NCBI GenBank assembly: GCA_947487205.1
Contig: CANKVU010000015.1
Location: 1 to 64,000, forward strand
Reading direction: 5' to 3'
Source: an uncultured Paracoccaceae bacterium
GTDB taxonomy: Bacteria; Pseudomonadota; Alphaproteobacteria; Rhodobacterales; Rhodobacteraceae
Length of the DNA: 64,000 nt
Shown one piece after another: positions 1-64,000 of this stretch (position 1 is its first letter; the number at the start of each line of letters is the position of its first letter). Under the pieces are notes generated by a model. It was given only the letters and a program-made list of their open reading frames with translations, was not told the DNA's origin and made no database searches. The position numbers and the translations under genes are program-made.

Positions 1-393
1 TTGAACAGGTCCAGCCAATCGATAACGTCGCATGACGCGTTGGACGAAACGCCCTCCGGGTAAGCCGGGGCGGTTCAATCCGCCCTCTTTTCTGGATGCC
101 GCGGTAGTGGAGCGTGAAATGATGCGCGCGCGGCGAACGGCAGAAAAGTCCCGCCCAAGTCGACCTTGGGTGTAGAAGGCTCCCGAAGGTTTCCTCGGGA
201 ACCTCTGTTGGATATAGCGTCATGCCGACAAGGAACTCGGCCACAAGTTGCACCACGAAATGCAAAGGGCTGGACCCGAGGCAGGCTTTCGCGCCGGACA
301 AGGGCGACGGAATGGGGCGGAAGATCCATGAGCCCGGGATTACATCGATCCGTGCAAGGGCGGATAAACGTGCCAGCTTCGGGATTTACACGA

Positions 394-1392
394 TCACGCG
401 GGAAGAAGCTGTCCCGAAAAATTATCGTGGATGAACTTTCTGAAATTGTCTCTTTCGGCATCCAGCGAAAACGAGCACGCCGTCTCGTAGCTGCGTTCGC
501 GATAGTTTCTGACCGCTTCCAGGGGCATGCTGGCAATGCCTGACACTGCTTCAGACGCGGCGCCCGCATCCTGGAACGGGTAGGGGATGCAGTTCTCGTT
601 GAAACGGCAATAGGCCATGTTCCCGCCCGCATCTGGCGTGACCACCAAGCATCCCGCTGCCATTGCCTCCAGGCCCGGCAGGTAGAACCCTTCCTCCCGG
701 TTCGGCGCGCCGAGGAACACGTCGATCCCGTCGTAAAAGCTCTTGAGCGCGGGCCAGTCGAGGGGCTTGCGAACGGGACGGAACTCGAATCTCTCGTCCG
801 ATCCGAGACGGGCAGCCACCCGGTCGCCGATATCGGATTTCCAGGTCATGTAGCCGATCCGGATCAGCGTTTTCAAAGCCTCCGTGCGAGGCGCGTTCAG
901 GAAAAAGTCCGATCTGTGCCCCAGAGGAATCGTTTCGCAGACCGATCCCGGATGCAAGAACGGCGCGATCGCGTCGCGCACGATGTCATTGATGGCGATC
1001 CGGACCATGGGACGGGACAGAAGGCGAATTGCGTAGCCGCGCTGGAAGTCGACCGAGGCGTGGCGAACGTTCTGGATGATGTGGATCAGGTTCCCGGGCG
1101 GCAGGCCACGCTGTACCAGCCTTTCCAGAACTCTGAAATCGCTGGGGAGGGAGAAGAAATAAAGGTCGGACAAGCTGAAGGGTATGCGCAGGTCCGCAAA
1201 CATCTCCTCTCGGCGCGCGAGGAAGTGGGAGAAATCTTCGCGGCTGAAGATCTTGTCCTTCTTGGTGGGCGGCCGCGGAGTGTGGAAAATCACCCGGTAG
1301 CCCAGCGATTCCGCATGGTTCGCGTAATCGAAGCACTTGTGGATGCCGCCCACGGGGCGAAGGGAGGGCAACAGGATCCGGAAGGTGGTCAT
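394..1392 (-). CDS. glycosyltransferase (group 1-like)
   Basis: ORF starting MTTFRILLPSLRPVGGIHKCFDYA; C-terminal 'REEGFYLPGLEAMAAGCLVVTPDAGG' typical of GT4 donor-site region; 3 bp from the upstream GT gene. Confidence 0.75.
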   Translation of the reverse strand: MTTFRILLPSLRPVGGIHKCFDYANHAESLGYRVIFHTPRPPTKKDKIFSREDFSHFLARREEMFADLRIPFSLSDLYFFSLPSDFRVLERLVQRGLPPGNLIHIIQNVRHASVDFQRGYAIRLLSRPMVRIAINDIVRDAIAPFLHPGSVCETIPLGHRSDFFLNAPRTEALKTLIRIGYMTWKSDIGDRVAARLGSDERFEFRPVRKPLDWPALKSFYDGIDVFLGAPNREEGFYLPGLEAMAAGCLVVTPDAGGNMAYCRFNENCIPYPFQDAGAASEAVSGIASMPLEAVRNYRERSYETACSFSLDAERDNFRKFIHDNFSGQLLPA

Positions 1393-1394
1393 TG

Positions 1395-2540
1395 TCAGGC
1401 GGCCCGCAGCATGTCGACGAGCGGGGCCGTTGCGGTTTTCGGCGCAAAGGCCCCCTGCGACAGGGATTGCGCCCCTTCCGTCTTGGCGAGCACCTCGTCG
1501 GGATCGGCGGCGAGACGATCCAGCAGCGCAATGAGATCTTCTCCACCCGACGTGATGTCGGCGATCCACCCGGCACTCATCTGCTTCAGGAACGGAGAGA
1601 CCTCGGTAAAGCCGGGATGGATCACCGGCACGCCCAGCCCGAGTGCGGTGACGGAACGGGTCACCATGGCCAGCTTGCGTTCCTCGGTCGGCTCGAAGAC
1701 ATCGAGGAAGACATCGTGTTCTTGGATCATGTCGGCATAATCCCCGAACAGCATCGCGCCGCGCACGCGCGTGCGCGGGTGGCCCAAGCATTTCCGTATG
1801 GTGGGATTGGCCGCGAGGTGGTCCTCCGAAACGCGCAGGAGGTTCAGCGTCAGCGACAGCGTGGGGATGGTTTCCAGCGCTTCCACCAGGCGGTCGAACA
1901 TGGTGCCGTAATTGAGCCACCGCTGCAGATGACCGGACACCACGACGGAGAGTCCCTCCGTCCGGGAGGGCACGCCGCGTTTCTCGGGCCAGTCGTAGCA
2001 CATGTTGACCACCGCCATCCGGTTGCGCAGATCGTCGCGCCCGCATTTCGCGAGTTGGCCCGCGACGTAGTCGATCTTCTTCTTGCCGTTGACGATGACC
2101 GCATCGGCCGAGGCGAGGGCGCGGAGCTTGCGCCGTTCCAGTGCCTGCAGCACCTCCCGGGTCGCACCTTCGCATTCGGCTTCCAGCATCTTCGGGGCGA
2201 AGAAGTCGTAGACGAGGTGTCCGGTCGCAGCGCCGTCGATGGCATCGAACTGGTTGCTGTTGCAGATGATCGTCGCGTCAGGCCGCTCCTGGTCGAGGAA
2301 ATCGGCGAAGTGCTGGCGCGCCAGCACGACCGTCCCGGGCGGAACCGGCGGCAGGCCGGAGGTTCCCATCTCTGACCACACCTGCTCGTAGCGACCGCGC
2401 GGGATCACGACCACGGTCTCGATGCCGTGCGCCCGCAAGCCCTGCGCTATCCCCGAGACGCGCAAACCCGGGGCGCTTCCCGGCACGATCATCTCCGGCG
2501 TCACGTCGTTGGAGATCAGGACCACCCGCATGGATTTCAT
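1395..2540 (-). CDS. glycosyltransferase-like protein
   Basis: ORF MKSMRVVLISNDVTPEMIVPGSAPGLRVSGIAQGLRAHG; Rossmann N-terminus of GT-B type; same operon direction. Confidence 0.7.
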   Translation of the reverse strand: MKSMRVVLISNDVTPEMIVPGSAPGLRVSGIAQGLRAHGIETVVVIPRGRYEQVWSEMGTSGLPPVPPGTVVLARQHFADFLDQERPDATIICNSNQFDAIDGAATGHLVYDFFAPKMLEAECEGATREVLQALERRKLRALASADAVIVNGKKKIDYVAGQLAKCGRDDLRNRMAVVNMCYDWPEKRGVPSRTEGLSVVVSGHLQRWLNYGTMFDRLVEALETIPTLSLTLNLLRVSEDHLAANPTIRKCLGHPRTRVRGAMLFGDYADMIQEHDVFLDVFEPTEERKLAMVTRSVTALGLGVPVIHPGFTEVSPFLKQMSAGWIADITSGGEDLIALLDRLAADPDEVLAKTEGAQSLSQGAFAPKTATAPLVDMLRAA

Positions 2541-2557
2541 CTCCGCGCCTCGTACGC

Positions 2558-3652
2558 TCAACAGACTTTCCGCATCATCATAACCGCCGTGCGCGTGCCC
2601 AGCACGTGGCTGTAGGTCAGGGTCCTGACCTCTTCCAGGATCATCGCCCCGCCCCCGGCTGCCGCCACCAGCTCCTGTATCTCGGTGACCGTCAGGGGCA
2701 TCGTGATCGGGTTTTCGACTTTGGTGCTGGCGCCGAAATCTTCCAGCAGCAGCAGCCGCCCCCCGATCCGCAGGGTTCCGAGCGCATTCCGCAATGCGAC
2801 AAGCTTGCCCGCCGCCGTCAGGTGATGCAGCACGGTCACGAACAGGGCCACGTCCATCGAGCCCATCTGCGTCACGTCCGGCTGGGAGATGTCGCCTTGA
2901 ACGCATGCCGCCTGGGGCAGGTTGCGCCTGCAGATCTCCAGCAGATGCGGGCTCAGCTCCACGCCGTGCAGTTCGGCGCCAAGCTTGCGCACCTCGTTCA
3001 GCACGCGCCCGATCCCGCACCCGAATTCGATGATCCGCCAGCCGTCCCGGGTCGGCCGGACCGAGCGCAGCGCATCCGTCAGCACGCCGACCTGCTCCAG
3101 GTGCATGATCTTGTTTTCCGCCAGGCTGTGACGAATGGAACAGACGGCCAGTTCGGGGGAAAGCGCCGACAGAACCCGCGCCCGCTCCTGCCAATAGGCG
3201 CCGGGATCGGATTCCCGATCGAAGCCGTCCTTGGGAGGCGTGCCGCGCGCGGTGAAATCGGCCCTGGCGAGGGCCGCGATATCCATCCCCTCCTGGACGC
3301 GCGTCCACTGGCCCCGGTGCAAGTCAAACCGGTTCACCACGAAAGCCTGATCGTCCCGGGTCAGGTAGACCCGGTCGAAGAAGGTGATCCTGGACATCGG
3401 CTCGGCGAAGGCCGTGGCGATCTCGGGGCCCGACAATTGCTCGGGCAAAACAAGAAAAAGGACGATCCTGTCCAGCAGCGGCGCGAAGGCTTCCCACGGG
3501 AAGGATAGCGCGTCCATGACGAGGAGCGCGCCCCGGGCCTCCACCTGGCGTGCGAAATCCTCCTGAAAGATCGTGTCGATCGTCCAGCAGGCGCCGCTGC
3601 CGGAACGGGCGTAGACGGGCAGGTCGATCTCGGGCTCAGTCACGGAGTCCAT
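2558..3652 (-). CDS. class I SAM-dependent methyltransferase
   Basis: 'WRIIEFGCGIGRVLNEVRKLGAELHGVELSPHLLEICRR' SAM-binding motif, then 'LHHL'. Confidence 0.8.
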   Translation of the reverse strand: MDSVTEPEIDLPVYARSGSGACWTIDTIFQEDFARQVEARGALLVMDALSFPWEAFAPLLDRIVLFLVLPEQLSGPEIATAFAEPMSRITFFDRVYLTRDDQAFVVNRFDLHRGQWTRVQEGMDIAALARADFTARGTPPKDGFDRESDPGAYWQERARVLSALSPELAVCSIRHSLAENKIMHLEQVGVLTDALRSVRPTRDGWRIIEFGCGIGRVLNEVRKLGAELHGVELSPHLLEICRRNLPQAACVQGDISQPDVTQMGSMDVALFVTVLHHLTAAGKLVALRNALGTLRIGGRLLLLEDFGASTKVENPITMPLTVTEIQELVAAAGGGAMILEEVRTLTYSHVLGTRTAVMMMRKVC

Positions 3653-4775
3653 ATTTCTCGCTCAGTTGTCGAACCCCTCGCTTGCGCCCGAAGAAGAAAT
3701 TGTAAGGGGCCTTCCGCGCCTTTCCCAGGAGGTAAGCCAGATCGCGACGCATGGTGTCGACCTCCTGCCTGGCCGCTTCGAGCTCCCGCTTGGCGCTTTT
3801 CAGGCGCTTGCGCAATTCTGTGGAATTGTCGGCCGTGCCGCTCGCGACGCGCGCGTTCCGCAGGAACTCGTTCTCGAACCTCAGCAATTCGGCTTCCATC
3901 AAGAGCTGCCCGACATCCTGCTGGGGAACGAAGCGCAGGTCGGGGTGATCGGTCTTGTCATGGCCCGATGATGTCACCGTGATATCCTCCAGTTTGAGAA
4001 GCCGGTTCCAGACCTCCCGGGCGCGGGCCGCGACGCCCGCGTCCGAGACCCGCAACGCCTTGTCGAAGCTGCGTCCCAGAATTTCGTCGCGCACGCTGTC
4101 GATGCTTTCGGCCCCCAGCTCGAAATCCCACCGACGGTTGATTTCTGCCGTGACGGGAAACCCGTCGATGACCGCTTGGTGGCTGACGACGAGGGTGCTT
4201 TCCGGATTGGCCTCCGCAAAATCGGCCAGGGCCTCGTTCGAGACGATCCAGATCTTCAACGCCAGGTCGGGCTTGCGATAGAAGTCCACAACCTTCTTCC
4301 TCGGATCCCGCGCCGTGTCGTATCCGTGCCGCTTGTACAGCGAATTGGTGCAGGCGATCGGATTGCGGAACACGACGAGGGTCTTCGCATCCGGCGCGAC
4401 CGATTTCCATATGGGCAGGAAGTGGCACACCCGCGGGTCCTTGAACCCCCAGATCGGGTGCGCGATGTGACGGCGTTCGACGAACCGGGACATCGCGGAG
4501 AATGTCGCATCCGCCACTCTTGGAACCAGCCGGTGATCGACCCGCCAATTGGTCCCGCTGTCCAAGAGGATCTTGTTGTGGATGTCCATCACCTCACGGT
4601 CCTCGTAATGGCCGTAAGGATTGCTCTGATTTGCGCCAAGAAGGTCGTCGCCCAGGAAGACACCACTTTCCGCAATGTACTTTGACACCATCGATGTGCC
4701 GCTTCGATGCGAGCCGGCGACGATCAAAGTCCTGGGCAAGGTCACCTCCGTTTCCGGCCTTCTAGAACCATCCAC
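3636..4775 (-). CDS. sulfotransferase family protein with C-terminal coiled coil
   Basis: N-terminal PAPS-loop-like 'LIVAGSHRSGTSMVSKYI'; charged heptad-like C-terminus. Confidence 0.7.
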   Translation of the reverse strand: MDGSRRPETEVTLPRTLIVAGSHRSGTSMVSKYIAESGVFLGDDLLGANQSNPYGHYEDREVMDIHNKILLDSGTNWRVDHRLVPRVADATFSAMSRFVERRHIAHPIWGFKDPRVCHFLPIWKSVAPDAKTLVVFRNPIACTNSLYKRHGYDTARDPRKKVVDFYRKPDLALKIWIVSNEALADFAEANPESTLVVSHQAVIDGFPVTAEINRRWDFELGAESIDSVRDEILGRSFDKALRVSDAGVAARAREVWNRLLKLEDITVTSSGHDKTDHPDLRFVPQQDVGQLLMEAELLRFENEFLRNARVASGTADNSTELRKRLKSAKRELEAARQEVDTMRRDLAYLLGKARKAPYNFFFGRKRGVRQLSEKYGLRD

Positions 4776-5564
4776 CGTGACTTACAAGATCGATATCCGC
4801 CACTCGATCACCGTCAAGGCATTGGTATCGTTGTATCTTGTAGTCTCCGAGCAACAGGCGCGTTCGGGCTTTCCCGTGGCCTTCCTCCCGAGAAACGGGC
4901 CGTCGCGAAATGGAGGGGGGAGGAGCGACGCGATCCCTCTGCGGTTCGAGTCCGAGAGTTAGCATTATGTTTCATTTGGGGGTCCTGACCTTTGCCAGGG
5001 AGCCCGAACCGGCCCCCAGTTTGGACTGGACGCTTGGGCATAGCCATGGGGCCCTGGACATATCCCACGTGATCCTGCGCGACATGGGAAGCCCCGTGCC
5101 GGTGGCCGTTGCCCGCAGCACCGGAACACTGGCCATCCGCCCGGGCGGCGATCACGCTGGCCGACGCAACAGGCGACACGAGCCGCTCGGGGGCTCGACA
5201 GCCGACCTGCGCTTGCGTAACCGGGATCGGCGGTCAATCAGGCGCCGGACAGGCCCCGGACCCGTTTGCCGGAACCGTATCATCCGCAGCCCCGAGGCTG
5301 TGAGGATCCCCGCGGGCGGCAAGCGGAGATGCCCAAACGTACCGGAGGAGAGGCCGCCGGCCTTATTGCCAAAAGATCTCGAATGGAAAGTGCCGCGCCG
5401 ACGTGGTTCCCCGAGGCGCGCCTTGAATCCGCGCTGCCACGCCCCGAAACTCAGTTCGGCCATTGCCTGAGTCGGCTACGGAATGACCATCCCATATCCT
5501 TGCACGGGTTGAACCCCGCAGAGCGGCCGGTTACTCCAGCGGCTCGGGGTCGAGAGGGAAAAAC

Positions 5565-6653
5565 ATGAGGGTCAAAGACTCTTTCGCTCAAACATGGATG
5601 GCCGTGAAAGATTTTATCTCGACTCGGCGCAGGAAACATCATTCCGCCCGGAAAGACGATCAGTCCGAAAAAGAGAATAAGAACAATCGTGCGAAGACAG
5701 GAAAAAAGGATAAATCTTTACTGTCTCTCGCAAGACGACATCTGGACAAGAATTGGTATGCAGACCTCCATAAGGTTTCCGACCCCATCAATCTGGAAAA
5801 GCACTTTATAGAGTACGGCCTGCCGCGCGGATACGCTCCGTCTCCGGAATTTTCAAATTCAGAAGGCATGTTGACGACTTGGGGGTCGGAGTATTTCGCT
5901 CGACTGGGCGTGCCTGTAGGACAGGCTCCTGCAGATGTCCTGCCTCCCGACGATTGCGAGGCGACAAGACCTTTTTCCGTGGTGAACGAGAAGAGGAAAC
6001 CGCTTGCGGTGGTTTCAACAAGTTTCGGAGATGAGAATCGCCTGTTGCCAGTCATCGGAGAATGGGCGCAAACGACCGATTTCCTTCTGCTCACCGACCG
6101 GAAGTTCGATTCACCCGGTTGTTGGCAATACCTCCACGCAAATTATTTCCATGTCAATTCCCGCCGGCGCGCGGCATTCTTCAAGACCCACTTGCCAACG
6201 TACTTCGAAGAATACGAGCGCGTGCTGTGGGTGGATGGGGATGTTCTTATCTGCCGGGATCCGCACCGAACACTTCTGGAGTACGGAGTTTGGGGCCATG
6301 ATTTCGCAACCTTCCCTCACCGGCCGCAAGGCAACCCCATGGCGGAGGCTGCAACCTATGTCCGTCTCGGGAAGGAGGATCCACGTCGCATGGGTGTTCA
6401 CCTCGGGGAATTTCGCGGACACCCCGCCTTCGAGAAACTCAATACGGTCGACACCGCAGTCATGATGATCAACCCTCGCTCGGAAGCGGCTCGAAAACTG
6501 TCGGCAACCTGGTGGACTCATATCATGCGGGGATCCAAGAGAGACGAGCTGTCTCTGCCGCTTGCGATACATGATACGCCAGATATCAGTTGGGACGTGT
6601 TTCCGGAGGAATCCTTCGAAACATCCTCCTCCTTCGTAAAAGTCGCATATTGA
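5565..6653 (+). CDS. glycosyltransferase-like protein, possibly TOD1/MUCI70 (DUF616)-like
   Basis: 'LAVVSTSFGDENRLLPV...FFKTHLPTYFEEYERVLWVDGDVLICRDP'; Lys-rich N-terminus; lower GC than neighbours. Confidence 0.55.
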   Translation: MRVKDSFAQTWMAVKDFISTRRRKHHSARKDDQSEKENKNNRAKTGKKDKSLLSLARRHLDKNWYADLHKVSDPINLEKHFIEYGLPRGYAPSPEFSNSEGMLTTWGSEYFARLGVPVGQAPADVLPPDDCEATRPFSVVNEKRKPLAVVSTSFGDENRLLPVIGEWAQTTDFLLLTDRKFDSPGCWQYLHANYFHVNSRRRAAFFKTHLPTYFEEYERVLWVDGDVLICRDPHRTLLEYGVWGHDFATFPHRPQGNPMAEAATYVRLGKEDPRRMGVHLGEFRGHPAFEKLNTVDTAVMMINPRSEAARKLSATWWTHIMRGSKRDELSLPLAIHDTPDISWDVFPEESFETSSSFVKVAY

Positions 6654-6667
6654 ACGTCCCCGAGGCA

Positions 6668-7534
6668 ATGAAGACAGACATCGTCATCCCCATCCATGAC
6701 AGCCCCGAAGATGTACGACGCTGTATCTCCAGCTGCGTCGCCTCGCTTCGGGCCGGAGACAGAATCATCCTCGTCGATGACGGGTCTGCGCCCGCAACTG
6801 AAAACATATGCATCGGTGCGGCAGAGAAATACCCTTCGAGCATAGTCCTTGTTCGGCATTCCGAAGGGCGTGGCTTTTCCCGGGCCGCCAACGCGGGAAT
6901 CGGCAAGGCCGAATCGCCGATCGTGATCCTTTTGAACAGCGATACTGTTGTACCTCCGGAATGGCTGGACCGGATCGAAGCGTGCTTCGCGTCCAATCCG
7001 AACATCGGTATCGTCGGACCGCTTTCGAATGCAGGAGGATGGCAGTCCATTCCGGAGATCGTCTTCGGCGGCCCCAAGAACAATCGCATTGCCAGCGACG
7101 ACGTATCGCTTGAGAAAATCCAGGATTTCTGCCGGTCCTTTCGCGACCTGTACGAGTATCCCGTCGTCGATCAGATCAACGGGTTCTGCATTGCGATCAG
7201 GAGGGAGGTGTTCGAAAGGATCGGGATGCTGGATGAAAAGAGTTTTCCGAAGGGGTACGGGGAGGAGGTCGATTTCAATTTCAGGGCGCAAGATGCCGGC
7301 TTCATCTCGGCAATTGCCATCGACTGCTTCGTTTATCACGACAAGACGAAGAGCTATACGCCCGAGACGCGCAAGGAACTGGTGGCAGAGGGCCGGGCCC
7401 GCAACGACAGGGTACACGGGGCGTTCCGGGTAAAGGAGGCGATGGCCGGGTCCCGGGACAACCCGATACTGAAGGCGATACGCGCCAGGGCCGCGCAGGC
7501 ATTTGCGAAAAACGGGTGGATGCTGGACGAGTAG
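6668..7534 (+). CDS. glycosyltransferase family 2
   Basis: MKTDIVIPIHDSPEDVRRCISS...ILVDDGSAPATEN...ILLNSDTVVPPEWLD. Confidence 0.85.
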   Translation: MKTDIVIPIHDSPEDVRRCISSCVASLRAGDRIILVDDGSAPATENICIGAAEKYPSSIVLVRHSEGRGFSRAANAGIGKAESPIVILLNSDTVVPPEWLDRIEACFASNPNIGIVGPLSNAGGWQSIPEIVFGGPKNNRIASDDVSLEKIQDFCRSFRDLYEYPVVDQINGFCIAIRREVFERIGMLDEKSFPKGYGEEVDFNFRAQDAGFISAIAIDCFVYHDKTKSYTPETRKELVAEGRARNDRVHGAFRVKEAMAGSRDNPILKAIRARAAQAFAKNGWMLDE

Positions 7535-7776
7535 AAGGGCGAGCAGCGTCCTGTTTTCCAAAGGACACTCCGGATCGCCGGTTGAGCGGGTCGGGCGATC
7601 ACCGGGATCGGGCAATGGCCGCGGTTTTTTCGTTCCCGTTCTCCGGCGTCCTTGGACGAGGCGCTTTCGACGGCTCGAGATGCGCCTGGAATGCCCCTAA
7701 TCAAAGAACCTCTTCGATGCCCTGTGCGGCGAATGCCGGAACGGCGGGCCCGGACCGGGCACGACATCTCGCAGCG

Positions 7777-9255
7777 TCAGGTCCGCCCCGGGGGACGCCG
7801 CGGCCAGAGGGGCGCGAGCGCCAGGGCCATCGCCACGACCAGCCAGATCACCCGGCCCTGGTAGCGCCCCGCGGGTGCCGAGAGCGCCCCGCAGACGAAG
7901 GCGTTGGCCAGAAGCCCCACGGCGAGGAGCGCCACCGGCGCCCGGGCCTCCGGAACCCGCCAGACTAGGGCGAGCAGCGCCAGCGCCGCGGACAGGACCG
8001 AGAGGGCCTGCACCGTCTCCAACGCCGGAAACAGGCCCCGGGGCGGGCGCTGCAGGTCGATGCGGATCTCGTCCGGCCCGAGGATCCGGTACTCGGCGAA
8101 GCGCATTTCCGAGAATCCGATCTGCAAGATCTGTTCGACCGTGTTTCCCGCCGACGCCCATCCTTGGGCCCAGGGATCGTACCGAAGCACCTGCCAGGCC
8201 AGTGCCATCTCCTCGGCGGAGATGCGGCGCATCTGTGCGGGCGTGGCCCGGGTGCGGACATTGTCCTTCCCCCACAGCACCGCCCGGCTTGTCTCCGGAA
8301 AGCGGTCGTAGACCTCGCAGATGGTGAAGCCGTTTCCGGGGCAGGTCTCGGAGAGGTAGCGGATCGCCACGCCGTCCTCGAAGAGCCGCGCCAGCAGGAC
8401 GGGAAGCCGGCCCGGCGCGAGGCTGAGGCGGGGCGGCGCCTCGGAGCCCCGATCCCCGGCCCCTGCCGGTCGGGGCGCATCCGCGGGTCCGCCCCCTCCG
8501 CCGGCCCCGGCCATGACGACGGAAATGGCGAGATTGACGGCCAGCGCCAGGACGAGCGGCAGCTGGGCCAGGGCCGCGAGGGCGTATCGCCGGCGCCACA
8601 GGAACCACAGGCCCAGGGCGGTCCCGCTCGCCGCGGCGAGCGGGATGTGGCTGTAATGCACGAGGATCGCCGCCGTGGCGGCCAGGCAAAGCGCCCCCGC
8701 CAGGGGGCATCCGAGAATGCCTTCGCGACGCATCACCACGAGGGGGATCGCGATCAGCCAGGCCGCCTGGATGTCGGGCATGATCTGGGCGGCATAGAAC
8801 GGCAGGGTGGTGGCCAGCGCCGTGACGGCCCCGGCCGCGAGGCGCTGCAGCGGGCGCAGGGGCGCCATCATCAGCCAGATCAGCCAGGCGGTGACGAGCG
8901 CCATCGGCAGCACGGCCGCCATCGGACCGGCCGCCCGGGTGGCGACGTTCAAGAACACGGAATAGGGCACGGACCGGACGTTGTTCGCCGCGCCCGTCGC
9001 CTGCGCCCCCCCGCCGCCGGCCCCGGCGGAGGCGGTCTCCGCCGGGGCGCCCGCCACGGGGCCCGCGCCGAACAGGTCGTCCAGCCCCGTGCGGTCGAGG
9101 AAGAACCCGACCGCCTCGCCGCCGCCTTCGTAGTAGTTCGCGCTGTCGACGAACGCCGTCGGCGCCCCGGACCACAGGGCCGGCCAGAGCAGCAGGAGCG
9201 TCAGGACGCCGATTCCCGCCAGGTGGCCGATCCGGCCCTTGGTCCGTCCGCTCAT
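7777..9255 (-). CDS. polytopic membrane protein of unknown function
   Basis: 492-aa ORF with many hydrophobic segments starting MSGRTKGRIGHLAGIGVLTLLLLWPALWSG; divergent from the GT2 gene at 9338. Confidence 0.7.
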   Translation of the reverse strand: MSGRTKGRIGHLAGIGVLTLLLLWPALWSGAPTAFVDSANYYEGGGEAVGFFLDRTGLDDLFGAGPVAGAPAETASAGAGGGGAQATGAANNVRSVPYSVFLNVATRAAGPMAAVLPMALVTAWLIWLMMAPLRPLQRLAAGAVTALATTLPFYAAQIMPDIQAAWLIAIPLVVMRREGILGCPLAGALCLAATAAILVHYSHIPLAAASGTALGLWFLWRRRYALAALAQLPLVLALAVNLAISVVMAGAGGGGGPADAPRPAGAGDRGSEAPPRLSLAPGRLPVLLARLFEDGVAIRYLSETCPGNGFTICEVYDRFPETSRAVLWGKDNVRTRATPAQMRRISAEEMALAWQVLRYDPWAQGWASAGNTVEQILQIGFSEMRFAEYRILGPDEIRIDLQRPPRGLFPALETVQALSVLSAALALLALVWRVPEARAPVALLAVGLLANAFVCGALSAPAGRYQGRVIWLVVAMALALAPLWPRRPPGRT

Positions 9256-9337
9256 GGTCCCGCCCTTGAAAGCCTTGCTGCTTTGCAGCACAGGTTTTCG
9301 GGTGAATCCAGTTCGGACAGGGACCAACGAGGTCGAA

Positions 9338-10216
9338 ATGGACGCTGTGCGGAAATCTCCGGCCGCGGAGGCGGTGATCGTCGTCCCGAGCTTCTCCCGG
9401 CCCCGGCAGCTCGAAACCTGCCTGGACCATCTCGCGGCGCTCGATGGCGGGCCGTGGCGGGTCGTGGTGGTCGATGACGGCTCGCCCCGACCGCTCGCCC
9501 CGGTCTGCGCGGCGGCCGGGCCGCATGTCACTTGCCTCCGCCAGGAGAACGGCGGCCCCGGCGCGGCCCGCAACGCCGGTGTCGCGGCCGCCGGGGGCGC
9601 GCGCTGGATCCTGTTCACCGATGACGATTGCCGCCCGCGCCCCGACTGGGCGGTGCGGCTCGTCGCGGCCCAGGGCGGCGTGGCCGGCCGCCTCGTCGGG
9701 GGCCGGATCGAGAACGCGCTGACCGACAACCCCTATTCGTCGGCAAGCCAGACGCTCGCCAACTACCTGACCGACCGCTATGCCGATCGCGACGGCGGCA
9801 TGGGCTTCTTCACCACCAACAACATGTGCTGCCTGCGCGCGGACTTCCTGGAGGCGGGCGGCTTCGATCCCGCCTTCCGGCAGGCCTCGGAGGATCGCGA
9901 CCTGTCGCTCAGGTGGAAGGACCGGGGCGGCACGCTCGTCCATGCCCCCGGAGCGGTGGTCGACCATGCCCATGCGCTCGACCTCGGCGGCTTCTGGCGC
10001 CAGCATGCGAGCTACGGACGGGGCGCGCGGCGGCTGCATCGCCGCATGGACCGCGACGGCGACCGGCGCGCGAAATTCGAGGCGCTGTCCTTCTATGCGG
10101 GGCTCCTGTCCCGGCGCGGGCCGGTCGAGGCGGCGCTCCTGGGGCTCAGCCAGGTGGCCACGGCGGCCGGCTACGCCCGCGCCCGCCTGGCCGAGCGATC
10201 CCGCGGCCCCGAATGA
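9338..10216 (+). CDS. glycosyltransferase family 2
   Basis: AVIVVPSFSRPRQLETCLDHL...VVVVDDGSPR...GPGAARNAGV. Confidence 0.85.
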   Translation: MDAVRKSPAAEAVIVVPSFSRPRQLETCLDHLAALDGGPWRVVVVDDGSPRPLAPVCAAAGPHVTCLRQENGGPGAARNAGVAAAGGARWILFTDDDCRPRPDWAVRLVAAQGGVAGRLVGGRIENALTDNPYSSASQTLANYLTDRYADRDGGMGFFTTNNMCCLRADFLEAGGFDPAFRQASEDRDLSLRWKDRGGTLVHAPGAVVDHAHALDLGGFWRQHASYGRGARRLHRRMDRDGDRRAKFEALSFYAGLLSRRGPVEAALLGLSQVATAAGYARARLAERSRGPE

Positions 10217-10247
10217 GACCGCCCGAACGAACCCGGAGGAGCGCAGC

Positions 10248-11273
10248 ATGCCGACCCCATCGATCTGGCTTCTGACCTGCGTGGGCGTGGCGCACGACCT
10301 GGCGCTCCTGCCCCACTGGCTGCGTCACTACCTGGATCTCGGAATCGCGCCGGAACGGATCGTGGTGATCCTGAACGCCGCGGTCGAGGCCGATCCCGGC
10401 CTCGACCGCGCGCGGGAGATCCTCGCCGCCCATGGCGCGACCCGGCCGCCCGAGATCTGGATCGCCCCCTATACCTCCGGCACCATGTGGGCGCGGCGCG
10501 GCGCGGTGCAGGCGCGGATCTGCGCCCCCGGGGACTGGGTGCTGAACGCCGATGTGGACGAGTTCCATCGCTGGCCCGAGCCGGTGGCGGACTGCCTTGC
10601 GCGGGCCGCGGATCTCGGCGCCGACTGCGTGCAGGGGGTGATGATCGACCGTCTCGCCCCGGGCGGCGTCCTGGCCCCCGTGCGGGAGGCGCCGCACGTG
10701 CTGGAGCAGTTTCCGGTCCGCGCCGAGGTCGCCTGGTCGATCGGCGGGGCGAGCCCCGTCCACGGCCGTGGCGGCACCGTCAAGATGATGGCGGCGCGCG
10801 GCCGCCACCTGCCCCATCGCGGCGGCCACCGGCCCGCGATGGGCAGCGAGGTCTCCTATCTCTACCGCTATCCGCTGGGCTCCTTCCGGGAGATCGACGA
10901 CCCCGCCTTCCGCTTCTCGGTCCCGACCCAGGTCGATCACGTGCACTGGACGGAGACCCTGCCCGCCCGGCTGGAGACCCGCCTGGCCACGCCCGGCGTC
11001 AGCCCGGCGGGGGTGGAATACGGCCGGCGGCAGCTCGATCATTTCGGGCGCAACGCGGGCCGGATCGACCTTGCCCAGGTGGCGCTGGAAGAGGAGGTCG
11101 CGCCCGGGACCGCCGCGTGGCCCGAGAGGCTGGCCGAGCTCCGGCGGATGGGGCGGCGCAAGCCGCTGACCGCGCCGGTCCATCGCCTGGTGGACCGGCT
11201 GACCGGCCGCCGGACGCAATGGCTCCTTGCCACCGGGCGCAGGATCCTCGGGGCCGCGGAGGCGCGGCGATGA
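10248..11273 (+). CDS. glycosyltransferase family 2-like protein
   Basis: MPTPSIWLLTCVGVAHDLALLPHWLRHYLDLGI...WVLNADVDEFHRWP; DxD-like motif. Confidence 0.65.
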   Translation: MPTPSIWLLTCVGVAHDLALLPHWLRHYLDLGIAPERIVVILNAAVEADPGLDRAREILAAHGATRPPEIWIAPYTSGTMWARRGAVQARICAPGDWVLNADVDEFHRWPEPVADCLARAADLGADCVQGVMIDRLAPGGVLAPVREAPHVLEQFPVRAEVAWSIGGASPVHGRGGTVKMMAARGRHLPHRGGHRPAMGSEVSYLYRYPLGSFREIDDPAFRFSVPTQVDHVHWTETLPARLETRLATPGVSPAGVEYGRRQLDHFGRNAGRIDLAQVALEEEVAPGTAAWPERLAELRRMGRRKPLTAPVHRLVDRLTGRRTQWLLATGRRILGAAEARR

Positions 11274-12481
11274 CCGGCTGGACACGGCGGCAGCTGACCT
11301 TCGGCAGCGAGCGGGGCGTGGTCCATGCCCACAGCTATTACGACATCCCCGTCTTCGACACGGCCGGCAGCCGCATCGCGGCGCTCCGGCACGACCATCC
11401 CGCCAGCCGCCACCCCGGCACCGCCGACGCGGTGGAGGTGGGCCTGGTCGAGGCCGACCGGCCGGGATCCTGGCATCCGCTGGGACGCAGCACCGCCTGG
11501 AGCTGGCAGCAGGGCCCGATGGCGCAATGGGTGCCCGCCGCGGACGGCGCCGGCGAGCGGCTGGTCTGGAACGACCGCGAGGGCGGCCGGTTCGTGGCGC
11601 GCCTGCTCGACCCTTCGTCCGGCGGCGGGCCCCTGACGCTGCCGATGCCGGTCTACGCGGTGATGCCCGGCGGCCGGTCCGGGCTGTCGGTGAACATGGC
11701 CCGCCTGCAGGTCCTGCGCCCGGGATACGGCTATGCCGTGGAGGAGGAGGCCCCCGGCATGCCGCGCCGGCCCGAGGACGACGGCATCTGGCAGGTGCCC
11801 TTCGACGGAGGGGCGCCGCGGCTTCTCCTGCCGCTGGCGCGGGCGGTGGATTTCCTGCTGGCGCGGCTGCCCGCGGCGGACCGGCTGCGCCACCGGCTGC
11901 TGCCCTATCATTACTGGTTCAACCACGTGAAGATCGCCCCCGGGGGCGGCCGCTTCACCGTCAAGCTGCGCTGGCGGCGCCGGGGCGGTCCGTGGTCTGG
12001 ACGCATGGGCGTCAGCCTGACCTGCGACACCGGCGGGGGGCGCGACCTGCGGCTTCTCGGGCGGGCGACCTCGCACGTGATCTGGCTCGACGACACGCGG
12101 CTCTATTATTTCGACGAGGGACGCCGCGACATGCCGCTCGTGGAGGATACCGCGCCCGCGGGGACGCGGAGGGGCCTGGTCGGCGGCGGCCTCGCGGCCA
12201 ACGTGCACCTGCGCCACCTGCCCCCCGCGCCCCCCGCGGGTGGCGCCCTTCCCCCCCGCATCGTGTACGACACGCCCTACCGGGAGGCGCCGGAATTGTG
12301 GGAGGCCAGCCCCGACGGGGCGGATCGCCGCCGGATCGCCGCCTTCTCGAACCACCGTCCCGCGAAGGGGCCGTTCCGCTGCGATCTGCATCCCGTCCCC
12401 GATGCGGCGGGCGACCGCCTCGTGGTCACCTCGACCGAGGACGGAGGGCGCCAGATCCATCTCCTCGAACGCGCGGGATGA
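11270..12481 (+). CDS. soluble beta-propeller-like protein (oligogalacturonate-lyase/TolB-like), function unknown
   Basis: 403-aa ORF with repeated 'H..W.D....YYFDEG', 'RIVYDTPYREAPELWEASPDGADRRRIA', 'LVVTSTEDGGRQIHLLE' blades; ATGA overlap with upstream GT; no signal peptide seen. Confidence 0.55.
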   Translation: MTGWTRRQLTFGSERGVVHAHSYYDIPVFDTAGSRIAALRHDHPASRHPGTADAVEVGLVEADRPGSWHPLGRSTAWSWQQGPMAQWVPAADGAGERLVWNDREGGRFVARLLDPSSGGGPLTLPMPVYAVMPGGRSGLSVNMARLQVLRPGYGYAVEEEAPGMPRRPEDDGIWQVPFDGGAPRLLLPLARAVDFLLARLPAADRLRHRLLPYHYWFNHVKIAPGGGRFTVKLRWRRRGGPWSGRMGVSLTCDTGGGRDLRLLGRATSHVIWLDDTRLYYFDEGRRDMPLVEDTAPAGTRRGLVGGGLAANVHLRHLPPAPPAGGALPPRIVYDTPYREAPELWEASPDGADRRRIAAFSNHRPAKGPFRCDLHPVPDAAGDRLVVTSTEDGGRQIHLLERAG

Positions 12482-13473
12482 GCGCGTCCCCCCGCGTCAG
12501 CGTCATCCTGCCGGCCTATGACGTGGCCCCCTTCGTCGGGCGGACGGTCGCCTCCCTCGCCGCCCAGGACTGGCCAGGGATCGAGATCGTCGCCGTCGAC
12601 GACGGCTCCGCCGACGACACCGCCGCGGCGCTGGAGCGGGCGCTCGAGGATTTCCGCCGCTCGGGCCCGGAGCGATCCGCGACGCTCATGCGGCAGGAGA
12701 ATGCCGGCCTCGGCGCGGCGCGCAACGCCGCGCTGGCCCGCGCCACCGGCGAGCTGGTGCTCTTCGCCGACGGCGACGACCTGCTCGACCCCGGGGCGCT
12801 CTCCGCCCTCGTCGCGGCGCTCCTTTCCCCGCCCGAACCCTGCCTCGTCTTTCCGCGCTGCCGCTACATCGACGAGGATGGCGCGCCGTTGGGCCTCCAA
12901 TCCGGACACCGGCGGCGCCGGCTCACCGCGGTGGACCTGCTCTTCGAGAACCCGATCCACACCGATACGGGGGTATTGCTGCGCCGGCAGGCCCTGCAGC
13001 GGGCCGGACCCTTCGATCCCGGCCTTCCCTCGGCGATCGGGCTCGACGCCTGGCTCCGGGTGGCGGCCGGCCGGGGGGCCTGCATCGCCCAGGTGCCGCG
13101 GGTCCTCGTCTCCTACCGCCGCCACGGCCGCCAGATCACCGCCGACTGGCGCCGCCAGCGCGCCGGCTGGGAGGCAGTGGGCGCCCGCGCCCGCGCCCGC
13201 GGCCTTCTCGGAGCGCGCCGCCTGTCGCGCGCCCGGGCACGGGCGATGACGGTCTGGGCGGCGGGCGCCTATGCGGCCGGGGAGGAGGACGAGCTGCGCC
13301 GGCTGATGCGTGGGGCGCTCCTGCGCGATCCGGTCGCGGTCCTGGGAACCCGCCACGGCCGCCTGAAGCTGGCGGCGGCGGCGGCAAGCGGTTTGCCCCG
13401 ATCCTGGCAGGACCGCCTCATCCGGTGGCATCTGCGCCGAAGAGAGGGTTCCGCCGCGGAAGAACGGCGCTGA
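12478..13473 (+). CDS. glycosyltransferase family 2
   Basis: PRVSVILPAYDVAPFVGRTVASLAAQ...VAVDDGSADDT...NAGLGAARNAAL. Confidence 0.88.
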   Translation: MSASPRVSVILPAYDVAPFVGRTVASLAAQDWPGIEIVAVDDGSADDTAAALERALEDFRRSGPERSATLMRQENAGLGAARNAALARATGELVLFADGDDLLDPGALSALVAALLSPPEPCLVFPRCRYIDEDGAPLGLQSGHRRRRLTAVDLLFENPIHTDTGVLLRRQALQRAGPFDPGLPSAIGLDAWLRVAAGRGACIAQVPRVLVSYRRHGRQITADWRRQRAGWEAVGARARARGLLGARRLSRARARAMTVWAAGAYAAGEEDELRRLMRGALLRDPVAVLGTRHGRLKLAAAAASGLPRSWQDRLIRWHLRRREGSAAEERR

Positions 13474-13594
13474 TCCGCCGCTTCGGGTTGCGGGACGCCG
13501 GCGACACACTAGGATCGCGTTCGATTTCCGGCCGGGCCACGGGCCGCCGTCGGACCCGTTCCTCGCGACAGATGCCCCAAGGACACGACGTATC

Positions 13595-15091
<1,497 letters not shown>

Positions 15092-16062
15092 CGCGCGCCC
15101 AGGCATAGCCCAGCCCGCCGCAGGCGTAATGCACCGCCAGGAGCGGCACGGCGAGCAGCGCCAGGCCCGGTCCCGCCTCGCGCCGGAGGCGGACGAGGAA
15201 GGCCCGGTTGGCCGCCGCGAGGACGAGGCAGGCCGCGCCCGCGAGCATCGCGGCGCCCGCCGGGCTGAGGGGCGCGACCGGGAGCGCCCAGACCAGGAGC
15301 CCCGCGCAGACGACCGACAGCCGCGCCGCCGGCGCCGTGTTCAACCCCTCGGGCAGGGCCGCGCCCTCCGACAGGAGAAGCCGCGCCCACGGGATCGCGC
15401 GGTCGAGAAGGTCGGTGCGGGCCATGGAGCCGAGCGTCCAGGCCTTCAGATGCGTGCCCTGGAGCCGCGGATCGAGCCGGATCGCGTGACCGGCCCGCGC
15501 CAGCGCCATGCCGAACTTCACGTCCTCCATCATGCGCTGGTCCGGATCGAACCCCCCCACGGCGTCGAACGCCCCGCGCCGCACCGCCCCGAGCCCGGTC
15601 CAGAAGGTCCCGGCGGGGCCGGCATTCTCCAGGTGGACGTGGCGGTGCAGGAGGTTGCGGAACCGGCTGACGGCCCCCGGGGCGCCGGGCCGGTCGTCAT
15701 AGGCGCCGAACACGGCCGAGATCCCCGATCCGGGCGCCAGGATTTCCGCGATCACCTTCCGGGCCGCCGCCCCCATCACCACGTCCGCATCCACGAAGAC
15801 GAGGATCTCCGCCCCCGCCGTGCCCGCCGCCCGGGCCCCGGCATTGCGCGCCGCCGCCGCGCCCCGGCGCGGTCCCGCCACGACGGCCACGCCGGCGGCG
15901 CGCGCGATCCCGCCGGTGCCGTCGGTGGAGCCGTCGTCGACGACCGTGATCTCGCCGGGCGCGAAGCCGGCCCGGCGCGCGCCCGCCAGGCAGGCGGGCA
16001 GGTAGCGCGCGGCCTGGCGGGCCGGGATCACCAGATGGGGGCCGCCGGCCGCCATCCCCGCC

Positions 16063-16707
16063 CTAGCCCTCGAACCGGTAGCCGAAGCGCTCGATCAGGG
16101 GCGCGTTCCGCCGCGCCACCAGGTCGACCAGTTCGGGGGTGTAGTAATCCTGGTAGGGGGTGCGTCGGGACCTGTTCAGGTGCGGGATCTCCACGCCCTC
16201 CGGCAGCCGCGCGACGATGGGGGCGAGGTCCTCCGCCAGGTGCTCGAAACGCAGGAGGCGCGACAGCGGGACGGGCGCGCCCGCGGCGTCGCACAGATGC
16301 TCCCACTGGGAGACGAAGCAGTGATACTGCACGAAGATCTCCGGCGTGGCGAATTTCAGCGGATTGGGATTGCGCCTGAGGCCGCGGGCCCAGTTCCCGG
16401 TCAGGAACTCCGCGAAGCCCGGGCGCCGCCACGGATAGGCCCGGGTGTTCCGGGTGACGTGCGTCCAGCCGGAGACGGCCCAGTCCCAGGGGTTGCGCAC
16501 CACCGCGAAGCTCCAGGTCCGCTCGAAGATGTCGGCCCCGAGGCGGGAGGCGGCGTAGCGCGCCGCGCCGTGCAGGTCCGCCATGCCGCGCACCGGGTGG
16601 GCGCGCGCGCCCGGCACCGTCTCGAAGGCGGAGGAGAGCGAGTAGCCGGCGGTCTTGGGCAGGTGCAGAAACAGCATGCCCTCGCGTTCCAGATGGACGG
16701 TGGCCAT
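16063..16707 (-). CDS. sulfotransferase family 2-like protein
   Basis: 'MLFLHLPKTAGYSLSSAF' 5' PAPS loop and 'VVRNPWDWAVSGW' 3' motif. Confidence 0.8.
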   Translation of the reverse strand: MATVHLEREGMLFLHLPKTAGYSLSSAFETVPGARAHPVRGMADLHGAARYAASRLGADIFERTWSFAVVRNPWDWAVSGWTHVTRNTRAYPWRRPGFAEFLTGNWARGLRRNPNPLKFATPEIFVQYHCFVSQWEHLCDAAGAPVPLSRLLRFEHLAEDLAPIVARLPEGVEIPHLNRSRRTPYQDYYTPELVDLVARRNAPLIERFGYRFEG

Positions 16708-16709
16708 GG

Positions 16710-17699
16710 TCAGGCCTCCTCTCGTCCGCTGAGCCGGGTGCCGAAGGCCCGCAGCCGGTCCCCCCCGAAGGCGCGGAGCGCGCCGAGCGGGCCCAGGGCG
16801 CGCAGCTGCCCCCGCAGCCGTGCCCGGCGATTCCCCCCCGCCGCCTCGATCATCGGGCGGTCGCGCCGGAACTCGGGGGCCACCTCGAAGGCCTCGATCC
16901 GCCGCCGGACCGTGTCCGGCGTGATCCCGTCCCCGGCCAGCGGCGCCTTCTCCGACAGCCCCGCGGGCAAGAGGATCGCGTCGAGGGTCGAGGGAAAGGC
17001 GCGCAGGTCGATGGCCACCTTCTCGTTTTCCGGCAGCACCGTGAAATCCGTATGCTCGTTGATCGCCCGGGACAGGCACCACGACAGGTAGGCCACCCGC
17101 AGGTCCGCGTCCCCGTGCCCCATGCGCCGCCAGTAGCGGACGGCGTAATCCATGAACCGCTCGTGCTTGCGGGCATGGGTGAAGACCTTGCGGAAGATGT
17201 CGCGGTGATACTGCTCGTGGTCGTGCAATCCCGCCACCAGACCGGCCTCGGCGGTGCGATAGCCCCGCGCGCGCATCTGCTTCTTGACCCGCGTCTCCGG
17301 GCGGCGCTTCTTCGGGTCGAAGACGGCATGCTCCAGCGCCTCGGGCAGGAGCGCGGTGCGATAGAGATGCACGCCCGCCGCGCGGACCTGGCCCAGGAGC
17401 TTGTCGGCCACCCGCGCGTCCATCTCGAAGAGATCCCCGCCCGCCATGGCCTCGGCCTCGGCCACCAGCGCCGCGACGGCGCCCGGGGCGAGCAGCACGT
17501 CGGCATCGAGGCAGAGCGTCCAGGCCCGCCCCGCCGCCACGCCGGCCTCGAACCCGCGGCGCAGGGCGGCGCTGAACGGCACTTCGCGGATCACGCTGAC
17601 CCGGTCCGCGCCCACCTCGCCGGCCGCCAGCCGGATGCAGGCGGCCTCCGTGCGCTCGCCCGCGGCGCGGATCGCGACATGGCAATCGGGGGGGGTCAC
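16710..17699 (-). CDS. glycosyltransferase family 2-like protein
   Basis: 'AWTLCLDADVLLAPGAVAALVAEAEA' DxD motif; directly upstream of the sulfotransferase. Confidence 0.6.
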   Translation of the reverse strand: MTPPDCHVAIRAAGERTEAACIRLAAGEVGADRVSVIREVPFSAALRRGFEAGVAAGRAWTLCLDADVLLAPGAVAALVAEAEAMAGGDLFEMDARVADKLLGQVRAAGVHLYRTALLPEALEHAVFDPKKRRPETRVKKQMRARGYRTAEAGLVAGLHDHEQYHRDIFRKVFTHARKHERFMDYAVRYWRRMGHGDADLRVAYLSWCLSRAINEHTDFTVLPENEKVAIDLRAFPSTLDAILLPAGLSEKAPLAGDGITPDTVRRRIEAFEVAPEFRRDRPMIEAAGGNRRARLRGQLRALGPLGALRAFGGDRLRAFGTRLSGREEA

Positions 17700-17817
17700 C
17701 TTCCCCTCCGCCCCGCCGGACGGGCAAGGGTCGCGATGGAACGGGTCTTGGCCATGGTTGCATCATCCGGCAATGTCCGGTCTCGGGTACCTGTGCCCGA
17801 TCGGGCCGCCCCATTCA

Positions 17818-19632
17818 ATGCAGGTCGCCATGCTCGCCACCTATCGCCGGATCTTCTCGCTCCTGTCGGGCCGCGACCGGCGGAACTTCGCGCTCCTGAT
17901 CGCGATGATGCTCGCCGCCGGGGTGGCGGAGGTGGTGGGCGTGGCCGCGATCATCCCCCTCTTCGCGGTGATCTCCGATCCCGCCTCCGTCGGCGACAGC
18001 GCCATCCTGTCCACGCTCTACGACTGGGGCGGGTTCACCGAGACGCGGGGCTTTCTCGGGGCGCTCTGCCTGGGGGTCTTCGTCGTGCTGCTGCTGTCGA
18101 TCCTGATCCGCGTCGGCACCAACTACGCCACCGCCCGCTTCACCCGCGAGGTGGTGCTGACCCTGTCTCAGTCGCTGCTGACGAAATACCTGCGCAACCC
18201 CTACGAATGGTACCTCGCGCGGCACTCGGCCGACCTCGCCAAGACCCTCCTGGCCGAGACCAAGGAGGTGGTGAACGGCTCGATCGCCCCGGCGATGAAA
18301 TTCGTCTCGGACGCGATCGCGACCCTGGCGATGGTGCTGTTCCTCGTCCGGCTGGAACCCGTGGGCGCGCTCTTGACGGCCCTTCTGGTCGGGGGGGGGT
18401 TCACGCTCATCTACTGGCGCCTGCGCGACCTCTTGGAGCGGATCGGCGAGGATCGCCGCCTGGCCAACCGCGAACGGTTCCAGATCGCGCAGGAGGCGCT
18501 CGGCGGGATCAAGGACGTGAAGGTGATGGAGCTGGAGGAAAGCTACATCCGCCGCTTCCACGCGCCCTCGCGGCGGCTCGCCCGGCACCAGGCGGCGCTG
18601 CAGATCATCGGCGAGGTGCCGCGCTACGCGCTCGAGGCGCTGGGATTCGGCGGCATGCTGCTGTTCCTGTTCTTCCTGCTCTCCACGACCGGGGGCGATC
18701 CGGGCGCGGTCCTGCCGGTCTTCGGCGCCTTCGCGCTGGCCGGCCTCAGGCTCCTGCCCACGGTGCAGACCCTGTTCCGCTCGAGCACGCAGATGCGCTT
18801 CCACCAGAGCGCGCTCGAGGCGCTGTTCGGGGAATTGCGCGAACCCACCGCGCCGGGGCCGCGTCCGGGCGGCGGACGGGTCCTGCCACTCGAGCGCAGC
18901 CTGGCGCTCGAGGACATCCGCTACAGCTATCCCGGCGCCGAGGGGCCGAGCCTCCGGGGGATCGACCTGACGATCCCCGCCCGGACGAGCTGCGGCTTCG
19001 TCGGCTCGACCGGGGCGGGCAAGACCACCCTCGTCGACATCGTCCTGGGGCTGCTGACGCCCCGGTCGGGGCGGGTCGTGGTCGACGGGACGGCGGTGGA
19101 CGGCGGCAACCTGCGCGCCTGGCAGCGCTCGATCGGCTACGTGCAGCAATCGGTGCACCTGGTCGACGACACCATCGCCGCCAACATCGCCTATGGCATT
19201 CCGCCCGACGAAATCGACATGGACCAGGTCGTCCGCGCCGCCCGGCTGGCCAGCCTCGACGATTTCGCGGCCGCCCTGCCCGAGGGCTACCTGACCACCG
19301 TGGGCGATCGCGGCACACGGCTCTCGGGCGGGCAGCGGCAACGGATCGGCATCGCCAGGGCGCTCTATCGCGACCCCGAGGTGATCGTCTTCGACGAGGC
19401 GACGAGCGCGCTCGACACCGTGACCGAACGGGCGGTCATGGACGCGATCGGGGCGCTCAGCGGCCACAAGACGGTGCTGATCGTCACCCACCGGCTCTCC
19501 ACCGTGGCGGCCTGCGACCAGATCGTCGTGCTCGACGGCGGCCGGATCGAGGCCAGGGGCTCCTACGAGGAACTTGCCGCGGGGGGCGGGACATTCGCCA
19601 AACTCCTGCACGGCGCGCGGGGCGCGGCCTGA
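17818..19632 (+). CDS. ABC transporter with fused permease and ATPase domains (PglK/MsbA-like flippase)
   Basis: TM domain followed by Walker A 'GSTGAGKTTL', signature 'LSGGQRQRIGIARAL', Walker B 'VIVFDEATSALD'. Confidence 0.88.
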   Translation: MQVAMLATYRRIFSLLSGRDRRNFALLIAMMLAAGVAEVVGVAAIIPLFAVISDPASVGDSAILSTLYDWGGFTETRGFLGALCLGVFVVLLLSILIRVGTNYATARFTREVVLTLSQSLLTKYLRNPYEWYLARHSADLAKTLLAETKEVVNGSIAPAMKFVSDAIATLAMVLFLVRLEPVGALLTALLVGGGFTLIYWRLRDLLERIGEDRRLANRERFQIAQEALGGIKDVKVMELEESYIRRFHAPSRRLARHQAALQIIGEVPRYALEALGFGGMLLFLFFLLSTTGGDPGAVLPVFGAFALAGLRLLPTVQTLFRSSTQMRFHQSALEALFGELREPTAPGPRPGGGRVLPLERSLALEDIRYSYPGAEGPSLRGIDLTIPARTSCGFVGSTGAGKTTLVDIVLGLLTPRSGRVVVDGTAVDGGNLRAWQRSIGYVQQSVHLVDDTIAANIAYGIPPDEIDMDQVVRAARLASLDDFAAALPEGYLTTVGDRGTRLSGGQRQRIGIARALYRDPEVIVFDEATSALDTVTERAVMDAIGALSGHKTVLIVTHRLSTVAACDQIVVLDGGRIEARGSYEELAAGGGTFAKLLHGARGAA

Positions 19633-19669
19633 TCGCCCCGCGCCGGTCCGCGTTGGTCCGTGCCGCCGC

Positions 19670-20434
19670 TCAGACGATCCGATCGGGCCGGGAGAAGACC
19701 TCGTAGGCCCCCTTGCGGGCCCGGGCCACCAGGGTGATCCCCGACGCCTCGGCCGCCGCTCCGGAAAGCGCCGTGGGGGTCGAGACGGCGATCAGCATCG
19801 GAATGCCGGCCGCCCCGCATTTCTGCACCAGGTCGACCGAGACCCGGCTCGACGTGACGATCGCGCCCCGGGCGGGGTCGATGCCGGCCCTGAGAAGCGC
19901 CCCGCAGACCTTGTCGACCGCATTGTGCCGCCCGACATCCTCGCGCGCCAGGACGATGCCGGCCCCGGGGCGGAGGAAACCCGCCGCATGCAGGCCCCGC
20001 ATCCGCGCCCGGAGCGGCTGATGGCGGCGCAGCGCCTCGGTCGCCCCGGCCACCTCTCGGCCCGGGACAGACAGGAGCGTGTCATGGAGCGCGGCGGGCG
20101 GGCGCAGCGCCTCGCGCAGGCTGTCGATGCCGCAGAGCCCGCAACCCACGGGACCCGCCATCCTCCGGCGCCGCGCGCCGAGCGCCGCGGCCCGCTCCGG
20201 CACCAGCCAGAATCGCGCCTCTCGCCCCTCCGCCCCGTGATCCAGCACCTCGAAATGCTCCACGTCCCCGCGCGCGGAAAGAAGCCCCTCGGTCCAGGCG
20301 AAGCCCCAGGCGAAATCCGCGAGGTCGCGCGGCGTGGCCATCATCACCGCCTGGGTGCCGCCGTTGCAGGTGATCGCAACGGGCGTCTCCTCGGGCAGCG
20401 GCGTCTCGACGGGGCGAAGGGCGGGCTCGGCCAT
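19670..20434 (-). CDS. fdhD: formate dehydrogenase accessory sulfurtransferase FdhD
   Basis: 'GPVGCGLCGIDSL' CxxC motif, 'REDVGRHNAVDKVCG', 'VTSSRVSVDLVQK'. Confidence 0.92.
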   Translation of the reverse strand: MAEPALRPVETPLPEETPVAITCNGGTQAVMMATPRDLADFAWGFAWTEGLLSARGDVEHFEVLDHGAEGREARFWLVPERAAALGARRRRMAGPVGCGLCGIDSLREALRPPAALHDTLLSVPGREVAGATEALRRHQPLRARMRGLHAAGFLRPGAGIVLAREDVGRHNAVDKVCGALLRAGIDPARGAIVTSSRVSVDLVQKCGAAGIPMLIAVSTPTALSGAAAEASGITLVARARKGAYEVFSRPDRIV

Positions 20435-20576
20435 CGGCGCGCTCCATGGGGCTTCTGGCCCAAGCCCCGCCGGGGCGGCGGGTTCCGGGCAGCCGGACAG
20501 ATTGCGGGGCACCTTTTTCCCCTCCGGACGTTCCCCCGCCTGGATCGAGAGGGATTGCCCCCGCGGGAGGACGCCA

Positions 20577-22865
20577 ATGGCCGAGGACGACATCCACGAC
20601 GACCTGCCGCGCGAACCCGGACCCGCGGGCGGCTGGGGCTCCATGCGCGGCATCGCCGAGGTCTTCGGCACGAGCTGGCCGACCCCCGGCGCGATCAGGA
20701 CGCTGATGCGGCAGAACAAGCCCGGCGGCTTCATGTGCGTCTCCTGCGCCTGGCCGAAACCCGCCAATTACAAGGCCTTCGAGTTCTGCGAGAACGGCGC
20801 CAAGGCGACCCTGTGGGAATCGACCACCGCCCGCTGCCGGCCCGATTTCTGGGACGGGCACACGGTGAGTGACCTCCTCTCCTGGACCGACCACGAGATC
20901 GAGACCACCGGCCGCCTGACCCACCCGATGCGTTACGACGCCGGCACCGACCGCTATGTCGAGACGAGCTGGGAGGCGGCCTTCGAGGGCATCGCGGCGG
21001 AGTTGCGGAAGCTGCCCCCCGACGACGTGGTCTTCTACTCGTCGGGCCATGCCGGGCTCGAGGCGTCCTATCTCTGGGCGCTGCTGGCGCGGCTCTACGG
21101 GACCAACAACCTGCCGCAATCGTCGAACATGTGCCACGAGACGACGAGCGTGAACCTCAAGAAGGTGATCGGCTCGCCCGTCGGCACCGTGGTCTGGGAG
21201 GACCTGGAGGCGACCGACTGCTTCTTCTTCTTCGGCCAGAACCCGGGCAGCAATTCCCCCCGCTTCCTCCACCCGCTGAAGGAGGCCAAGGAGCGCGGCG
21301 CGAGGATCGTCACCTTCAACCCCGTGCGCGAGCAGGGGCTCGTCTCCTTCGTCGATCCGCAGAACCCGGTCCACATGGCGACGGGACACGAGACCAAGAT
21401 CTCCGACCAGTATCACCAGCTGAAGGCCGGCACCGACATCGCCGCGATCCTCGGGATCGCCAAGGCCGTGGTGGAGGCCGACGACGCGAGCGGCGGCGGG
21501 GTGATCGACTGGGCTTTCCTCGAGGAGCACGCCACCGGCCACGAGGCCTTCATCGAGCATGCCCGCGCCGCCGACTGGGGTGCGATCACCGCCGAATGCG
21601 GTCTCTCCGAGGAGGATCTGCGCGACGCGGCCCGGGTCTACATGGAGGCGGAGCGCGTCATCGGCGTCTACGGCATGGGGCTGACCCAGCAGGCCCGGGG
21701 CGACGACAATATCGGCATGCTGGTGAACCTGCTGCTGCTGCGCGGCAATATCGGCCGCGAGGGGGCGGGCATGTGTCCCGTGCGCGGGCATTCCAACGTG
21801 CAGGGGCAGCGCACCGTCGGCATCGCCGAGAAGGCCGGCCTCGTACCGCTCGACAAGCTGGCCGAGCTCTTCGATTTCGATCCGCCCACGAAGGACGGCA
21901 CCCATATCGTCGATGCGGGTCAGGGCATCCTGGAGGGGCGGATCCGCGCCATGCTGTGCCTGGGCGGCAACCTGATCCGCGCCATGCCCGATACCGGCCG
22001 GCTGGAGCGGAGGTGGCGCGAGCAGGACCTGACGGTGATGATCTCCACCAAGCTCAACCGTAGCCATCTCTATCCCGGCCGCGCGGCCTGGATCCTGCCC
22101 TGCCTGACGCGGACCGAGATGGACGAGCAGGCGACCGGCAACCAGTACATCTCGGTCGAGGACAGCTTCGCGATGATCCACGGCTCCCAGGGGCACCGCT
22201 CGCCCGCCTCGGAGCACCTGAAATCGGAACTCGCCATCGTCGCGGGCATCGCCGAACGGCTGACCGAGCCCAACCCCAGGCGGCCGTGGTCGGACTGGGT
22301 CGCCGATTATTCCCGCGTCCGCGACCTGATCGAGGCGACCTACCCGGACGATTTCCGCGGCTACAATGCGCGGCTGAACGAACCGGGAGGCTTCTGGCGC
22401 GACATCCCCGCCCATCACCGGATCTGGAAGACCGAATCGGGCCGCGCCGAGTTCACCCTGCCCGACCGGCTGAACGCGCTTTCCTTCGAGCCCGCCGAGG
22501 GGCGCTACACACTCCTGACCATGCGCTCGAACGACCAGTTCAACACCACGATCTACGGCTATTCCGACCGTTTCCGCGGCATCGAAGGGACGCGCGACGT
22601 CCTGCTGATGAACGACGCCGACATGACCCGGGAGGGACTGTCGCACGGCGACCGCGTGGCGCTTGTCGGCGATGCGGGGGACGGGGTGGAGCGGCGCCTG
22701 GGCGGGCTTGAGGTGATCCGCTTCGCGATGCCCGAGGGCACGGTCGGCTCCTACTACCCCGAATGCAACGTGCTCGTCCCCATGGGCCTGCACGACCGGG
22801 CCTCGAAGACCCCCGGCTCCAAGGCCGTGCCGGTCCGGATCGAACGCGAAACCGCGGCGGGCTGA
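20577..22865 (+). CDS. FdhF/YdeP family molybdopterin oxidoreductase
   Basis: 'GGFMCVSCAWPKPANYKAFEFCENGAKATLWE', 'HETTSVNLKKVIGSPVGTVVWEDLEATDCFFFFGQNPGSNSPR', C-terminal molybdopterin dinucleotide-binding region; divergent from fdhD. Confidence 0.92.
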   Translation: MAEDDIHDDLPREPGPAGGWGSMRGIAEVFGTSWPTPGAIRTLMRQNKPGGFMCVSCAWPKPANYKAFEFCENGAKATLWESTTARCRPDFWDGHTVSDLLSWTDHEIETTGRLTHPMRYDAGTDRYVETSWEAAFEGIAAELRKLPPDDVVFYSSGHAGLEASYLWALLARLYGTNNLPQSSNMCHETTSVNLKKVIGSPVGTVVWEDLEATDCFFFFGQNPGSNSPRFLHPLKEAKERGARIVTFNPVREQGLVSFVDPQNPVHMATGHETKISDQYHQLKAGTDIAAILGIAKAVVEADDASGGGVIDWAFLEEHATGHEAFIEHARAADWGAITAECGLSEEDLRDAARVYMEAERVIGVYGMGLTQQARGDDNIGMLVNLLLLRGNIGREGAGMCPVRGHSNVQGQRTVGIAEKAGLVPLDKLAELFDFDPPTKDGTHIVDAGQGILEGRIRAMLCLGGNLIRAMPDTGRLERRWREQDLTVMISTKLNRSHLYPGRAAWILPCLTRTEMDEQATGNQYISVEDSFAMIHGSQGHRSPASEHLKSELAIVAGIAERLTEPNPRRPWSDWVADYSRVRDLIEATYPDDFRGYNARLNEPGGFWRDIPAHHRIWKTESGRAEFTLPDRLNALSFEPAEGRYTLLTMRSNDQFNTTIYGYSDRFRGIEGTRDVLLMNDADMTREGLSHGDRVALVGDAGDGVERRLGGLEVIRFAMPEGTVGSYYPECNVLVPMGLHDRASKTPGSKAVPVRIERETAAG

Positions 22866-22910
22866 ACCCCCGCTTGCACGGAGGCCCCGCAGCCTCTAGC
22901 TGAAGAGATA

Positions 22911-22996
22911 TCCGTTGGGGTGCCCCGTCGAGGGGCTGAGAGGCGACAGCCAACCCATCGAACCTGATCCGGGCAATACCGGCGGAGGGAACGGAG
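22911..22996 (+). promoter_or_regulatory. TPP riboswitch (THI element)
   Basis: TCCGTTGGGGTGCCCCG...GGGGCTGAGAGG...CCAACCCATCGAACCTGATCCGGGCAATACCGGCGGAGGGAACGGAG matches conserved thi-box core; lies upstream of thiD. Confidence 0.95.
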
Positions 22997-23062
22997 ATCG
23001 CGCGAGGGGCCCCGACCCCCGCCCCTTGTCCCCCCACCGATCGCCCGAACGCGGAGGTGGAC

Positions 23063-23866
23063 ATGGCACGGGCGGCGACACTCCTGATCATCGCGGGCTC
23101 CGACAGCGGCGGCGGCGCCGGCATCCAGGCGGACCTGAAATCCGCCTCGGCCCGGGGCGTCTATGCCACGACCGCGATCACCGCGATCACCGCGCAGAAC
23201 ACGCTGGGCGTCCAGGCCGTGGAGACGCTGCCCCCCGATCTCGTCGCGGCGCAGATCGGCTCGATCCTGTCCGATATCGGCGCCGACGCGGTAAAGATCG
23301 GCATGCTGGGCGCGGCCGGGATCGTGGAGACCGTGGCCGGGGCGCTCGACGGCTATGCCGGCCCCGTGGTGCTCGACCCCGTGATGGTGGCGAAATCGGG
23401 CGACCCGCTCCTGACCGACGAGGCCGTGGCCGCGCTCCGCGACCGCCTCCTGCCCCGCGCCACGGTGCTGACGCCGAACCTGCCCGAGGCGGCGAAACTT
23501 CTCGGGTGCGCCCCCGCGACGACGCCCAAGGAGGCCGCCCGCCAGGGGGAAGCGCTGCGCGCCCTGGGCCCCCGGGCGGTGCTGATGAAGGGCGGCCACG
23601 CGGAGGGCGCGACCTGTCGCGACCTCCTGGTCCGGGAGGGGGAGCCCGTGACGCTGGAGGCGCCCCGGATCGCCACCCGCAACACCCACGGCACCGGATG
23701 CTCCCTGGCCTCGGCGCTGGCCGCGGAACTGGCCAGGGGCGCCGATATCGAGACCGCCGCGCGCCGCGCCCATGGCTGGCTGCAGGGCGCCATCGCCGCC
23801 GCCGACGGACTGGGGATTGGTCAGGGCCATGGCCCGGTCCACCATTTCCACGGGATCTGGCCATGA
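23063..23866 (+). CDS. thiD: bifunctional hydroxymethylpyrimidine kinase/phosphomethylpyrimidine kinase
   Basis: 'LIIAGSDSGGGAGIQADLKS', 'DPVMVAKSGDPLL', 'NTHGTGCSLASALAAELA'; GGAGG ribosome-binding site. Confidence 0.95.
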   Translation: MARAATLLIIAGSDSGGGAGIQADLKSASARGVYATTAITAITAQNTLGVQAVETLPPDLVAAQIGSILSDIGADAVKIGMLGAAGIVETVAGALDGYAGPVVLDPVMVAKSGDPLLTDEAVAALRDRLLPRATVLTPNLPEAAKLLGCAPATTPKEAARQGEALRALGPRAVLMKGGHAEGATCRDLLVREGEPVTLEAPRIATRNTHGTGCSLASALAAELARGADIETAARRAHGWLQGAIAAADGLGIGQGHGPVHHFHGIWP

Positions 23867-24831
23867 GCGCGGAGGTCACTGTCCTCGGCGCCGGGGTGGC
23901 CGGGCTGGCGGCCGCCCATGAACTCGCGGCGCGCGGCGCGGCGGTGCGGATTCTCGACCCCGCGGGCGATCCCGGCCCGCATGGCTGTTCCTGGTGGGCG
24001 GGCGGCATGCTCGCCTCTGATTGCGAGGGCGAGACGGCGGAGGAGCCGGTGGTGCGTCTCGGTCGCGAGGCCCTGCCCTGGTGGCGCGCCGCCGGCGCGG
24101 AGGTGACGGAAGCCGGCACGCTGGTCGTCGCGCTCGGTCGCGACCGGGGCGAACTCGACCGCTTCGCCCGACGCACCGGCGGGCATGCCTGGCTCGACCG
24201 CGCCGCCCTGGAGGCGCTGGAGCCCGAGCTGTCCGAGCGCTTCCCCCGCGCCCTGCATTTCCCGGCCGAGGCGCATCTCGCCCCCCGCGCCGCGCTCGCC
24301 ACCCTGCGGGAGAACCTCGCCGCGTGGGGCGTGACCGTCGCGCCCGAGGGGCCGGAGACCGGCACCGTGATCGACGCCCGCGGCCTTTCGGCCCGCGACC
24401 GGCTGCCCGACCTGCGCGGCGTCCGGGGCGAGATGGCGGTGCTGCGCGCCCCTAGCGTTGCCCTCTCCCGCCCCGTGCGGCTCCTCCATCCGCGCCACCC
24501 GCTCTATGTCGTGCCGCGCGGCGGGGGCATCCATATGCTGGGCGCCACGCAGATCGAGAGCGACGGGCGCGGACCGGCCACGCTGCGCTCCATCGTGGAG
24601 CTTCTGAACGCGGCCTTCGCGCTCCACCCCGCCTTCGCCGAGGCGGAGGTGGTGGAGATCGGCGCCGACGCCCGCCCCGCCTTTCCCGACAACCTGCCGC
24701 GGATCGTCCGACGGGGCGGCCGCATCCACGTCAACGGCCTCTACCGGCACGGCTTCCTCCTTGCGCCCGCGCTGGCGCGACGGGTGGCGGACCTGGTGCT
24801 GGAGGGGCGAACCTCGGAGGTCGTGCAATGA
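23863..24831 (+). CDS. thiO: glycine oxidase ThiO-like FAD-dependent oxidoreductase
   Basis: 'VTVLGAGVAGLAAAHELAARG', 'SWWAGGMLA'; between thiD and thiS. Confidence 0.88.
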   Translation: MSAEVTVLGAGVAGLAAAHELAARGAAVRILDPAGDPGPHGCSWWAGGMLASDCEGETAEEPVVRLGREALPWWRAAGAEVTEAGTLVVALGRDRGELDRFARRTGGHAWLDRAALEALEPELSERFPRALHFPAEAHLAPRAALATLRENLAAWGVTVAPEGPETGTVIDARGLSARDRLPDLRGVRGEMAVLRAPSVALSRPVRLLHPRHPLYVVPRGGGIHMLGATQIESDGRGPATLRSIVELLNAAFALHPAFAEAEVVEIGADARPAFPDNLPRIVRRGGRIHVNGLYRHGFLLAPALARRVADLVLEGRTSEVVQ

Positions 24832-25025
24832 AGGTCACCGTGAATGGAGAGGCGGTGGAGATCCGCGCCGCCACCCTCGCCGCCGCGCTCGAGGAACTGG
24901 GCCATGGCGGGGCGCGCGTCGCCACCGCCGTGAACGAGACTTTCGTGCCCACCGCCCTGAGGGAGGGCCACGCGCTCTCCCCCGGCGACCGGCTGGAAAT
25001 CCTGGCGCCCCGGCAGGGAGGCTGA
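24828..25025 (+). CDS. thiS: sulfur carrier protein ThiS
   Basis: 65-aa ubiquitin-like [28 protein letters not shown] ending RQGG; upstream of thiG. Confidence 0.92.
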
Positions 25026-25026
25026 G

Positions 25027-25797
25027 ATGCCCGTCTATTACGGCACCGAGATCGCCTCGCCGCTGATGCTGGGCACGGCGCAATATCCCTCTCCGAAGGT
25101 CCTGTCGGAGGCGTTCCGCCGCTCGGGCGCGGGCGTCGCCACGGTCTCGCTCCGGCGCGAGACGGCCCATGGCACCGGCGACGGCTTCTGGGAGGGGATC
25201 CGCGAACTGGGCCTGCCGGTCCTGCCCAACACCGCCGGCTGCCACAGCGTCCGCGAGGCGGTGACCACGGCCCACATGGCCCGCGAGCTCTTCGACACGA
25301 CCTGGATCAAGCTGGAGGTGATCGGCCATGCCGATACGCTGCAGCCCGACCCGTTCGGGCTGGTGGAGGCGGCGCGGATCCTCACAGAGGAGGGGTTCGA
25401 GGTCTTTCCCTACACGACCGAGGACGGGATCGTCGCCGGGCGCCTGCTGGAGGCGGGCTGCGAGGTGCTGATGCCCTGGGGGGCCCCCATCGGCACCGGG
25501 CTGGGGCTCAACAACCCCTACGGGCTGCGGATGCTGCGCGCCCAGTTCCCCGACGTGCCGATGGTGATCGATGCCGGCCTCGGCCTGCCCTCCCAGGCGG
25601 CGCAGGCGATGGAGATGGGCTTCGACGCGATCCTGCTGAACACCGCCGTGGCCAGGGCGGGCGACCCGGCGGCCATGGCGGAGGGCTTCGCCCGCGCGCT
25701 GGAGGCCGGGCGGCTGGCCCGCGCCGCCGACCCGATGGAGCCGCGCGACATGGCCTCCCCCTCCACCCCCGTCCTGGGGCTGGCGGTGCTGGAATGA
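25027..25797 (+). CDS. thiG: thiazole synthase
   Basis: '[14 protein letters not shown]', '[15 protein letters not shown]', '[22 protein letters not shown]', '[35 protein letters not shown]'. Confidence 0.95.
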
Positions 25798-26390
25798 GTC
25801 TCGACCGCTTCTACCCGATCTTCGACGATCCCGCCTGGCTGCCCCGCGCCCTGCCGCTCGGCGTGAGGCTGGTGCAGTTGCGGCTGAAGGACAGGGACCG
25901 GGACGTGCTGGAGGGCGCGATCGCGCGGGGACGCGACCTCTGCCGGTCGGCCGGGGCCACGCTGGTCGTCAACGACCATTGGCGGCAGGCGATCGACCTG
26001 GGCTGCGACTGGGTCCATCTGGGGCAGGAGGACCTGGAGGGCGCCGACCTGCCCGCGATCCGCCGCGCCGGGATCCGGCTGGGGATCTCCACCCATGACG
26101 AGGCGGAGCTGGAGCGCGCGCTGTCCTGCGCGCCCGACTACGTGGCGCTCGGCCCGGTCTGGCCGACGATCCTGAAGAAGATGAAATGGCACGAACAGGG
26201 CCTGGGTCGCGTGCGGGAATGGAAGGCGCGGGTGGGAGACCTGCCCCTCGTGGCCATCGGCGGTCTCTCGGTCGCGCGCGCGCCGGAGGCCTTCGCCGCG
26301 GGCGCCGACATCGTCTCCGTCGTCACAGACATCACGCTCAACGCCGACCCGGAAGCGCGGATCGCCGACTGGATGGAGGCGACGCGATGA
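25794..26390 (+). CDS. thiE: thiamine phosphate synthase
   Basis: '[12 protein letters not shown]', '[25 protein letters not shown]', '[14 protein letters not shown]', 'PLVAIGGLS'. Confidence 0.93.
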
Positions 26391-27370
26391 GCCGCTACGC
26401 CCGCCAGGTCGCCGTGCCTGAATTCGGGCCCCGGGGGCAGGACCGCCTCGCCGCCGCCCATGTCCTCGTGGTGGGCGCGGGCGGCCTCGCCGCGCCGGTC
26501 CTGCCCTACCTCGCCGGCGCCGGCCTGGGCCGGATCCGCCTCGTCGATCCCGACCGGGTGGAGATCGGCAACCTGCACCGCCAGACGCTGTTCGGCATGG
26601 ACGACCTGGGCCGTCCCAAGGTGCAGGCCGCCGCCGCCGCCCTCGCCCGCCTCAATCCCGAGACGGCGGTGGAGCCGGTGACGGGCACGCTCGGCCCCGG
26701 CAGCGTGGCCGACCTGGCCCGGGACGTGGACCTCGTCCTCGACTGCGCCGACAGTTTCGCGGCGAGCTACGTGGCCTCGGACCATTGCCGGGAAGCCGGC
26801 CTGCCCCTCGTCAGCGCCTCGGTCATCGGCACCGCAGGGTATGCGGGCGGCTTCTGCGGCGGGGCGCCGTCGCTCCGCGCCATCTTCCCCGACCTGCCCG
26901 AGCGGCTGGGCTCCTGCGCCGAGGACGGCGTTCTGGGTCCCGTGGTGGGGGTCGTGGGCGCGCTCCAGGCGCAGATGGCGCTGGCGGTGCTCGCGGGCAT
27001 GGCCCCTTCGCCGCTCGGCCGGGTGGTCAGCTACGACGGTCTGGCGCATCGTACGGGGGGCTTCTCCTTCATTGGCGCGCCGGAGCCCGCGCGCGCGCCG
27101 CGCTTCCTCGACCCGGGCGAGATCGCGCCCGGTGATTGGGTGGTGGATCTGCGCGCGCCAGACGAAGGCCCCCTGCCCCACCCGGACGCCCATCGCCATG
27201 CCGTGGACGCCTTCGGCCCCGGCGGCCCGACCCCCGCGCCGGGACAGCGCGCGGTGCTCTGCTGCCGCTCGGGCCAGCGCTCCTGGAGCGCCGCCGAGCG
27301 CCTGTCCCGCCACTGGCAGGGCGAGATCGCCCTCGTCGCCCTCGGATCCCCGACCGGAGAGACACCATGA
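26387..27370 (+). CDS. thiF: ThiF/MoeB-type adenylyltransferase with C-terminal rhodanese-like domain
   Basis: 'HVLVVGAGGLAAPVLPYLAGAGLGRIRLVDPDRVEIGNLHRQTLF'; C-terminus with rhodanese loop 'CCRSGQRS'. Confidence 0.9.
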   Translation: MSRYARQVAVPEFGPRGQDRLAAAHVLVVGAGGLAAPVLPYLAGAGLGRIRLVDPDRVEIGNLHRQTLFGMDDLGRPKVQAAAAALARLNPETAVEPVTGTLGPGSVADLARDVDLVLDCADSFAASYVASDHCREAGLPLVSASVIGTAGYAGGFCGGAPSLRAIFPDLPERLGSCAEDGVLGPVVGVVGALQAQMALAVLAGMAPSPLGRVVSYDGLAHRTGGFSFIGAPEPARAPRFLDPGEIAPGDWVVDLRAPDEGPLPHPDAHRHAVDAFGPGGPTPAPGQRAVLCCRSGQRSWSAAERLSRHWQGEIALVALGSPTGETP

Positions 27371-28302
27371 CCCGCCTCGCGCTCGCCCTCTGCCTCCTGG
27401 CCGCTCCGGCGGCGGCCCAGGACCGGATGACCCTCGTCCTCGACTGGTTCGTGAACCCCGATCACGGGCCCATCATCGTGGCGGAGGAGAAGGGCTACTT
27501 CGCCGAGGAGGGCCTGGAGGTGGAGATCGTCGCCCCCGCCGACCCGGCCGATCCGCCCAAGATGGCCGCCGCCGGGCGCGCCGACCTCGCCGTCTCCTAC
27601 CAGCCGCAGCTGCACCTGCAGGTGGCCGAGGGGATGCCGCTGAAGCGCGTGGGCACGCTGATCGCGACGCCGCTCAACTGCCTCCTCGTACGCGCCGACG
27701 GACCCGTCGAGGAGATCGCGGATCTCGAGAGCCGCAAGGTCGGCTTCTCCGTTGCGGGCGTGGAGGAGGCGATGCTCTCGGCCATGCTGGCGCCGTCGGG
27801 CCTGTCCATGGAGGATATCGAACTCGTCAACGTGAACTGGTCGCTCTCGCCCGCGCTCATGTCGGGGCAGGTCGACGCGGTGATCGGCGCGTTCCGGAAC
27901 TTCGAGCTGAACCAGATGGAGATCGAGGGGATCGAGGGCCGCTGCTTCTATCCCGAGGATCATGGCGTGCCGGCCTATGACGAACTGATCTACGTCGCCA
28001 ATCCGGAGCGGATGGACGCGGACATGATCGCCCGGTTCCTCGCCGCGACCGAGCGCGCCGTGCAGGACATCGTCAACGACCCGCAGGGCACCTGGGAGAC
28101 CTTCGCCGGGTATTCCGCCGAGCTCGACGACGAATTGAACGAGAAGGCCTGGGCCGACACGGTGCCGCGCCTCGCGCTGCGCCCGGCCGCGCTCGACGCG
28201 GGCCGCTACGCCCGGTTCGAGGCCTTCCTCGCCGAGGCCGGGCTGGTCGAAGAGACGCGCCCCGTCGCCGACCTCGCCGTGACCGTGGGGGCGCCGCGAT
28301 GA
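27367..28302 (+). CDS. thiY: ABC transporter substrate-binding protein ThiY (pyrimidine precursor)
   Basis: Signal peptide MTRLALALCLLAAPAAAQ; 'LVLDWFVNPDHGPIIVAEEKGYFAEEGL' NMT1/THI5-like; in thi operon. Confidence 0.9.
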   Translation: MTRLALALCLLAAPAAAQDRMTLVLDWFVNPDHGPIIVAEEKGYFAEEGLEVEIVAPADPADPPKMAAAGRADLAVSYQPQLHLQVAEGMPLKRVGTLIATPLNCLLVRADGPVEEIADLESRKVGFSVAGVEEAMLSAMLAPSGLSMEDIELVNVNWSLSPALMSGQVDAVIGAFRNFELNQMEIEGIEGRCFYPEDHGVPAYDELIYVANPERMDADMIARFLAATERAVQDIVNDPQGTWETFAGYSAELDDELNEKAWADTVPRLALRPAALDAGRYARFEAFLAEAGLVEETRPVADLAVTVGAPR

Positions 28303-28967
28303 GCTACGGCCGCAGCTTTCCGCTCTGGCGTGACGCCGCCCCCGACTGGGCGGCCTATACCCGACACCCTTTCGTGGAGGGGATCGCCGACGGCACCCTG
28401 CCCCGCGCGGCCTTCCTGAACTACCTGGTGCAGGATTACCTGTTCCTGATCCACTTCGCCCGGGCCTGGGCGCTGGCGGTCACCAAGGCCGACACGGTGG
28501 AGGAGATGCGAGCCTGCGCCGGGACCGCCCGCGCGCTTCTCGACGACGAGATGCGTCTCCATGTGGAGACCTGCGCCGCGGCCGGGATCGACCGCGCCAC
28601 GCTCCGGGCCGCCGAGGAGCGGCCCGCCACCATCGCCTATACCCGCTACGTGCTGGATGCCGGCCATGCGGGGGACGTGACCGACCTCCTGGCCGCTCTG
28701 GCGCCTTGCGTCCTGGGTTACGGCGAGATCGGGGCCCGGCTCGCGGTGGAGGCCGGCGACACCCCCTATCGCGACTGGATCGAAACCTATGGCGGCACGG
28801 ATTACCAGAATCTCTGCGCCGAGGTTGGCGCCCTGATCGACGGCGCGCTCGCGCGGCGGCTGGGAGATAGGCCGGAGGAGAGCCCGCGCTGGCCCTCCCT
28901 CTGCCACCGCTTCGCCACCGCCACGCGGCTGGAGGTCGGGTTCTGGGAGATGGGGCTCGCCCCGTGA
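28299..28967 (+). CDS. tenA: TenA family aminopyrimidine aminohydrolase (TenA_C-like)
   Basis: 'HPFVEGIADGTLPRAAFLNYLVQDYLFLIHFARAWALA'; Cys in 'LAPCVLGYGEIG'. Confidence 0.9.
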   Translation: MSYGRSFPLWRDAAPDWAAYTRHPFVEGIADGTLPRAAFLNYLVQDYLFLIHFARAWALAVTKADTVEEMRACAGTARALLDDEMRLHVETCAAAGIDRATLRAAEERPATIAYTRYVLDAGHAGDVTDLLAALAPCVLGYGEIGARLAVEAGDTPYRDWIETYGGTDYQNLCAEVGALIDGALARRLGDRPEESPRWPSLCHRFATATRLEVGFWEMGLAP

Positions 28968-29692
28968 CGCCCCCGCCCGGCCTCCTCTTCGACGGCCGGG
29001 TGCGGGCCGGGGGGACAACCTGCCTCGGCCCGGTGCGGATGGCGGCGGAGGCCGGACGCTGGACCTGCCTGCTCGGTCCCTCCGGCGTGGGCAAGTCCAC
29101 GCTCCTCCACTGCTTCGCGGGCCTCGCCGGAGGTATGACGCTCAAAGGCCGGGCCGGGGCCACGGACGGGGACCCGCTCGACGGCCGCGTGGCGCTCATG
29201 GCGCAGTCCGACGGGCTGCTGCCCTGGCTCACCGTCGCAGAGAACGTCACCCTGGGCGCGCGGCTCCGGGGTAAGCGCCCCGACCGGAACCGGGCGGCGG
29301 CGCTCCTGTCGCGCGTGGGCCTCGGCGACCTGGGCGACCGCAAGCCCCGGGCGCTCTCGGGCGGGCAGCGGCAGCGCGCGGCGCTCGCCCGCACGCTCTA
29401 CGAGGACCGGCCCGTGGTGCTGCTGGACGAGCCCTTCTCGGCCCTCGACGTGGCCCACCGCGCCCGGATGCAGGACCTCTCCGCCCGGGAACTGGCAAGC
29501 TGCACCGTGCTGCAAGTCACCCATGACCCCGCCGAGGCCGCCCGGCTCGGGGACCGTCTCCTGATCCTGACCGCGGCGGGGATCGCGGAGATCGACACGA
29601 GGCAGGCCCCGCCGATCCCGCGCGCCGCGGATGCGGGGGCGACGCTGGACCTCACCGGGCGGCTGACCCGCCGGCTCCTGGAGGTGGCATGA
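28964..29692 (+). CDS. thiZ: ABC transporter ATP-binding protein ThiZ
   Basis: Walker A 'GPSGVGKSTLLHC', 'LSGGQRQRAALARTL', 'VVLLDEPFSALD'. Confidence 0.9.
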   Translation: MTPPPGLLFDGRVRAGGTTCLGPVRMAAEAGRWTCLLGPSGVGKSTLLHCFAGLAGGMTLKGRAGATDGDPLDGRVALMAQSDGLLPWLTVAENVTLGARLRGKRPDRNRAAALLSRVGLGDLGDRKPRALSGGQRQRAALARTLYEDRPVVLLDEPFSALDVAHRARMQDLSARELASCTVLQVTHDPAEAARLGDRLLILTAAGIAEIDTRQAPPIPRAADAGATLDLTGRLTRRLLEVA

Positions 29693-30426
29693 GAGCCCTG
29701 CGGATCCTCCTCCCCGCCCTTCTGGGCCTCGCCCTCTGGCAAGGGGCGGTCTGGGTCTTCGCCCCGCCCGCCTTCATCCTGCCCGGACCGGCGGAGGTCG
29801 CGGGCGCGCTCTGGCAGAACCGGGCGCTCCTGGCCGAACATGCGGGGATCACGAGCCTCGAGGTGCTCCTGGGCTTGGCCCTCGGCGCCGGTCTTGGCTG
29901 GGCTACGGCGATCGGGCTCGCGGCCTCGCCTCCGCTCGCCCGGACGCTGCGCCCGATCCTGGTGGTCAGCCAAGCGGTGCCGGTCTTCGCGCTCGCCCCG
30001 ATCCTGACGCTCTGGTTCGGCTACGGCCTCGCCTCCAAGGTCGCGATGGCGCTCCTCATCATCTATTTCCCCGTCACCTCGGCCTTCTTCGACGCGCTGA
30101 GGTCGACACCCGCCGCCTGGCTCGACCAGGCGCGGGTGATGGGGGCTACTCCTGCGCGGATACTGTGGCACCTCCGGGTGCCCGCGGCGCTGCCGGGGCT
30201 CCTGTCGGGCCTGCGCCTCGCCGCCGTCTATGCGCCCATCGGGGCGATCATCGGCGAATGGGTCGGTGCCTCGCGCGGCCTGGGCTACCTGATGCTGCTG
30301 GCGAACGGGCGGGCGAAGACCGACCTGATGTTCGCCAGCGTGCTGGTGGTCGCGGGACTGACGGTGGGTCTCTACCGCGCGGTGGACGCCCTAGCGGGCC
30401 GGGTCGAGGCCCGGCGCCGCGCCTAG
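29689..30426 (+). CDS. thiX: ABC transporter permease ThiX
   Basis: SsuC/TauC-like permease '[50 protein letters not shown]'. Confidence 0.9.
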
Positions 30427-31298
30427 GATCGCCGGCTGTCCTTCAGGTAGCGGCCGTAATCGGTCTTGGCGAAGATCTTCGCCCGCTCCATCAGCTGGTC
30501 GCGATCGATCCAGCCCAGGCCGTAGGCGACCTCGTCGGGGCTGCCGGTCTGCAAGCCCTGCCGCTCGGTCAGGGTCCGGACGAAATTGCCCGCATCCAGG
30601 AGCGAGGCATGGGTGCCGGTGTCGAGCCAGGCATAGCCGCGCCCCATCCGCTCCACCGACAGCGTGCCCTCGGAGAGGTAGCTCTCCAGGAGCGTGGTGA
30701 TCTCCAGCTCCCCCCGGGCCGAGGGCGCGACGCGCTTGGCGCGTTCGGGCGCGGTCCCGTCGAGGAAGTAGAGGCCCGTCACGGCGAAGTTCGAGGGCGG
30801 CACCTCGGGCTTCTCGATGATGCTCGTGACGCGCCCCTCCGCGTCGAAATCGACCACGCCGTAGCGTTCGGGGTCGGCCACGTGGTAGCCGAAGACGGTG
30901 CCCCCCGTCTTTCGCGCATCCGCCGCGGCCAGCATCTCGGGCAGGCCGTGGCCGAAGAAGATGTTGTCGCCCAGCACCATGGCGGAGGGCGCGCCGGCCA
31001 GGAAATCCTCGGCCAGGATATAGGCCTGCGCCAGCCCGTCGGGCGAAGGCTGCTCGATGAAGGTGAGGCTCAGCCCCCACTGGCTGCCGTCGCCCAGCGT
31101 GCGCTCGAACTGGGCGCGGTCCTGCGGCGTGGTGATGACCGCGATCTCGCGGATGCCGCCCAGCATCAGCACCGTCAGCGGATAGTAGATCATCGGCTTG
31201 TCGTAGACGGGCAGCAGCTGCTTCGACACGCCCATGGTGATCGGATAGAGCCGCGTGCCGGACCCGCCGGCCAGGATGATGCCCTTGCGTTCAGTCAT
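30423..31298 (-). CDS. rmlA: glucose-1-phosphate thymidylyltransferase
   Basis: '[45 protein letters not shown]'. Confidence 0.97.
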
Positions 31299-31315
31299 GG
31301 AGGATCCTCTGGGGT

Positions 31316-32170
31316 TCAGGTGGCGCCGAGTTCGACCAGGACGGCGTCGAGCCCGCGCCGCCAGTCGGGACGCGGGATGCCGAAGGCGGCCTCGGTGGCC
31401 GAGCAGTCGAGGCGGGAGTTCAGGGGCCGTGCGGCCGGGGTCGGATACTCGGCCGTGGGAATGCCGGTGACGGCCACGTCGCGCCCCGCCCGGTCGAAGG
31501 TTTCGCGCGCGAAACAGGCCCAGCTCGTGTCCGGAGCACCCGAGAAATGATAGGTACCCGAGAGGGTGCGGGAGACCGGCAGGATGGGGGCGATCCCGAG
31601 GCAGGCCGCGGCGATGTCGGCGGCGGGGGTCGGCCCGCCCACCTGGTCGTCGACGATGGAAAGCGCGTCGCGGCTCTCCGACAGGCGCAGCATGGTCTTC
31701 ACGAAATTGCCGCCATGGGCGGAGAACACCCAGGAGGTGCGCAGGATCGCGTGGGCGCCCCCTGCCCCGCGTACTTCCTCCTCGCCCGCGAGCTTGGTGC
31801 GGCCATAGGCGCCGAGCGGCGCGACGGGGTCGCCGGGGGCGAAGGGCGTCTCCCCTTTTCCGTCGAAGACGTAATCGGTGGAGACGTGGACGAATGGAAT
31901 GCCGAGATCGGCACAGGCCCGCGCCATGGCGCCAGGGGCCGCGCCGTTCACCAGGCGCGCCAGATCCTCCTCCTCCTCGGCCCGGTCGACGGCGGTGTAG
32001 GCGGCGGCGTTGATCACCGCCTCCGGCCGGCGGTCGCGGATCGCCGCGGCGCAGGCCGCCGGGTCGGCCAGGTCGGCCGCGTCGCGACCAAGGAACGTGG
32101 CTTCGGGGGCGAGGCGGGCGAGCTCGGTCGCCACCTGTCCGGTTCTTCCGAAGACGAGGGTCATGGTCAT
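31316..32170 (-). CDS. rmlD: dTDP-4-dehydrorhamnose reductase
   Basis: '[18 protein letters not shown]', '[15 protein letters not shown]', '[16 protein letters not shown]', 'YGRTKLAGE'. Confidence 0.96.
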
Positions 32171-33267
32171 GCCTTTACCAGGGTCAGTCGCCCGTTGAGC
32201 AGGAATGTCAGGACATGGCTGCGGGACACGATGAAGGCGTGGACCGCCAATCCCACGAAAATCGTCGTGATCGACAGGAACACGTAAAAGGCCGCCGTAT
32301 CCGTCCCCATAAAACGCGCCGACAACAATGCCAATGCATATATCACCCCATAATGAAGCAGATACACCGTGTAGATCGACCGAGAGAACATATCGGTAAT
32401 GCGACTGCGCCCCTCCAACCAGACCTGTCCCCAATATATGAGCACGAAACAGATCCAGGTCCGCATCGCGGCGAGCGAAACGACTTCGATGACTTCTTGC
32501 GCGACTCCATCCAGAAGCACGAATTCCGAGGCAATGTACAAAAGCACCACGAAGAAGCTCAAAAGATATCCGGGGCGGATCATTTCCCGACCTGTACCCG
32601 ATGCCGAATGGAGAGCAAGTCCCATGAAGTAATACGGGCTGTAGAGGGCCGTCACGCGCATCAACCACGGCAGCGACCCCGTGATCCTTTCTGCCGCCTC
32701 AAGCGCCGCGAGCAACGTCATCGTAGTGATCACGACGAAGATTACGCCGAACCAAGGGAGCAGGGCCGATCCTTTGGGAAGAAGGGCCAAGAGGATCTCG
32801 ATGAGCCGGCGTGCCGGTCTCAGGAATGCGGGAGCGAGAAGGGCGTACACGGAAAGAGAGACGAGGAACCACAGGTGCAGGTGCCATACGAGCTGTCCCG
32901 AAACACCGGTGGAATCGCCAAAGACCGCGTTCCAGACTTCTGCCAGGGAATCCGGCCGCCCGTTGAAATAGGCGTAAACCATGTAGAGGGTCGGCGGATT
33001 GAGGATCACCACGCCGAATACGAGGGGGATAATCAGGTTTCTGAGGCGCCCCTTCCAGAACTTGCCAATGGGTTGCCTGCCCAGGAGCATTGCCGCCAGA
33101 AATCCCGAGATCATGAAGAAGAGCGACATGCGGAACAGATCGGAGATTTCGCTGACGGATTCTATTCTTCCGAAATCTCCCACCGTCGCTGCATGAACGA
33201 AAACGCCAAGCAGCATGGCAGCCCATCTCAGGTTGTCCAGATAATGGTAACGGACGCCAGACGACAT
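32167..33267 (-). CDS. acyltransferase 3 family membrane protein
   Basis: '[21 protein letters not shown]', '[19 protein letters not shown]', polytopic; AT-richer than flanking rml genes. Confidence 0.88.
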
Positions 33268-33270
33268 CGC

Positions 33271-34317
33271 TTATGCCTTTCCGAGACGCTGGCCCACGCC
33301 CTTGCGATCCAGGAGCGCGCGCCACCAGGGCTCGTTGTCCAGATACCACTCCACCGTGCGACGCAGCCCCTCCCCCACCGTGACGGAGGGACGCCAGCCC
33401 AGTTCCTCGCGGAGGCGGGTGGGGTCGATGGCGTAGCGCGCGTCGTGGCCGGGACGGTCGGTCACGAAGGTGATCTGGTCGGCGTAGGAGCCGGCCTCCT
33501 TCGGGCGCGCCTCGTCGAGGATGGCGCAAAGGGTGCGGACGAGGTCGAGATTGCTCATCTCGTTCTCGCCGCCGATATTGTAGGACCGCCCCGCCCGGCC
33601 CCGTTCCAGCACCGTCAGGAGCGCGTCGGCATGGTCCTCCACGTAGAGCCAGTCGCGCACGTTCGATCCGTCGCCGTAGATCGGCAGATCCTTCCCGGCG
33701 AGCGCGTTCAGGATCACCACCGGGATGAGCTTCTCGGGGAAGTGGTAGGGGCCGTAATTGTTGGAGCAGTTCGTGAGGACCACCGGCAGGCCGTAGGTCT
33801 CGCCCCAGGCGCGGACCAGGTGGTCCGACGAGGCCTTGGACGCCGAATAGGGCGAGCGGGGATCGTAGGGCGTCTCTTCGGTGAACTTGACGGCGGGGTC
33901 GGGAGGCAGCGAGCCGTAGACCTCGTCGGTGGAGACGTGGTGGAAGCGGAAGCCCGCGGGCTTGCCCTGACCCGCCCAGTGGGCCCGCGCGGCCTCGAGC
34001 AGGTTGAAGGTGCCGGTGATGTTGGTCTCGATGAAGTCGGCGGGGCCGTCGATGGAACGATCCACGTGGGATTCCGCCGCGAGATGCATCACCGCGTCCG
34101 GGGCGTGGGCGGCGAAGACCCGGTCGAGCGCGGCGCGGTCGCGGATATCGGCATGTTCGAAGGCATAGAGGGGGCTGCCCGCGACAGAGGCCAGGTTGGC
34201 CTCGCAGGCGGCATAGGTCAGGGCGTCGAGATTGACGACCTCATGGCCCCGGGACACGGCCAGGCGCACGACGGCCGAGCCGATGAACCCGGCACCGCCG
34301 GTGACGAGGACCTTCAT
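33271..34317 (-). CDS. rmlB: dTDP-glucose 4,6-dehydratase
   Basis: '[20 protein letters not shown]', '[15 protein letters not shown]', '[23 protein letters not shown]', '[17 protein letters not shown]'. Confidence 0.97.
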
Positions 34318-34877
34318 GCCGCCTCCCAGGTGAAGGGGCTCTCGAAATCGGCGAGACGGGGCGCCGCGGCGTCCTTGTCGGACAGGACCGCCTCGTCCGC
34401 GACGGGCCAGTCGATGCCGATATCGGGGTCGTTCCACAAGAGCGCGCCCTCGGTCTCGGGCGCGTAGACGTCCGAGCACTTGTAGACGATCTCGGTCTCG
34501 GGCTCGAGCGTGGCGAAGCCATGGGCGAAGCCCGCCGGCACCAGGAGCTGGCGGCCGTTCTCGAAACTGAGCTCGGTCCCCCACCAGCGCCCGTAGGTCG
34601 GGCTGCCGCGGCGGATGTCCACGGCCACGTCGAAGAGCCGCCCGCGTCCGCAGCGCACCAGCTTGTCCTGGGCATGGGGCGGGGCCTGGAAATGCAGCCC
34701 CCGGACCGTGCCGGGCGTGGCCGAGAGCGAATGGTTGTCCTGCACGAAGTCGATCCCGATCCCCGCCGCGGCGAGTTTGGGCCGCGACCAGGTCTCGGAG
34801 AAGAACCCCCGGGCATCGCCGAAGCGCGGCGGCGTGATCACCTTGACGCCTTCAAGCGGCGTATCCTCGATCTGCAT
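34314..34877 (-). CDS. rmlC: dTDP-4-dehydrorhamnose 3,5-epimerase
   Basis: '[14 protein letters not shown]', '[33 protein letters not shown]', '[13 protein letters not shown]'. Confidence 0.97.
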
Positions 34878-35194
34878 CTGCCCTCTCTCCTTGGCGGTCG
34901 GGGGCGTCCTAGCAAGGGACGCGGGGAATGTCGTGGCCCATATGCCAGCGGTCGCGGAATCGGAACATCCCCCCGCCAGGTTCGGGACCGTTTCCCGCCC
35001 GGCACCGCGCGCCGTCTTCACGAGGCCGACGAGCGTCCTTCGCATGCGTTTGATCCGCAGGGAATTTCCTGCGCCCCAGGCGGACACCCCCGAGCGTACG
35101 CCCGGCCCCGGAGGCCTTTACCCCGGCCTGATTGAACTGGGTCTCGTCCGCCACGGCCTCGCCCTTGGCCAAGGCCCGCCCGAAGGAGACCGAG

Positions 35195-35473
35195 ATGGCA
35201 TTCCGCAAGATTTCCTCCCGTGCCCACTGGCACCCCGAGGCCCGCTACACGGCCGATGTCGAGCAGGAGATCCAGATAGTGAACTGCTCGCCCCTGGGCC
35301 AGCTGGCCTGGATCACGACCGACGACGACACGATCCCCGACCTCTCCCCGTACGAGGCCGCCAAGGTCGCGGTGGGAGGGCAGGACAACCTTGTCCTGAA
35401 AGCCGGCGAACGGCTGTGGCTGGCCTATCCGAGCCTCGGCCCCGACACCGCCAACGTCACCCTGCAATACTGA
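35195..35473 (+). CDS. hypothetical protein (92 aa)
   Basis: MAFRKISSRAHWHPEARYTADVEQEIQIVN; ends 7 bp before the large downstream CDS, likely co-transcribed. Confidence 0.6.
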   Translation: MAFRKISSRAHWHPEARYTADVEQEIQIVNCSPLGQLAWITTDDDTIPDLSPYEAAKVAVGGQDNLVLKAGERLWLAYPSLGPDTANVTLQY

Positions 35474-35480
35474 GGTCGGC

Positions 35481-38400
35481 ATGCCCAAGAGCTTCGCAAC
35501 ACAGAAATTCTCCGGCCTCGGAGCGTCCAAGGCATCGGACGGTCTTGAGCTTATCACCTTCGTCGAGGGGGTGAAGGCCTCCAAGGACACCCCGATCTCC
35601 GAAGGGGACGCGCTGACCTTCGACCTCAAGGGCTCCGTTCCGGGGCGCGCGATCTGGGGCGAGGTGGTGACGATCGAGGTCGACGGGCGGGACGGCCCCG
35701 GCCTGACCACCGACCAGTTGCGCGCCGGCGTCGCGCTGCCGGCGCCGGCCTTCGATGTTTCGCTGCGAGGGCGCCTCGGCCACGGCCGGAACACGGTCCA
35801 CGGCGTCTCGTGCGTTCCCGAGCGGGGCCGGAAACCGGCGGCCCCGTTCGCCAAGGGCGCCCTGCCCGATCTGACCCTGAGCGAAGGGTCGGGCGTGACG
35901 ACCGTCGATGCGGCCGCGGATTTCGTCGGCGACGACCTGGTCTTCGCGTTGCCGGTGGCGCCCCGGGGCGTGACCCTGGAGGCCGGGCCGGGCCTGGTGG
36001 CCATAGATACCCAAGCGACCGGACCGCTTTCGGGGGTAACGATCGTCGTCCGGGCCACGAACGCGACGGGCAGTGCCGACAGCGCCTTCTCGCTGACCGT
36101 CGAGACGGCCGCCAACCACGCGCCGATCGCGACCGGCGACAGCGCCACCGTCGCTGCCGGGGCCACGATCCTCATCGATGTCCTCGCCAACGACACGGAT
36201 CTCGACGGCGACGACCTCCGGGTCGTCGACGCGACCACCGATATCGGAACCGTGTCCCTCGGCTCGGCCCCCAACCATCTCCTGACCTTCGATGCCGGCG
36301 GATTGTCCGCCGGTGACGTGGCGACGATCGTCTACACCGTCTCCGACGGCACCGATACCGCCATCGGGGAAGCAACCGTCACCGTCGTGGCAGCGGCCAA
36401 CCGCCCGCCCGTCGCGACCGGCGACAACGCCATCGTGTCCGTCGACGGCACCGTTCTCGTCGATGTCCTCGCCAATGACCTGGACCTCGATGGCGACAGC
36501 CTGAAGGTCGTCGCGGCGAGCGCCAATATCGGCCGCGTCACCGTCGGCCCCGCGCCCGACTATCTCCTCAGCTTCGACGCTGCAGGATTGTCGGCGGGCG
36601 ATGTGGCGACCATCGCCTATACCGTTTCGGACGGGACCGACACGGCCGCCGGAGAGGCAACCGTCACAGTCGAGGCCTCGAAGGACGCCCTCTACCGGGA
36701 CATCCTGTCCCTGAGCGATCCCGCGAATGCGGGCCGGACCTCGACCAAGCCGCTGACCGTCGTCGATGCGGCCAACCCGCCCGCCGGCAGCTGGTGGCGG
36801 GGCGACATCAACGAACTGATCGTCGACGGGACCGACGTGGTCTTCGAGGATCTCGATTTCCGGGGCCTGCACGTTCAGGTCGAAGGGACGAACATCACCT
36901 TCCGCCAATGCCTGTTCGGCTATGCCGATGGCGAGGCCAGCGGCCCCGGCAAGTACTACGTCTCGCCGGGGGTGGGGGCGTCGAATGTGCTCTTCGAGGA
37001 TTGCACGCTCGACGGCGGCGGCGATCTGAGCCACCGGGCGGCTTGCGTGGTCTTCGACGGGATCGCGCCGGATGGCGCCAAGGACGTGACCTTCCGGCGC
37101 TTTCGCTGCGTGAACGTCGCGTCCGATTATATCAAGCCCGGCGGTGTGCGGACCCTGTTCGACCGCGTCTATATGGGCCTGGCACGGAACGTTCCCGACA
37201 AGACGACCTATTACAATCCGGCCCTGGCCTATGCGGCCGGGGCCCACGTCCTCTACGACGTGGGCCAGAGCTACCGGCTCTACAAGGCAGTCGAGGATGT
37301 CCCCCCGGGCGAGGAACCCTCGGGCAGCACCACGGCGACCGCCTACTGGAAGAACGACGACAAGCATCTCGACGGCTTCCAGGTGGCCTCGTTCAAGGAC
37401 ATGACGATCCGGGACACGCTGATCGAGATGTTCTCGAAAGATGCGGACGGAAACCTGATCGCCATCGGCGTCACCAATGCCCTGCGTTTCGCACCGAACA
37501 CGAACCGCGACCGCACCTACGACAATCTGCTGATCTCGGGCATGGTCATTCGGGCGCCATATGGCGGCTTCTATCCGATCTCCTTCTCCACCAACATCCG
37601 GGGCTGGCGGAAAGACATCACCTATTCGACCAGCGTGCAGAAGTATTGCCGGGTCGGGTGCGCGGTCTTCCAATCGCGGATCGACGACAACCTCGGCAAT
37701 GATCCGACCCTCGACCCCGCGGCCTGGGCCCCGGTCCGCGACTATGCCATGCCCGGCCCCCTCAGGGTGGAGAACCTGTGGCTCTCGGCCGGGCGCAACG
37801 GGGGGCAGGCATTGTTCAACTCGGGCTCTTCCATGCCGATCTCGTCCGCGATCATGACCGATCCGTCCGGCGATCCGCTTCCGGACCATGCCCGTCCGAA
37901 CCTCGAAATCGTCGAAAGCCGCCCCACGCCCGGTTTCGGGAGCGGACGCCTGTGCACGAACGAGATCGCGCATGAAAGATACGACCCCGCGCAGGAATTC
38001 GTCATCACTCCCACCGCCTACAAGACCGTCCTCTGGACCGGAAAGCGGATCTCCGCCCTGCCGCTCTATGTCGGGGGGATCGGCGTGGGGGCCATCGGCG
38101 AGGACGGCGCCCTCTACACGGTGGACGGAGAGGGAGTGACGCTTTCGGATAACGTGGATGGGACCTTCTCCCTGACGCTCTACGACCATGCAGGGAACGC
38201 GATGGAGGGCTCCCTGCAGATCCCGACGAAGACGGCCACCGCGATCTCCCGGCCGGCGAGCGTGCCGACGGGAGGGCCGGCATGGGGGTCGGTGGACAAG
38301 GACGCCCCTGCCCTGTCGGACCTCTCCACGGACCAGACCGCGAACCGGATCGGCTGGACGATCACCACCGACGAGGACAACGGAACGCTGTTCGGCGTCC

Positions 38401-39251
38401 TCCTGCCCGCCGGATCCCCCGCCCCCTCCGGGGAGGAAATCATCGCAGGCACGGACGGGAGCGGTGCCGCGGCGACCGCCTCCTTCGAGGTGGAGGTCAC
38501 GGAGGCGGGCATCCTGACCGGATCCATTGCCGGTTTGCCGGAGGCCACGGAATACGACCTCCACATCGTTCAGCGCGACGAGGCCCTGAACATTTCTGCG
38601 CCACGGAGCGTGGCCACCCATACCGACACCTCCGAGATCCTGGCCCGCCGGCTTGCCGGTACGACCACGGCGCCCCGCCTCAACATTCCCAACGGCCTGG
38701 CGGCAAACGGCAAGGGAGAGATCACCGTCCTGGTCCGCATGGCCATCGGCGATGCGACCGCGGTGAGCACGGTGCATCGCTTCATCGAGGCCCATGGTCG
38801 CGAATTCGCGTTCGAACTCGACCTTCGAGGCAACAATTCCTACCGGCGCGCCCAATGGTCCGCCGAACAGGGCGGATCCAACGCCATATTCCTTGCAAGC
38901 TACGCCCCCGATCATTGTTTCGGCAAGGTTCCGGCCACCTTCGTCATGTCGATCACGCTCGATGACGGGAGCGGGAACGCCATCGCGCGGATCTGGAAGA
39001 ACGGGGTCCTGCTCGGGGAGAAGGTCAAGGCGGCGGCGAGCAACACGACCTGGTCGCAACGGGACATCTACATGAACTTCATGTCCTCGGTGAATATCGC
39101 CGTGAACGATTTCGCCGTGTGGCGGGCCTTCACTCCGGATGGCAGCCTGCCCGACGATGCCAGCCTGGTGGCGCCGCGCCTGACCGGCGGCGCGGATGTC
39201 TTCAACGCGCCACCGGCCCCTTACGTGAAATCGGGCGCCGACTTCGTGTGA
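35481..39251 (+). CDS. large putative surface/secreted protein: tandem cadherin-like (Big_9-type) repeats, beta-helix-like region, C-terminal LamG/concanavalin-like region
   Basis: 1256-aa ORF; two near-identical 95-aa repeats with 'DVLANDTDLDGDDLRVV'; 'FEDLDFRGLHVQVEGTNITFRQCLF...VLFEDCTLDGGG' beta-helix-like coils; no signal peptide seen. Confidence 0.75.
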   Translation: MPKSFATQKFSGLGASKASDGLELITFVEGVKASKDTPISEGDALTFDLKGSVPGRAIWGEVVTIEVDGRDGPGLTTDQLRAGVALPAPAFDVSLRGRLGHGRNTVHGVSCVPERGRKPAAPFAKGALPDLTLSEGSGVTTVDAAADFVGDDLVFALPVAPRGVTLEAGPGLVAIDTQATGPLSGVTIVVRATNATGSADSAFSLTVETAANHAPIATGDSATVAAGATILIDVLANDTDLDGDDLRVVDATTDIGTVSLGSAPNHLLTFDAGGLSAGDVATIVYTVSDGTDTAIGEATVTVVAAANRPPVATGDNAIVSVDGTVLVDVLANDLDLDGDSLKVVAASANIGRVTVGPAPDYLLSFDAAGLSAGDVATIAYTVSDGTDTAAGEATVTVEASKDALYRDILSLSDPANAGRTSTKPLTVVDAANPPAGSWWRGDINELIVDGTDVVFEDLDFRGLHVQVEGTNITFRQCLFGYADGEASGPGKYYVSPGVGASNVLFEDCTLDGGGDLSHRAACVVFDGIAPDGAKDVTFRRFRCVNVASDYIKPGGVRTLFDRVYMGLARNVPDKTTYYNPALAYAAGAHVLYDVGQSYRLYKAVEDVPPGEEPSGSTTATAYWKNDDKHLDGFQVASFKDMTIRDTLIEMFSKDADGNLIAIGVTNALRFAPNTNRDRTYDNLLISGMVIRAPYGGFYPISFSTNIRGWRKDITYSTSVQKYCRVGCAVFQSRIDDNLGNDPTLDPAAWAPVRDYAMPGPLRVENLWLSAGRNGGQALFNSGSSMPISSAIMTDPSGDPLPDHARPNLEIVESRPTPGFGSGRLCTNEIAHERYDPAQEFVITPTAYKTVLWTGKRISALPLYVGGIGVGAIGEDGALYTVDGEGVTLSDNVDGTFSLTLYDHAGNAMEGSLQIPTKTATAISRPASVPTGGPAWGSVDKDAPALSDLSTDQTANRIGWTITTDEDNGTLFGVLLPAGSPAPSGEEIIAGTDGSGAAATASFEVEVTEAGILTGSIAGLPEATEYDLHIVQRDEALNISAPRSVATHTDTSEILARRLAGTTTAPRLNIPNGLAANGKGEITVLVRMAIGDATAVSTVHRFIEAHGREFAFELDLRGNNSYRRAQWSAEQGGSNAIFLASYAPDHCFGKVPATFVMSITLDDGSGNAIARIWKNGVLLGEKVKAAASNTTWSQRDIYMNFMSSVNIAVNDFAVWRAFTPDGSLPDDASLVAPRLTGGADVFNAPPAPYVKSGADFV
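36108..36677 (+). repeat. two tandem 285-bp units (95-aa cadherin-like repeats)
   Basis: Unit 1 AANHAPIATGDSATV..., unit 2 AANRPPVATGDNAIV... start exactly 285 bp apart (36108 and 36393). Confidence 0.9.
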
Positions 39252-39258
39252 CCCCCGG

Positions 39259-39283
39259 GGGGCGGCGGGCAAACCGCCGCCCC
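39259..39283 (+). terminator. GC-rich hairpin after the large CDS (candidate terminator)
   Basis: GGGGCGGCGG-GCAAA-CCGCCGCCCC perfect 10-bp stem 8 bp past the stop codon; weak T tail. Confidence 0.6.
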
Positions 39284-39457
39284 TTCCTCCAACCCGTCGC
39301 GGCTCACGCGCCGCCGGCCCCGGGCGGACCAGCCCCGGGCCTTCGATTGTCCGCTGCCCGGATACCCTCTTTCGCTCCCGCGACGCGGCACCTTGACCTC
39401 GGGCGGCCGGGTCGGGATGGAAGGCCGAGATCCGATCCGCCCTTCGAAGGACCCGCC

Positions 39458-40657
39458 ATGCCAGATCCCCGCCGTGTGCTCATCGTGGTCGAGAACCTGC
39501 CCGTGCCGCTCGACCGGCGGGTCTGGCTCGAGGCCACGACCCTGACCGAGGCCGGCTACCACGTCTCGGTCATCTGCCCCACCGGGCGGGGATGGGACGC
39601 TCCCTACGAGGAGATCGACGGCGTCCACATCTACCGCTATCCCGAGCCGCCCGAGGCGCATTCCGGCGCGAAGGCCTATGCGATCGAGTACGGGCAGGCG
39701 CTGCGGCACATGTTCCGCCTTGCACGCCAGGTCCATGCCGAACAGGGCTTCGACGTCATCCACGGCTGCAATCCGCCCGACCTGATCTTCCTCCTGGCCC
39801 GGGCCTGGCGGCGGAAGGGGGTGCGCTACCTCTTCGACCACCACGATGTCTGCCCCGAATTGTTCGAAGCGAAATTCGGCAGGAAGGGAATGCTGCACCG
39901 GGTCATGCTGCTCTGGGAACGGATGACCTTCGCCACCGCCCAGGTCTCCATCGCCACGAACGAGAGCTTTCGCCGGATCGCCATGGAGCGGGGCGGCATG
40001 GCCCCCGAGGATGTCTTCGTCGTGCGCTCCGCCCCCAAGGTGGAGAAGTTCATCCCCGGCCCGGGCGACCCCGCCCATCGCCATGACGCGGGCACGGTGC
40101 TGGGCTATGTGGGCGTGATCGGCCAGCAGGAGGGGATGGACCTGCTGATCGCCGCGCTCGACCACCTGGTGAACGACATGGGGCGCGGTGACGTGCACCT
40201 GGTGATCGTCGGCTTCGGGCCGCATGTGGAGGAGGTGGAACGCGACGTGACCGCGCGCGGGCTCGACGCCCATGTCACCTTCACCGGCGCGCTCTACGAC
40301 CGGGCGTTGCTCGACGTGCTGAACGTCATCGATATCGGCGTGGCGCCGGACCCCAAGAACGCGATGAACGACATCTCCACCATGAACAAGGTCATGGAAT
40401 ACATGACGCTGGAAAAGCCGGTGGTGCAGTTCGACCTGACCGAGGGACGGGCGAGCGCCGGCGAGGCCTCGCTCTATGCCAGGGCCAACGATCCGCGGGA
40501 TTTCGCCGCCCGGATCGCCGAGTTGATGGACGATCCAGAACTGGGTGCCCGCATGGGCCGGCAGGGCCGTGAACGGGTTCTGGACCGGCTTTCCTGGTCG
40601 CATTCGGCACCGCAACTCCTTGCCGCCTACGACCGGATCTTTGCCAAGGCTGGCTGA
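39458..40657 (+). CDS. glycosyltransferase family 4
   Basis: 'VLIVVENLPVPLDRRVWLEATTLTEAGYHVSVICP', 'DVIHGCNPPDLIFLLA', 'KVMEYMTLEKPVVQFDL'. Confidence 0.9.
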   Translation: MPDPRRVLIVVENLPVPLDRRVWLEATTLTEAGYHVSVICPTGRGWDAPYEEIDGVHIYRYPEPPEAHSGAKAYAIEYGQALRHMFRLARQVHAEQGFDVIHGCNPPDLIFLLARAWRRKGVRYLFDHHDVCPELFEAKFGRKGMLHRVMLLWERMTFATAQVSIATNESFRRIAMERGGMAPEDVFVVRSAPKVEKFIPGPGDPAHRHDAGTVLGYVGVIGQQEGMDLLIAALDHLVNDMGRGDVHLVIVGFGPHVEEVERDVTARGLDAHVTFTGALYDRALLDVLNVIDIGVAPDPKNAMNDISTMNKVMEYMTLEKPVVQFDLTEGRASAGEASLYARANDPRDFAARIAELMDDPELGARMGRQGRERVLDRLSWSHSAPQLLAAYDRIFAKAG

Positions 40658-40774
40658 CCCCGGACCCGCAGCATGCGTCGCGTTCCGCATGATCGGGGCG
40701 CGAAATAGCCACGGAACCGCCACGATTCGGCACGACGTTCCCCGCATCCAGCCCCAGCGGATAGCGGAACCCTC

Positions 40775-40972
40775 ATGCTCCTTGGATGTCTTCTTGTCGG
40801 AATGGCCAGCGGCGCCATCGCCGCCCTTTCCATCCTGGTATCCGGGCTGGGCATATGGCTGGCGCTTCTGGCCTATTCCGCCACCGGCGCCGTCGCGCTT
40901 TGCCTCGCCGCCGCTTTCGCCTGCCTCCTGAGACGGGCCGAGCCGCGCGCGAGGGCCACGGGCATCGCCTGA
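40775..40972 (+). CDS. small hydrophobic protein (65 aa)
   Basis: MLLGCLLVGMASGAIAALSILVSGLGIWLALLAYSATGAVALCLAAAFACLLRR; two probable TM helices then basic tail. Confidence 0.5.
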   Translation: MLLGCLLVGMASGAIAALSILVSGLGIWLALLAYSATGAVALCLAAAFACLLRRAEPRARATGIA

Positions 40973-40977
40973 CCCCT

Positions 40978-41015
40978 GCGGGAGCGATGTTTCGCGCGCG
41001 AAACATCGCTCCCGC
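40978..41015. repeat. 38-bp perfect palindrome containing a parS-like core
   Basis: GCGGGAGCGATGTTTCGCG|CGCGAAACATCGCTCCCGC; core GTTTCGCGCGCGAAAC at 40989-41004; just past the parB stop. Confidence 0.9.
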
Positions 41016-41016
41016 C

Positions 41017-41991
41017 TCATTCGCGCAGGCGCTCTTCCAGCCATGACCTCAGATCATCCCGGAAGTCGGAATTCAGGGCGGCGCCTGACAGGCGGATGCT
41101 GCCGTCCCGCCCTTCCTCGTAGTCGAGCCCCGGCCCGACCCTGACCCGCTGCGGATCTGGAGCGGCGCGGCGGGGTTCGGACGCGGATTTCGAAGGGGAC
41201 AAGGCCGCCGAGAGAAGGGCCTGTTCGGCCTCCATCCCCGCCGGCGCTGCCGCATCCAGGCGCTTGGCCAGGGCGGCTCCCAGGGTGGTGTCGGCGTCCA
41301 GCGCCTGGGCGAGCCGCAGGCCCAGCCGCTCGCCGATCGCCGCGGGGTGCCGAAGATGCCCGTCGAGCGCCGAGACCAGGATCGCGAAGCTGCCGATCTT
41401 GGATCGCTTCGAGCGCGAGGCAGCGTGGAACAGGCTTCGCAGAGCCGCACCCAGGTCGGGATAGACGCCTTGTTCCACCGCCTTCACCGCGATCCGGGCG
41501 CGCTCGTAATGGCTGAGCCCGACGCGGATCTCGTTTTCCTCGACCATGGCGAGATAAGCGTCCTCGGCCTCCCGCGGGGTCCGCAGCAGGGCCAGGACGG
41601 TGTCGCGGCCCATCCGGCGCAGCGCCTCGATCCGCCGCCAGCCCGAGATCAGCCCGTAGCGATCGCCCCCCAGATCTGCGACCTCGATCGGGACCTGCTG
41701 GCCCCTGGCCGCGAGCGAGGCCACGAGGGCCGCCATTTCCTCCTCGTCGACGCCAAGCCGGTCGCGGACGAGATAGGCCGCATCGATGGCGGCGAGCGGC
41801 AGCTCGATCACCATGCGGCCGGTTTCGCGCGCCTCCGTCAGGGCCTGGGCCAGTTCGGCGGCCGCCGCGTTCCGGGCCGCGTCGCCGGCGATTCCGGCGA
41901 TCGGGGCAGGGGCCGCGCGCAGGGGCGCGGCCTCGTCGCCCGAGGACAGGAAGTCGGGCCGGGCGGAGGACAGGCGCTTGCGTCGGGCCAT
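41017..41991 (-). CDS. parB: plasmid partitioning protein ParB
   Basis: 'GQQVPIEVADLGGDRYGLISGWRRIEALRRMG' ParB/Srx box, 'VEENEIRVGLSHYERARIAVKAVEQG'; downstream of parA. Confidence 0.9.
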   Translation of the reverse strand: MARRKRLSSARPDFLSSGDEAAPLRAAPAPIAGIAGDAARNAAAAELAQALTEARETGRMVIELPLAAIDAAYLVRDRLGVDEEEMAALVASLAARGQQVPIEVADLGGDRYGLISGWRRIEALRRMGRDTVLALLRTPREAEDAYLAMVEENEIRVGLSHYERARIAVKAVEQGVYPDLGAALRSLFHAASRSKRSKIGSFAILVSALDGHLRHPAAIGERLGLRLAQALDADTTLGAALAKRLDAAAPAGMEAEQALLSAALSPSKSASEPRRAAPDPQRVRVGPGLDYEEGRDGSIRLSGAALNSDFRDDLRSWLEERLRE

Positions 41992-42010
41992 CTCAGATCT
42001 CCCTCGGGGA

Positions 42011-42028
42011 TGTTTCGCGCGCGAAACA
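42011..42028. repeat. 18-bp palindrome between parA and parB (parS-like)
   Basis: TGTTTCGCGCGCGAAACA, same core as 40989-41004 and 31500-31515. Confidence 0.85.
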
Positions 42029-42030
42029 GG

Positions 42031-43395
42031 TCATTCCGTGGCCTTCTGGTCGCGCCGCCAGGCGCCGACGATCAGGCTCTTCACCGCCGCATAGGTGGCA
42101 TCGAAGGTTTCGCGCCCGCGGGCATAGGTTTCGCGATTGAAGTCGCGGTAATCGGCCTCGTAGATGCCCTGGACCTGCTCGCCGGCCTGGCCGATGAGCG
42201 CGGTCGTGCCCTGCCTGTGAGGAGAGAGGGTCGGGCCCAGATAGGCCTGCATGAGCGCGGCGAGCTCGGCCTGCTGGCCGCCGTCGTAGCGGGTGATGAC
42301 CGCCCTGACTGCGTCCCATTCGAACGAGATGCCGGGCCGCCCCAGGGCGCGTGCAGCCACGTTCTCGCCCTCTTCGATCGACCGGAAGGTGGTCGCCAGC
42401 ATGTCGAAGAACCGGCCGGTGGAATCGAATTCCAGGAACGAGGCGCCGAGCGGCACCAGAAGGATGTCTGCGGCCGCCAACCCGTTGATCGTCAGGTATC
42501 CCAGGGCAGGGGGGGTATCGAGCAGCACGATGTCGTAATCGTCGAGCACACCGTCCTCTGCCAGCCGATCGCCGAGCGCGTCCCAGAGCTTCCACCCGCG
42601 CCCCTGCATCCGCCAGACCGGGACCTGGAACTCGGCCCAGTAGAGGTTCAGCTGCGCCCCGATCAGGTCCACGTTGGGCCAATGGGTGGCCTGGACGATA
42701 TCGCGCGCGGAAATCTCCATCGCCTCCCCGAGCGTCTCGTCCAGCGGCTGGGGCGCCTCGCCACGATCGACCGCACGCTGGTTCTGGGACCGGAGATATT
42801 CGCCGTAATGCCGGGCCAGAAGCGGAAAGACCGTCTGCCATTCGTCCGCGACCTTGCCGCCGAAGATCGAGGTCATCGACCCCTGGCTGTCGAGGTCGAC
42901 GACCAGGACCTTGTAGCCGTCCAGCGCCGCCGACATCGCCAGGTGGGCGCAGGTCGAGGTCTTGCCCACGCCGCCCTTGAAGTTCGCCACCGCCACGATC
43001 TTGGCCGGCAACCCCTCGGGGCGGAAGGGGAGGTAGTTCTTGGCCTTGGACCCTTCCCGCCCGAAGAAGGCGCGCAGCCGCAACACCTCGTCGAGTGAGA
43101 ACCACTTGGCGCCCCCCTCCGTCTCGGACCGGCCTTGGGGCAGGTCGGGGTTCTGTTTCAGCACCCGGCGGAAATGGCCCTGGGCCACGGGGATCAGGTA
43201 ACGGCAGATTTCCCATGTGGAGAACAGCCGCAATTGCCGGCCTCCGTCCTCGCCCATCCCGCGCGAGGCCAGGTCGTCCCGGCCCCGCGCACAGGCCGCC
43301 GCCACCGACGAAAAGCTGTCTGTGGAGGCTGGCGCCCCCAGAAGGGAAAGGGCCTGGTCGGGATCGATCGCCAGGTAGGGGGGGATGTCCGTCAC
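42031..43395 (-). CDS. parA: plasmid partitioning ATPase ParA
   Basis: 'KIVAVANFKGGVGKTSTCAHLAMSAALDGYKVLVVDLDSQGSMTSIFG' deviant Walker A; N-terminal DNA-binding-like region; GTG start. Confidence 0.94.
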   Translation of the reverse strand: MTDIPPYLAIDPDQALSLLGAPASTDSFSSVAAACARGRDDLASRGMGEDGGRQLRLFSTWEICRYLIPVAQGHFRRVLKQNPDLPQGRSETEGGAKWFSLDEVLRLRAFFGREGSKAKNYLPFRPEGLPAKIVAVANFKGGVGKTSTCAHLAMSAALDGYKVLVVDLDSQGSMTSIFGGKVADEWQTVFPLLARHYGEYLRSQNQRAVDRGEAPQPLDETLGEAMEISARDIVQATHWPNVDLIGAQLNLYWAEFQVPVWRMQGRGWKLWDALGDRLAEDGVLDDYDIVLLDTPPALGYLTINGLAAADILLVPLGASFLEFDSTGRFFDMLATTFRSIEEGENVAARALGRPGISFEWDAVRAVITRYDGGQQAELAALMQAYLGPTLSPHRQGTTALIGQAGEQVQGIYEADYRDFNRETYARGRETFDATYAAVKSLIVGAWRRDQKATE

Positions 43396-43548
43396 CGCTT
43401 GATCCTGCTCATGTTCGCCTTTTTCTCAAGTGTACGTCGAAACGGCAAACATGGAAGTATAAAGCGAACAAGACCTGATTTTCTTCGCAGGATTGCGGCT
43501 TCCAGGGGGGATTTTCCGGCCCTCGCAGGGATCGCGGCAGAAAAGCGC

Positions 43549-43608
43549 CGTTATTTTAAGTTATTTATACGTTACGGGGTTTTTCCCTGCCAAAAAAGTA
43601 CGAGTTGT
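43549..43608. other. AT-rich stretch, candidate DNA unwinding element of the plasmid origin
   Basis: CGTTATTTTAAGTTATTTATACGTTACGGGGTTTTTCCCTGCCAAAAAAGTACGAGTTGT in an otherwise GC-rich window, next to iterons and repA. Confidence 0.6.
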
Positions 43609-43640
43609 CAGCTCCTTCCGAGCGATCCGAGGAGGGCGGG

Positions 43641-43699
43641 CGATTCCGATCCCACGTTGCTGCGACTCCGATCCCACAATGGCCCGATTCCGATCCGCC
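43641..43699 (+). repeat. three iterons with 22-bp period upstream of repA
   Basis: CGATTCCGATCCCAC (43641), CGACTCCGATCCCAC (43663), CGATTCCGATCCGCC (43685). Confidence 0.85.
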
Positions 43700-43770
43700 G
43701 AAGCGCGATGGACCCGCGCCCTGTCTTGCCACTAGGGTGTCACTGAACCCCCGAAAGAGGGACGGGCAGC

Positions 43771-44775
43771 ATGACGAGGGCGGTGGGGCAGGGATTGGCC
43801 TCTGAACGGCAGCCGGCGGCGGACTTCTTCGTCTGCGAGGTCTTCGACGCCTCGCCGAAGGACGATTTGGGGTCGATGGAACATCCGATCTTCTCGCTCT
43901 CGACCCGGCCGGATCGCCGCGTCCTGAGCTATGCCCATAACGGGGTGACGATCGACATCACCCCTTCGGTCCGGGGGCGGGCGACGATCCACGACAAGGA
44001 TATCCTCATCTACTGCGTCAGCCAGCTGATGGCGGCGGTGAATGCCGGCAGGGAAGTGTCCCGGACCCTGCGGCTGACGGCGCACGACCTGCTGGTGGCC
44101 ACCAACCGCGACACCAGCGGCGATGCCTATCACCGCCTCCGGGAGGCGTTCGAGCGGCTGGCGGGGACCCGCATCACCACCAACCTGACGACCGGCGGAG
44201 TGGAGACGACGCAAGGGTTCGGCCTGATCGAAGCCTGGGAGATCCGCCGCCGCAGCCGGGGCGGCCGGATGATGTCGGTGTCGGTGACCCTGTCGGACTG
44301 GCTCTACCGGGCGGTACTGTCGAAATCGGTCCTCACCCTCAGCCGCGATTACTTCCGGCTGCGCAAGCCGCTGGAGCGGCGCATCTACGAGCTCGCGCGC
44401 AAGCATTGCGGTCGCCAGCCCGCCTGGACCGTTTCGGTCGAGGTCCTGCACCGCAAGTCCGGCTCCACCGCCCCGCGCCGGGTGTTCCGCGCCGCCCTGC
44501 GCCGGATGATCACCGAGGGCCGGCTGCCCGATTACCTCCTCTCCGAGGAGCCCGGCGACCTGATCCGGGTCACCCGGGCCGGCCGCGTGGACCCGGCCGC
44601 GCCGCGCTTCGACGCGGAGGTCCTGGCGGCGGCCCGGGCGCTGGCGCCCGGATTCGATGTCCATGCGCTCGAGGCCGAGTGGCGATCCTGGTGGATCGAA
44701 ACCGGACAGCCGAAGCTTAACGCTCCCGATCGCGCCTTCCTTGGCTGGGTGAAGGTCCGTGCTTCCCGCGGATGA
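43771..44775 (+). CDS. repA: plasmid replication initiator RepA (RPA family)
   Basis: 'DLGSMEHPIFSLSTRPDRRVLSYAHNGVTIDITPSVRGRATIHDKDILIYCVSQLM', 'RLRKPLERRIYELARKHCG'; downstream of iterons, divergent from parAB. Confidence 0.9.
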   Translation: MTRAVGQGLASERQPAADFFVCEVFDASPKDDLGSMEHPIFSLSTRPDRRVLSYAHNGVTIDITPSVRGRATIHDKDILIYCVSQLMAAVNAGREVSRTLRLTAHDLLVATNRDTSGDAYHRLREAFERLAGTRITTNLTTGGVETTQGFGLIEAWEIRRRSRGGRMMSVSVTLSDWLYRAVLSKSVLTLSRDYFRLRKPLERRIYELARKHCGRQPAWTVSVEVLHRKSGSTAPRRVFRAALRRMITEGRLPDYLLSEEPGDLIRVTRAGRVDPAAPRFDAEVLAAARALAPGFDVHALEAEWRSWWIETGQPKLNAPDRAFLGWVKVRASRG

Positions 44776-44779
44776 GGAG

Positions 44780-45277
44780 TCAGGTCAGACCGGCCTCGGC
44801 CAGGCGGGACTCGGTCTCGTCGGCGGTCAGGAACCGCCCGTAGGGCCCGACCTCGATATCCGATCGCACGACCCGCGCGGGGTTCCCGGCGACGATCGAG
44901 CGGGGCGGGACGGACTTGGTGACGACCGAACCGGCCCCCACCACGCAATTGTCCCCGATCTCGACGCCGGGCAGGATCAGGCTGCGTCCGCCGATGAAGC
45001 AGTTCGCCCCGATGCGGGTATGGAGATAGAGCCCCCGTGTCATGTCGTGGGTCAGGAGGCGCGACTCGAAGGCGAGGTAGGTGTGGGCGCCGACATGCAC
45101 GCCCGGGGGAAAGGTCCGGTCGAGCTGCGCCGAGAGCGACATCTGCACCGTGGGGTGCAAGTCCATCCCCCAGATGCGGGTGTAATAGCGGCGCCGGAGA
45201 TCGACGAGGAGGTTGCGTAGCCCCGAAAGCCGGTTCAGGCCGCGCTTGCGGGCCTTCTTGTGGGGGGGGGCGGTCAT
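44780..45277 (-). CDS. hexapeptide-repeat acetyltransferase (LbetaH)
   Basis: 'RIGANCFIGGRSLILPGVEIGDNCVVGAGSVVTKSVPPRSIVAGNPARVVR'. Confidence 0.85.
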   Translation of the reverse strand: MTAPPHKKARKRGLNRLSGLRNLLVDLRRRYYTRIWGMDLHPTVQMSLSAQLDRTFPPGVHVGAHTYLAFESRLLTHDMTRGLYLHTRIGANCFIGGRSLILPGVEIGDNCVVGAGSVVTKSVPPRSIVAGNPARVVRSDIEVGPYGRFLTADETESRLAEAGLT

Positions 45278-46353
45278 GCGCTGGCTCCCTTGCGGTGTCG
45301 GGCCAGAATTTCGCGCGCCGACGGATCGAGACGGCCGGTCACCGTGGCGGAAGGGGGGCGGCCGAAGGCCCCGGCCAGGAGCGCGCGCGCCTCGGCCGGA
45401 TAACCCTTGGCGAGATATTGTCCCGCCTTGGCGAGGGAATAGGCCTGCCCCGTGGCGAGGCTGCCCGCAAAGAAACGGCGCAGGAACATCAATCGGGCGC
45501 GGTGCTTGAAATAGAGCGAGAAGGGCGACGGGGGCCGGGAATGGGTCGCCGAACCGATTGCGGTGCCGGCCCGGTGATAGACCACCGCCTCGGGGCAATA
45601 GGCCAGCGGCAGGTCTCCGCGGCGCAGCGCCCAGTCGACCTCCTCGTAGTAGAGGAAGTAATCCTCGCGCAGCGGTCCCACCTCTTCGTAGAACCGCCGG
45701 GAGGCGACCATGCTTGCCCCCGTGATGAAGTCCATTCCGGCCGGATCGGCGGGAGGCGTCTCTGCGTGGGGGGCAAAGAGGTTCACGTTGCCGGTGATCC
45801 CCGTCCGGCGGTCGATCGTGCCGCCGTCGATCTGGATCATTTCCGGCCGATCGTAGTAGAGGACCCGCCCCCCCATGAGGGAGAAGCCCTCCATGGGGGC
45901 GGGATGGGTGGCGAAGGCGCGGGCCGTATCCGGCGGCACGACGCTGTCGGGATTGAGGATCCAGAACCGGTCGATCCCCTCGATCCGGGCCAGTTCCGCC
46001 AGGCCGGCATTCACCCCGCCGGCAAAACCGGTGTTCCGCCCGGTCTCCACCAGTTGCAGGGCATGGCCGGAGGCCGCGGCCATTTCCTCGGGGGTGTCCG
46101 CCAGGAAGGGCGCGACGGCGGGGGCGATCGGCACCGGCCCGCCGGCAGGCGGCGCCTCCCGGCCGTTGGCGGCCCAGTCGCGGATCGTTCCCGGCGTGCC
46201 GTCCCCCGATCCGTTATCGACCACCACGATCCGGAGCCGGACCCCCCGGGAGCCCAGGAGGCTCTCGAGGCAGTCGAGGATGATCTCGCGCGCGTCGAAG
46301 GTGACGACGACGACGCCGAGCGTCGCGGACGGGGAGGGCGTATCGCGTTCCAT
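45274..46353 (-). CDS. glycosyltransferase family 2 (rhamnosyltransferase-like)
   Basis: 'LGVVVVTFDAREIILDCLESLLGS...IVVVDNGSGDGT...NTGFAGGVNAGLAE'. Confidence 0.88.
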   Translation of the reverse strand: MERDTPSPSATLGVVVVTFDAREIILDCLESLLGSRGVRLRIVVVDNGSGDGTPGTIRDWAANGREAPPAGGPVPIAPAVAPFLADTPEEMAAASGHALQLVETGRNTGFAGGVNAGLAELARIEGIDRFWILNPDSVVPPDTARAFATHPAPMEGFSLMGGRVLYYDRPEMIQIDGGTIDRRTGITGNVNLFAPHAETPPADPAGMDFITGASMVASRRFYEEVGPLREDYFLYYEEVDWALRRGDLPLAYCPEAVVYHRAGTAIGSATHSRPPSPFSLYFKHRARLMFLRRFFAGSLATGQAYSLAKAGQYLAKGYPAEARALLAGAFGRPPSATVTGRLDPSAREILARHRKGASA

Positions 46354-46397
46354 GTCCGCGTCTTAGGCGCCTTCGCCCCCGAGGGCCAGAGACCTCC

Positions 46398-49037
46398 CTA
46401 GGTCATGAGCACCGGGTCGAAGGCGGCCAGGCCGGGGATGCCGCCGACATCCGTGGTATCGAAATCCGAGGCGTCCACCGTGATCTCGACATCCGACAGG
46501 AGGCCGTCGAAGTTCCCGCCCCAGGGATTGCCGAGATAGAGGCCATGGCTACTGCCGTCCGAAATGGGCCCCATATCGGTCCGACCGGCCGCCTCGCCGT
46601 CGATCGCCACCTGCAGGATCCCGTCGAGAAGGTCGATCTCCACCTCGTGGGCCGCCCCGTCATTCACCGCCGGTCCGGAGGTTTCGAACCGGAGCCGGCC
46701 GTCCTCGGTCGCGGCCCGGATCAGGATATCTCCGTCGCCCCTCACCGTTCCGATGAAGGCCGAGCCCAGGCGAAAGATCGTTCCGCTGTCCCCGGGCTCG
46801 CCGGCCAGGGTGAAGTCGAGCGAGAATTCGTCCGTCCCCACCATCTCGACCACGTGGTCGCGCGGGATCTCCGCTTTTGCCCCCGATGAGCCGAGACGTA
46901 CGCCGTCCGTGCCGAGCCCCGAAAGGTCGATCTCCTCGTCCCCGTCGACGATCAGCCCGGTCCCGGATTCGAACCGCAGGAGTTCCGGGCCGGTCACCTC
47001 GAAATCGTGCGACACGTTCCGGCTTGCCCCGTCGGGGAGCGTCACCTTCAACGTCACGCTTTCCTGCCCGCCGCCCTCGAACACGGCGGCGAAGACCCGG
47101 TCGGTCACGGTGCTGCCGTTCGAGAAACTCCATTCGAAACGCGCCTCGTCGCCGACGGGATTTCCGTCGAGGAGCGTGTGGCTCGCGTCGAAGATCCGGG
47201 CGCTCGCGTCCTCGTCGACGGTTGCGATGTGAAATCCGGGTCGCAGGCCCTCGCTCGGGACGAGGGTCTCGGAGGCGCCGGCATTGGCCAGGTCGGCCAG
47301 TCCCCCGGGGCGGGCGACGAACAGGTGTGCCCCGTCATCGGCCTGCAGCGAGGAGGACAGGAACACGTCTCCGTAATAGCCGGGCGCGTTCGGATCCTGA
47401 TCCTGGACAAGGACATTGCCGGTCACCGTCCCGGTATCCGCACTGATCCTGGAGACGAGGTTGTCGGCGATCGTGACATCGCGGGATCTCGCGCTGACGT
47501 TGATCCACGGAATCTCCACCGGCGCGTCGGTGCCGTCGGCATCGCGGCCATCGGCATGCAGGACGCTGTTTCCCCGGATGGTCAGGCCGTCCGTCTCCCC
47601 CACGGTGATGCCATGGCGGTGCCCGTTGACGATCACGTTGTCCTCGATCGTGAGGTCGCGATAGAACATCTCTTTCCCGGCCAGGCCCCGATCGACCATG
47701 TCGTTGCGCATGAAGATCGACTGGGTCCAGTCGCCCGCGCCGATATCGAGCGTGTTGCCGCGGATGACGACATCGGTCGAGGGCCGGTCCGCGCCGTTGG
47801 TCCAGAACTGGATCATGTCCGCGTGGTCGCCGGAGCTTTCGGCCGTGTCGAAATCGTGGATGTGGTTGTTTTCGATCGATGCGTTCTGAACTTTGGCGAA
47901 GTTGAGCCCGTCCATGCGCATGGAATGGATGTCATTGTCCCGGACGACCAGATCGTCGATGCCATTCAGCACCGCCCCCTTCCAGAACTCGAAGAATTCC
48001 GTCCCTTCTATGGTCACGCCCGTGGCATTGCGGACCGACAGGCCCGTGCCCCATCCATGCCCATCCGCGACCGAGGAGACGCCGCGGGCCAGGTCTCCGT
48101 CGAAGGTCGCGTTCCGGATCGCGATGTTCTCGCCGCCATTGACCACGAAGGGCCGGATGAACCGCGCGTCGCCCGAGCCGTAATCGTAATCGAAGACCAC
48201 GCCGTCGAACCCGATATTTTCGGCCCCGCGAATGTCGAGGCCCGAAAAGATCGCCGGGTTAGAGGCATCGGCGGAGGCGATCGTCACCTCGGAGGCATAG
48301 GTGTAATCGAAGCCGGATTGCACGGTCAGCCGAAAGTCGCCGTAATCGCCACCGTCGAGAAGAATTTTCTCGCCACCCTCCGCTCTAGAAAGGGCATCGT
48401 AAAGGTCGGACTGCGTCGAAACCCGGACGACGTCCCCGGCCGGCAGGTCGGGAGGATTGTCCACGGTTCCACCGTCATCGGGCGCGTCATCGTCGTCGGG
48501 AGGGACGGCCTGGTCGGGGCCGTCATCCGCCCCGGTCCCGCCATCCGGGGTCATGTCCGTGGCGGAAATGGTCAGGGTCCCGATCTTCGAGGCGAAATTG
48601 TCTTCGCCTCGGGGATCGCCCAGCTGGAAATCGGTGTCGGTCCCGCCCTTTGCCACGAGCGGGGGCATTTCGACCGTGCCCGTCCTCTCTCCATCCACGA
48701 TGACGGACAATTGGCCGTCGCTGTAATCGATCTCTACGGCATGGGGGGCTGCATCGGCCATGTTTGCACCCGTGGTCCGCAGGTCGACCATGCCCGTATC
48801 CGTCGCCGCCTGCAGCACTATTTCTCCCGCGTCGTCCACCGAGGCCACGAGGCTGGAGCCCAGGCGAAAGAGTTCGCCGCTTTCGCCGGGAGACCGCGCC
48901 GTGATGTCGAAATTTACGGAAAATGTTTCCGCTCCGAGAAGGCCGTCGACGGCATCGTGCGAGATCTGTTCCGAAACCCCCTCATGCCCCAGGACAATCG
49001 GATACACGGAGGCATAGGTGATAATATCGGATGTCAT
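46398..49037 (-). CDS. right-handed beta-helix protein flanked by two LamG-like domains
   Basis: Repeated 'FSVNFDITARSPGESGELFRLGSSLVASV' and 'FSLDFTLAGEPGDSGTIFRLGSAFIGTV' around a beta-helix core; no signal peptide. Confidence 0.75.
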   Translation of the reverse strand: MTSDIITYASVYPIVLGHEGVSEQISHDAVDGLLGAETFSVNFDITARSPGESGELFRLGSSLVASVDDAGEIVLQAATDTGMVDLRTTGANMADAAPHAVEIDYSDGQLSVIVDGERTGTVEMPPLVAKGGTDTDFQLGDPRGEDNFASKIGTLTISATDMTPDGGTGADDGPDQAVPPDDDDAPDDGGTVDNPPDLPAGDVVRVSTQSDLYDALSRAEGGEKILLDGGDYGDFRLTVQSGFDYTYASEVTIASADASNPAIFSGLDIRGAENIGFDGVVFDYDYGSGDARFIRPFVVNGGENIAIRNATFDGDLARGVSSVADGHGWGTGLSVRNATGVTIEGTEFFEFWKGAVLNGIDDLVVRDNDIHSMRMDGLNFAKVQNASIENNHIHDFDTAESSGDHADMIQFWTNGADRPSTDVVIRGNTLDIGAGDWTQSIFMRNDMVDRGLAGKEMFYRDLTIEDNVIVNGHRHGITVGETDGLTIRGNSVLHADGRDADGTDAPVEIPWINVSARSRDVTIADNLVSRISADTGTVTGNVLVQDQDPNAPGYYGDVFLSSSLQADDGAHLFVARPGGLADLANAGASETLVPSEGLRPGFHIATVDEDASARIFDASHTLLDGNPVGDEARFEWSFSNGSTVTDRVFAAVFEGGGQESVTLKVTLPDGASRNVSHDFEVTGPELLRFESGTGLIVDGDEEIDLSGLGTDGVRLGSSGAKAEIPRDHVVEMVGTDEFSLDFTLAGEPGDSGTIFRLGSAFIGTVRGDGDILIRAATEDGRLRFETSGPAVNDGAAHEVEIDLLDGILQVAIDGEAAGRTDMGPISDGSSHGLYLGNPWGGNFDGLLSDVEITVDASDFDTTDVGGIPGLAAFDPVLMT

Positions 49038-49462
49038 TGGGAATTTTCCTTATTGCGTTCGGCAAAGCCGGATCGACCGGGAAGGCGGGATCGGGTGGAT
49101 ATGGATGCGGTGATACGATCCAGTCCGTGGCCCCAGATTCGAGAGCCATGGGGAGGTGCGGACCGCAGGAATGGTGTCAGCACGGCGTCACGGGGCGGCA
49201 GGACATGCCGCCGGATCGGCGAAACAGGAGGTATGGCGATATGGCCGGCGCCAGGGATCGCTGCGGCTCCGTCATGGGCTCTGTATCCATCGGTTCATGC
49301 CTCGGCGCGGATTGACGGGAGGCGATGCTCGAAAGACTACGAACCGGGGAAGGCCTTGTCGTTCAAGGCGAAGTTTCTTTGTTGGCGGATTCCAGCACGT
49401 CGCTGAGCATGCCCCCGCCTAGTCACACGCATCGGGCGATCCTGCCCCGGAATTGCGGGGTG

Positions 49463-50923
49463 CTAGTTCGTGGTACGGTTGCTGGAAAGGGGAAGGGCGC
49501 CCCTCGCATGGGTCAGAGGTCCATCCGCTCTGCGCCCCCCGGGTCGGGCGAACCGCGTGAAGACCGGGCCTCGCTGATGGTCCGTCTCGGCCTCCTGGAC
49601 GCCCTGCGGCGCATCCGTGACTTCGGCGGTGATGAACCAGACCCCGGCGCCGAACATGAAGGTCACGAAGGAATAGATGTTTGTCCAGACATGGACGGTG
49701 CAGAGCGTGAAGGTCAGGCCCAGAAAGGTGAAGACCCAGGCGCGCCGGAACTGGTTGAGAAGCACACTGTTCGAAAAGTCGCGGCGCATAACGCGAGCGA
49801 TGACGAACAAATACCCCAGTGCCAGTGTGAAAAATCCGGGCAAGCCGTACCGCACGCCCACGACGAGCCAAAAATTGTCCATGCTTCCGGAATGCATGAA
49901 GTGCGGTCGAATCCAGTTCCCCAACCCAATTCCGAAAATGGGATTTCCCTGTATTCCTTTTTCGGTGCTTCCGATGATGTTCGCAAGGCCCCAGTCGAAG
50001 ATGATGCCGCGCCAATATGCATTATGCGCGGAGAAGGTGGCATAGCTCATGAACACGCGGAGCGGCGTGCGGTTCGAAAGCAGGTCTATGGCCACGTAAG
50101 CGAAGGCGGTGAACCCGACCAATATCCACCAACGACTTGGGACATTGCGAAAGGCAGTGAACCATCCGATCAGGATGATCTGCATGACCATTGCTAGCAA
50201 TGCGCCGCTGGACAAGCCGAGAAGTCCGGTGAACAATATCAGGAAACTGGCAATATAGCGTTTTGCATCGCTCATCATGCCTTCCAGGGCAACGTAAGTC
50301 AGAGAGAAGGCAACCGAGCAAAAAAGGGCGAAATGGATCGGATGGGCAAAGGTCGCCTGAACCCGTTCAAGGCCCATTCGCCCCTCGATGGTCACGATCC
50401 CTACACTGGTCAGCCCCGGAATCTTGCGCAGGTATTCCACGATGATCGGCCTGCCCGTCTGGGCTTCGTACAGAGCGAATGGGATCGTCGAGAAAACCAG
50501 CACGATCAGAAGGCGGCACAGGGCGGCGAAACTTTCCGCGTCGCGAATATAGGCGCGGCCGATCATGTATCCGCCCAGAAACTCGACCCCGACCGAGCCT
50601 ACTTGCTGGAGCGCCTGATCGGGGTTGTTCACCCACAGCGCCACGCCGATCCATGCCAGATGCATGAAGAACAGGATGTCGGTCAGAATGATGCGGCCGT
50701 ATTTCCCGCGCAAGAGGTTAATGGTCAATGGAATGACCATGACGAGGGTGACCACGCGCAGGGTGGTCATGAATATGGGTCCCGCCTGAAAGGCGATCGG
50801 AATCAAAACGCACAGCAGATAGATGAACGCCGGCAGGGGCACACTTGTCCGGGCAAGCGACGGCATGCCGGTCGCCGGTCTGGCGGAGGCTCTCCGCCCG
50901 GATATCGCCTCGGCCGCGGTCAC
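49463..50923 (-). CDS. O-antigen ligase/polymerase-like membrane protein (Wzy candidate)
   Basis: Polytopic ORF with 'GNPIFGIGLGNWIRPHFMHSGSMDNFWLVVGVRYGLPGF' typical of Wzy/WaaL periplasmic loop. Confidence 0.75.
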   Translation of the reverse strand: MTAAEAISGRRASARPATGMPSLARTSVPLPAFIYLLCVLIPIAFQAGPIFMTTLRVVTLVMVIPLTINLLRGKYGRIILTDILFFMHLAWIGVALWVNNPDQALQQVGSVGVEFLGGYMIGRAYIRDAESFAALCRLLIVLVFSTIPFALYEAQTGRPIIVEYLRKIPGLTSVGIVTIEGRMGLERVQATFAHPIHFALFCSVAFSLTYVALEGMMSDAKRYIASFLILFTGLLGLSSGALLAMVMQIILIGWFTAFRNVPSRWWILVGFTAFAYVAIDLLSNRTPLRVFMSYATFSAHNAYWRGIIFDWGLANIIGSTEKGIQGNPIFGIGLGNWIRPHFMHSGSMDNFWLVVGVRYGLPGFFTLALGYLFVIARVMRRDFSNSVLLNQFRRAWVFTFLGLTFTLCTVHVWTNIYSFVTFMFGAGVWFITAEVTDAPQGVQEAETDHQRGPVFTRFARPGGRRADGPLTHARGALPLSSNRTTN

Positions 50924-51005
50924 AGGGCCTCGGAGGAGGAAATCGTGAGGGTCTCATCCATGATGGAGGCGTGCTTAGCTTTGCGGTGTGGCGAGAAAAA
51001 GGTGG

Positions 51006-52259
51006 TCATTCCGTCGGGGACAGGCGCGGGGCCCCGTAACCGGAGCCATCGAGCGGTCCGTCCGGCTTGGGATAGAAGGACGACAGGTTGCCCGGGTCTC
51101 CTTCGAGGGCGTTGGCGAAGACATGCCCGTAATATCCCGGTCGTAGCTGATGGCGGTCCTGAATCAGGAAGTTGTCGTGTGCTTCCCAGTCCGATTGTTG
51201 TTTGAACCCTGCAATGCGGGAGACGACATTGCCGACGATGCGGACATCATGCGATTTCGAGGATACAAAGATCCGGGGGTCGTAGAGGGGGGGATTGTCC
51301 CGCTCCCCTTCTGACCGCGCATTCCGGATGACCGAATTGTTTTCGATCTCCACGCCGTCCGATTCTCCGAGGGAGATTCCGTGCAGATGGGCGTTGATGA
51401 CGACATTGTCCTTTATCGAAATGTCGCGGTAGAACATTTCCCTCCCGGCCTTGCCCCGGTCCACGAGATCGTTTCGCATGAAGATCGACTGGGTGAAAAG
51501 ACCGTCGCCGGAGTTCAGGACGTTGTCCCGGATGATGACATTTCGGGTCGGCTCGCTGGTCCGGTTGGTCCAGAACTGGATCATGTCGGCATGATCCCGC
51601 GAATCCGGAGAGCGGACGAAATCGTGGATATGGTTCTTCTCGATCCGCACGTCCTGGACCTGGGCGAAGTTCATCCCGTCCATGCGGAGGGAGTGAACAT
51701 CGTTGTTCCTGACCACGACATCCTGACTTTTCGACACGACGAGCCCGCGGAAAAAGGTGTGGATCTCGTTGTTCTCGACGGTCATTCCCTGAACGTTGCT
51801 CACCCCGAGCCCGAAGGCGAAGCCGAACCCGTCGGAGTTTTCCGAAACGCCCTGCGCCACGTCGCCGTCAAAAAGCGCGTTGCGGATCGCCACATCCTGG
51901 CTGTCGGTCACCTGGAAGGGGCGCAGGTGGATCTTGTCGTCCGCGGAGAAGACGTAGTCGAAGACCAGCCCGTCGAAGGTCACGTGGGCCGATTGGTGCA
52001 GACGCATGTCCCCCAGGCGGGCGGGGTCCGCGGGATCGGCCGAAGTGATCGTCACGGCGCGGTTCTCCGCGCCCTCCACGCCGCGAAGGAACACGCCCTC
52101 GTAGCGTCCGGGGGCGAGCCGGATCGTCTCACCCGGCTCCGCATCCGCCGCGGCGGTCTTCAGTTCCTCCGCGGTCCTCACGGTCTGGTCGGCCCAGGCC
52201 GGTCCCGCCAGGAGGAAGAGCGCTCCGAGCAGCGTAGCAGCAAGACGGCGGTGAGACAT
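51006..52259 (-). CDS. secreted right-handed parallel beta-helix protein
   Basis: Signal peptide MSHRRLAATLLGALFLLAGPAWA; core closely similar to the 46398-49037 product. Confidence 0.82.
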   Translation of the reverse strand: MSHRRLAATLLGALFLLAGPAWADQTVRTAEELKTAAADAEPGETIRLAPGRYEGVFLRGVEGAENRAVTITSADPADPARLGDMRLHQSAHVTFDGLVFDYVFSADDKIHLRPFQVTDSQDVAIRNALFDGDVAQGVSENSDGFGFAFGLGVSNVQGMTVENNEIHTFFRGLVVSKSQDVVVRNNDVHSLRMDGMNFAQVQDVRIEKNHIHDFVRSPDSRDHADMIQFWTNRTSEPTRNVIIRDNVLNSGDGLFTQSIFMRNDLVDRGKAGREMFYRDISIKDNVVINAHLHGISLGESDGVEIENNSVIRNARSEGERDNPPLYDPRIFVSSKSHDVRIVGNVVSRIAGFKQQSDWEAHDNFLIQDRHQLRPGYYGHVFANALEGDPGNLSSFYPKPDGPLDGSGYGAPRLSPTE

Positions 52260-52330
52260 GACCAGCTTCCTTTCCGGGACGGTTTCGGCCGCCCTAGCGC
52301 ATCTGCGGTGGCGGGTCAGCAGGGCGCTCA

Positions 52331-52891
52331 TCATAATCTCGCGTGCACGAGGCGTCGTCCGCCCCCGAAGCCCAGGACGATGCCGGCCACGTTCAGGATC
52401 AGGTCATCCACGTCGAACTGCCGGTAGGGACAGTCGTAAAGGCCGAAGATCCCTGTCAGTTGCGAGATCTCGACCAGCCCCGTCAACCCGATCGCGAAGA
52501 GCAGGACCGTCCGGGTCCGCCGGACGAGCGGAACCAGGGCCGCACCGATCGCCGCGCACAATACAAGGTTCATCACGGCCGAGGCCACGCTGAGATCGAG
52601 AAGCCAGGTTCCGGCGGAGGCCTCGTTTTGCCACAGGCCGATCGCGGCCCGCGCGAAATGGAAGGGAACGAAGAGAGGCGGCTCGCCCCCGTCCGAGCAA
52701 TCGAGCCTGGTGGGGTCGGGGAAGGGGTGATGCGTCAGCGCCAGGAAGAAGGCGGTCAGGAAGACGGCCGGACCGGCCGCCGCCATCCACCTTCCGCGAA
52801 GAACACGGAAACCGGTATGGACGAAGAGGCTTGCCGCGAGAGCATAGAGCGCGGCGAGGCCCGCAAAATTCAGTATCTGATGGAAACTCAT
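52331..52891 (-). CDS. VanZ-like membrane protein
   Basis: 'DLSVASAVMNLVLCAAIGAALVPLV...VEISQLTGIFGLYDCPYRQFDVDDLILNVAGIVLGF'. Confidence 0.75.
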   Translation of the reverse strand: MSFHQILNFAGLAALYALAASLFVHTGFRVLRGRWMAAAGPAVFLTAFFLALTHHPFPDPTRLDCSDGGEPPLFVPFHFARAAIGLWQNEASAGTWLLDLSVASAVMNLVLCAAIGAALVPLVRRTRTVLLFAIGLTGLVEISQLTGIFGLYDCPYRQFDVDDLILNVAGIVLGFGGGRRLVHARL

Positions 52892-52912
52892 CTGGATGCC
52901 TCGGACGCCATG

Positions 52913-54310
52913 TTAGTCCCGGCCGCGAAGGTAGCGGAGAAGGTCTCGCATCGTGAACGCCGACACAGCCAGCAGGCCCAGAAGTATCAGCCATGCATGG
53001 AGGGGCGGGAAGCCGACATCCGCGGCGGGCAGGACCAATACGCTGCAAAAAAGGACCGCAATGGCCAGATGGGACGGGATGAGCGCGCGAAGCTCTACGC
53101 CCACCGTCCGTTTCATGAGAAACAGGGCCAGGCCGTAGCCGGCCAATTCCCCGAAGGCGGAAATCTTGATGATCGTCAAAAGGTTGCCGGAATTGGCCGC
53201 TACATACCAGACGAATGGAATTGCCAGCATTCTGATCCCGTTGGCGAACATGGCGTTTGATGTGTGTCCGGTGGAAAGTGCCACGAGCGACGGGCCCGTT
53301 TTGGCGACCCGGATTGCCTGCATCACCCCGAACCATTTGAGATATTCAAGGAGCGCCAGGTATTTTTCGCCGAGGAGGATATAAACTACCGGCCCGCCGA
53401 ACAGGTGGATCCCCACGACCAGCCCGGCTGCGGCGAGGAATGGAACTTCCAAGGCAACCCTGGACATGTGCCCGAAGCGTTCAGCCGTGGAATCGGTCGC
53501 CGACCAGAGCCGCGAGAGCTGGGGCAGGAAGAAGTTCTGCACGCTCTTGGCCAGCACGAGCGTGGGCGTCAGGGTCAGCGTCATTCCCATGGAGAAGATG
53601 GCGAGCGTCTCCATGCCGAGCTCGCGTCCGACAAGTACGCGATCGCCGTTGAATACCGCGAAAAGCAGGGCATTGTTGACCAGAAGCGGCCAGCCGAAAC
53701 GCAGGGATCCGGTGATGACGCGACGGTCGAACCGCGCTCTCCACGGGCGTTGGGCCGTCAGGTGCGAGGTCGCCACGCCGAGTGCGGCGCCCACGAGGAT
53801 GCATCCGAGCATCACCCGGTAATCCCCGAACCAGATCACGAGCGGCCAGACCAGCAGGAGGGACACCACGGCCGGAGCGAGCCGCGTGAGGAGCATCGGC
53901 CCGAAGACCATGTCCCGGTTCAGCCGGTGGATGTCGAAATGCTGGAAGGCGTTCAGGACCGGAACCAGGGCAACGGCCCGGTAGGCCCAGGCGACTTCGG
54001 GAACGTTCATGAAATCGGCCACGGGGCCGGCCAGGAGGAACAATGTCAGCCCCGACATGAGCCCTCGCATCAGTTGGAACCCTTGCAGCGCGGCCTGGAA
54101 GTCTGGATCGTCGCCCTCCTTGGACTGGACGATCTGCTGCTGCAATCCGAGCGCCGAGGCCATCTCCAGAAGCGAGACCACGAGGGCGAAGGTCGCGGCG
54201 ATCCCGTAATCCTCGACCGAGATCATCCGGGCAACCGCGAGGTTCCGCACGAGCAGGACCAGTGAAGCGGCCGCATTGCCCGACAGGATCAGGAATGCCG
54301 TGCGGAACAT
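52913..54310 (-). CDS. polysaccharide flippase (Wzx-like, MOP superfamily)
   Basis: 'LILSGNAAASLVLLVRNLAVARMISVEDYGIAATFALVVSLLEMASALGLQQQIVQ'. Confidence 0.88.
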   Translation of the reverse strand: MFRTAFLILSGNAAASLVLLVRNLAVARMISVEDYGIAATFALVVSLLEMASALGLQQQIVQSKEGDDPDFQAALQGFQLMRGLMSGLTLFLLAGPVADFMNVPEVAWAYRAVALVPVLNAFQHFDIHRLNRDMVFGPMLLTRLAPAVVSLLLVWPLVIWFGDYRVMLGCILVGAALGVATSHLTAQRPWRARFDRRVITGSLRFGWPLLVNNALLFAVFNGDRVLVGRELGMETLAIFSMGMTLTLTPTLVLAKSVQNFFLPQLSRLWSATDSTAERFGHMSRVALEVPFLAAAGLVVGIHLFGGPVVYILLGEKYLALLEYLKWFGVMQAIRVAKTGPSLVALSTGHTSNAMFANGIRMLAIPFVWYVAANSGNLLTIIKISAFGELAGYGLALFLMKRTVGVELRALIPSHLAIAVLFCSVLVLPAADVGFPPLHAWLILLGLLAVSAFTMRDLLRYLRGRD

Positions 54311-54433
54311 GAATGACCTTCCGGATGGGGTTGCGGGGCCGCTTCTTCCCCGGCATGGCGTCGTGGTCAAGGTGACGCGCAATCGCTAAGAGACCCTTGA
54401 ACCGCGAGAACCAGAAGAACGATCGACCCCGAC

Positions 54434-55678
54434 ATGCCTTCACCCTTTTCGGCCAGCCCCGCCCTCAGGCGCGTGGCGCGTGGTGACCTCTGCGCCGGAT
54501 GCGGCGGCTGCGCGGCCATCGCACCCGGCAAGGTGCGGATGCAGCGCGTCGAGCCGGGCTACCTGCGGCCCCGTCAGGAAGCGCAGCTCTCCCCCGAGGA
54601 GGAAAGCGGCATCGCCGCGATCTGCCCGGCTCTCGGCCAGACGGTCGAGGCGGCCGGACGGACGGATTCGGTGCTCTGGGGGCCGTACGTCTCGATCGCC
54701 ACCGGCTGGGCCACGGATCCCGACACCCGGTTCGCCGCGTCCTCGGGCGGGGCCCTGTCGGCGATCCTGACCTATCTGGTCGAGAGCGGCCGGGTGGACG
54801 CCGTGGTGCAGACTACGGCGGACCCCGATCTGCCCATCGGCAATGCCGCGACCCTCTCGACCGGGGCGGAGGAGATCCGCGCCGCCGCCGGATCGCGCTA
54901 TGCCCCCTCGGCCCCGCTGGCCGACCTGCCCGCGCGTCTTGCCGAGCATCGCGAGAGCGGACGCCGCTTCGCCTTCGTGGGCAAGCCCTGCGACGCGGTG
55001 GCGCTCCGGGCCTGGTCCCGGCGGGACCCCGAGATCGACCGGGCCTTCCCGGTGGTGGTGTCGTTCTTCTGCGCGGGGGTGCCCTCCCATGCCGGCGGGC
55101 GGGCCGTCCTGGAGGCGCTCGGCACGGATCTCGAGGCGACGCGCGCCTTCCGCTATCGCGGCCGCGGCTGGCCGGGCCGGGCCACCGCCACCGGCCGGGA
55201 CGGGGCGGAACGGTCGATGACCTATCACGACAGTTGGGGACGGATCCTGTCGCGCCACGTCCAGCACCGCTGCAAGATCTGTCCCGACGGGACCGGCGTC
55301 GCCGCCGACATCGTCTGTGCCGATGCCTGGGAGAGCGACGAACGGGGCTATCCGGTCTTCAAGGAGGCGGATGGCGTCAGCCTGATCATGGGGCGCACCG
55401 CCAAGGGGGCCGACCTGATCTCCGCGGCCCGGGAGGCCGGCGCGATCGAGAGGCGGGATTTCGACATTTCCGACTTGGCGGCGATCCAGCCCGGGCAGCG
55501 GGAACGGCGCCGCGCGCTCCTGGCCCGCCTGCTCGGGCAGCGGGCGGCCGGCCGGCCGGTCCCGCGCTATCGAGGCCTGCGGCTCGCCGCGGCGGCCCGC
55601 CAGAACCCCCCGGCCCGCAACCTGAAGAACTTCCTTGGCACTCTCAGGCGAAGCCTCCGCGCCTCAACGTCGCGGTAA
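54434..55678 (+). CDS. coenzyme F420 hydrogenase/dehydrogenase beta-subunit-like protein
   Basis: N-terminal 'CAGCGGCAAI', C-terminal 'HRCKICPDGTGVAADIVCADAWE'; next to pyruvyl transferase. Confidence 0.85.
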   Translation: MPSPFSASPALRRVARGDLCAGCGGCAAIAPGKVRMQRVEPGYLRPRQEAQLSPEEESGIAAICPALGQTVEAAGRTDSVLWGPYVSIATGWATDPDTRFAASSGGALSAILTYLVESGRVDAVVQTTADPDLPIGNAATLSTGAEEIRAAAGSRYAPSAPLADLPARLAEHRESGRRFAFVGKPCDAVALRAWSRRDPEIDRAFPVVVSFFCAGVPSHAGGRAVLEALGTDLEATRAFRYRGRGWPGRATATGRDGAERSMTYHDSWGRILSRHVQHRCKICPDGTGVAADIVCADAWESDERGYPVFKEADGVSLIMGRTAKGADLISAAREAGAIERRDFDISDLAAIQPGQRERRRALLARLLGQRAAGRPVPRYRGLRLAAAARQNPPARNLKNFLGTLRRSLRASTSR

Positions 55679-55703
55679 CGGAACGAAAGTAGTAAAGACG
55701 ACC

Positions 55704-56867
55704 ATGAGCAATCCGCTTCGCATCTGCCTGATCCAGCATTCCACCCGTTCGGACAACATGGGGGTGGGGGCGCTGACCGCTGCCGAAGTGGACATCCTGC
55801 GGGACATCGCGCGCGATCTCGGCCGCGAGTTGAAGATCACCATCATGGACTGGAAGGGGCCGCGCCGCCCCTACGTGACCGGTCCCGACATCGAGGTGGT
55901 CGATATCGATCGCAGATCGCTTTTGTCGCCGCGGGGCTTCTTCGCCGTGGCGCGCCGGTCCGACGCGGTGATCGATATCGGGGCGGGGGACAGTTTCGCG
56001 GATATTTACGGTTCGGCCCGGCTCACGCGGATGTTCTGGATGAAAGCGCTCGTCCATCTCTCGGGCACGCCGCTCGTCCTCGCGCCCCAGACCATCGGCC
56101 CCTTCACCAAGCCCGGGTCGAAGCGCCTGGCCCGGCTGACCATGCATCGCTCGGCCCTCGTCGCCACGCGCGACCGGCTTTCGACCGAGCACGCCCGCGA
56201 ACTGGGCTACGAGGACGTGATCGAGGCCTCCGACGTGGCGCTGCGCCTGTCCTACGACACGCCGGCGCCGCGCGATCCGGCCGCGCCGCCGAAGGTCGGG
56301 ATCAACGTCTCGGGCCTGCTGATGAACCGCGGTTACACGGGAAAGAATGAATTCGGCATCCGCGCCGATTATCCCACCCTGATCCGCGACCTGATTCGGT
56401 TCTTCCGCTCCGAGGGCTGCGAGATCCACCTCGTCGCCCATGTCTATCCCGATGCCGACAGCCGCACCCATCGCGAGGACGACACCGCGGCGAACGCCGC
56501 CCTCGTGGAGGAATTCCCGAACCTGATCGCGGCCCCCCGCTTCGCCTCGCCGTCGGAGGCGAAGAGCTATATCGCCGGGCTCGACTTCTTCATGGGCGCG
56601 CGGATGCATGCCTGCATCGCGGCCTTCTCGGCGGGCGTGCCGGTCGTTCCGATGGCCTACAGCCGCAAGTTCGAGGGGCTCTTCGGAACGATCGGCTACG
56701 ACCGGACGGTCGATTGCACCTCCGAGACGGCAGAGGTGATCGAGGAGAAGATCCGGGCCGCCTACGCGGAGCGCGACATTCTCCGCGCGGAGGTCGAATC
56801 GGCCTGCCGGGCCGGGGTGGAGAAACTGGCCGTGTACGAAAAGCGCCTGCGCGGCCTCCTGGCCTGA
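55704..56867 (+). CDS. polysaccharide pyruvyl transferase family protein
   Basis: 'DNMGVGALTAAEVDILRDI', 'LVLAPQTIGPF', 'FFMGARMHACIAAFSAGVPVVPMAYSRKFEGLF'. Confidence 0.9.
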   Translation: MSNPLRICLIQHSTRSDNMGVGALTAAEVDILRDIARDLGRELKITIMDWKGPRRPYVTGPDIEVVDIDRRSLLSPRGFFAVARRSDAVIDIGAGDSFADIYGSARLTRMFWMKALVHLSGTPLVLAPQTIGPFTKPGSKRLARLTMHRSALVATRDRLSTEHARELGYEDVIEASDVALRLSYDTPAPRDPAAPPKVGINVSGLLMNRGYTGKNEFGIRADYPTLIRDLIRFFRSEGCEIHLVAHVYPDADSRTHREDDTAANAALVEEFPNLIAAPRFASPSEAKSYIAGLDFFMGARMHACIAAFSAGVPVVPMAYSRKFEGLFGTIGYDRTVDCTSETAEVIEEKIRAAYAERDILRAEVESACRAGVEKLAVYEKRLRGLLA

Positions 56868-56900
56868 GAGGGTCCCGTTTTGCCGAAGGAGGCGAGTCAG

Positions 56901-57704
56901 ATGGAAAAGAACGTGTCGGTATCGGTCATCAACCTCGACCGCCGCCCCGACCGCATGGAATACATGGCAGCGGCGCTGGACCGCCTCGGCCTGCCTTATA
57001 CCCGCATTCCGGCCGTCGATGCCCGGGACCCGGCGAACGACTGGCTGATCGATGGCGTTCCCGCCCGGATCACCGGTATCCGCATGCGGCGCGGCGAACA
57101 TGCCACGCATGCCTCCCATTGCGCCGCCTGGGAGGATGCGAGGGTGCGGGGCCTCGACGCGGTCGTCGTTCTCGAGGACGACGCCGTCATCTCCGACGAT
57201 TTTGCCGACCTCATGACCCTGGACTGGATCCCCGAGGATGCCGACCTCGTCAAGCTCGAAGCCTATTGGGGGGAAATAGAGCTGGGACCGGTCGCCGGGA
57301 AGCCGTTCCCGGAGCGGACGCTGCATCGCCTCCACTCCGTTCACCTGGGGACGGCGGGAACTCTGATCACCGCCTCCGGACTGAAGAAGCTGGAACAGCT
57401 CATGGCGCCCGAAACGATATCCGACCCCGTCGATCGCGCCATCTTCGACAAGCATTCTCCCGTGTCGAAGGCGCTCACGATCTACCAGATCGTTCCGGCA
57501 ATGGTGCGCCAGGCCGAGTTCTTTTCGACGCCGGATACGAGCCGGGTCCGAACGAGCGATCTTGCGGCGGGCCGGGATGCCGAGACGAATAACGGGGCGG
57601 CCTACGGGAATCCGCACAGCCTCGGACGTCGTGCCCGCCGAATGGCCTTGCGCGTGCGAGCGCGTCTGAAGGGGCGTCGTCGAACGGTTGTTCCCTACCG
57701 GTAA
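56901..57704 (+). CDS. glycosyltransferase family 25
   Basis: 'VSVINLDRRPDRMEYMAAALDRLGLPYTRIPAVDAR', 'SHCAAWEDARVRGLDAVVVLEDDA'. Confidence 0.88.
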   Translation: MEKNVSVSVINLDRRPDRMEYMAAALDRLGLPYTRIPAVDARDPANDWLIDGVPARITGIRMRRGEHATHASHCAAWEDARVRGLDAVVVLEDDAVISDDFADLMTLDWIPEDADLVKLEAYWGEIELGPVAGKPFPERTLHRLHSVHLGTAGTLITASGLKKLEQLMAPETISDPVDRAIFDKHSPVSKALTIYQIVPAMVRQAEFFSTPDTSRVRTSDLAAGRDAETNNGAAYGNPHSLGRRARRMALRVRARLKGRRRTVVPYR

Positions 57705-57884
57705 CTTTCCGCGTCACATGGGACGGACCGCGATGCGAGTGGGCAAGGTCGATCCCGATCTGACCGCCACCCCCCGCTGGCCGCCTGGAAGCGGGAGCGA
57801 CCTGGATATTCGGCACCACCACGCCGCAAGAGAGCTGCGGGGCAGGATCATACCTCCCGCATATACGTCACAAGGGAAGCGGAA

Positions 57885-58805
57885 ATGCCAAGAATATCGA
57901 TCGTCATCCCGACCCATAACAATCCCGATACCCTTCCGCGGACTATCGATTCGATCAGGGCCCAGACGTTCACCGACTTCGAGGTCATAATCGTCAACGA
58001 TGGCGGCCAATCCCCGTCGGAGTTTCTGGACCTGGGCGACGAGAGGTTTCGTCTGGTCGATCTCCCCCGAAACCAGGGGGTTTCCAATGCCAGGAACGTA
58101 GGCTTCGAGGAATCGAGCGGAGATCTGGTCTACTTTCTCGATGCCGATGACTTCATCGCCGAAGATCTTCTCTCCATGGCCAGCGAAAAGATGATGGACA
58201 GCCGGTGGGGAATGTTCGCCGTTCTCCACAAGCCCGTTCCCGTGGACAGGGTGCATGAGGAAAAGGAGTTGCTGAAGGCAAAGGACCGGGTCTCGGGCTT
58301 CAGGGAAATGGATCCCGCCGCGTTCTGCGACGCCTTCCGCCAGAATACCCAGAACTTCCTCCCCTCGACCGTTCTGTTCCGGCGATCGGCGATCCTGGAG
58401 ACCGGCGGAGAGAAGCCGTGGGAAACCTCCATGAAGAATGGCGCCGATACACTCATCATCATGCTGGTGGGCGCCAGGTACGAGGTTCTGCAATCTCTCG
58501 ACACCCTCGTCATGTACAGTGTCAGGCCCAACAGCCTCTCGAGGCAGAGCGCGCTTGCGACCTGGAATGCCCGCATCGTCGCGATGGATCATTTCCTCGA
58601 TCGGATGACGGCGGAAGGGGCGGACAAGAGGGTGATCGAGGCCGGCCGGCGTCTTCGTCAAAACGGGGCCCGCCGAGCGTCCCGCATATACAAGGCGAAC
58701 CGGAACAGGGCGCAGGGGGCTCGGGTCCTGCTCGAGGACCTGCGCAAGCATCCCAACGGCAAGTCGTTCCTCGAACTCATCCGACTGGCAGTCCTGCCGG
58801 GCTAG
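57885..58805 (+). CDS. glycosyltransferase family 2
   Basis: 'PRISIVIPTHNNPDTLPRTIDSIRAQTFTDFEVIIVNDGG...NQGVSNARNVGFEES..YFLDADDF'. Confidence 0.9.
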   Translation: MPRISIVIPTHNNPDTLPRTIDSIRAQTFTDFEVIIVNDGGQSPSEFLDLGDERFRLVDLPRNQGVSNARNVGFEESSGDLVYFLDADDFIAEDLLSMASEKMMDSRWGMFAVLHKPVPVDRVHEEKELLKAKDRVSGFREMDPAAFCDAFRQNTQNFLPSTVLFRRSAILETGGEKPWETSMKNGADTLIIMLVGARYEVLQSLDTLVMYSVRPNSLSRQSALATWNARIVAMDHFLDRMTAEGADKRVIEAGRRLRQNGARRASRIYKANRNRAQGARVLLEDLRKHPNGKSFLELIRLAVLPG

Positions 58806-58874
58806 GGATGCGCGCGCGATCCGGCGACGTCGACGGGGGGCGGTCCGATCCGGAAGGTGCCGGCCGAACCGGGT

Positions 58875-60053
58875 TCACGGCATTGCGGCTTTGGACGGCC
58901 CTTCTGCCACTGCGAGCATGCGCTCCTGCAAGATCTCGGCCCAGGTCGTCCAGTTCAGCCGGGTCTCGAAGTCGTCGCGGGCGGCGTGGCGCATCCGGTC
59001 GAGCCGGACGGGATCCGACAGGAGGGCGCCGATTGCCTCGGCATAGGCCGCGCCGGAGGCGCCGGGGGGCAGGGTGAAGCCGGTTTCGCCCTCCCGGATC
59101 ACTTCCGGCACGCCGCCCGTCGCGGTTCCGAACGAGACCGTCCCGAACGCGGCGGCCTCGCAGAAGACGACGCCGTAGCATTCGGCCTGCGTGGGCAGCA
59201 CCAGAAGGTCGGAGCGGGCGAAGATCTCTCGGAAACGGGCCCGTTCGTCGGGCTTCTTCTTGTCGAGGAACGGAATGACCGTGGTGGCGCGCCGCAAGGT
59301 CTCCGACGGGGTCCATTCCGCCGGCGGGGTGCAGCCCAGGATCGTCAACTCGATGTCCACGCCGGCCGCGATCAGGCGCTCGGCGGCGTCGAGCACGATG
59401 TCGCCGCCCTTGCGCTTCCACTGGACGCCGCAGAACAGGAGCCGGAACGGCCCTTCCGCCCGCGGGCCCAGTATCTCCGTGCGGGGTGGCGGATCGTCCA
59501 TGTTGGCCCCGAAGGGCTGGACGAAGACGCGGTCGGGATCGATGCCGTAATCGTCGATTGCCGATCTCGCCGCCCATTCGGTGGGAAAGGTCAGCAGATC
59601 CGCGCGCCGCATCGCGGCCCCTTCGGAGGCGATGGCCCGTTCCCGGGCCACCTTCGACGGCGTTCCGAACCAGTCGTAATAGTCGAGCATCAGCCGCACG
59701 GTTGCATCGGAGCAATAGACCACCGGGATCCCGGTGGGCGGCAGGTCGGCGATGAGGGTCGAGCCCACCGGGGCAAAGAGCACGTCGACGGATTTCGACC
59801 GGACGAGATCCAGAACCTTGCGGCCCTTCCGCCGGGTCATCGTCCGGGCCCGGTTCAGCATCGGATCCTGCCCGCTCAGCCGACGCAGGACCTTGTCCAC
59901 GCGCCGCAGCATGATCGTCTCGCGCTCGCAGACCGGGCCGAGCATTTCCAGCGACGTGCCCGTTCGCTCGACAGCCCGCACCATGTGCAGGATCGTCCCC
60001 GACCAGGCCTCCTTGCGGCGGATGTCGATCTCGGTGATCAGGCCAATCTTCAT
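58875..60053 (-). CDS. glycosyltransferase family 4
   Basis: 'FRLLFCGVQWKRKGGDIVLDAAERLIA', 'DLLVLPTQAECYGVVFCEAAAFGTVSFGTATGGVPEVI'. Confidence 0.9.
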   Translation of the reverse strand: MKIGLITEIDIRRKEAWSGTILHMVRAVERTGTSLEMLGPVCERETIMLRRVDKVLRRLSGQDPMLNRARTMTRRKGRKVLDLVRSKSVDVLFAPVGSTLIADLPPTGIPVVYCSDATVRLMLDYYDWFGTPSKVARERAIASEGAAMRRADLLTFPTEWAARSAIDDYGIDPDRVFVQPFGANMDDPPPRTEILGPRAEGPFRLLFCGVQWKRKGGDIVLDAAERLIAAGVDIELTILGCTPPAEWTPSETLRRATTVIPFLDKKKPDERARFREIFARSDLLVLPTQAECYGVVFCEAAAFGTVSFGTATGGVPEVIREGETGFTLPPGASGAAYAEAIGALLSDPVRLDRMRHAARDDFETRLNWTTWAEILQERMLAVAEGPSKAAMP

Positions 60054-60237
60054 GGAGGAGGTCGCGCCATTCGAAGGAAACATCGTGTCTGCGCGCCTTG
60101 GATGCGCGGCGGCGGTCGTGATCGTCGGCACCTCTTAAGACCACTCCCTACCGGGTCACAAGCCGCTCGCGCCTCTGCAGCGGTGGATGGCGCAATCTGC
60201 GATGTCGCCCCGGGCGGGATGGACCTATAGGAGGGGC

Positions 60238-61089
60238 ATGTCTGCCTCTCGCATCGCCATCATCATCCCCCATTACGACGACCACGACCGGCTTGGGCGC
60301 TGCCTTGCGGCATTGGCTCCGCAGATCGGCGCCGGGGACGAGGTCGTCGTGGTCGACAATGCCTCCCCGCGCCGTCCGCACGTCCCCGAGGGGGTCCGCC
60401 TCGTGGTCGAAGCCGAGAAGGGCGCGGCCGTGGCGCGGAACCGCGGAGTGGCCGAAACCGTGGCCCCGGTGCTTCTGTTCCTCGACTGCGATTGCGTGCC
60501 CGCGCGCGACTGGCTTGCCACGGCCCGCGGCCTGGCGGAGCGGGCCGACCTGATCGGCGGGACCGTGACCGTCTTCGACGAATCCCCGCCGCCCCGGAGC
60601 GGCGCGGAGGCCTTCGAGACGGTCTTCGCCTTCGACAACCGCGGCTACGTGGAGCGCAAGGGGTTCTCGGTGACCGCGAACCTGCTGACCCATCGCAAGG
60701 TGCTCGACACGATCGGCGGCTTTCGCCCCGGATTGTCCGAAGATCTGGAATGGTGCCGGCGCGCCACGGCGGCCGGGTACCGGCTGGTGCACGAGGAAGC
60801 GATTCGGGTCGCCCACCCCACGCGGCGGGACTGGCCGGCGCTGGAGAAGAAATGGCGCCGTCTCACCGAGGAAACCTGGGGGCTCGGACGGCAGGACGCG
60901 CGGGGCAGGGCGCTCTGGGCCGCCCGGGCCCTGGCGATGCCGCTCTCGATCCCGGCCCATGCTCCGCGCCTCCTGCGCCATCCCGACCTTGCCCCGCGGG
61001 AGAAGGCCCGGGCGCTTTCTACCCTGGCGCGGCTCCGCCTCAGGCGCGCGGGGTGGATGCTGGCTCAGGCGGCCGGACGGGGGATCTGA
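60238..61089 (+). CDS. glycosyltransferase family 2
   Basis: 'IAIIIPHYDDHDRLGRCLAALAPQIGAGDEVVVVDNASP...FLDCDCVPARDWL'. Confidence 0.88.
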   Translation: MSASRIAIIIPHYDDHDRLGRCLAALAPQIGAGDEVVVVDNASPRRPHVPEGVRLVVEAEKGAAVARNRGVAETVAPVLLFLDCDCVPARDWLATARGLAERADLIGGTVTVFDESPPPRSGAEAFETVFAFDNRGYVERKGFSVTANLLTHRKVLDTIGGFRPGLSEDLEWCRRATAAGYRLVHEEAIRVAHPTRRDWPALEKKWRRLTEETWGLGRQDARGRALWAARALAMPLSIPAHAPRLLRHPDLAPREKARALSTLARLRLRRAGWMLAQAAGRGI

Positions 61090-61096
61090 GCGGGGC

Positions 61097-61636
61097 TCAC
61101 TCGCGCATCTTCAGGACCCGGGCGGGCACCCCGGCGGCGATGGCGCCCGCCGGCACGTCCCGGGTCACCACCGATCCCGCCCCGATCACGCAGCCATCCC
61201 CCAGGGTGACACCGGCGGTGATCACCGATTTCGTGCCGACCCAGCAATCGGAGCCGATGACGATATCGGCCTCGGTCATTGGCTGATCGGTGACGGGAAT
61301 GCCTGCCTTCAGCCCGTAATCGGCGGCGGTGAGGAAACAATCCGGACCGAAAGTGGTGCGGGCCCCGATCACGATCCGGCCGCTGGTCCGGCCCGCCCAG
61401 AGGGTACAGCGCGCGCCCAGCTGGACCTGGTCCCCGATCACGATCCGCTCGCCCTGGGCAAAGGAGGTGTTGGGCGCCAGGCGCACGTCGCGCCCGAGCG
61501 ACAATTTCCGCCGCTCGGCGACATGGGTGTAGCCGTAATAGTGCAGCAGCCGGAACGGATGCAGGAGAAGGGCCGGATCGAGAAAGGACCGCATCAGCCG
61601 GGCCGCGCGGTCGATGGGGCGTCTCTGTCGGGGCAT
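61097..61636 (-). CDS. hexapeptide-repeat acetyltransferase (WcaF/maltose O-acetyltransferase-like)
   Basis: 'IVIGSDCWVGTKSVITAGVTLGDGCVIGAGSVVTRDVPAGAIAAGVPARVLK'. Confidence 0.87.
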   Translation of the reverse strand: MPRQRRPIDRAARLMRSFLDPALLLHPFRLLHYYGYTHVAERRKLSLGRDVRLAPNTSFAQGERIVIGDQVQLGARCTLWAGRTSGRIVIGARTTFGPDCFLTAADYGLKAGIPVTDQPMTEADIVIGSDCWVGTKSVITAGVTLGDGCVIGAGSVVTRDVPAGAIAAGVPARVLKMRE

Positions 61637-61721
61637 GGTCGATCCGGCTTTCTGGGCGCGCAGGCGGCGGGTCCGGCAGTGGCCGCGCCCGCGCAGGAAG
61701 CGGGCCGGCGGCCGCGGCCGA

Positions 61722-62537
61722 TCAGTAGTATTCGCCGGGGTTCTCGCCGCTCATGTAACGGCACTTGTTGAGGATCACGCCGAGCACGTCGGTATGCGCC
61801 GCGATCTCCCGTTCGCAGCGGTCCACTTCCTTGATCGAGGTGGTCTCCGCGCCCGCCACGAGAAGGGCGCAATCCACGTGACCGAGGAAAGCCAGCGTGT
61901 CGTCGTTCACCAGCAGGGGGGGGGTGTCGAATATGATGAAGGTGGGATCGAACCGCGCGTCCAGATCGGCCAGGAATTGCCCGATCGAGGCGCTCTGGAG
62001 CAGATCGGAGGGGTTCTGGGCCGGCGTCTGGCTGGTGGCGAAGATCAGGTTGTTGCCCACGCGGACCGCGTTGTCCTTCATCTCCCCGTGGCCGCTCATC
62101 AGGTCGGCCACGGAATGACGGACATTGAGCCCCAGGGTCTGGGCCAGCGCCGGGCGGCGCATGTCCATCTCGACCACGATCGCCGAGGTTTCGGGCTGCC
62201 GCGCGAGGCTCAGGGCGAGGTTGGCCGCGATCATGCTCTTGCCGCAGCCGGGCGTGGGGGATGTGATCGCCAGCCGTTTCCAGCTCTTGGGCCGCATCTG
62301 CTGCACCGTGCGCGTCCGCAGGATGTCGAAGGCGGTCGCCTCGGCGCCCCCGCCGAGCGCGACGATCCGGTTCTCCTTGAGAAGGCGGCGGTCGAGCTCG
62401 ACGGCGGGAATGGCGGCCCAGGCCTCGTCCCGGGGGGGGGCGGCCTCCGCGGGCGGGCGCCGGCCCGGGTCGGACCTTTTCGGCTCGCTTTCGCGGCTTT
62501 CACGGGCTTTCGCGATGGCGGATTGGATACGTTCCAT
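61722..62537 (-). CDS. bacterial tyrosine kinase-like ATPase (CpsD/ExoP C-terminal type)
   Basis: Walker A 'ITSPTPGCGKSMIAANLALSLA', Walker A' 'VVEMDMRRP', 'IIFDTPPLL'; C-terminus GENPGEYY. Confidence 0.85.
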   Translation of the reverse strand: MERIQSAIAKARESRESEPKRSDPGRRPPAEAAPPRDEAWAAIPAVELDRRLLKENRIVALGGGAEATAFDILRTRTVQQMRPKSWKRLAITSPTPGCGKSMIAANLALSLARQPETSAIVVEMDMRRPALAQTLGLNVRHSVADLMSGHGEMKDNAVRVGNNLIFATSQTPAQNPSDLLQSASIGQFLADLDARFDPTFIIFDTPPLLVNDDTLAFLGHVDCALLVAGAETTSIKEVDRCEREIAAHTDVLGVILNKCRYMSGENPGEYY

Positions 62538-62550
62538 GTCGCTTTCCTGT

Positions 62551-64000
62551 TCAGGCCACGGCGCCGGGGCCGGCCACGTCGCGTGCCGCGATGCTGAGCC
62601 GCGACATCAGGTCGTCGAAGAGCGGCACGAGCGGCGTGACCTGGGTGTCGATCAGCCAGAGCCCCGCCGGAACGGCCACGCAGATGGCGATCACGGTGCC
62701 GAGGATGATCGACCGGCGGCGGCGGATCTCGGCCGCGGTCCGCAGGTAGGGGATCGTGGCGAAGGGCGCGATGCCGAGCTTGTTGGTGATCTCCACCGGC
62801 CGGCGGATGGCGTTGTTGAGAAGCTCGAGAAGCAGGACGAGGGCCAGCCCGCCGGCGAAGCCCCCGCCGATGCCCGCCAGCGCGATGATGGGACGGTCGG
62901 GGCTGTCGGGCTCGCTGGGCGTGGAGGCCTGTTCGACCACGCTGATGCGCTGCCCCTTGGACATCGATTCGATCACGTCGCCGGTCTCGGCACGGGCCCG
63001 GGCGGCGACGGCGCGGTTATACTGCTCCTGGGTGTTCTGGTAGTCGCGCTCGAGCGTGGCCAGGGTGCTGGCATTGCCGGGCGTGGCCTCGATCGTCTCC
63101 TCGAGCGCGGCCATCCTCTCCGAGAGGACGTCCTTCTGGTCGGCGATGTAGTCGAGTTGGCCCTCGATGTCGGATAGCTGGATCTCCGCCGCCGAGGGGG
63201 CTTGGCCGCCCTCGGTCTCGACCCCGGCTGCCGTGGCTTGCTGTTCGGTGACGATCTCCTCGAGCGCCGCGATGCGGCGCTTCATCACCGTCATCTTGGG
63301 ATTGTCCTCGGAGAGGACGGCGATGGAATTGGCGTAGCGGTTCTTGAGGTCGCGCAATTGCTGCGCCTCTTCCGTGCCGGCATCCGCGGGCTGATCCACG
63401 GCGGCTCCGGATTCGATCAGCTGTTGCAGGCGATCGCGGCGGTCGCGCAGCGTCGCCTCCTCGCGCTGCAGCTGGCTCAGCCGTTCCTGAAGGTCGCCCT
63501 GCTGGGAGCGCCGGAATTCGAGGGAATCGGGCAGGGCATTCAGGTTGCCCGCGCGGAAGTCGAGGATCCGCTGGCTCATGGTGCTGAGCTCCCGGTCGAG
63601 CCGGCTCACCTCGTCGGTGAAGAAGTCGAGGGTCTGCCCCGCCGTCGTGCGGCGCATCTCCACGTTCTGCTGCAGGATCAGCGTGACGAGCGCGTTCGTC
63701 ACGTCGGCCGCCATGGGTCCGGTCGGGGCGCTGAATCCTACTGTAATCACAATTGCCAGATCGGGCGAGCGTGGGCCGCCACTACCGCCCGTGGTCTGGA
63801 TGGAGGTGCGGCGGCGCATGTCCTCCACCTTCTCGTCGGCCGGCATCGGCGGCTCGCCGGCATAGACTTCCTGCTCGTTGGCGATTTCCAGAAGCACGCT
63901 GCGGCTCAGGAGGCGTTGGCGGATGATGGAGATCTGCTCGATCGCGCCGGTCCGCACGGTCGAGGAGGCCAGATCCTCGGGGATCTGCTCGGATTCGACG
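62551..64000 (-). CDS. Wzz/GumC-type polysaccharide co-polymerase (5' end outside the window)
   Basis: Coiled-coil ORF with C-terminal 'RPVEITNKLGIAPFATIPYL' and TM helix; frame remains open to base 64000 (VESEQIPEDLASSTVRTGAIEQI). Confidence 0.85.
   Translation of the reverse strand, partial: VESEQIPEDLASSTVRTGAIEQISIIRQRLLSRSVLLEIANEQEVYAGEPPMPADEKVEDMRRRTSIQTTGGSGGPRSPDLAIVITVGFSAPTGPMAADVTNALVTLILQQNVEMRRTTAGQTLDFFTDEVSRLDRELSTMSQRILDFRAGNLNALPDSLEFRRSQQGDLQERLSQLQREEATLRDRRDRLQQLIESGAAVDQPADAGTEEAQQLRDLKNRYANSIAVLSEDNPKMTVMKRRIAALEEIVTEQQATAAGVETEGGQAPSAAEIQLSDIEGQLDYIADQKDVLSERMAALEETIEATPGNASTLATLERDYQNTQEQYNRAVAARARAETGDVIESMSKGQRISVVEQASTPSEPDSPDRPIIALAGIGGGFAGGLALVLLLELLNNAIRRPVEITNKLGIAPFATIPYLRTAAEIRRRRSIILGTVIAICVAVPAGLWLIDTQVTPLVPLFDDLMSRLSIAARDVAGPGAVA

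Follow-up and report, generated by a model that had tools for sequence, protein, structure and literature searches.

Why would a polysaccharide gene cluster hold two related beta-helix proteins, one with an export signal and one without, on either side of its polymerase-type gene? This question is raised by a 64,000-nt stretch of DNA from an uncultured Paracoccaceae bacterium (the window), in which the genes for the two proteins, B2 (51006–52259, minus strand) and B1 (46398–49037, minus strand), do flank a Wzy candidate (49463–50923, minus strand), as a preliminary description of the sequence had pointed out. We consider it somewhat probable that B2 and B1 are a single polysaccharide-active beta-helix enzyme in two versions, each for its own compartment, and that both are specialized for the polymer of the adjacent Wzx/Wzy cluster.

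Two beta-helix proteins in a Wzx/Wzy-type cluster

The open reading frame of B2 spans 51006–52334 on the minus strand (442 aa), with Met26, at 52259, as the likely start, the same start as in the preliminary description. If Met26 is the start, the protein begins with a textbook Sec signal built around a hydrophobic segment, MSHRRLAATLLGALFLLAGPAWA (52191–52259, minus strand), followed by the residues DQ. The remainder is a right-handed beta-helix (Pfam Beta_helix, 1.8e-14), modeled by AF2 as coils of three strands with high confidence (pLDDT 96.5, pTM 0.94).

B1 is longer (879 aa) and has a composite layout, comprising, in order along the minus strand, an N-terminal Laminin_G match (aa 61–142; 48612–48857), a beta-helix core homologous to B2 by BLASTP (aa 205–590; 47268–48425), a PKD-like domain (aa 626–682; 46992–47162) and a C-terminal Laminin_G_3 match (aa 752–852; 46482–46784). 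Two Laminin_G stretches and Beta_helix scored above the Pfam cut-offs, with PKD_4 slightly under its own (26.9 bits vs 27). Examination of the B1 sequence revealed no hydrophobic N-terminal segment, and an earlier start could not supply a Sec signal because the frame is open for only about 4 codons further upstream. The contrast first described between a protein with a Sec signal and a signal-less one with terminal LamG domains was therefore borne out.

The gene between them encodes a Wzy/O-antigen-ligase-type membrane protein and begins 82 bp downstream of B2. The window protein itself matches Wzy_C weakly (18.3 bits; cut-off 31.7); 23/24 of its relatives match this model (best 4.9e-11), and its homologues are annotated as O-antigen ligase family. 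B1 is followed after 44 bp by a glycosyltransferase family 2 (GT2) gene (45274–46353, minus strand; Pfam and gene order), a conserved neighbor of the module, and the gene run ends with a hexapeptide-repeat acyltransferase (44780–45598, minus strand; Pfam), the true start of which is probably inside this frame. A Wzx-type flippase (52913–54382, minus strand; Pfam), a polysaccharide pyruvyl transferase (55635–56867, plus strand), a ParA/AAA-type ATPase (BY-kinase-like) with a GNVR/Wzz-type co-polymerase (61722–63957, minus strand) and further glycosyltransferases complete what is a Wzx/Wzy-type polysaccharide cluster. RepA-type initiator (RPA) and ParA/ParB genes at 41017–44775 mark the contig as a probable plasmid or chromid. 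A scan of positions 44700–54500 for promoters and terminators gave nothing above shuffled sequences. Genes for uronic acids were surveyed for their bearing on lyase chemistry. No nucleotide-sugar dehydrogenase was found near the module in the window, one of UDPG dehydrogenase type being present on another contig of the genome, and among the related loci described below, UDPG dehydrogenase-type genes occurred near the module in 4/37.

Sec-exported and signal-less members are separate old subfamilies

B1 and B2 are 46% identical over 396 aa (BLASTP, E 2e-107), and their alignment score of 846 far exceeds the highest value obtained from 200 shuffles (66). The near-identical blocks noted at first inspection are real, with DHADMIQFWTN, TQSIFMRND, EMFYRD and NHIHDF shared without change. 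What was not supported is the history proposed for them, in which B1 had gained its LamG caps and lost its signal. In a maximum-likelihood tree of 51 family cores, the root of which is uncertain and in which the long branches of one locus (L039) are unreliable, B1 fell among the signal-less relatives and B2 among those with a Sec signal, and only 2 changes between the Sec and signal-less states were needed, as compared with 15.7 in shuffles. On the basis of this tree we rejected a recent duplication with signal loss; since each protein groups with its own type, the pair represents an old division of labor rather than a recent event in this genome. Nor can LamG caps be equated with the signal-less state, as Thioclava-type Sec forms carry PKD-LamG too.

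The family accompanies one type of wzy

Scanning GTDB genomes yielded 37 further loci, nearly all in Rhodobacterales, so that the window makes 38. In 31 of these 38, the window included, a family member immediately precedes a wzy gene of the same type, in the same orientation, and this upstream member is nearly always visibly Sec-exported. The gaps between beta-helix and wzy genes range from about -112 to +176 bp, with many start/stop overlaps. The same wzy type occurs within the fetched stretch in 36/38 loci; of the two others, one (L028) is at a contig end and one (L025) is a second locus that shares its contig with L020, where the beta-helix and wzy pair is present. One locus (L003) repeats exactly the order B2, wzy, B1, GT2 seen in the window.

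Co-occurrence across genomes, a check proposed in the preliminary description, agreed with this picture. In a draw of 199 genomes of the bacterial family, with hardly any genus represented more than once, 30 had the beta-helix gene, 46 had wzy and 29 had both, so that 29/30 genomes with the beta-helix have wzy (Fisher p = 7.7e-22, a value that is only indicative because the genomes are not phylogenetically independent). The two genes lie no more than 13.3 kb apart in 25/29 of the co-occurring genomes, and wzy occurs without the beta-helix in 17/46. Annotated plasmids of Roseobacter litoralis (pRLO149_63), Loktanella salsilacus and Pseudorhodobacter turbinis carry the pairing too. In the genome paper on R. 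litoralis, the plasmid is referred to as one for surface polysaccharide (rfb), and no beta-helix protein is mentioned.

A probable type I route for the signal-less form

Signal-less members were found beside type I secretion (T1SS) genes of the PrtD/HlyD kind in seven loci (L006, L010, L021, L023, L024, L025 and L030). All five permeases tested (L006, L023, L024, L025, L030) scored over the NCBIfam PrtD cut-off, as did both HlyD adaptors tested (L006, L025) over theirs. Such genes were present in 7/19 loci with a signal-less member vs 0/18 loci without one (p = 0.005). ABC neighbors at three other loci (L033, L034, L036) were dropped from this set, the L033 representative being MsbA/PglK-like and far under the PrtD cut-off. 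RTX repeats are a hallmark of T1SS substrates, and one signal-less member (L031) carries nine RTX stretches (1.7e-39). On the P. turbinis plasmid the genes run in the order beta-helix, O-antigen ligase, GT2, T1SS permease and HlyD, with a 1372-aa beta-helix/PKD/LamG protein encoded three genes further on.

B1 itself has the features of a T1SS substrate, in that it carries no Sec signal, ends in an acidic C-terminus poor in Lys/Arg (17% D/E and 0% K/R over the last 60 aa) and contains no Cys. No T1SS genes adjoin B1 in the window, the HlyD-like genes of this genome lying on other contigs. The ABC exporter encoded at 17401–19632 scores with MsbA/PglK-like exporters, far under the PrtD cut-off, and was rejected as the T1SS of B1. 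Since signal-less paralogues adjoin PrtD/HlyD genes in seven relatives, and one such paralogue bears RTX repeats, export of B1 by a T1SS is most likely, in which case a transporter acting in trans would be needed. The suggestion of a periplasmic and an extracellular partner can accordingly be restated as two export routes: Sec for B2 and, judging from the linkage in relatives and the RTX member, a probable type I route for B1.

A conserved signature distinct from the PL6 and epimerase motifs

All 51 members match Beta_helix (PF13229), B1 and B2 both above the cut-off, and no Pfam or NCBIfam model names the family among these members and the window proteins. Literature searches found no paper describing it. 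In mature B2 numbering, His200, Asp202 and Gln205 are invariant (51/51), and Asp171, Asp199, Gln234, Arg239, Asn240, His268 and His270 are nearly so. In B2 these residues fall within DHADMIQFW (mature 199–207; 51570–51596), TQSIFMRND on the next coil (233–241; 51468–51494) and HLHG on the following one (268–271; 51378–51389; all minus strand). Judging from secondary structure and spacing, D171, then D199/H200/D202/Q205/W207, Q234/R239/N240 and H268/H270 would occupy matching positions on four successive coils. The family shows a conserved, enzyme-like groove lined with polar residues, and the proposal that the shared signature defines a new family was upheld. It is quite improbable that the pair are non-catalytic polymer-binding or chaperone helices that guide or anchor polysaccharide at Wzy and the cell surface: the PfbA adhesin and NosD-type helices are also among the matches, and the LamG and PKD caps suggest binding, but the strictest conservation includes polar His, Asp, Gln and Arg aligned on four coils, beyond the helix scaffold.

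The best PDB matches of the B2 model in Foldseek are carbohydrate enzymes (PL31, PL6, GH136, RbmB, AlgG/AlgE6 and GH28), at moderate scores that could reflect the beta-helix alone (TM ≤0.59, normalized by target). The best of these is PDB 6kfn, which we take to be a PL31 alginate lyase (0.59); its likeness lies in the fold and the N-cap (9e-7), and it differs in being a shorter single-domain chain of about 300 residues. The PL6 family (alginate lyases, chondroitinase B, AlyGC) shares a homologous N-terminal cap and beta-helix start (profile 4e-13; 96% probability over 100 columns, with the hhalign alignment ending after column 112). However, the PL6 catalytic motif KS...RHG, present in the fetched PL6 sequences (L095/L096), could not be aligned to the family, in which the best Lys column reaches 22%. 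The PL6 model Chondroitinas_B (PF14592) matched neither B1 nor B2 and gave weak matches in 5/51 members (best 3.5e-4). Membership of PL6 was rejected for want of the Lys/Arg motif.

The mannuronan C5-epimerases AlgG and AlgE1-7 offer a close parallel in organization, with periplasmic AlgG and secreted AlgE being beta-helix enzymes that act on one polymer and have a DPHD motif in common (PMC4444821). By analogy, B2 and B1 might change the configuration of uronic acids instead of cutting, the first while the polymer is being exported and the second once it has been released. This possibility draws on the shared fold class (AlgE6, at TM 0.52/0.53, AlgG and the epimerase/lyase 8ja4 are among the fold matches), on the periplasmic and secreted arrangement, and on the beta-helix plus RTX repeats of the signal-less L031 member, reminiscent of the AlgE R-modules. 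We nevertheless regard it as improbable. DPHD is not conserved, with one isolated occurrence (L012) among 51 members, on which ground membership of the AlgG/AlgE family was rejected, and the sequence alignment with AlgE4 is weak and spans only AlgE4 residues 249–348. The present pair also differs in being tied to Wzx/Wzy rather than to alginate synthase, and in having LamG/PKD in place of RTX in most members.

Comparison with the PL6, PL31 and epimerase families therefore supports a likeness of fold and N-cap to PL6 and PL31, but with the PL6 Lys/Arg pair not conserved and DPHD lacking, the family fits neither the lyase active site of PL6 nor that of the AlgG/AlgE epimerases. At the level of sequence, the invariant H-x-D..Q signature stands in place of both motifs.

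Glycoside hydrolases are a further alternative, in which the pair would cut with water in the manner of GH28, GH110 or GH136-like beta-helices, using an Asp/Asp pair. This is unlikely in our judgment. Asp202 is invariant and Asp171 and Asp199 nearly so, GH110 is matched in sequence (2e-4) and GH136 and GH28 in fold, and no uronic acid would be required; against this, the GH matches span helix repeats only, neither Pfam nor NCBIfam confidently names a hydrolase family, and lyases head the matches in both sequence and fold. Our preferred reading is a lyase-like depolymerase pair, and we keep hydrolase and epimerase activity as serious competitors to it.

A possible role at assembly and in the matrix

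The proposed arrangement has precedents. In Vibrio cholerae, the beta-helix-type matrix lyase RbmB cleaves the VPS made by the bacterium itself (PMC11637428), indicating that an enzyme of this kind can specialize in the matrix polysaccharide that its own bacterium makes; the RbmB structure (PDB 9ozl) is a moderate fold match to B2 (target-normalized TM up to 0.56), with no sequence-profile match at E ≤1. ExoK, a beta-1,3-1,4-glucanase, and ExsH, a succinoglycan depolymerase exported by the type I system PrsDE, likewise serve one EPS (PMC1403797), although that paper reports neither as a beta-helix protein. Together with AlgG/AlgE, they illustrate that two enzymes of a bacterium may serve the same polymer, one of them being secreted beyond the periplasm.

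In the proposed model, B2 would enter the periplasm via Sec and act on chains during or after their building by Wzy, most likely by lyase-like cutting that trims their length or clears misdirected chains. B1 would leave without a Sec signal, most likely through a T1SS, and work outside the cell on released matrix, where its LamG domains would hold it. The tight and conserved association with wzy favors the earlier view that both proteins act on the same polymer; catalysis, beta-elimination chemistry, the cluster's own polymer as substrate and export of B1 itself by a T1SS are what we infer. Taken further, and tentatively, these proteins could constitute a new family of polysaccharide lyases (or epimerases) whose active site, H-x-D..Q / Q...RN / HxH, is peculiar to it. 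The family would share an operon with one Wzy clade, and an ancient duplication would have given rise to periplasmic and T1SS-exported copies, so that one polymer is processed first while it is assembled and again in the matrix.

What sets this case apart is a family, as yet without a name, that joins paired putative beta-helix enzymes and two probable export routes to a specific Wzy clade. If the model is true, the generic "right-handed parallel beta-helix repeat-containing protein" of Rhodobacterales could be given an enzyme family name, along with predictions of its substrate, its active-site residues and the route by which each paralogue is exported. The periplasm-plus-outside design of AlgG/AlgE would then have a Wzy-dependent counterpart, and an enzyme would be at hand as a tool for work on a matrix polysaccharide of marine bacteria. 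Generic beta-helix annotations of this kind are widespread in Rhodobacterales, often on plasmids.

Genomic setting of the polysaccharide cluster

The polysaccharide cluster of the window encloses genes for ParB-like and ParA-like proteins and an RPA replication initiator (41017-44775), and because these replication and partition genes lie inside it, the cluster is probably borne on a plasmid or chromid, a location akin to that on the Roseobacter litoralis plasmid pRLO149_63. Around the wzy gene, G+C content falls to 59-62% (48001-52000), as compared with ~70-75% at 8001-31500, a drop that hints at a horizontal origin of the polymer-specific genes. The window also encodes a 1256-aa protein with bacterial Ig/cadherin-like domains (35481-39251), which may be another large surface or secreted adhesin of the cluster.

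Beta-helix proteins and exporters in relatives

Among relatives, one signal-less family member carries nine RTX stretches (locus L031, 9983-12835), a layout resembling the beta-helix plus RTX architecture of AlgE, the secreted mannuronan C5-epimerase. At three further loci, a short signal-less paralogue adjoins an ABC exporter (L033, 345-3610; L034, 325-3585; L036, 856-4127). The L033 exporter was rejected as a type I secretion system, since it scores as MsbA/PglK/HepA-like; the ABC exporter of the window (17401-19632), an MsbA/PglK-type relative, was likewise rejected as a type I secretion permease.

In 17 genomes having this wzy clade (L074-L088), no family member was detected at 1e-10; in one of these, L074, a distant beta-helix protein is encoded close by. 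On a plasmid of Pseudorhodobacter turbinis, the Sec-type beta-helix gene (L101, 13914-15169) is annotated as two consecutive coding sequences and is possibly a broken copy.
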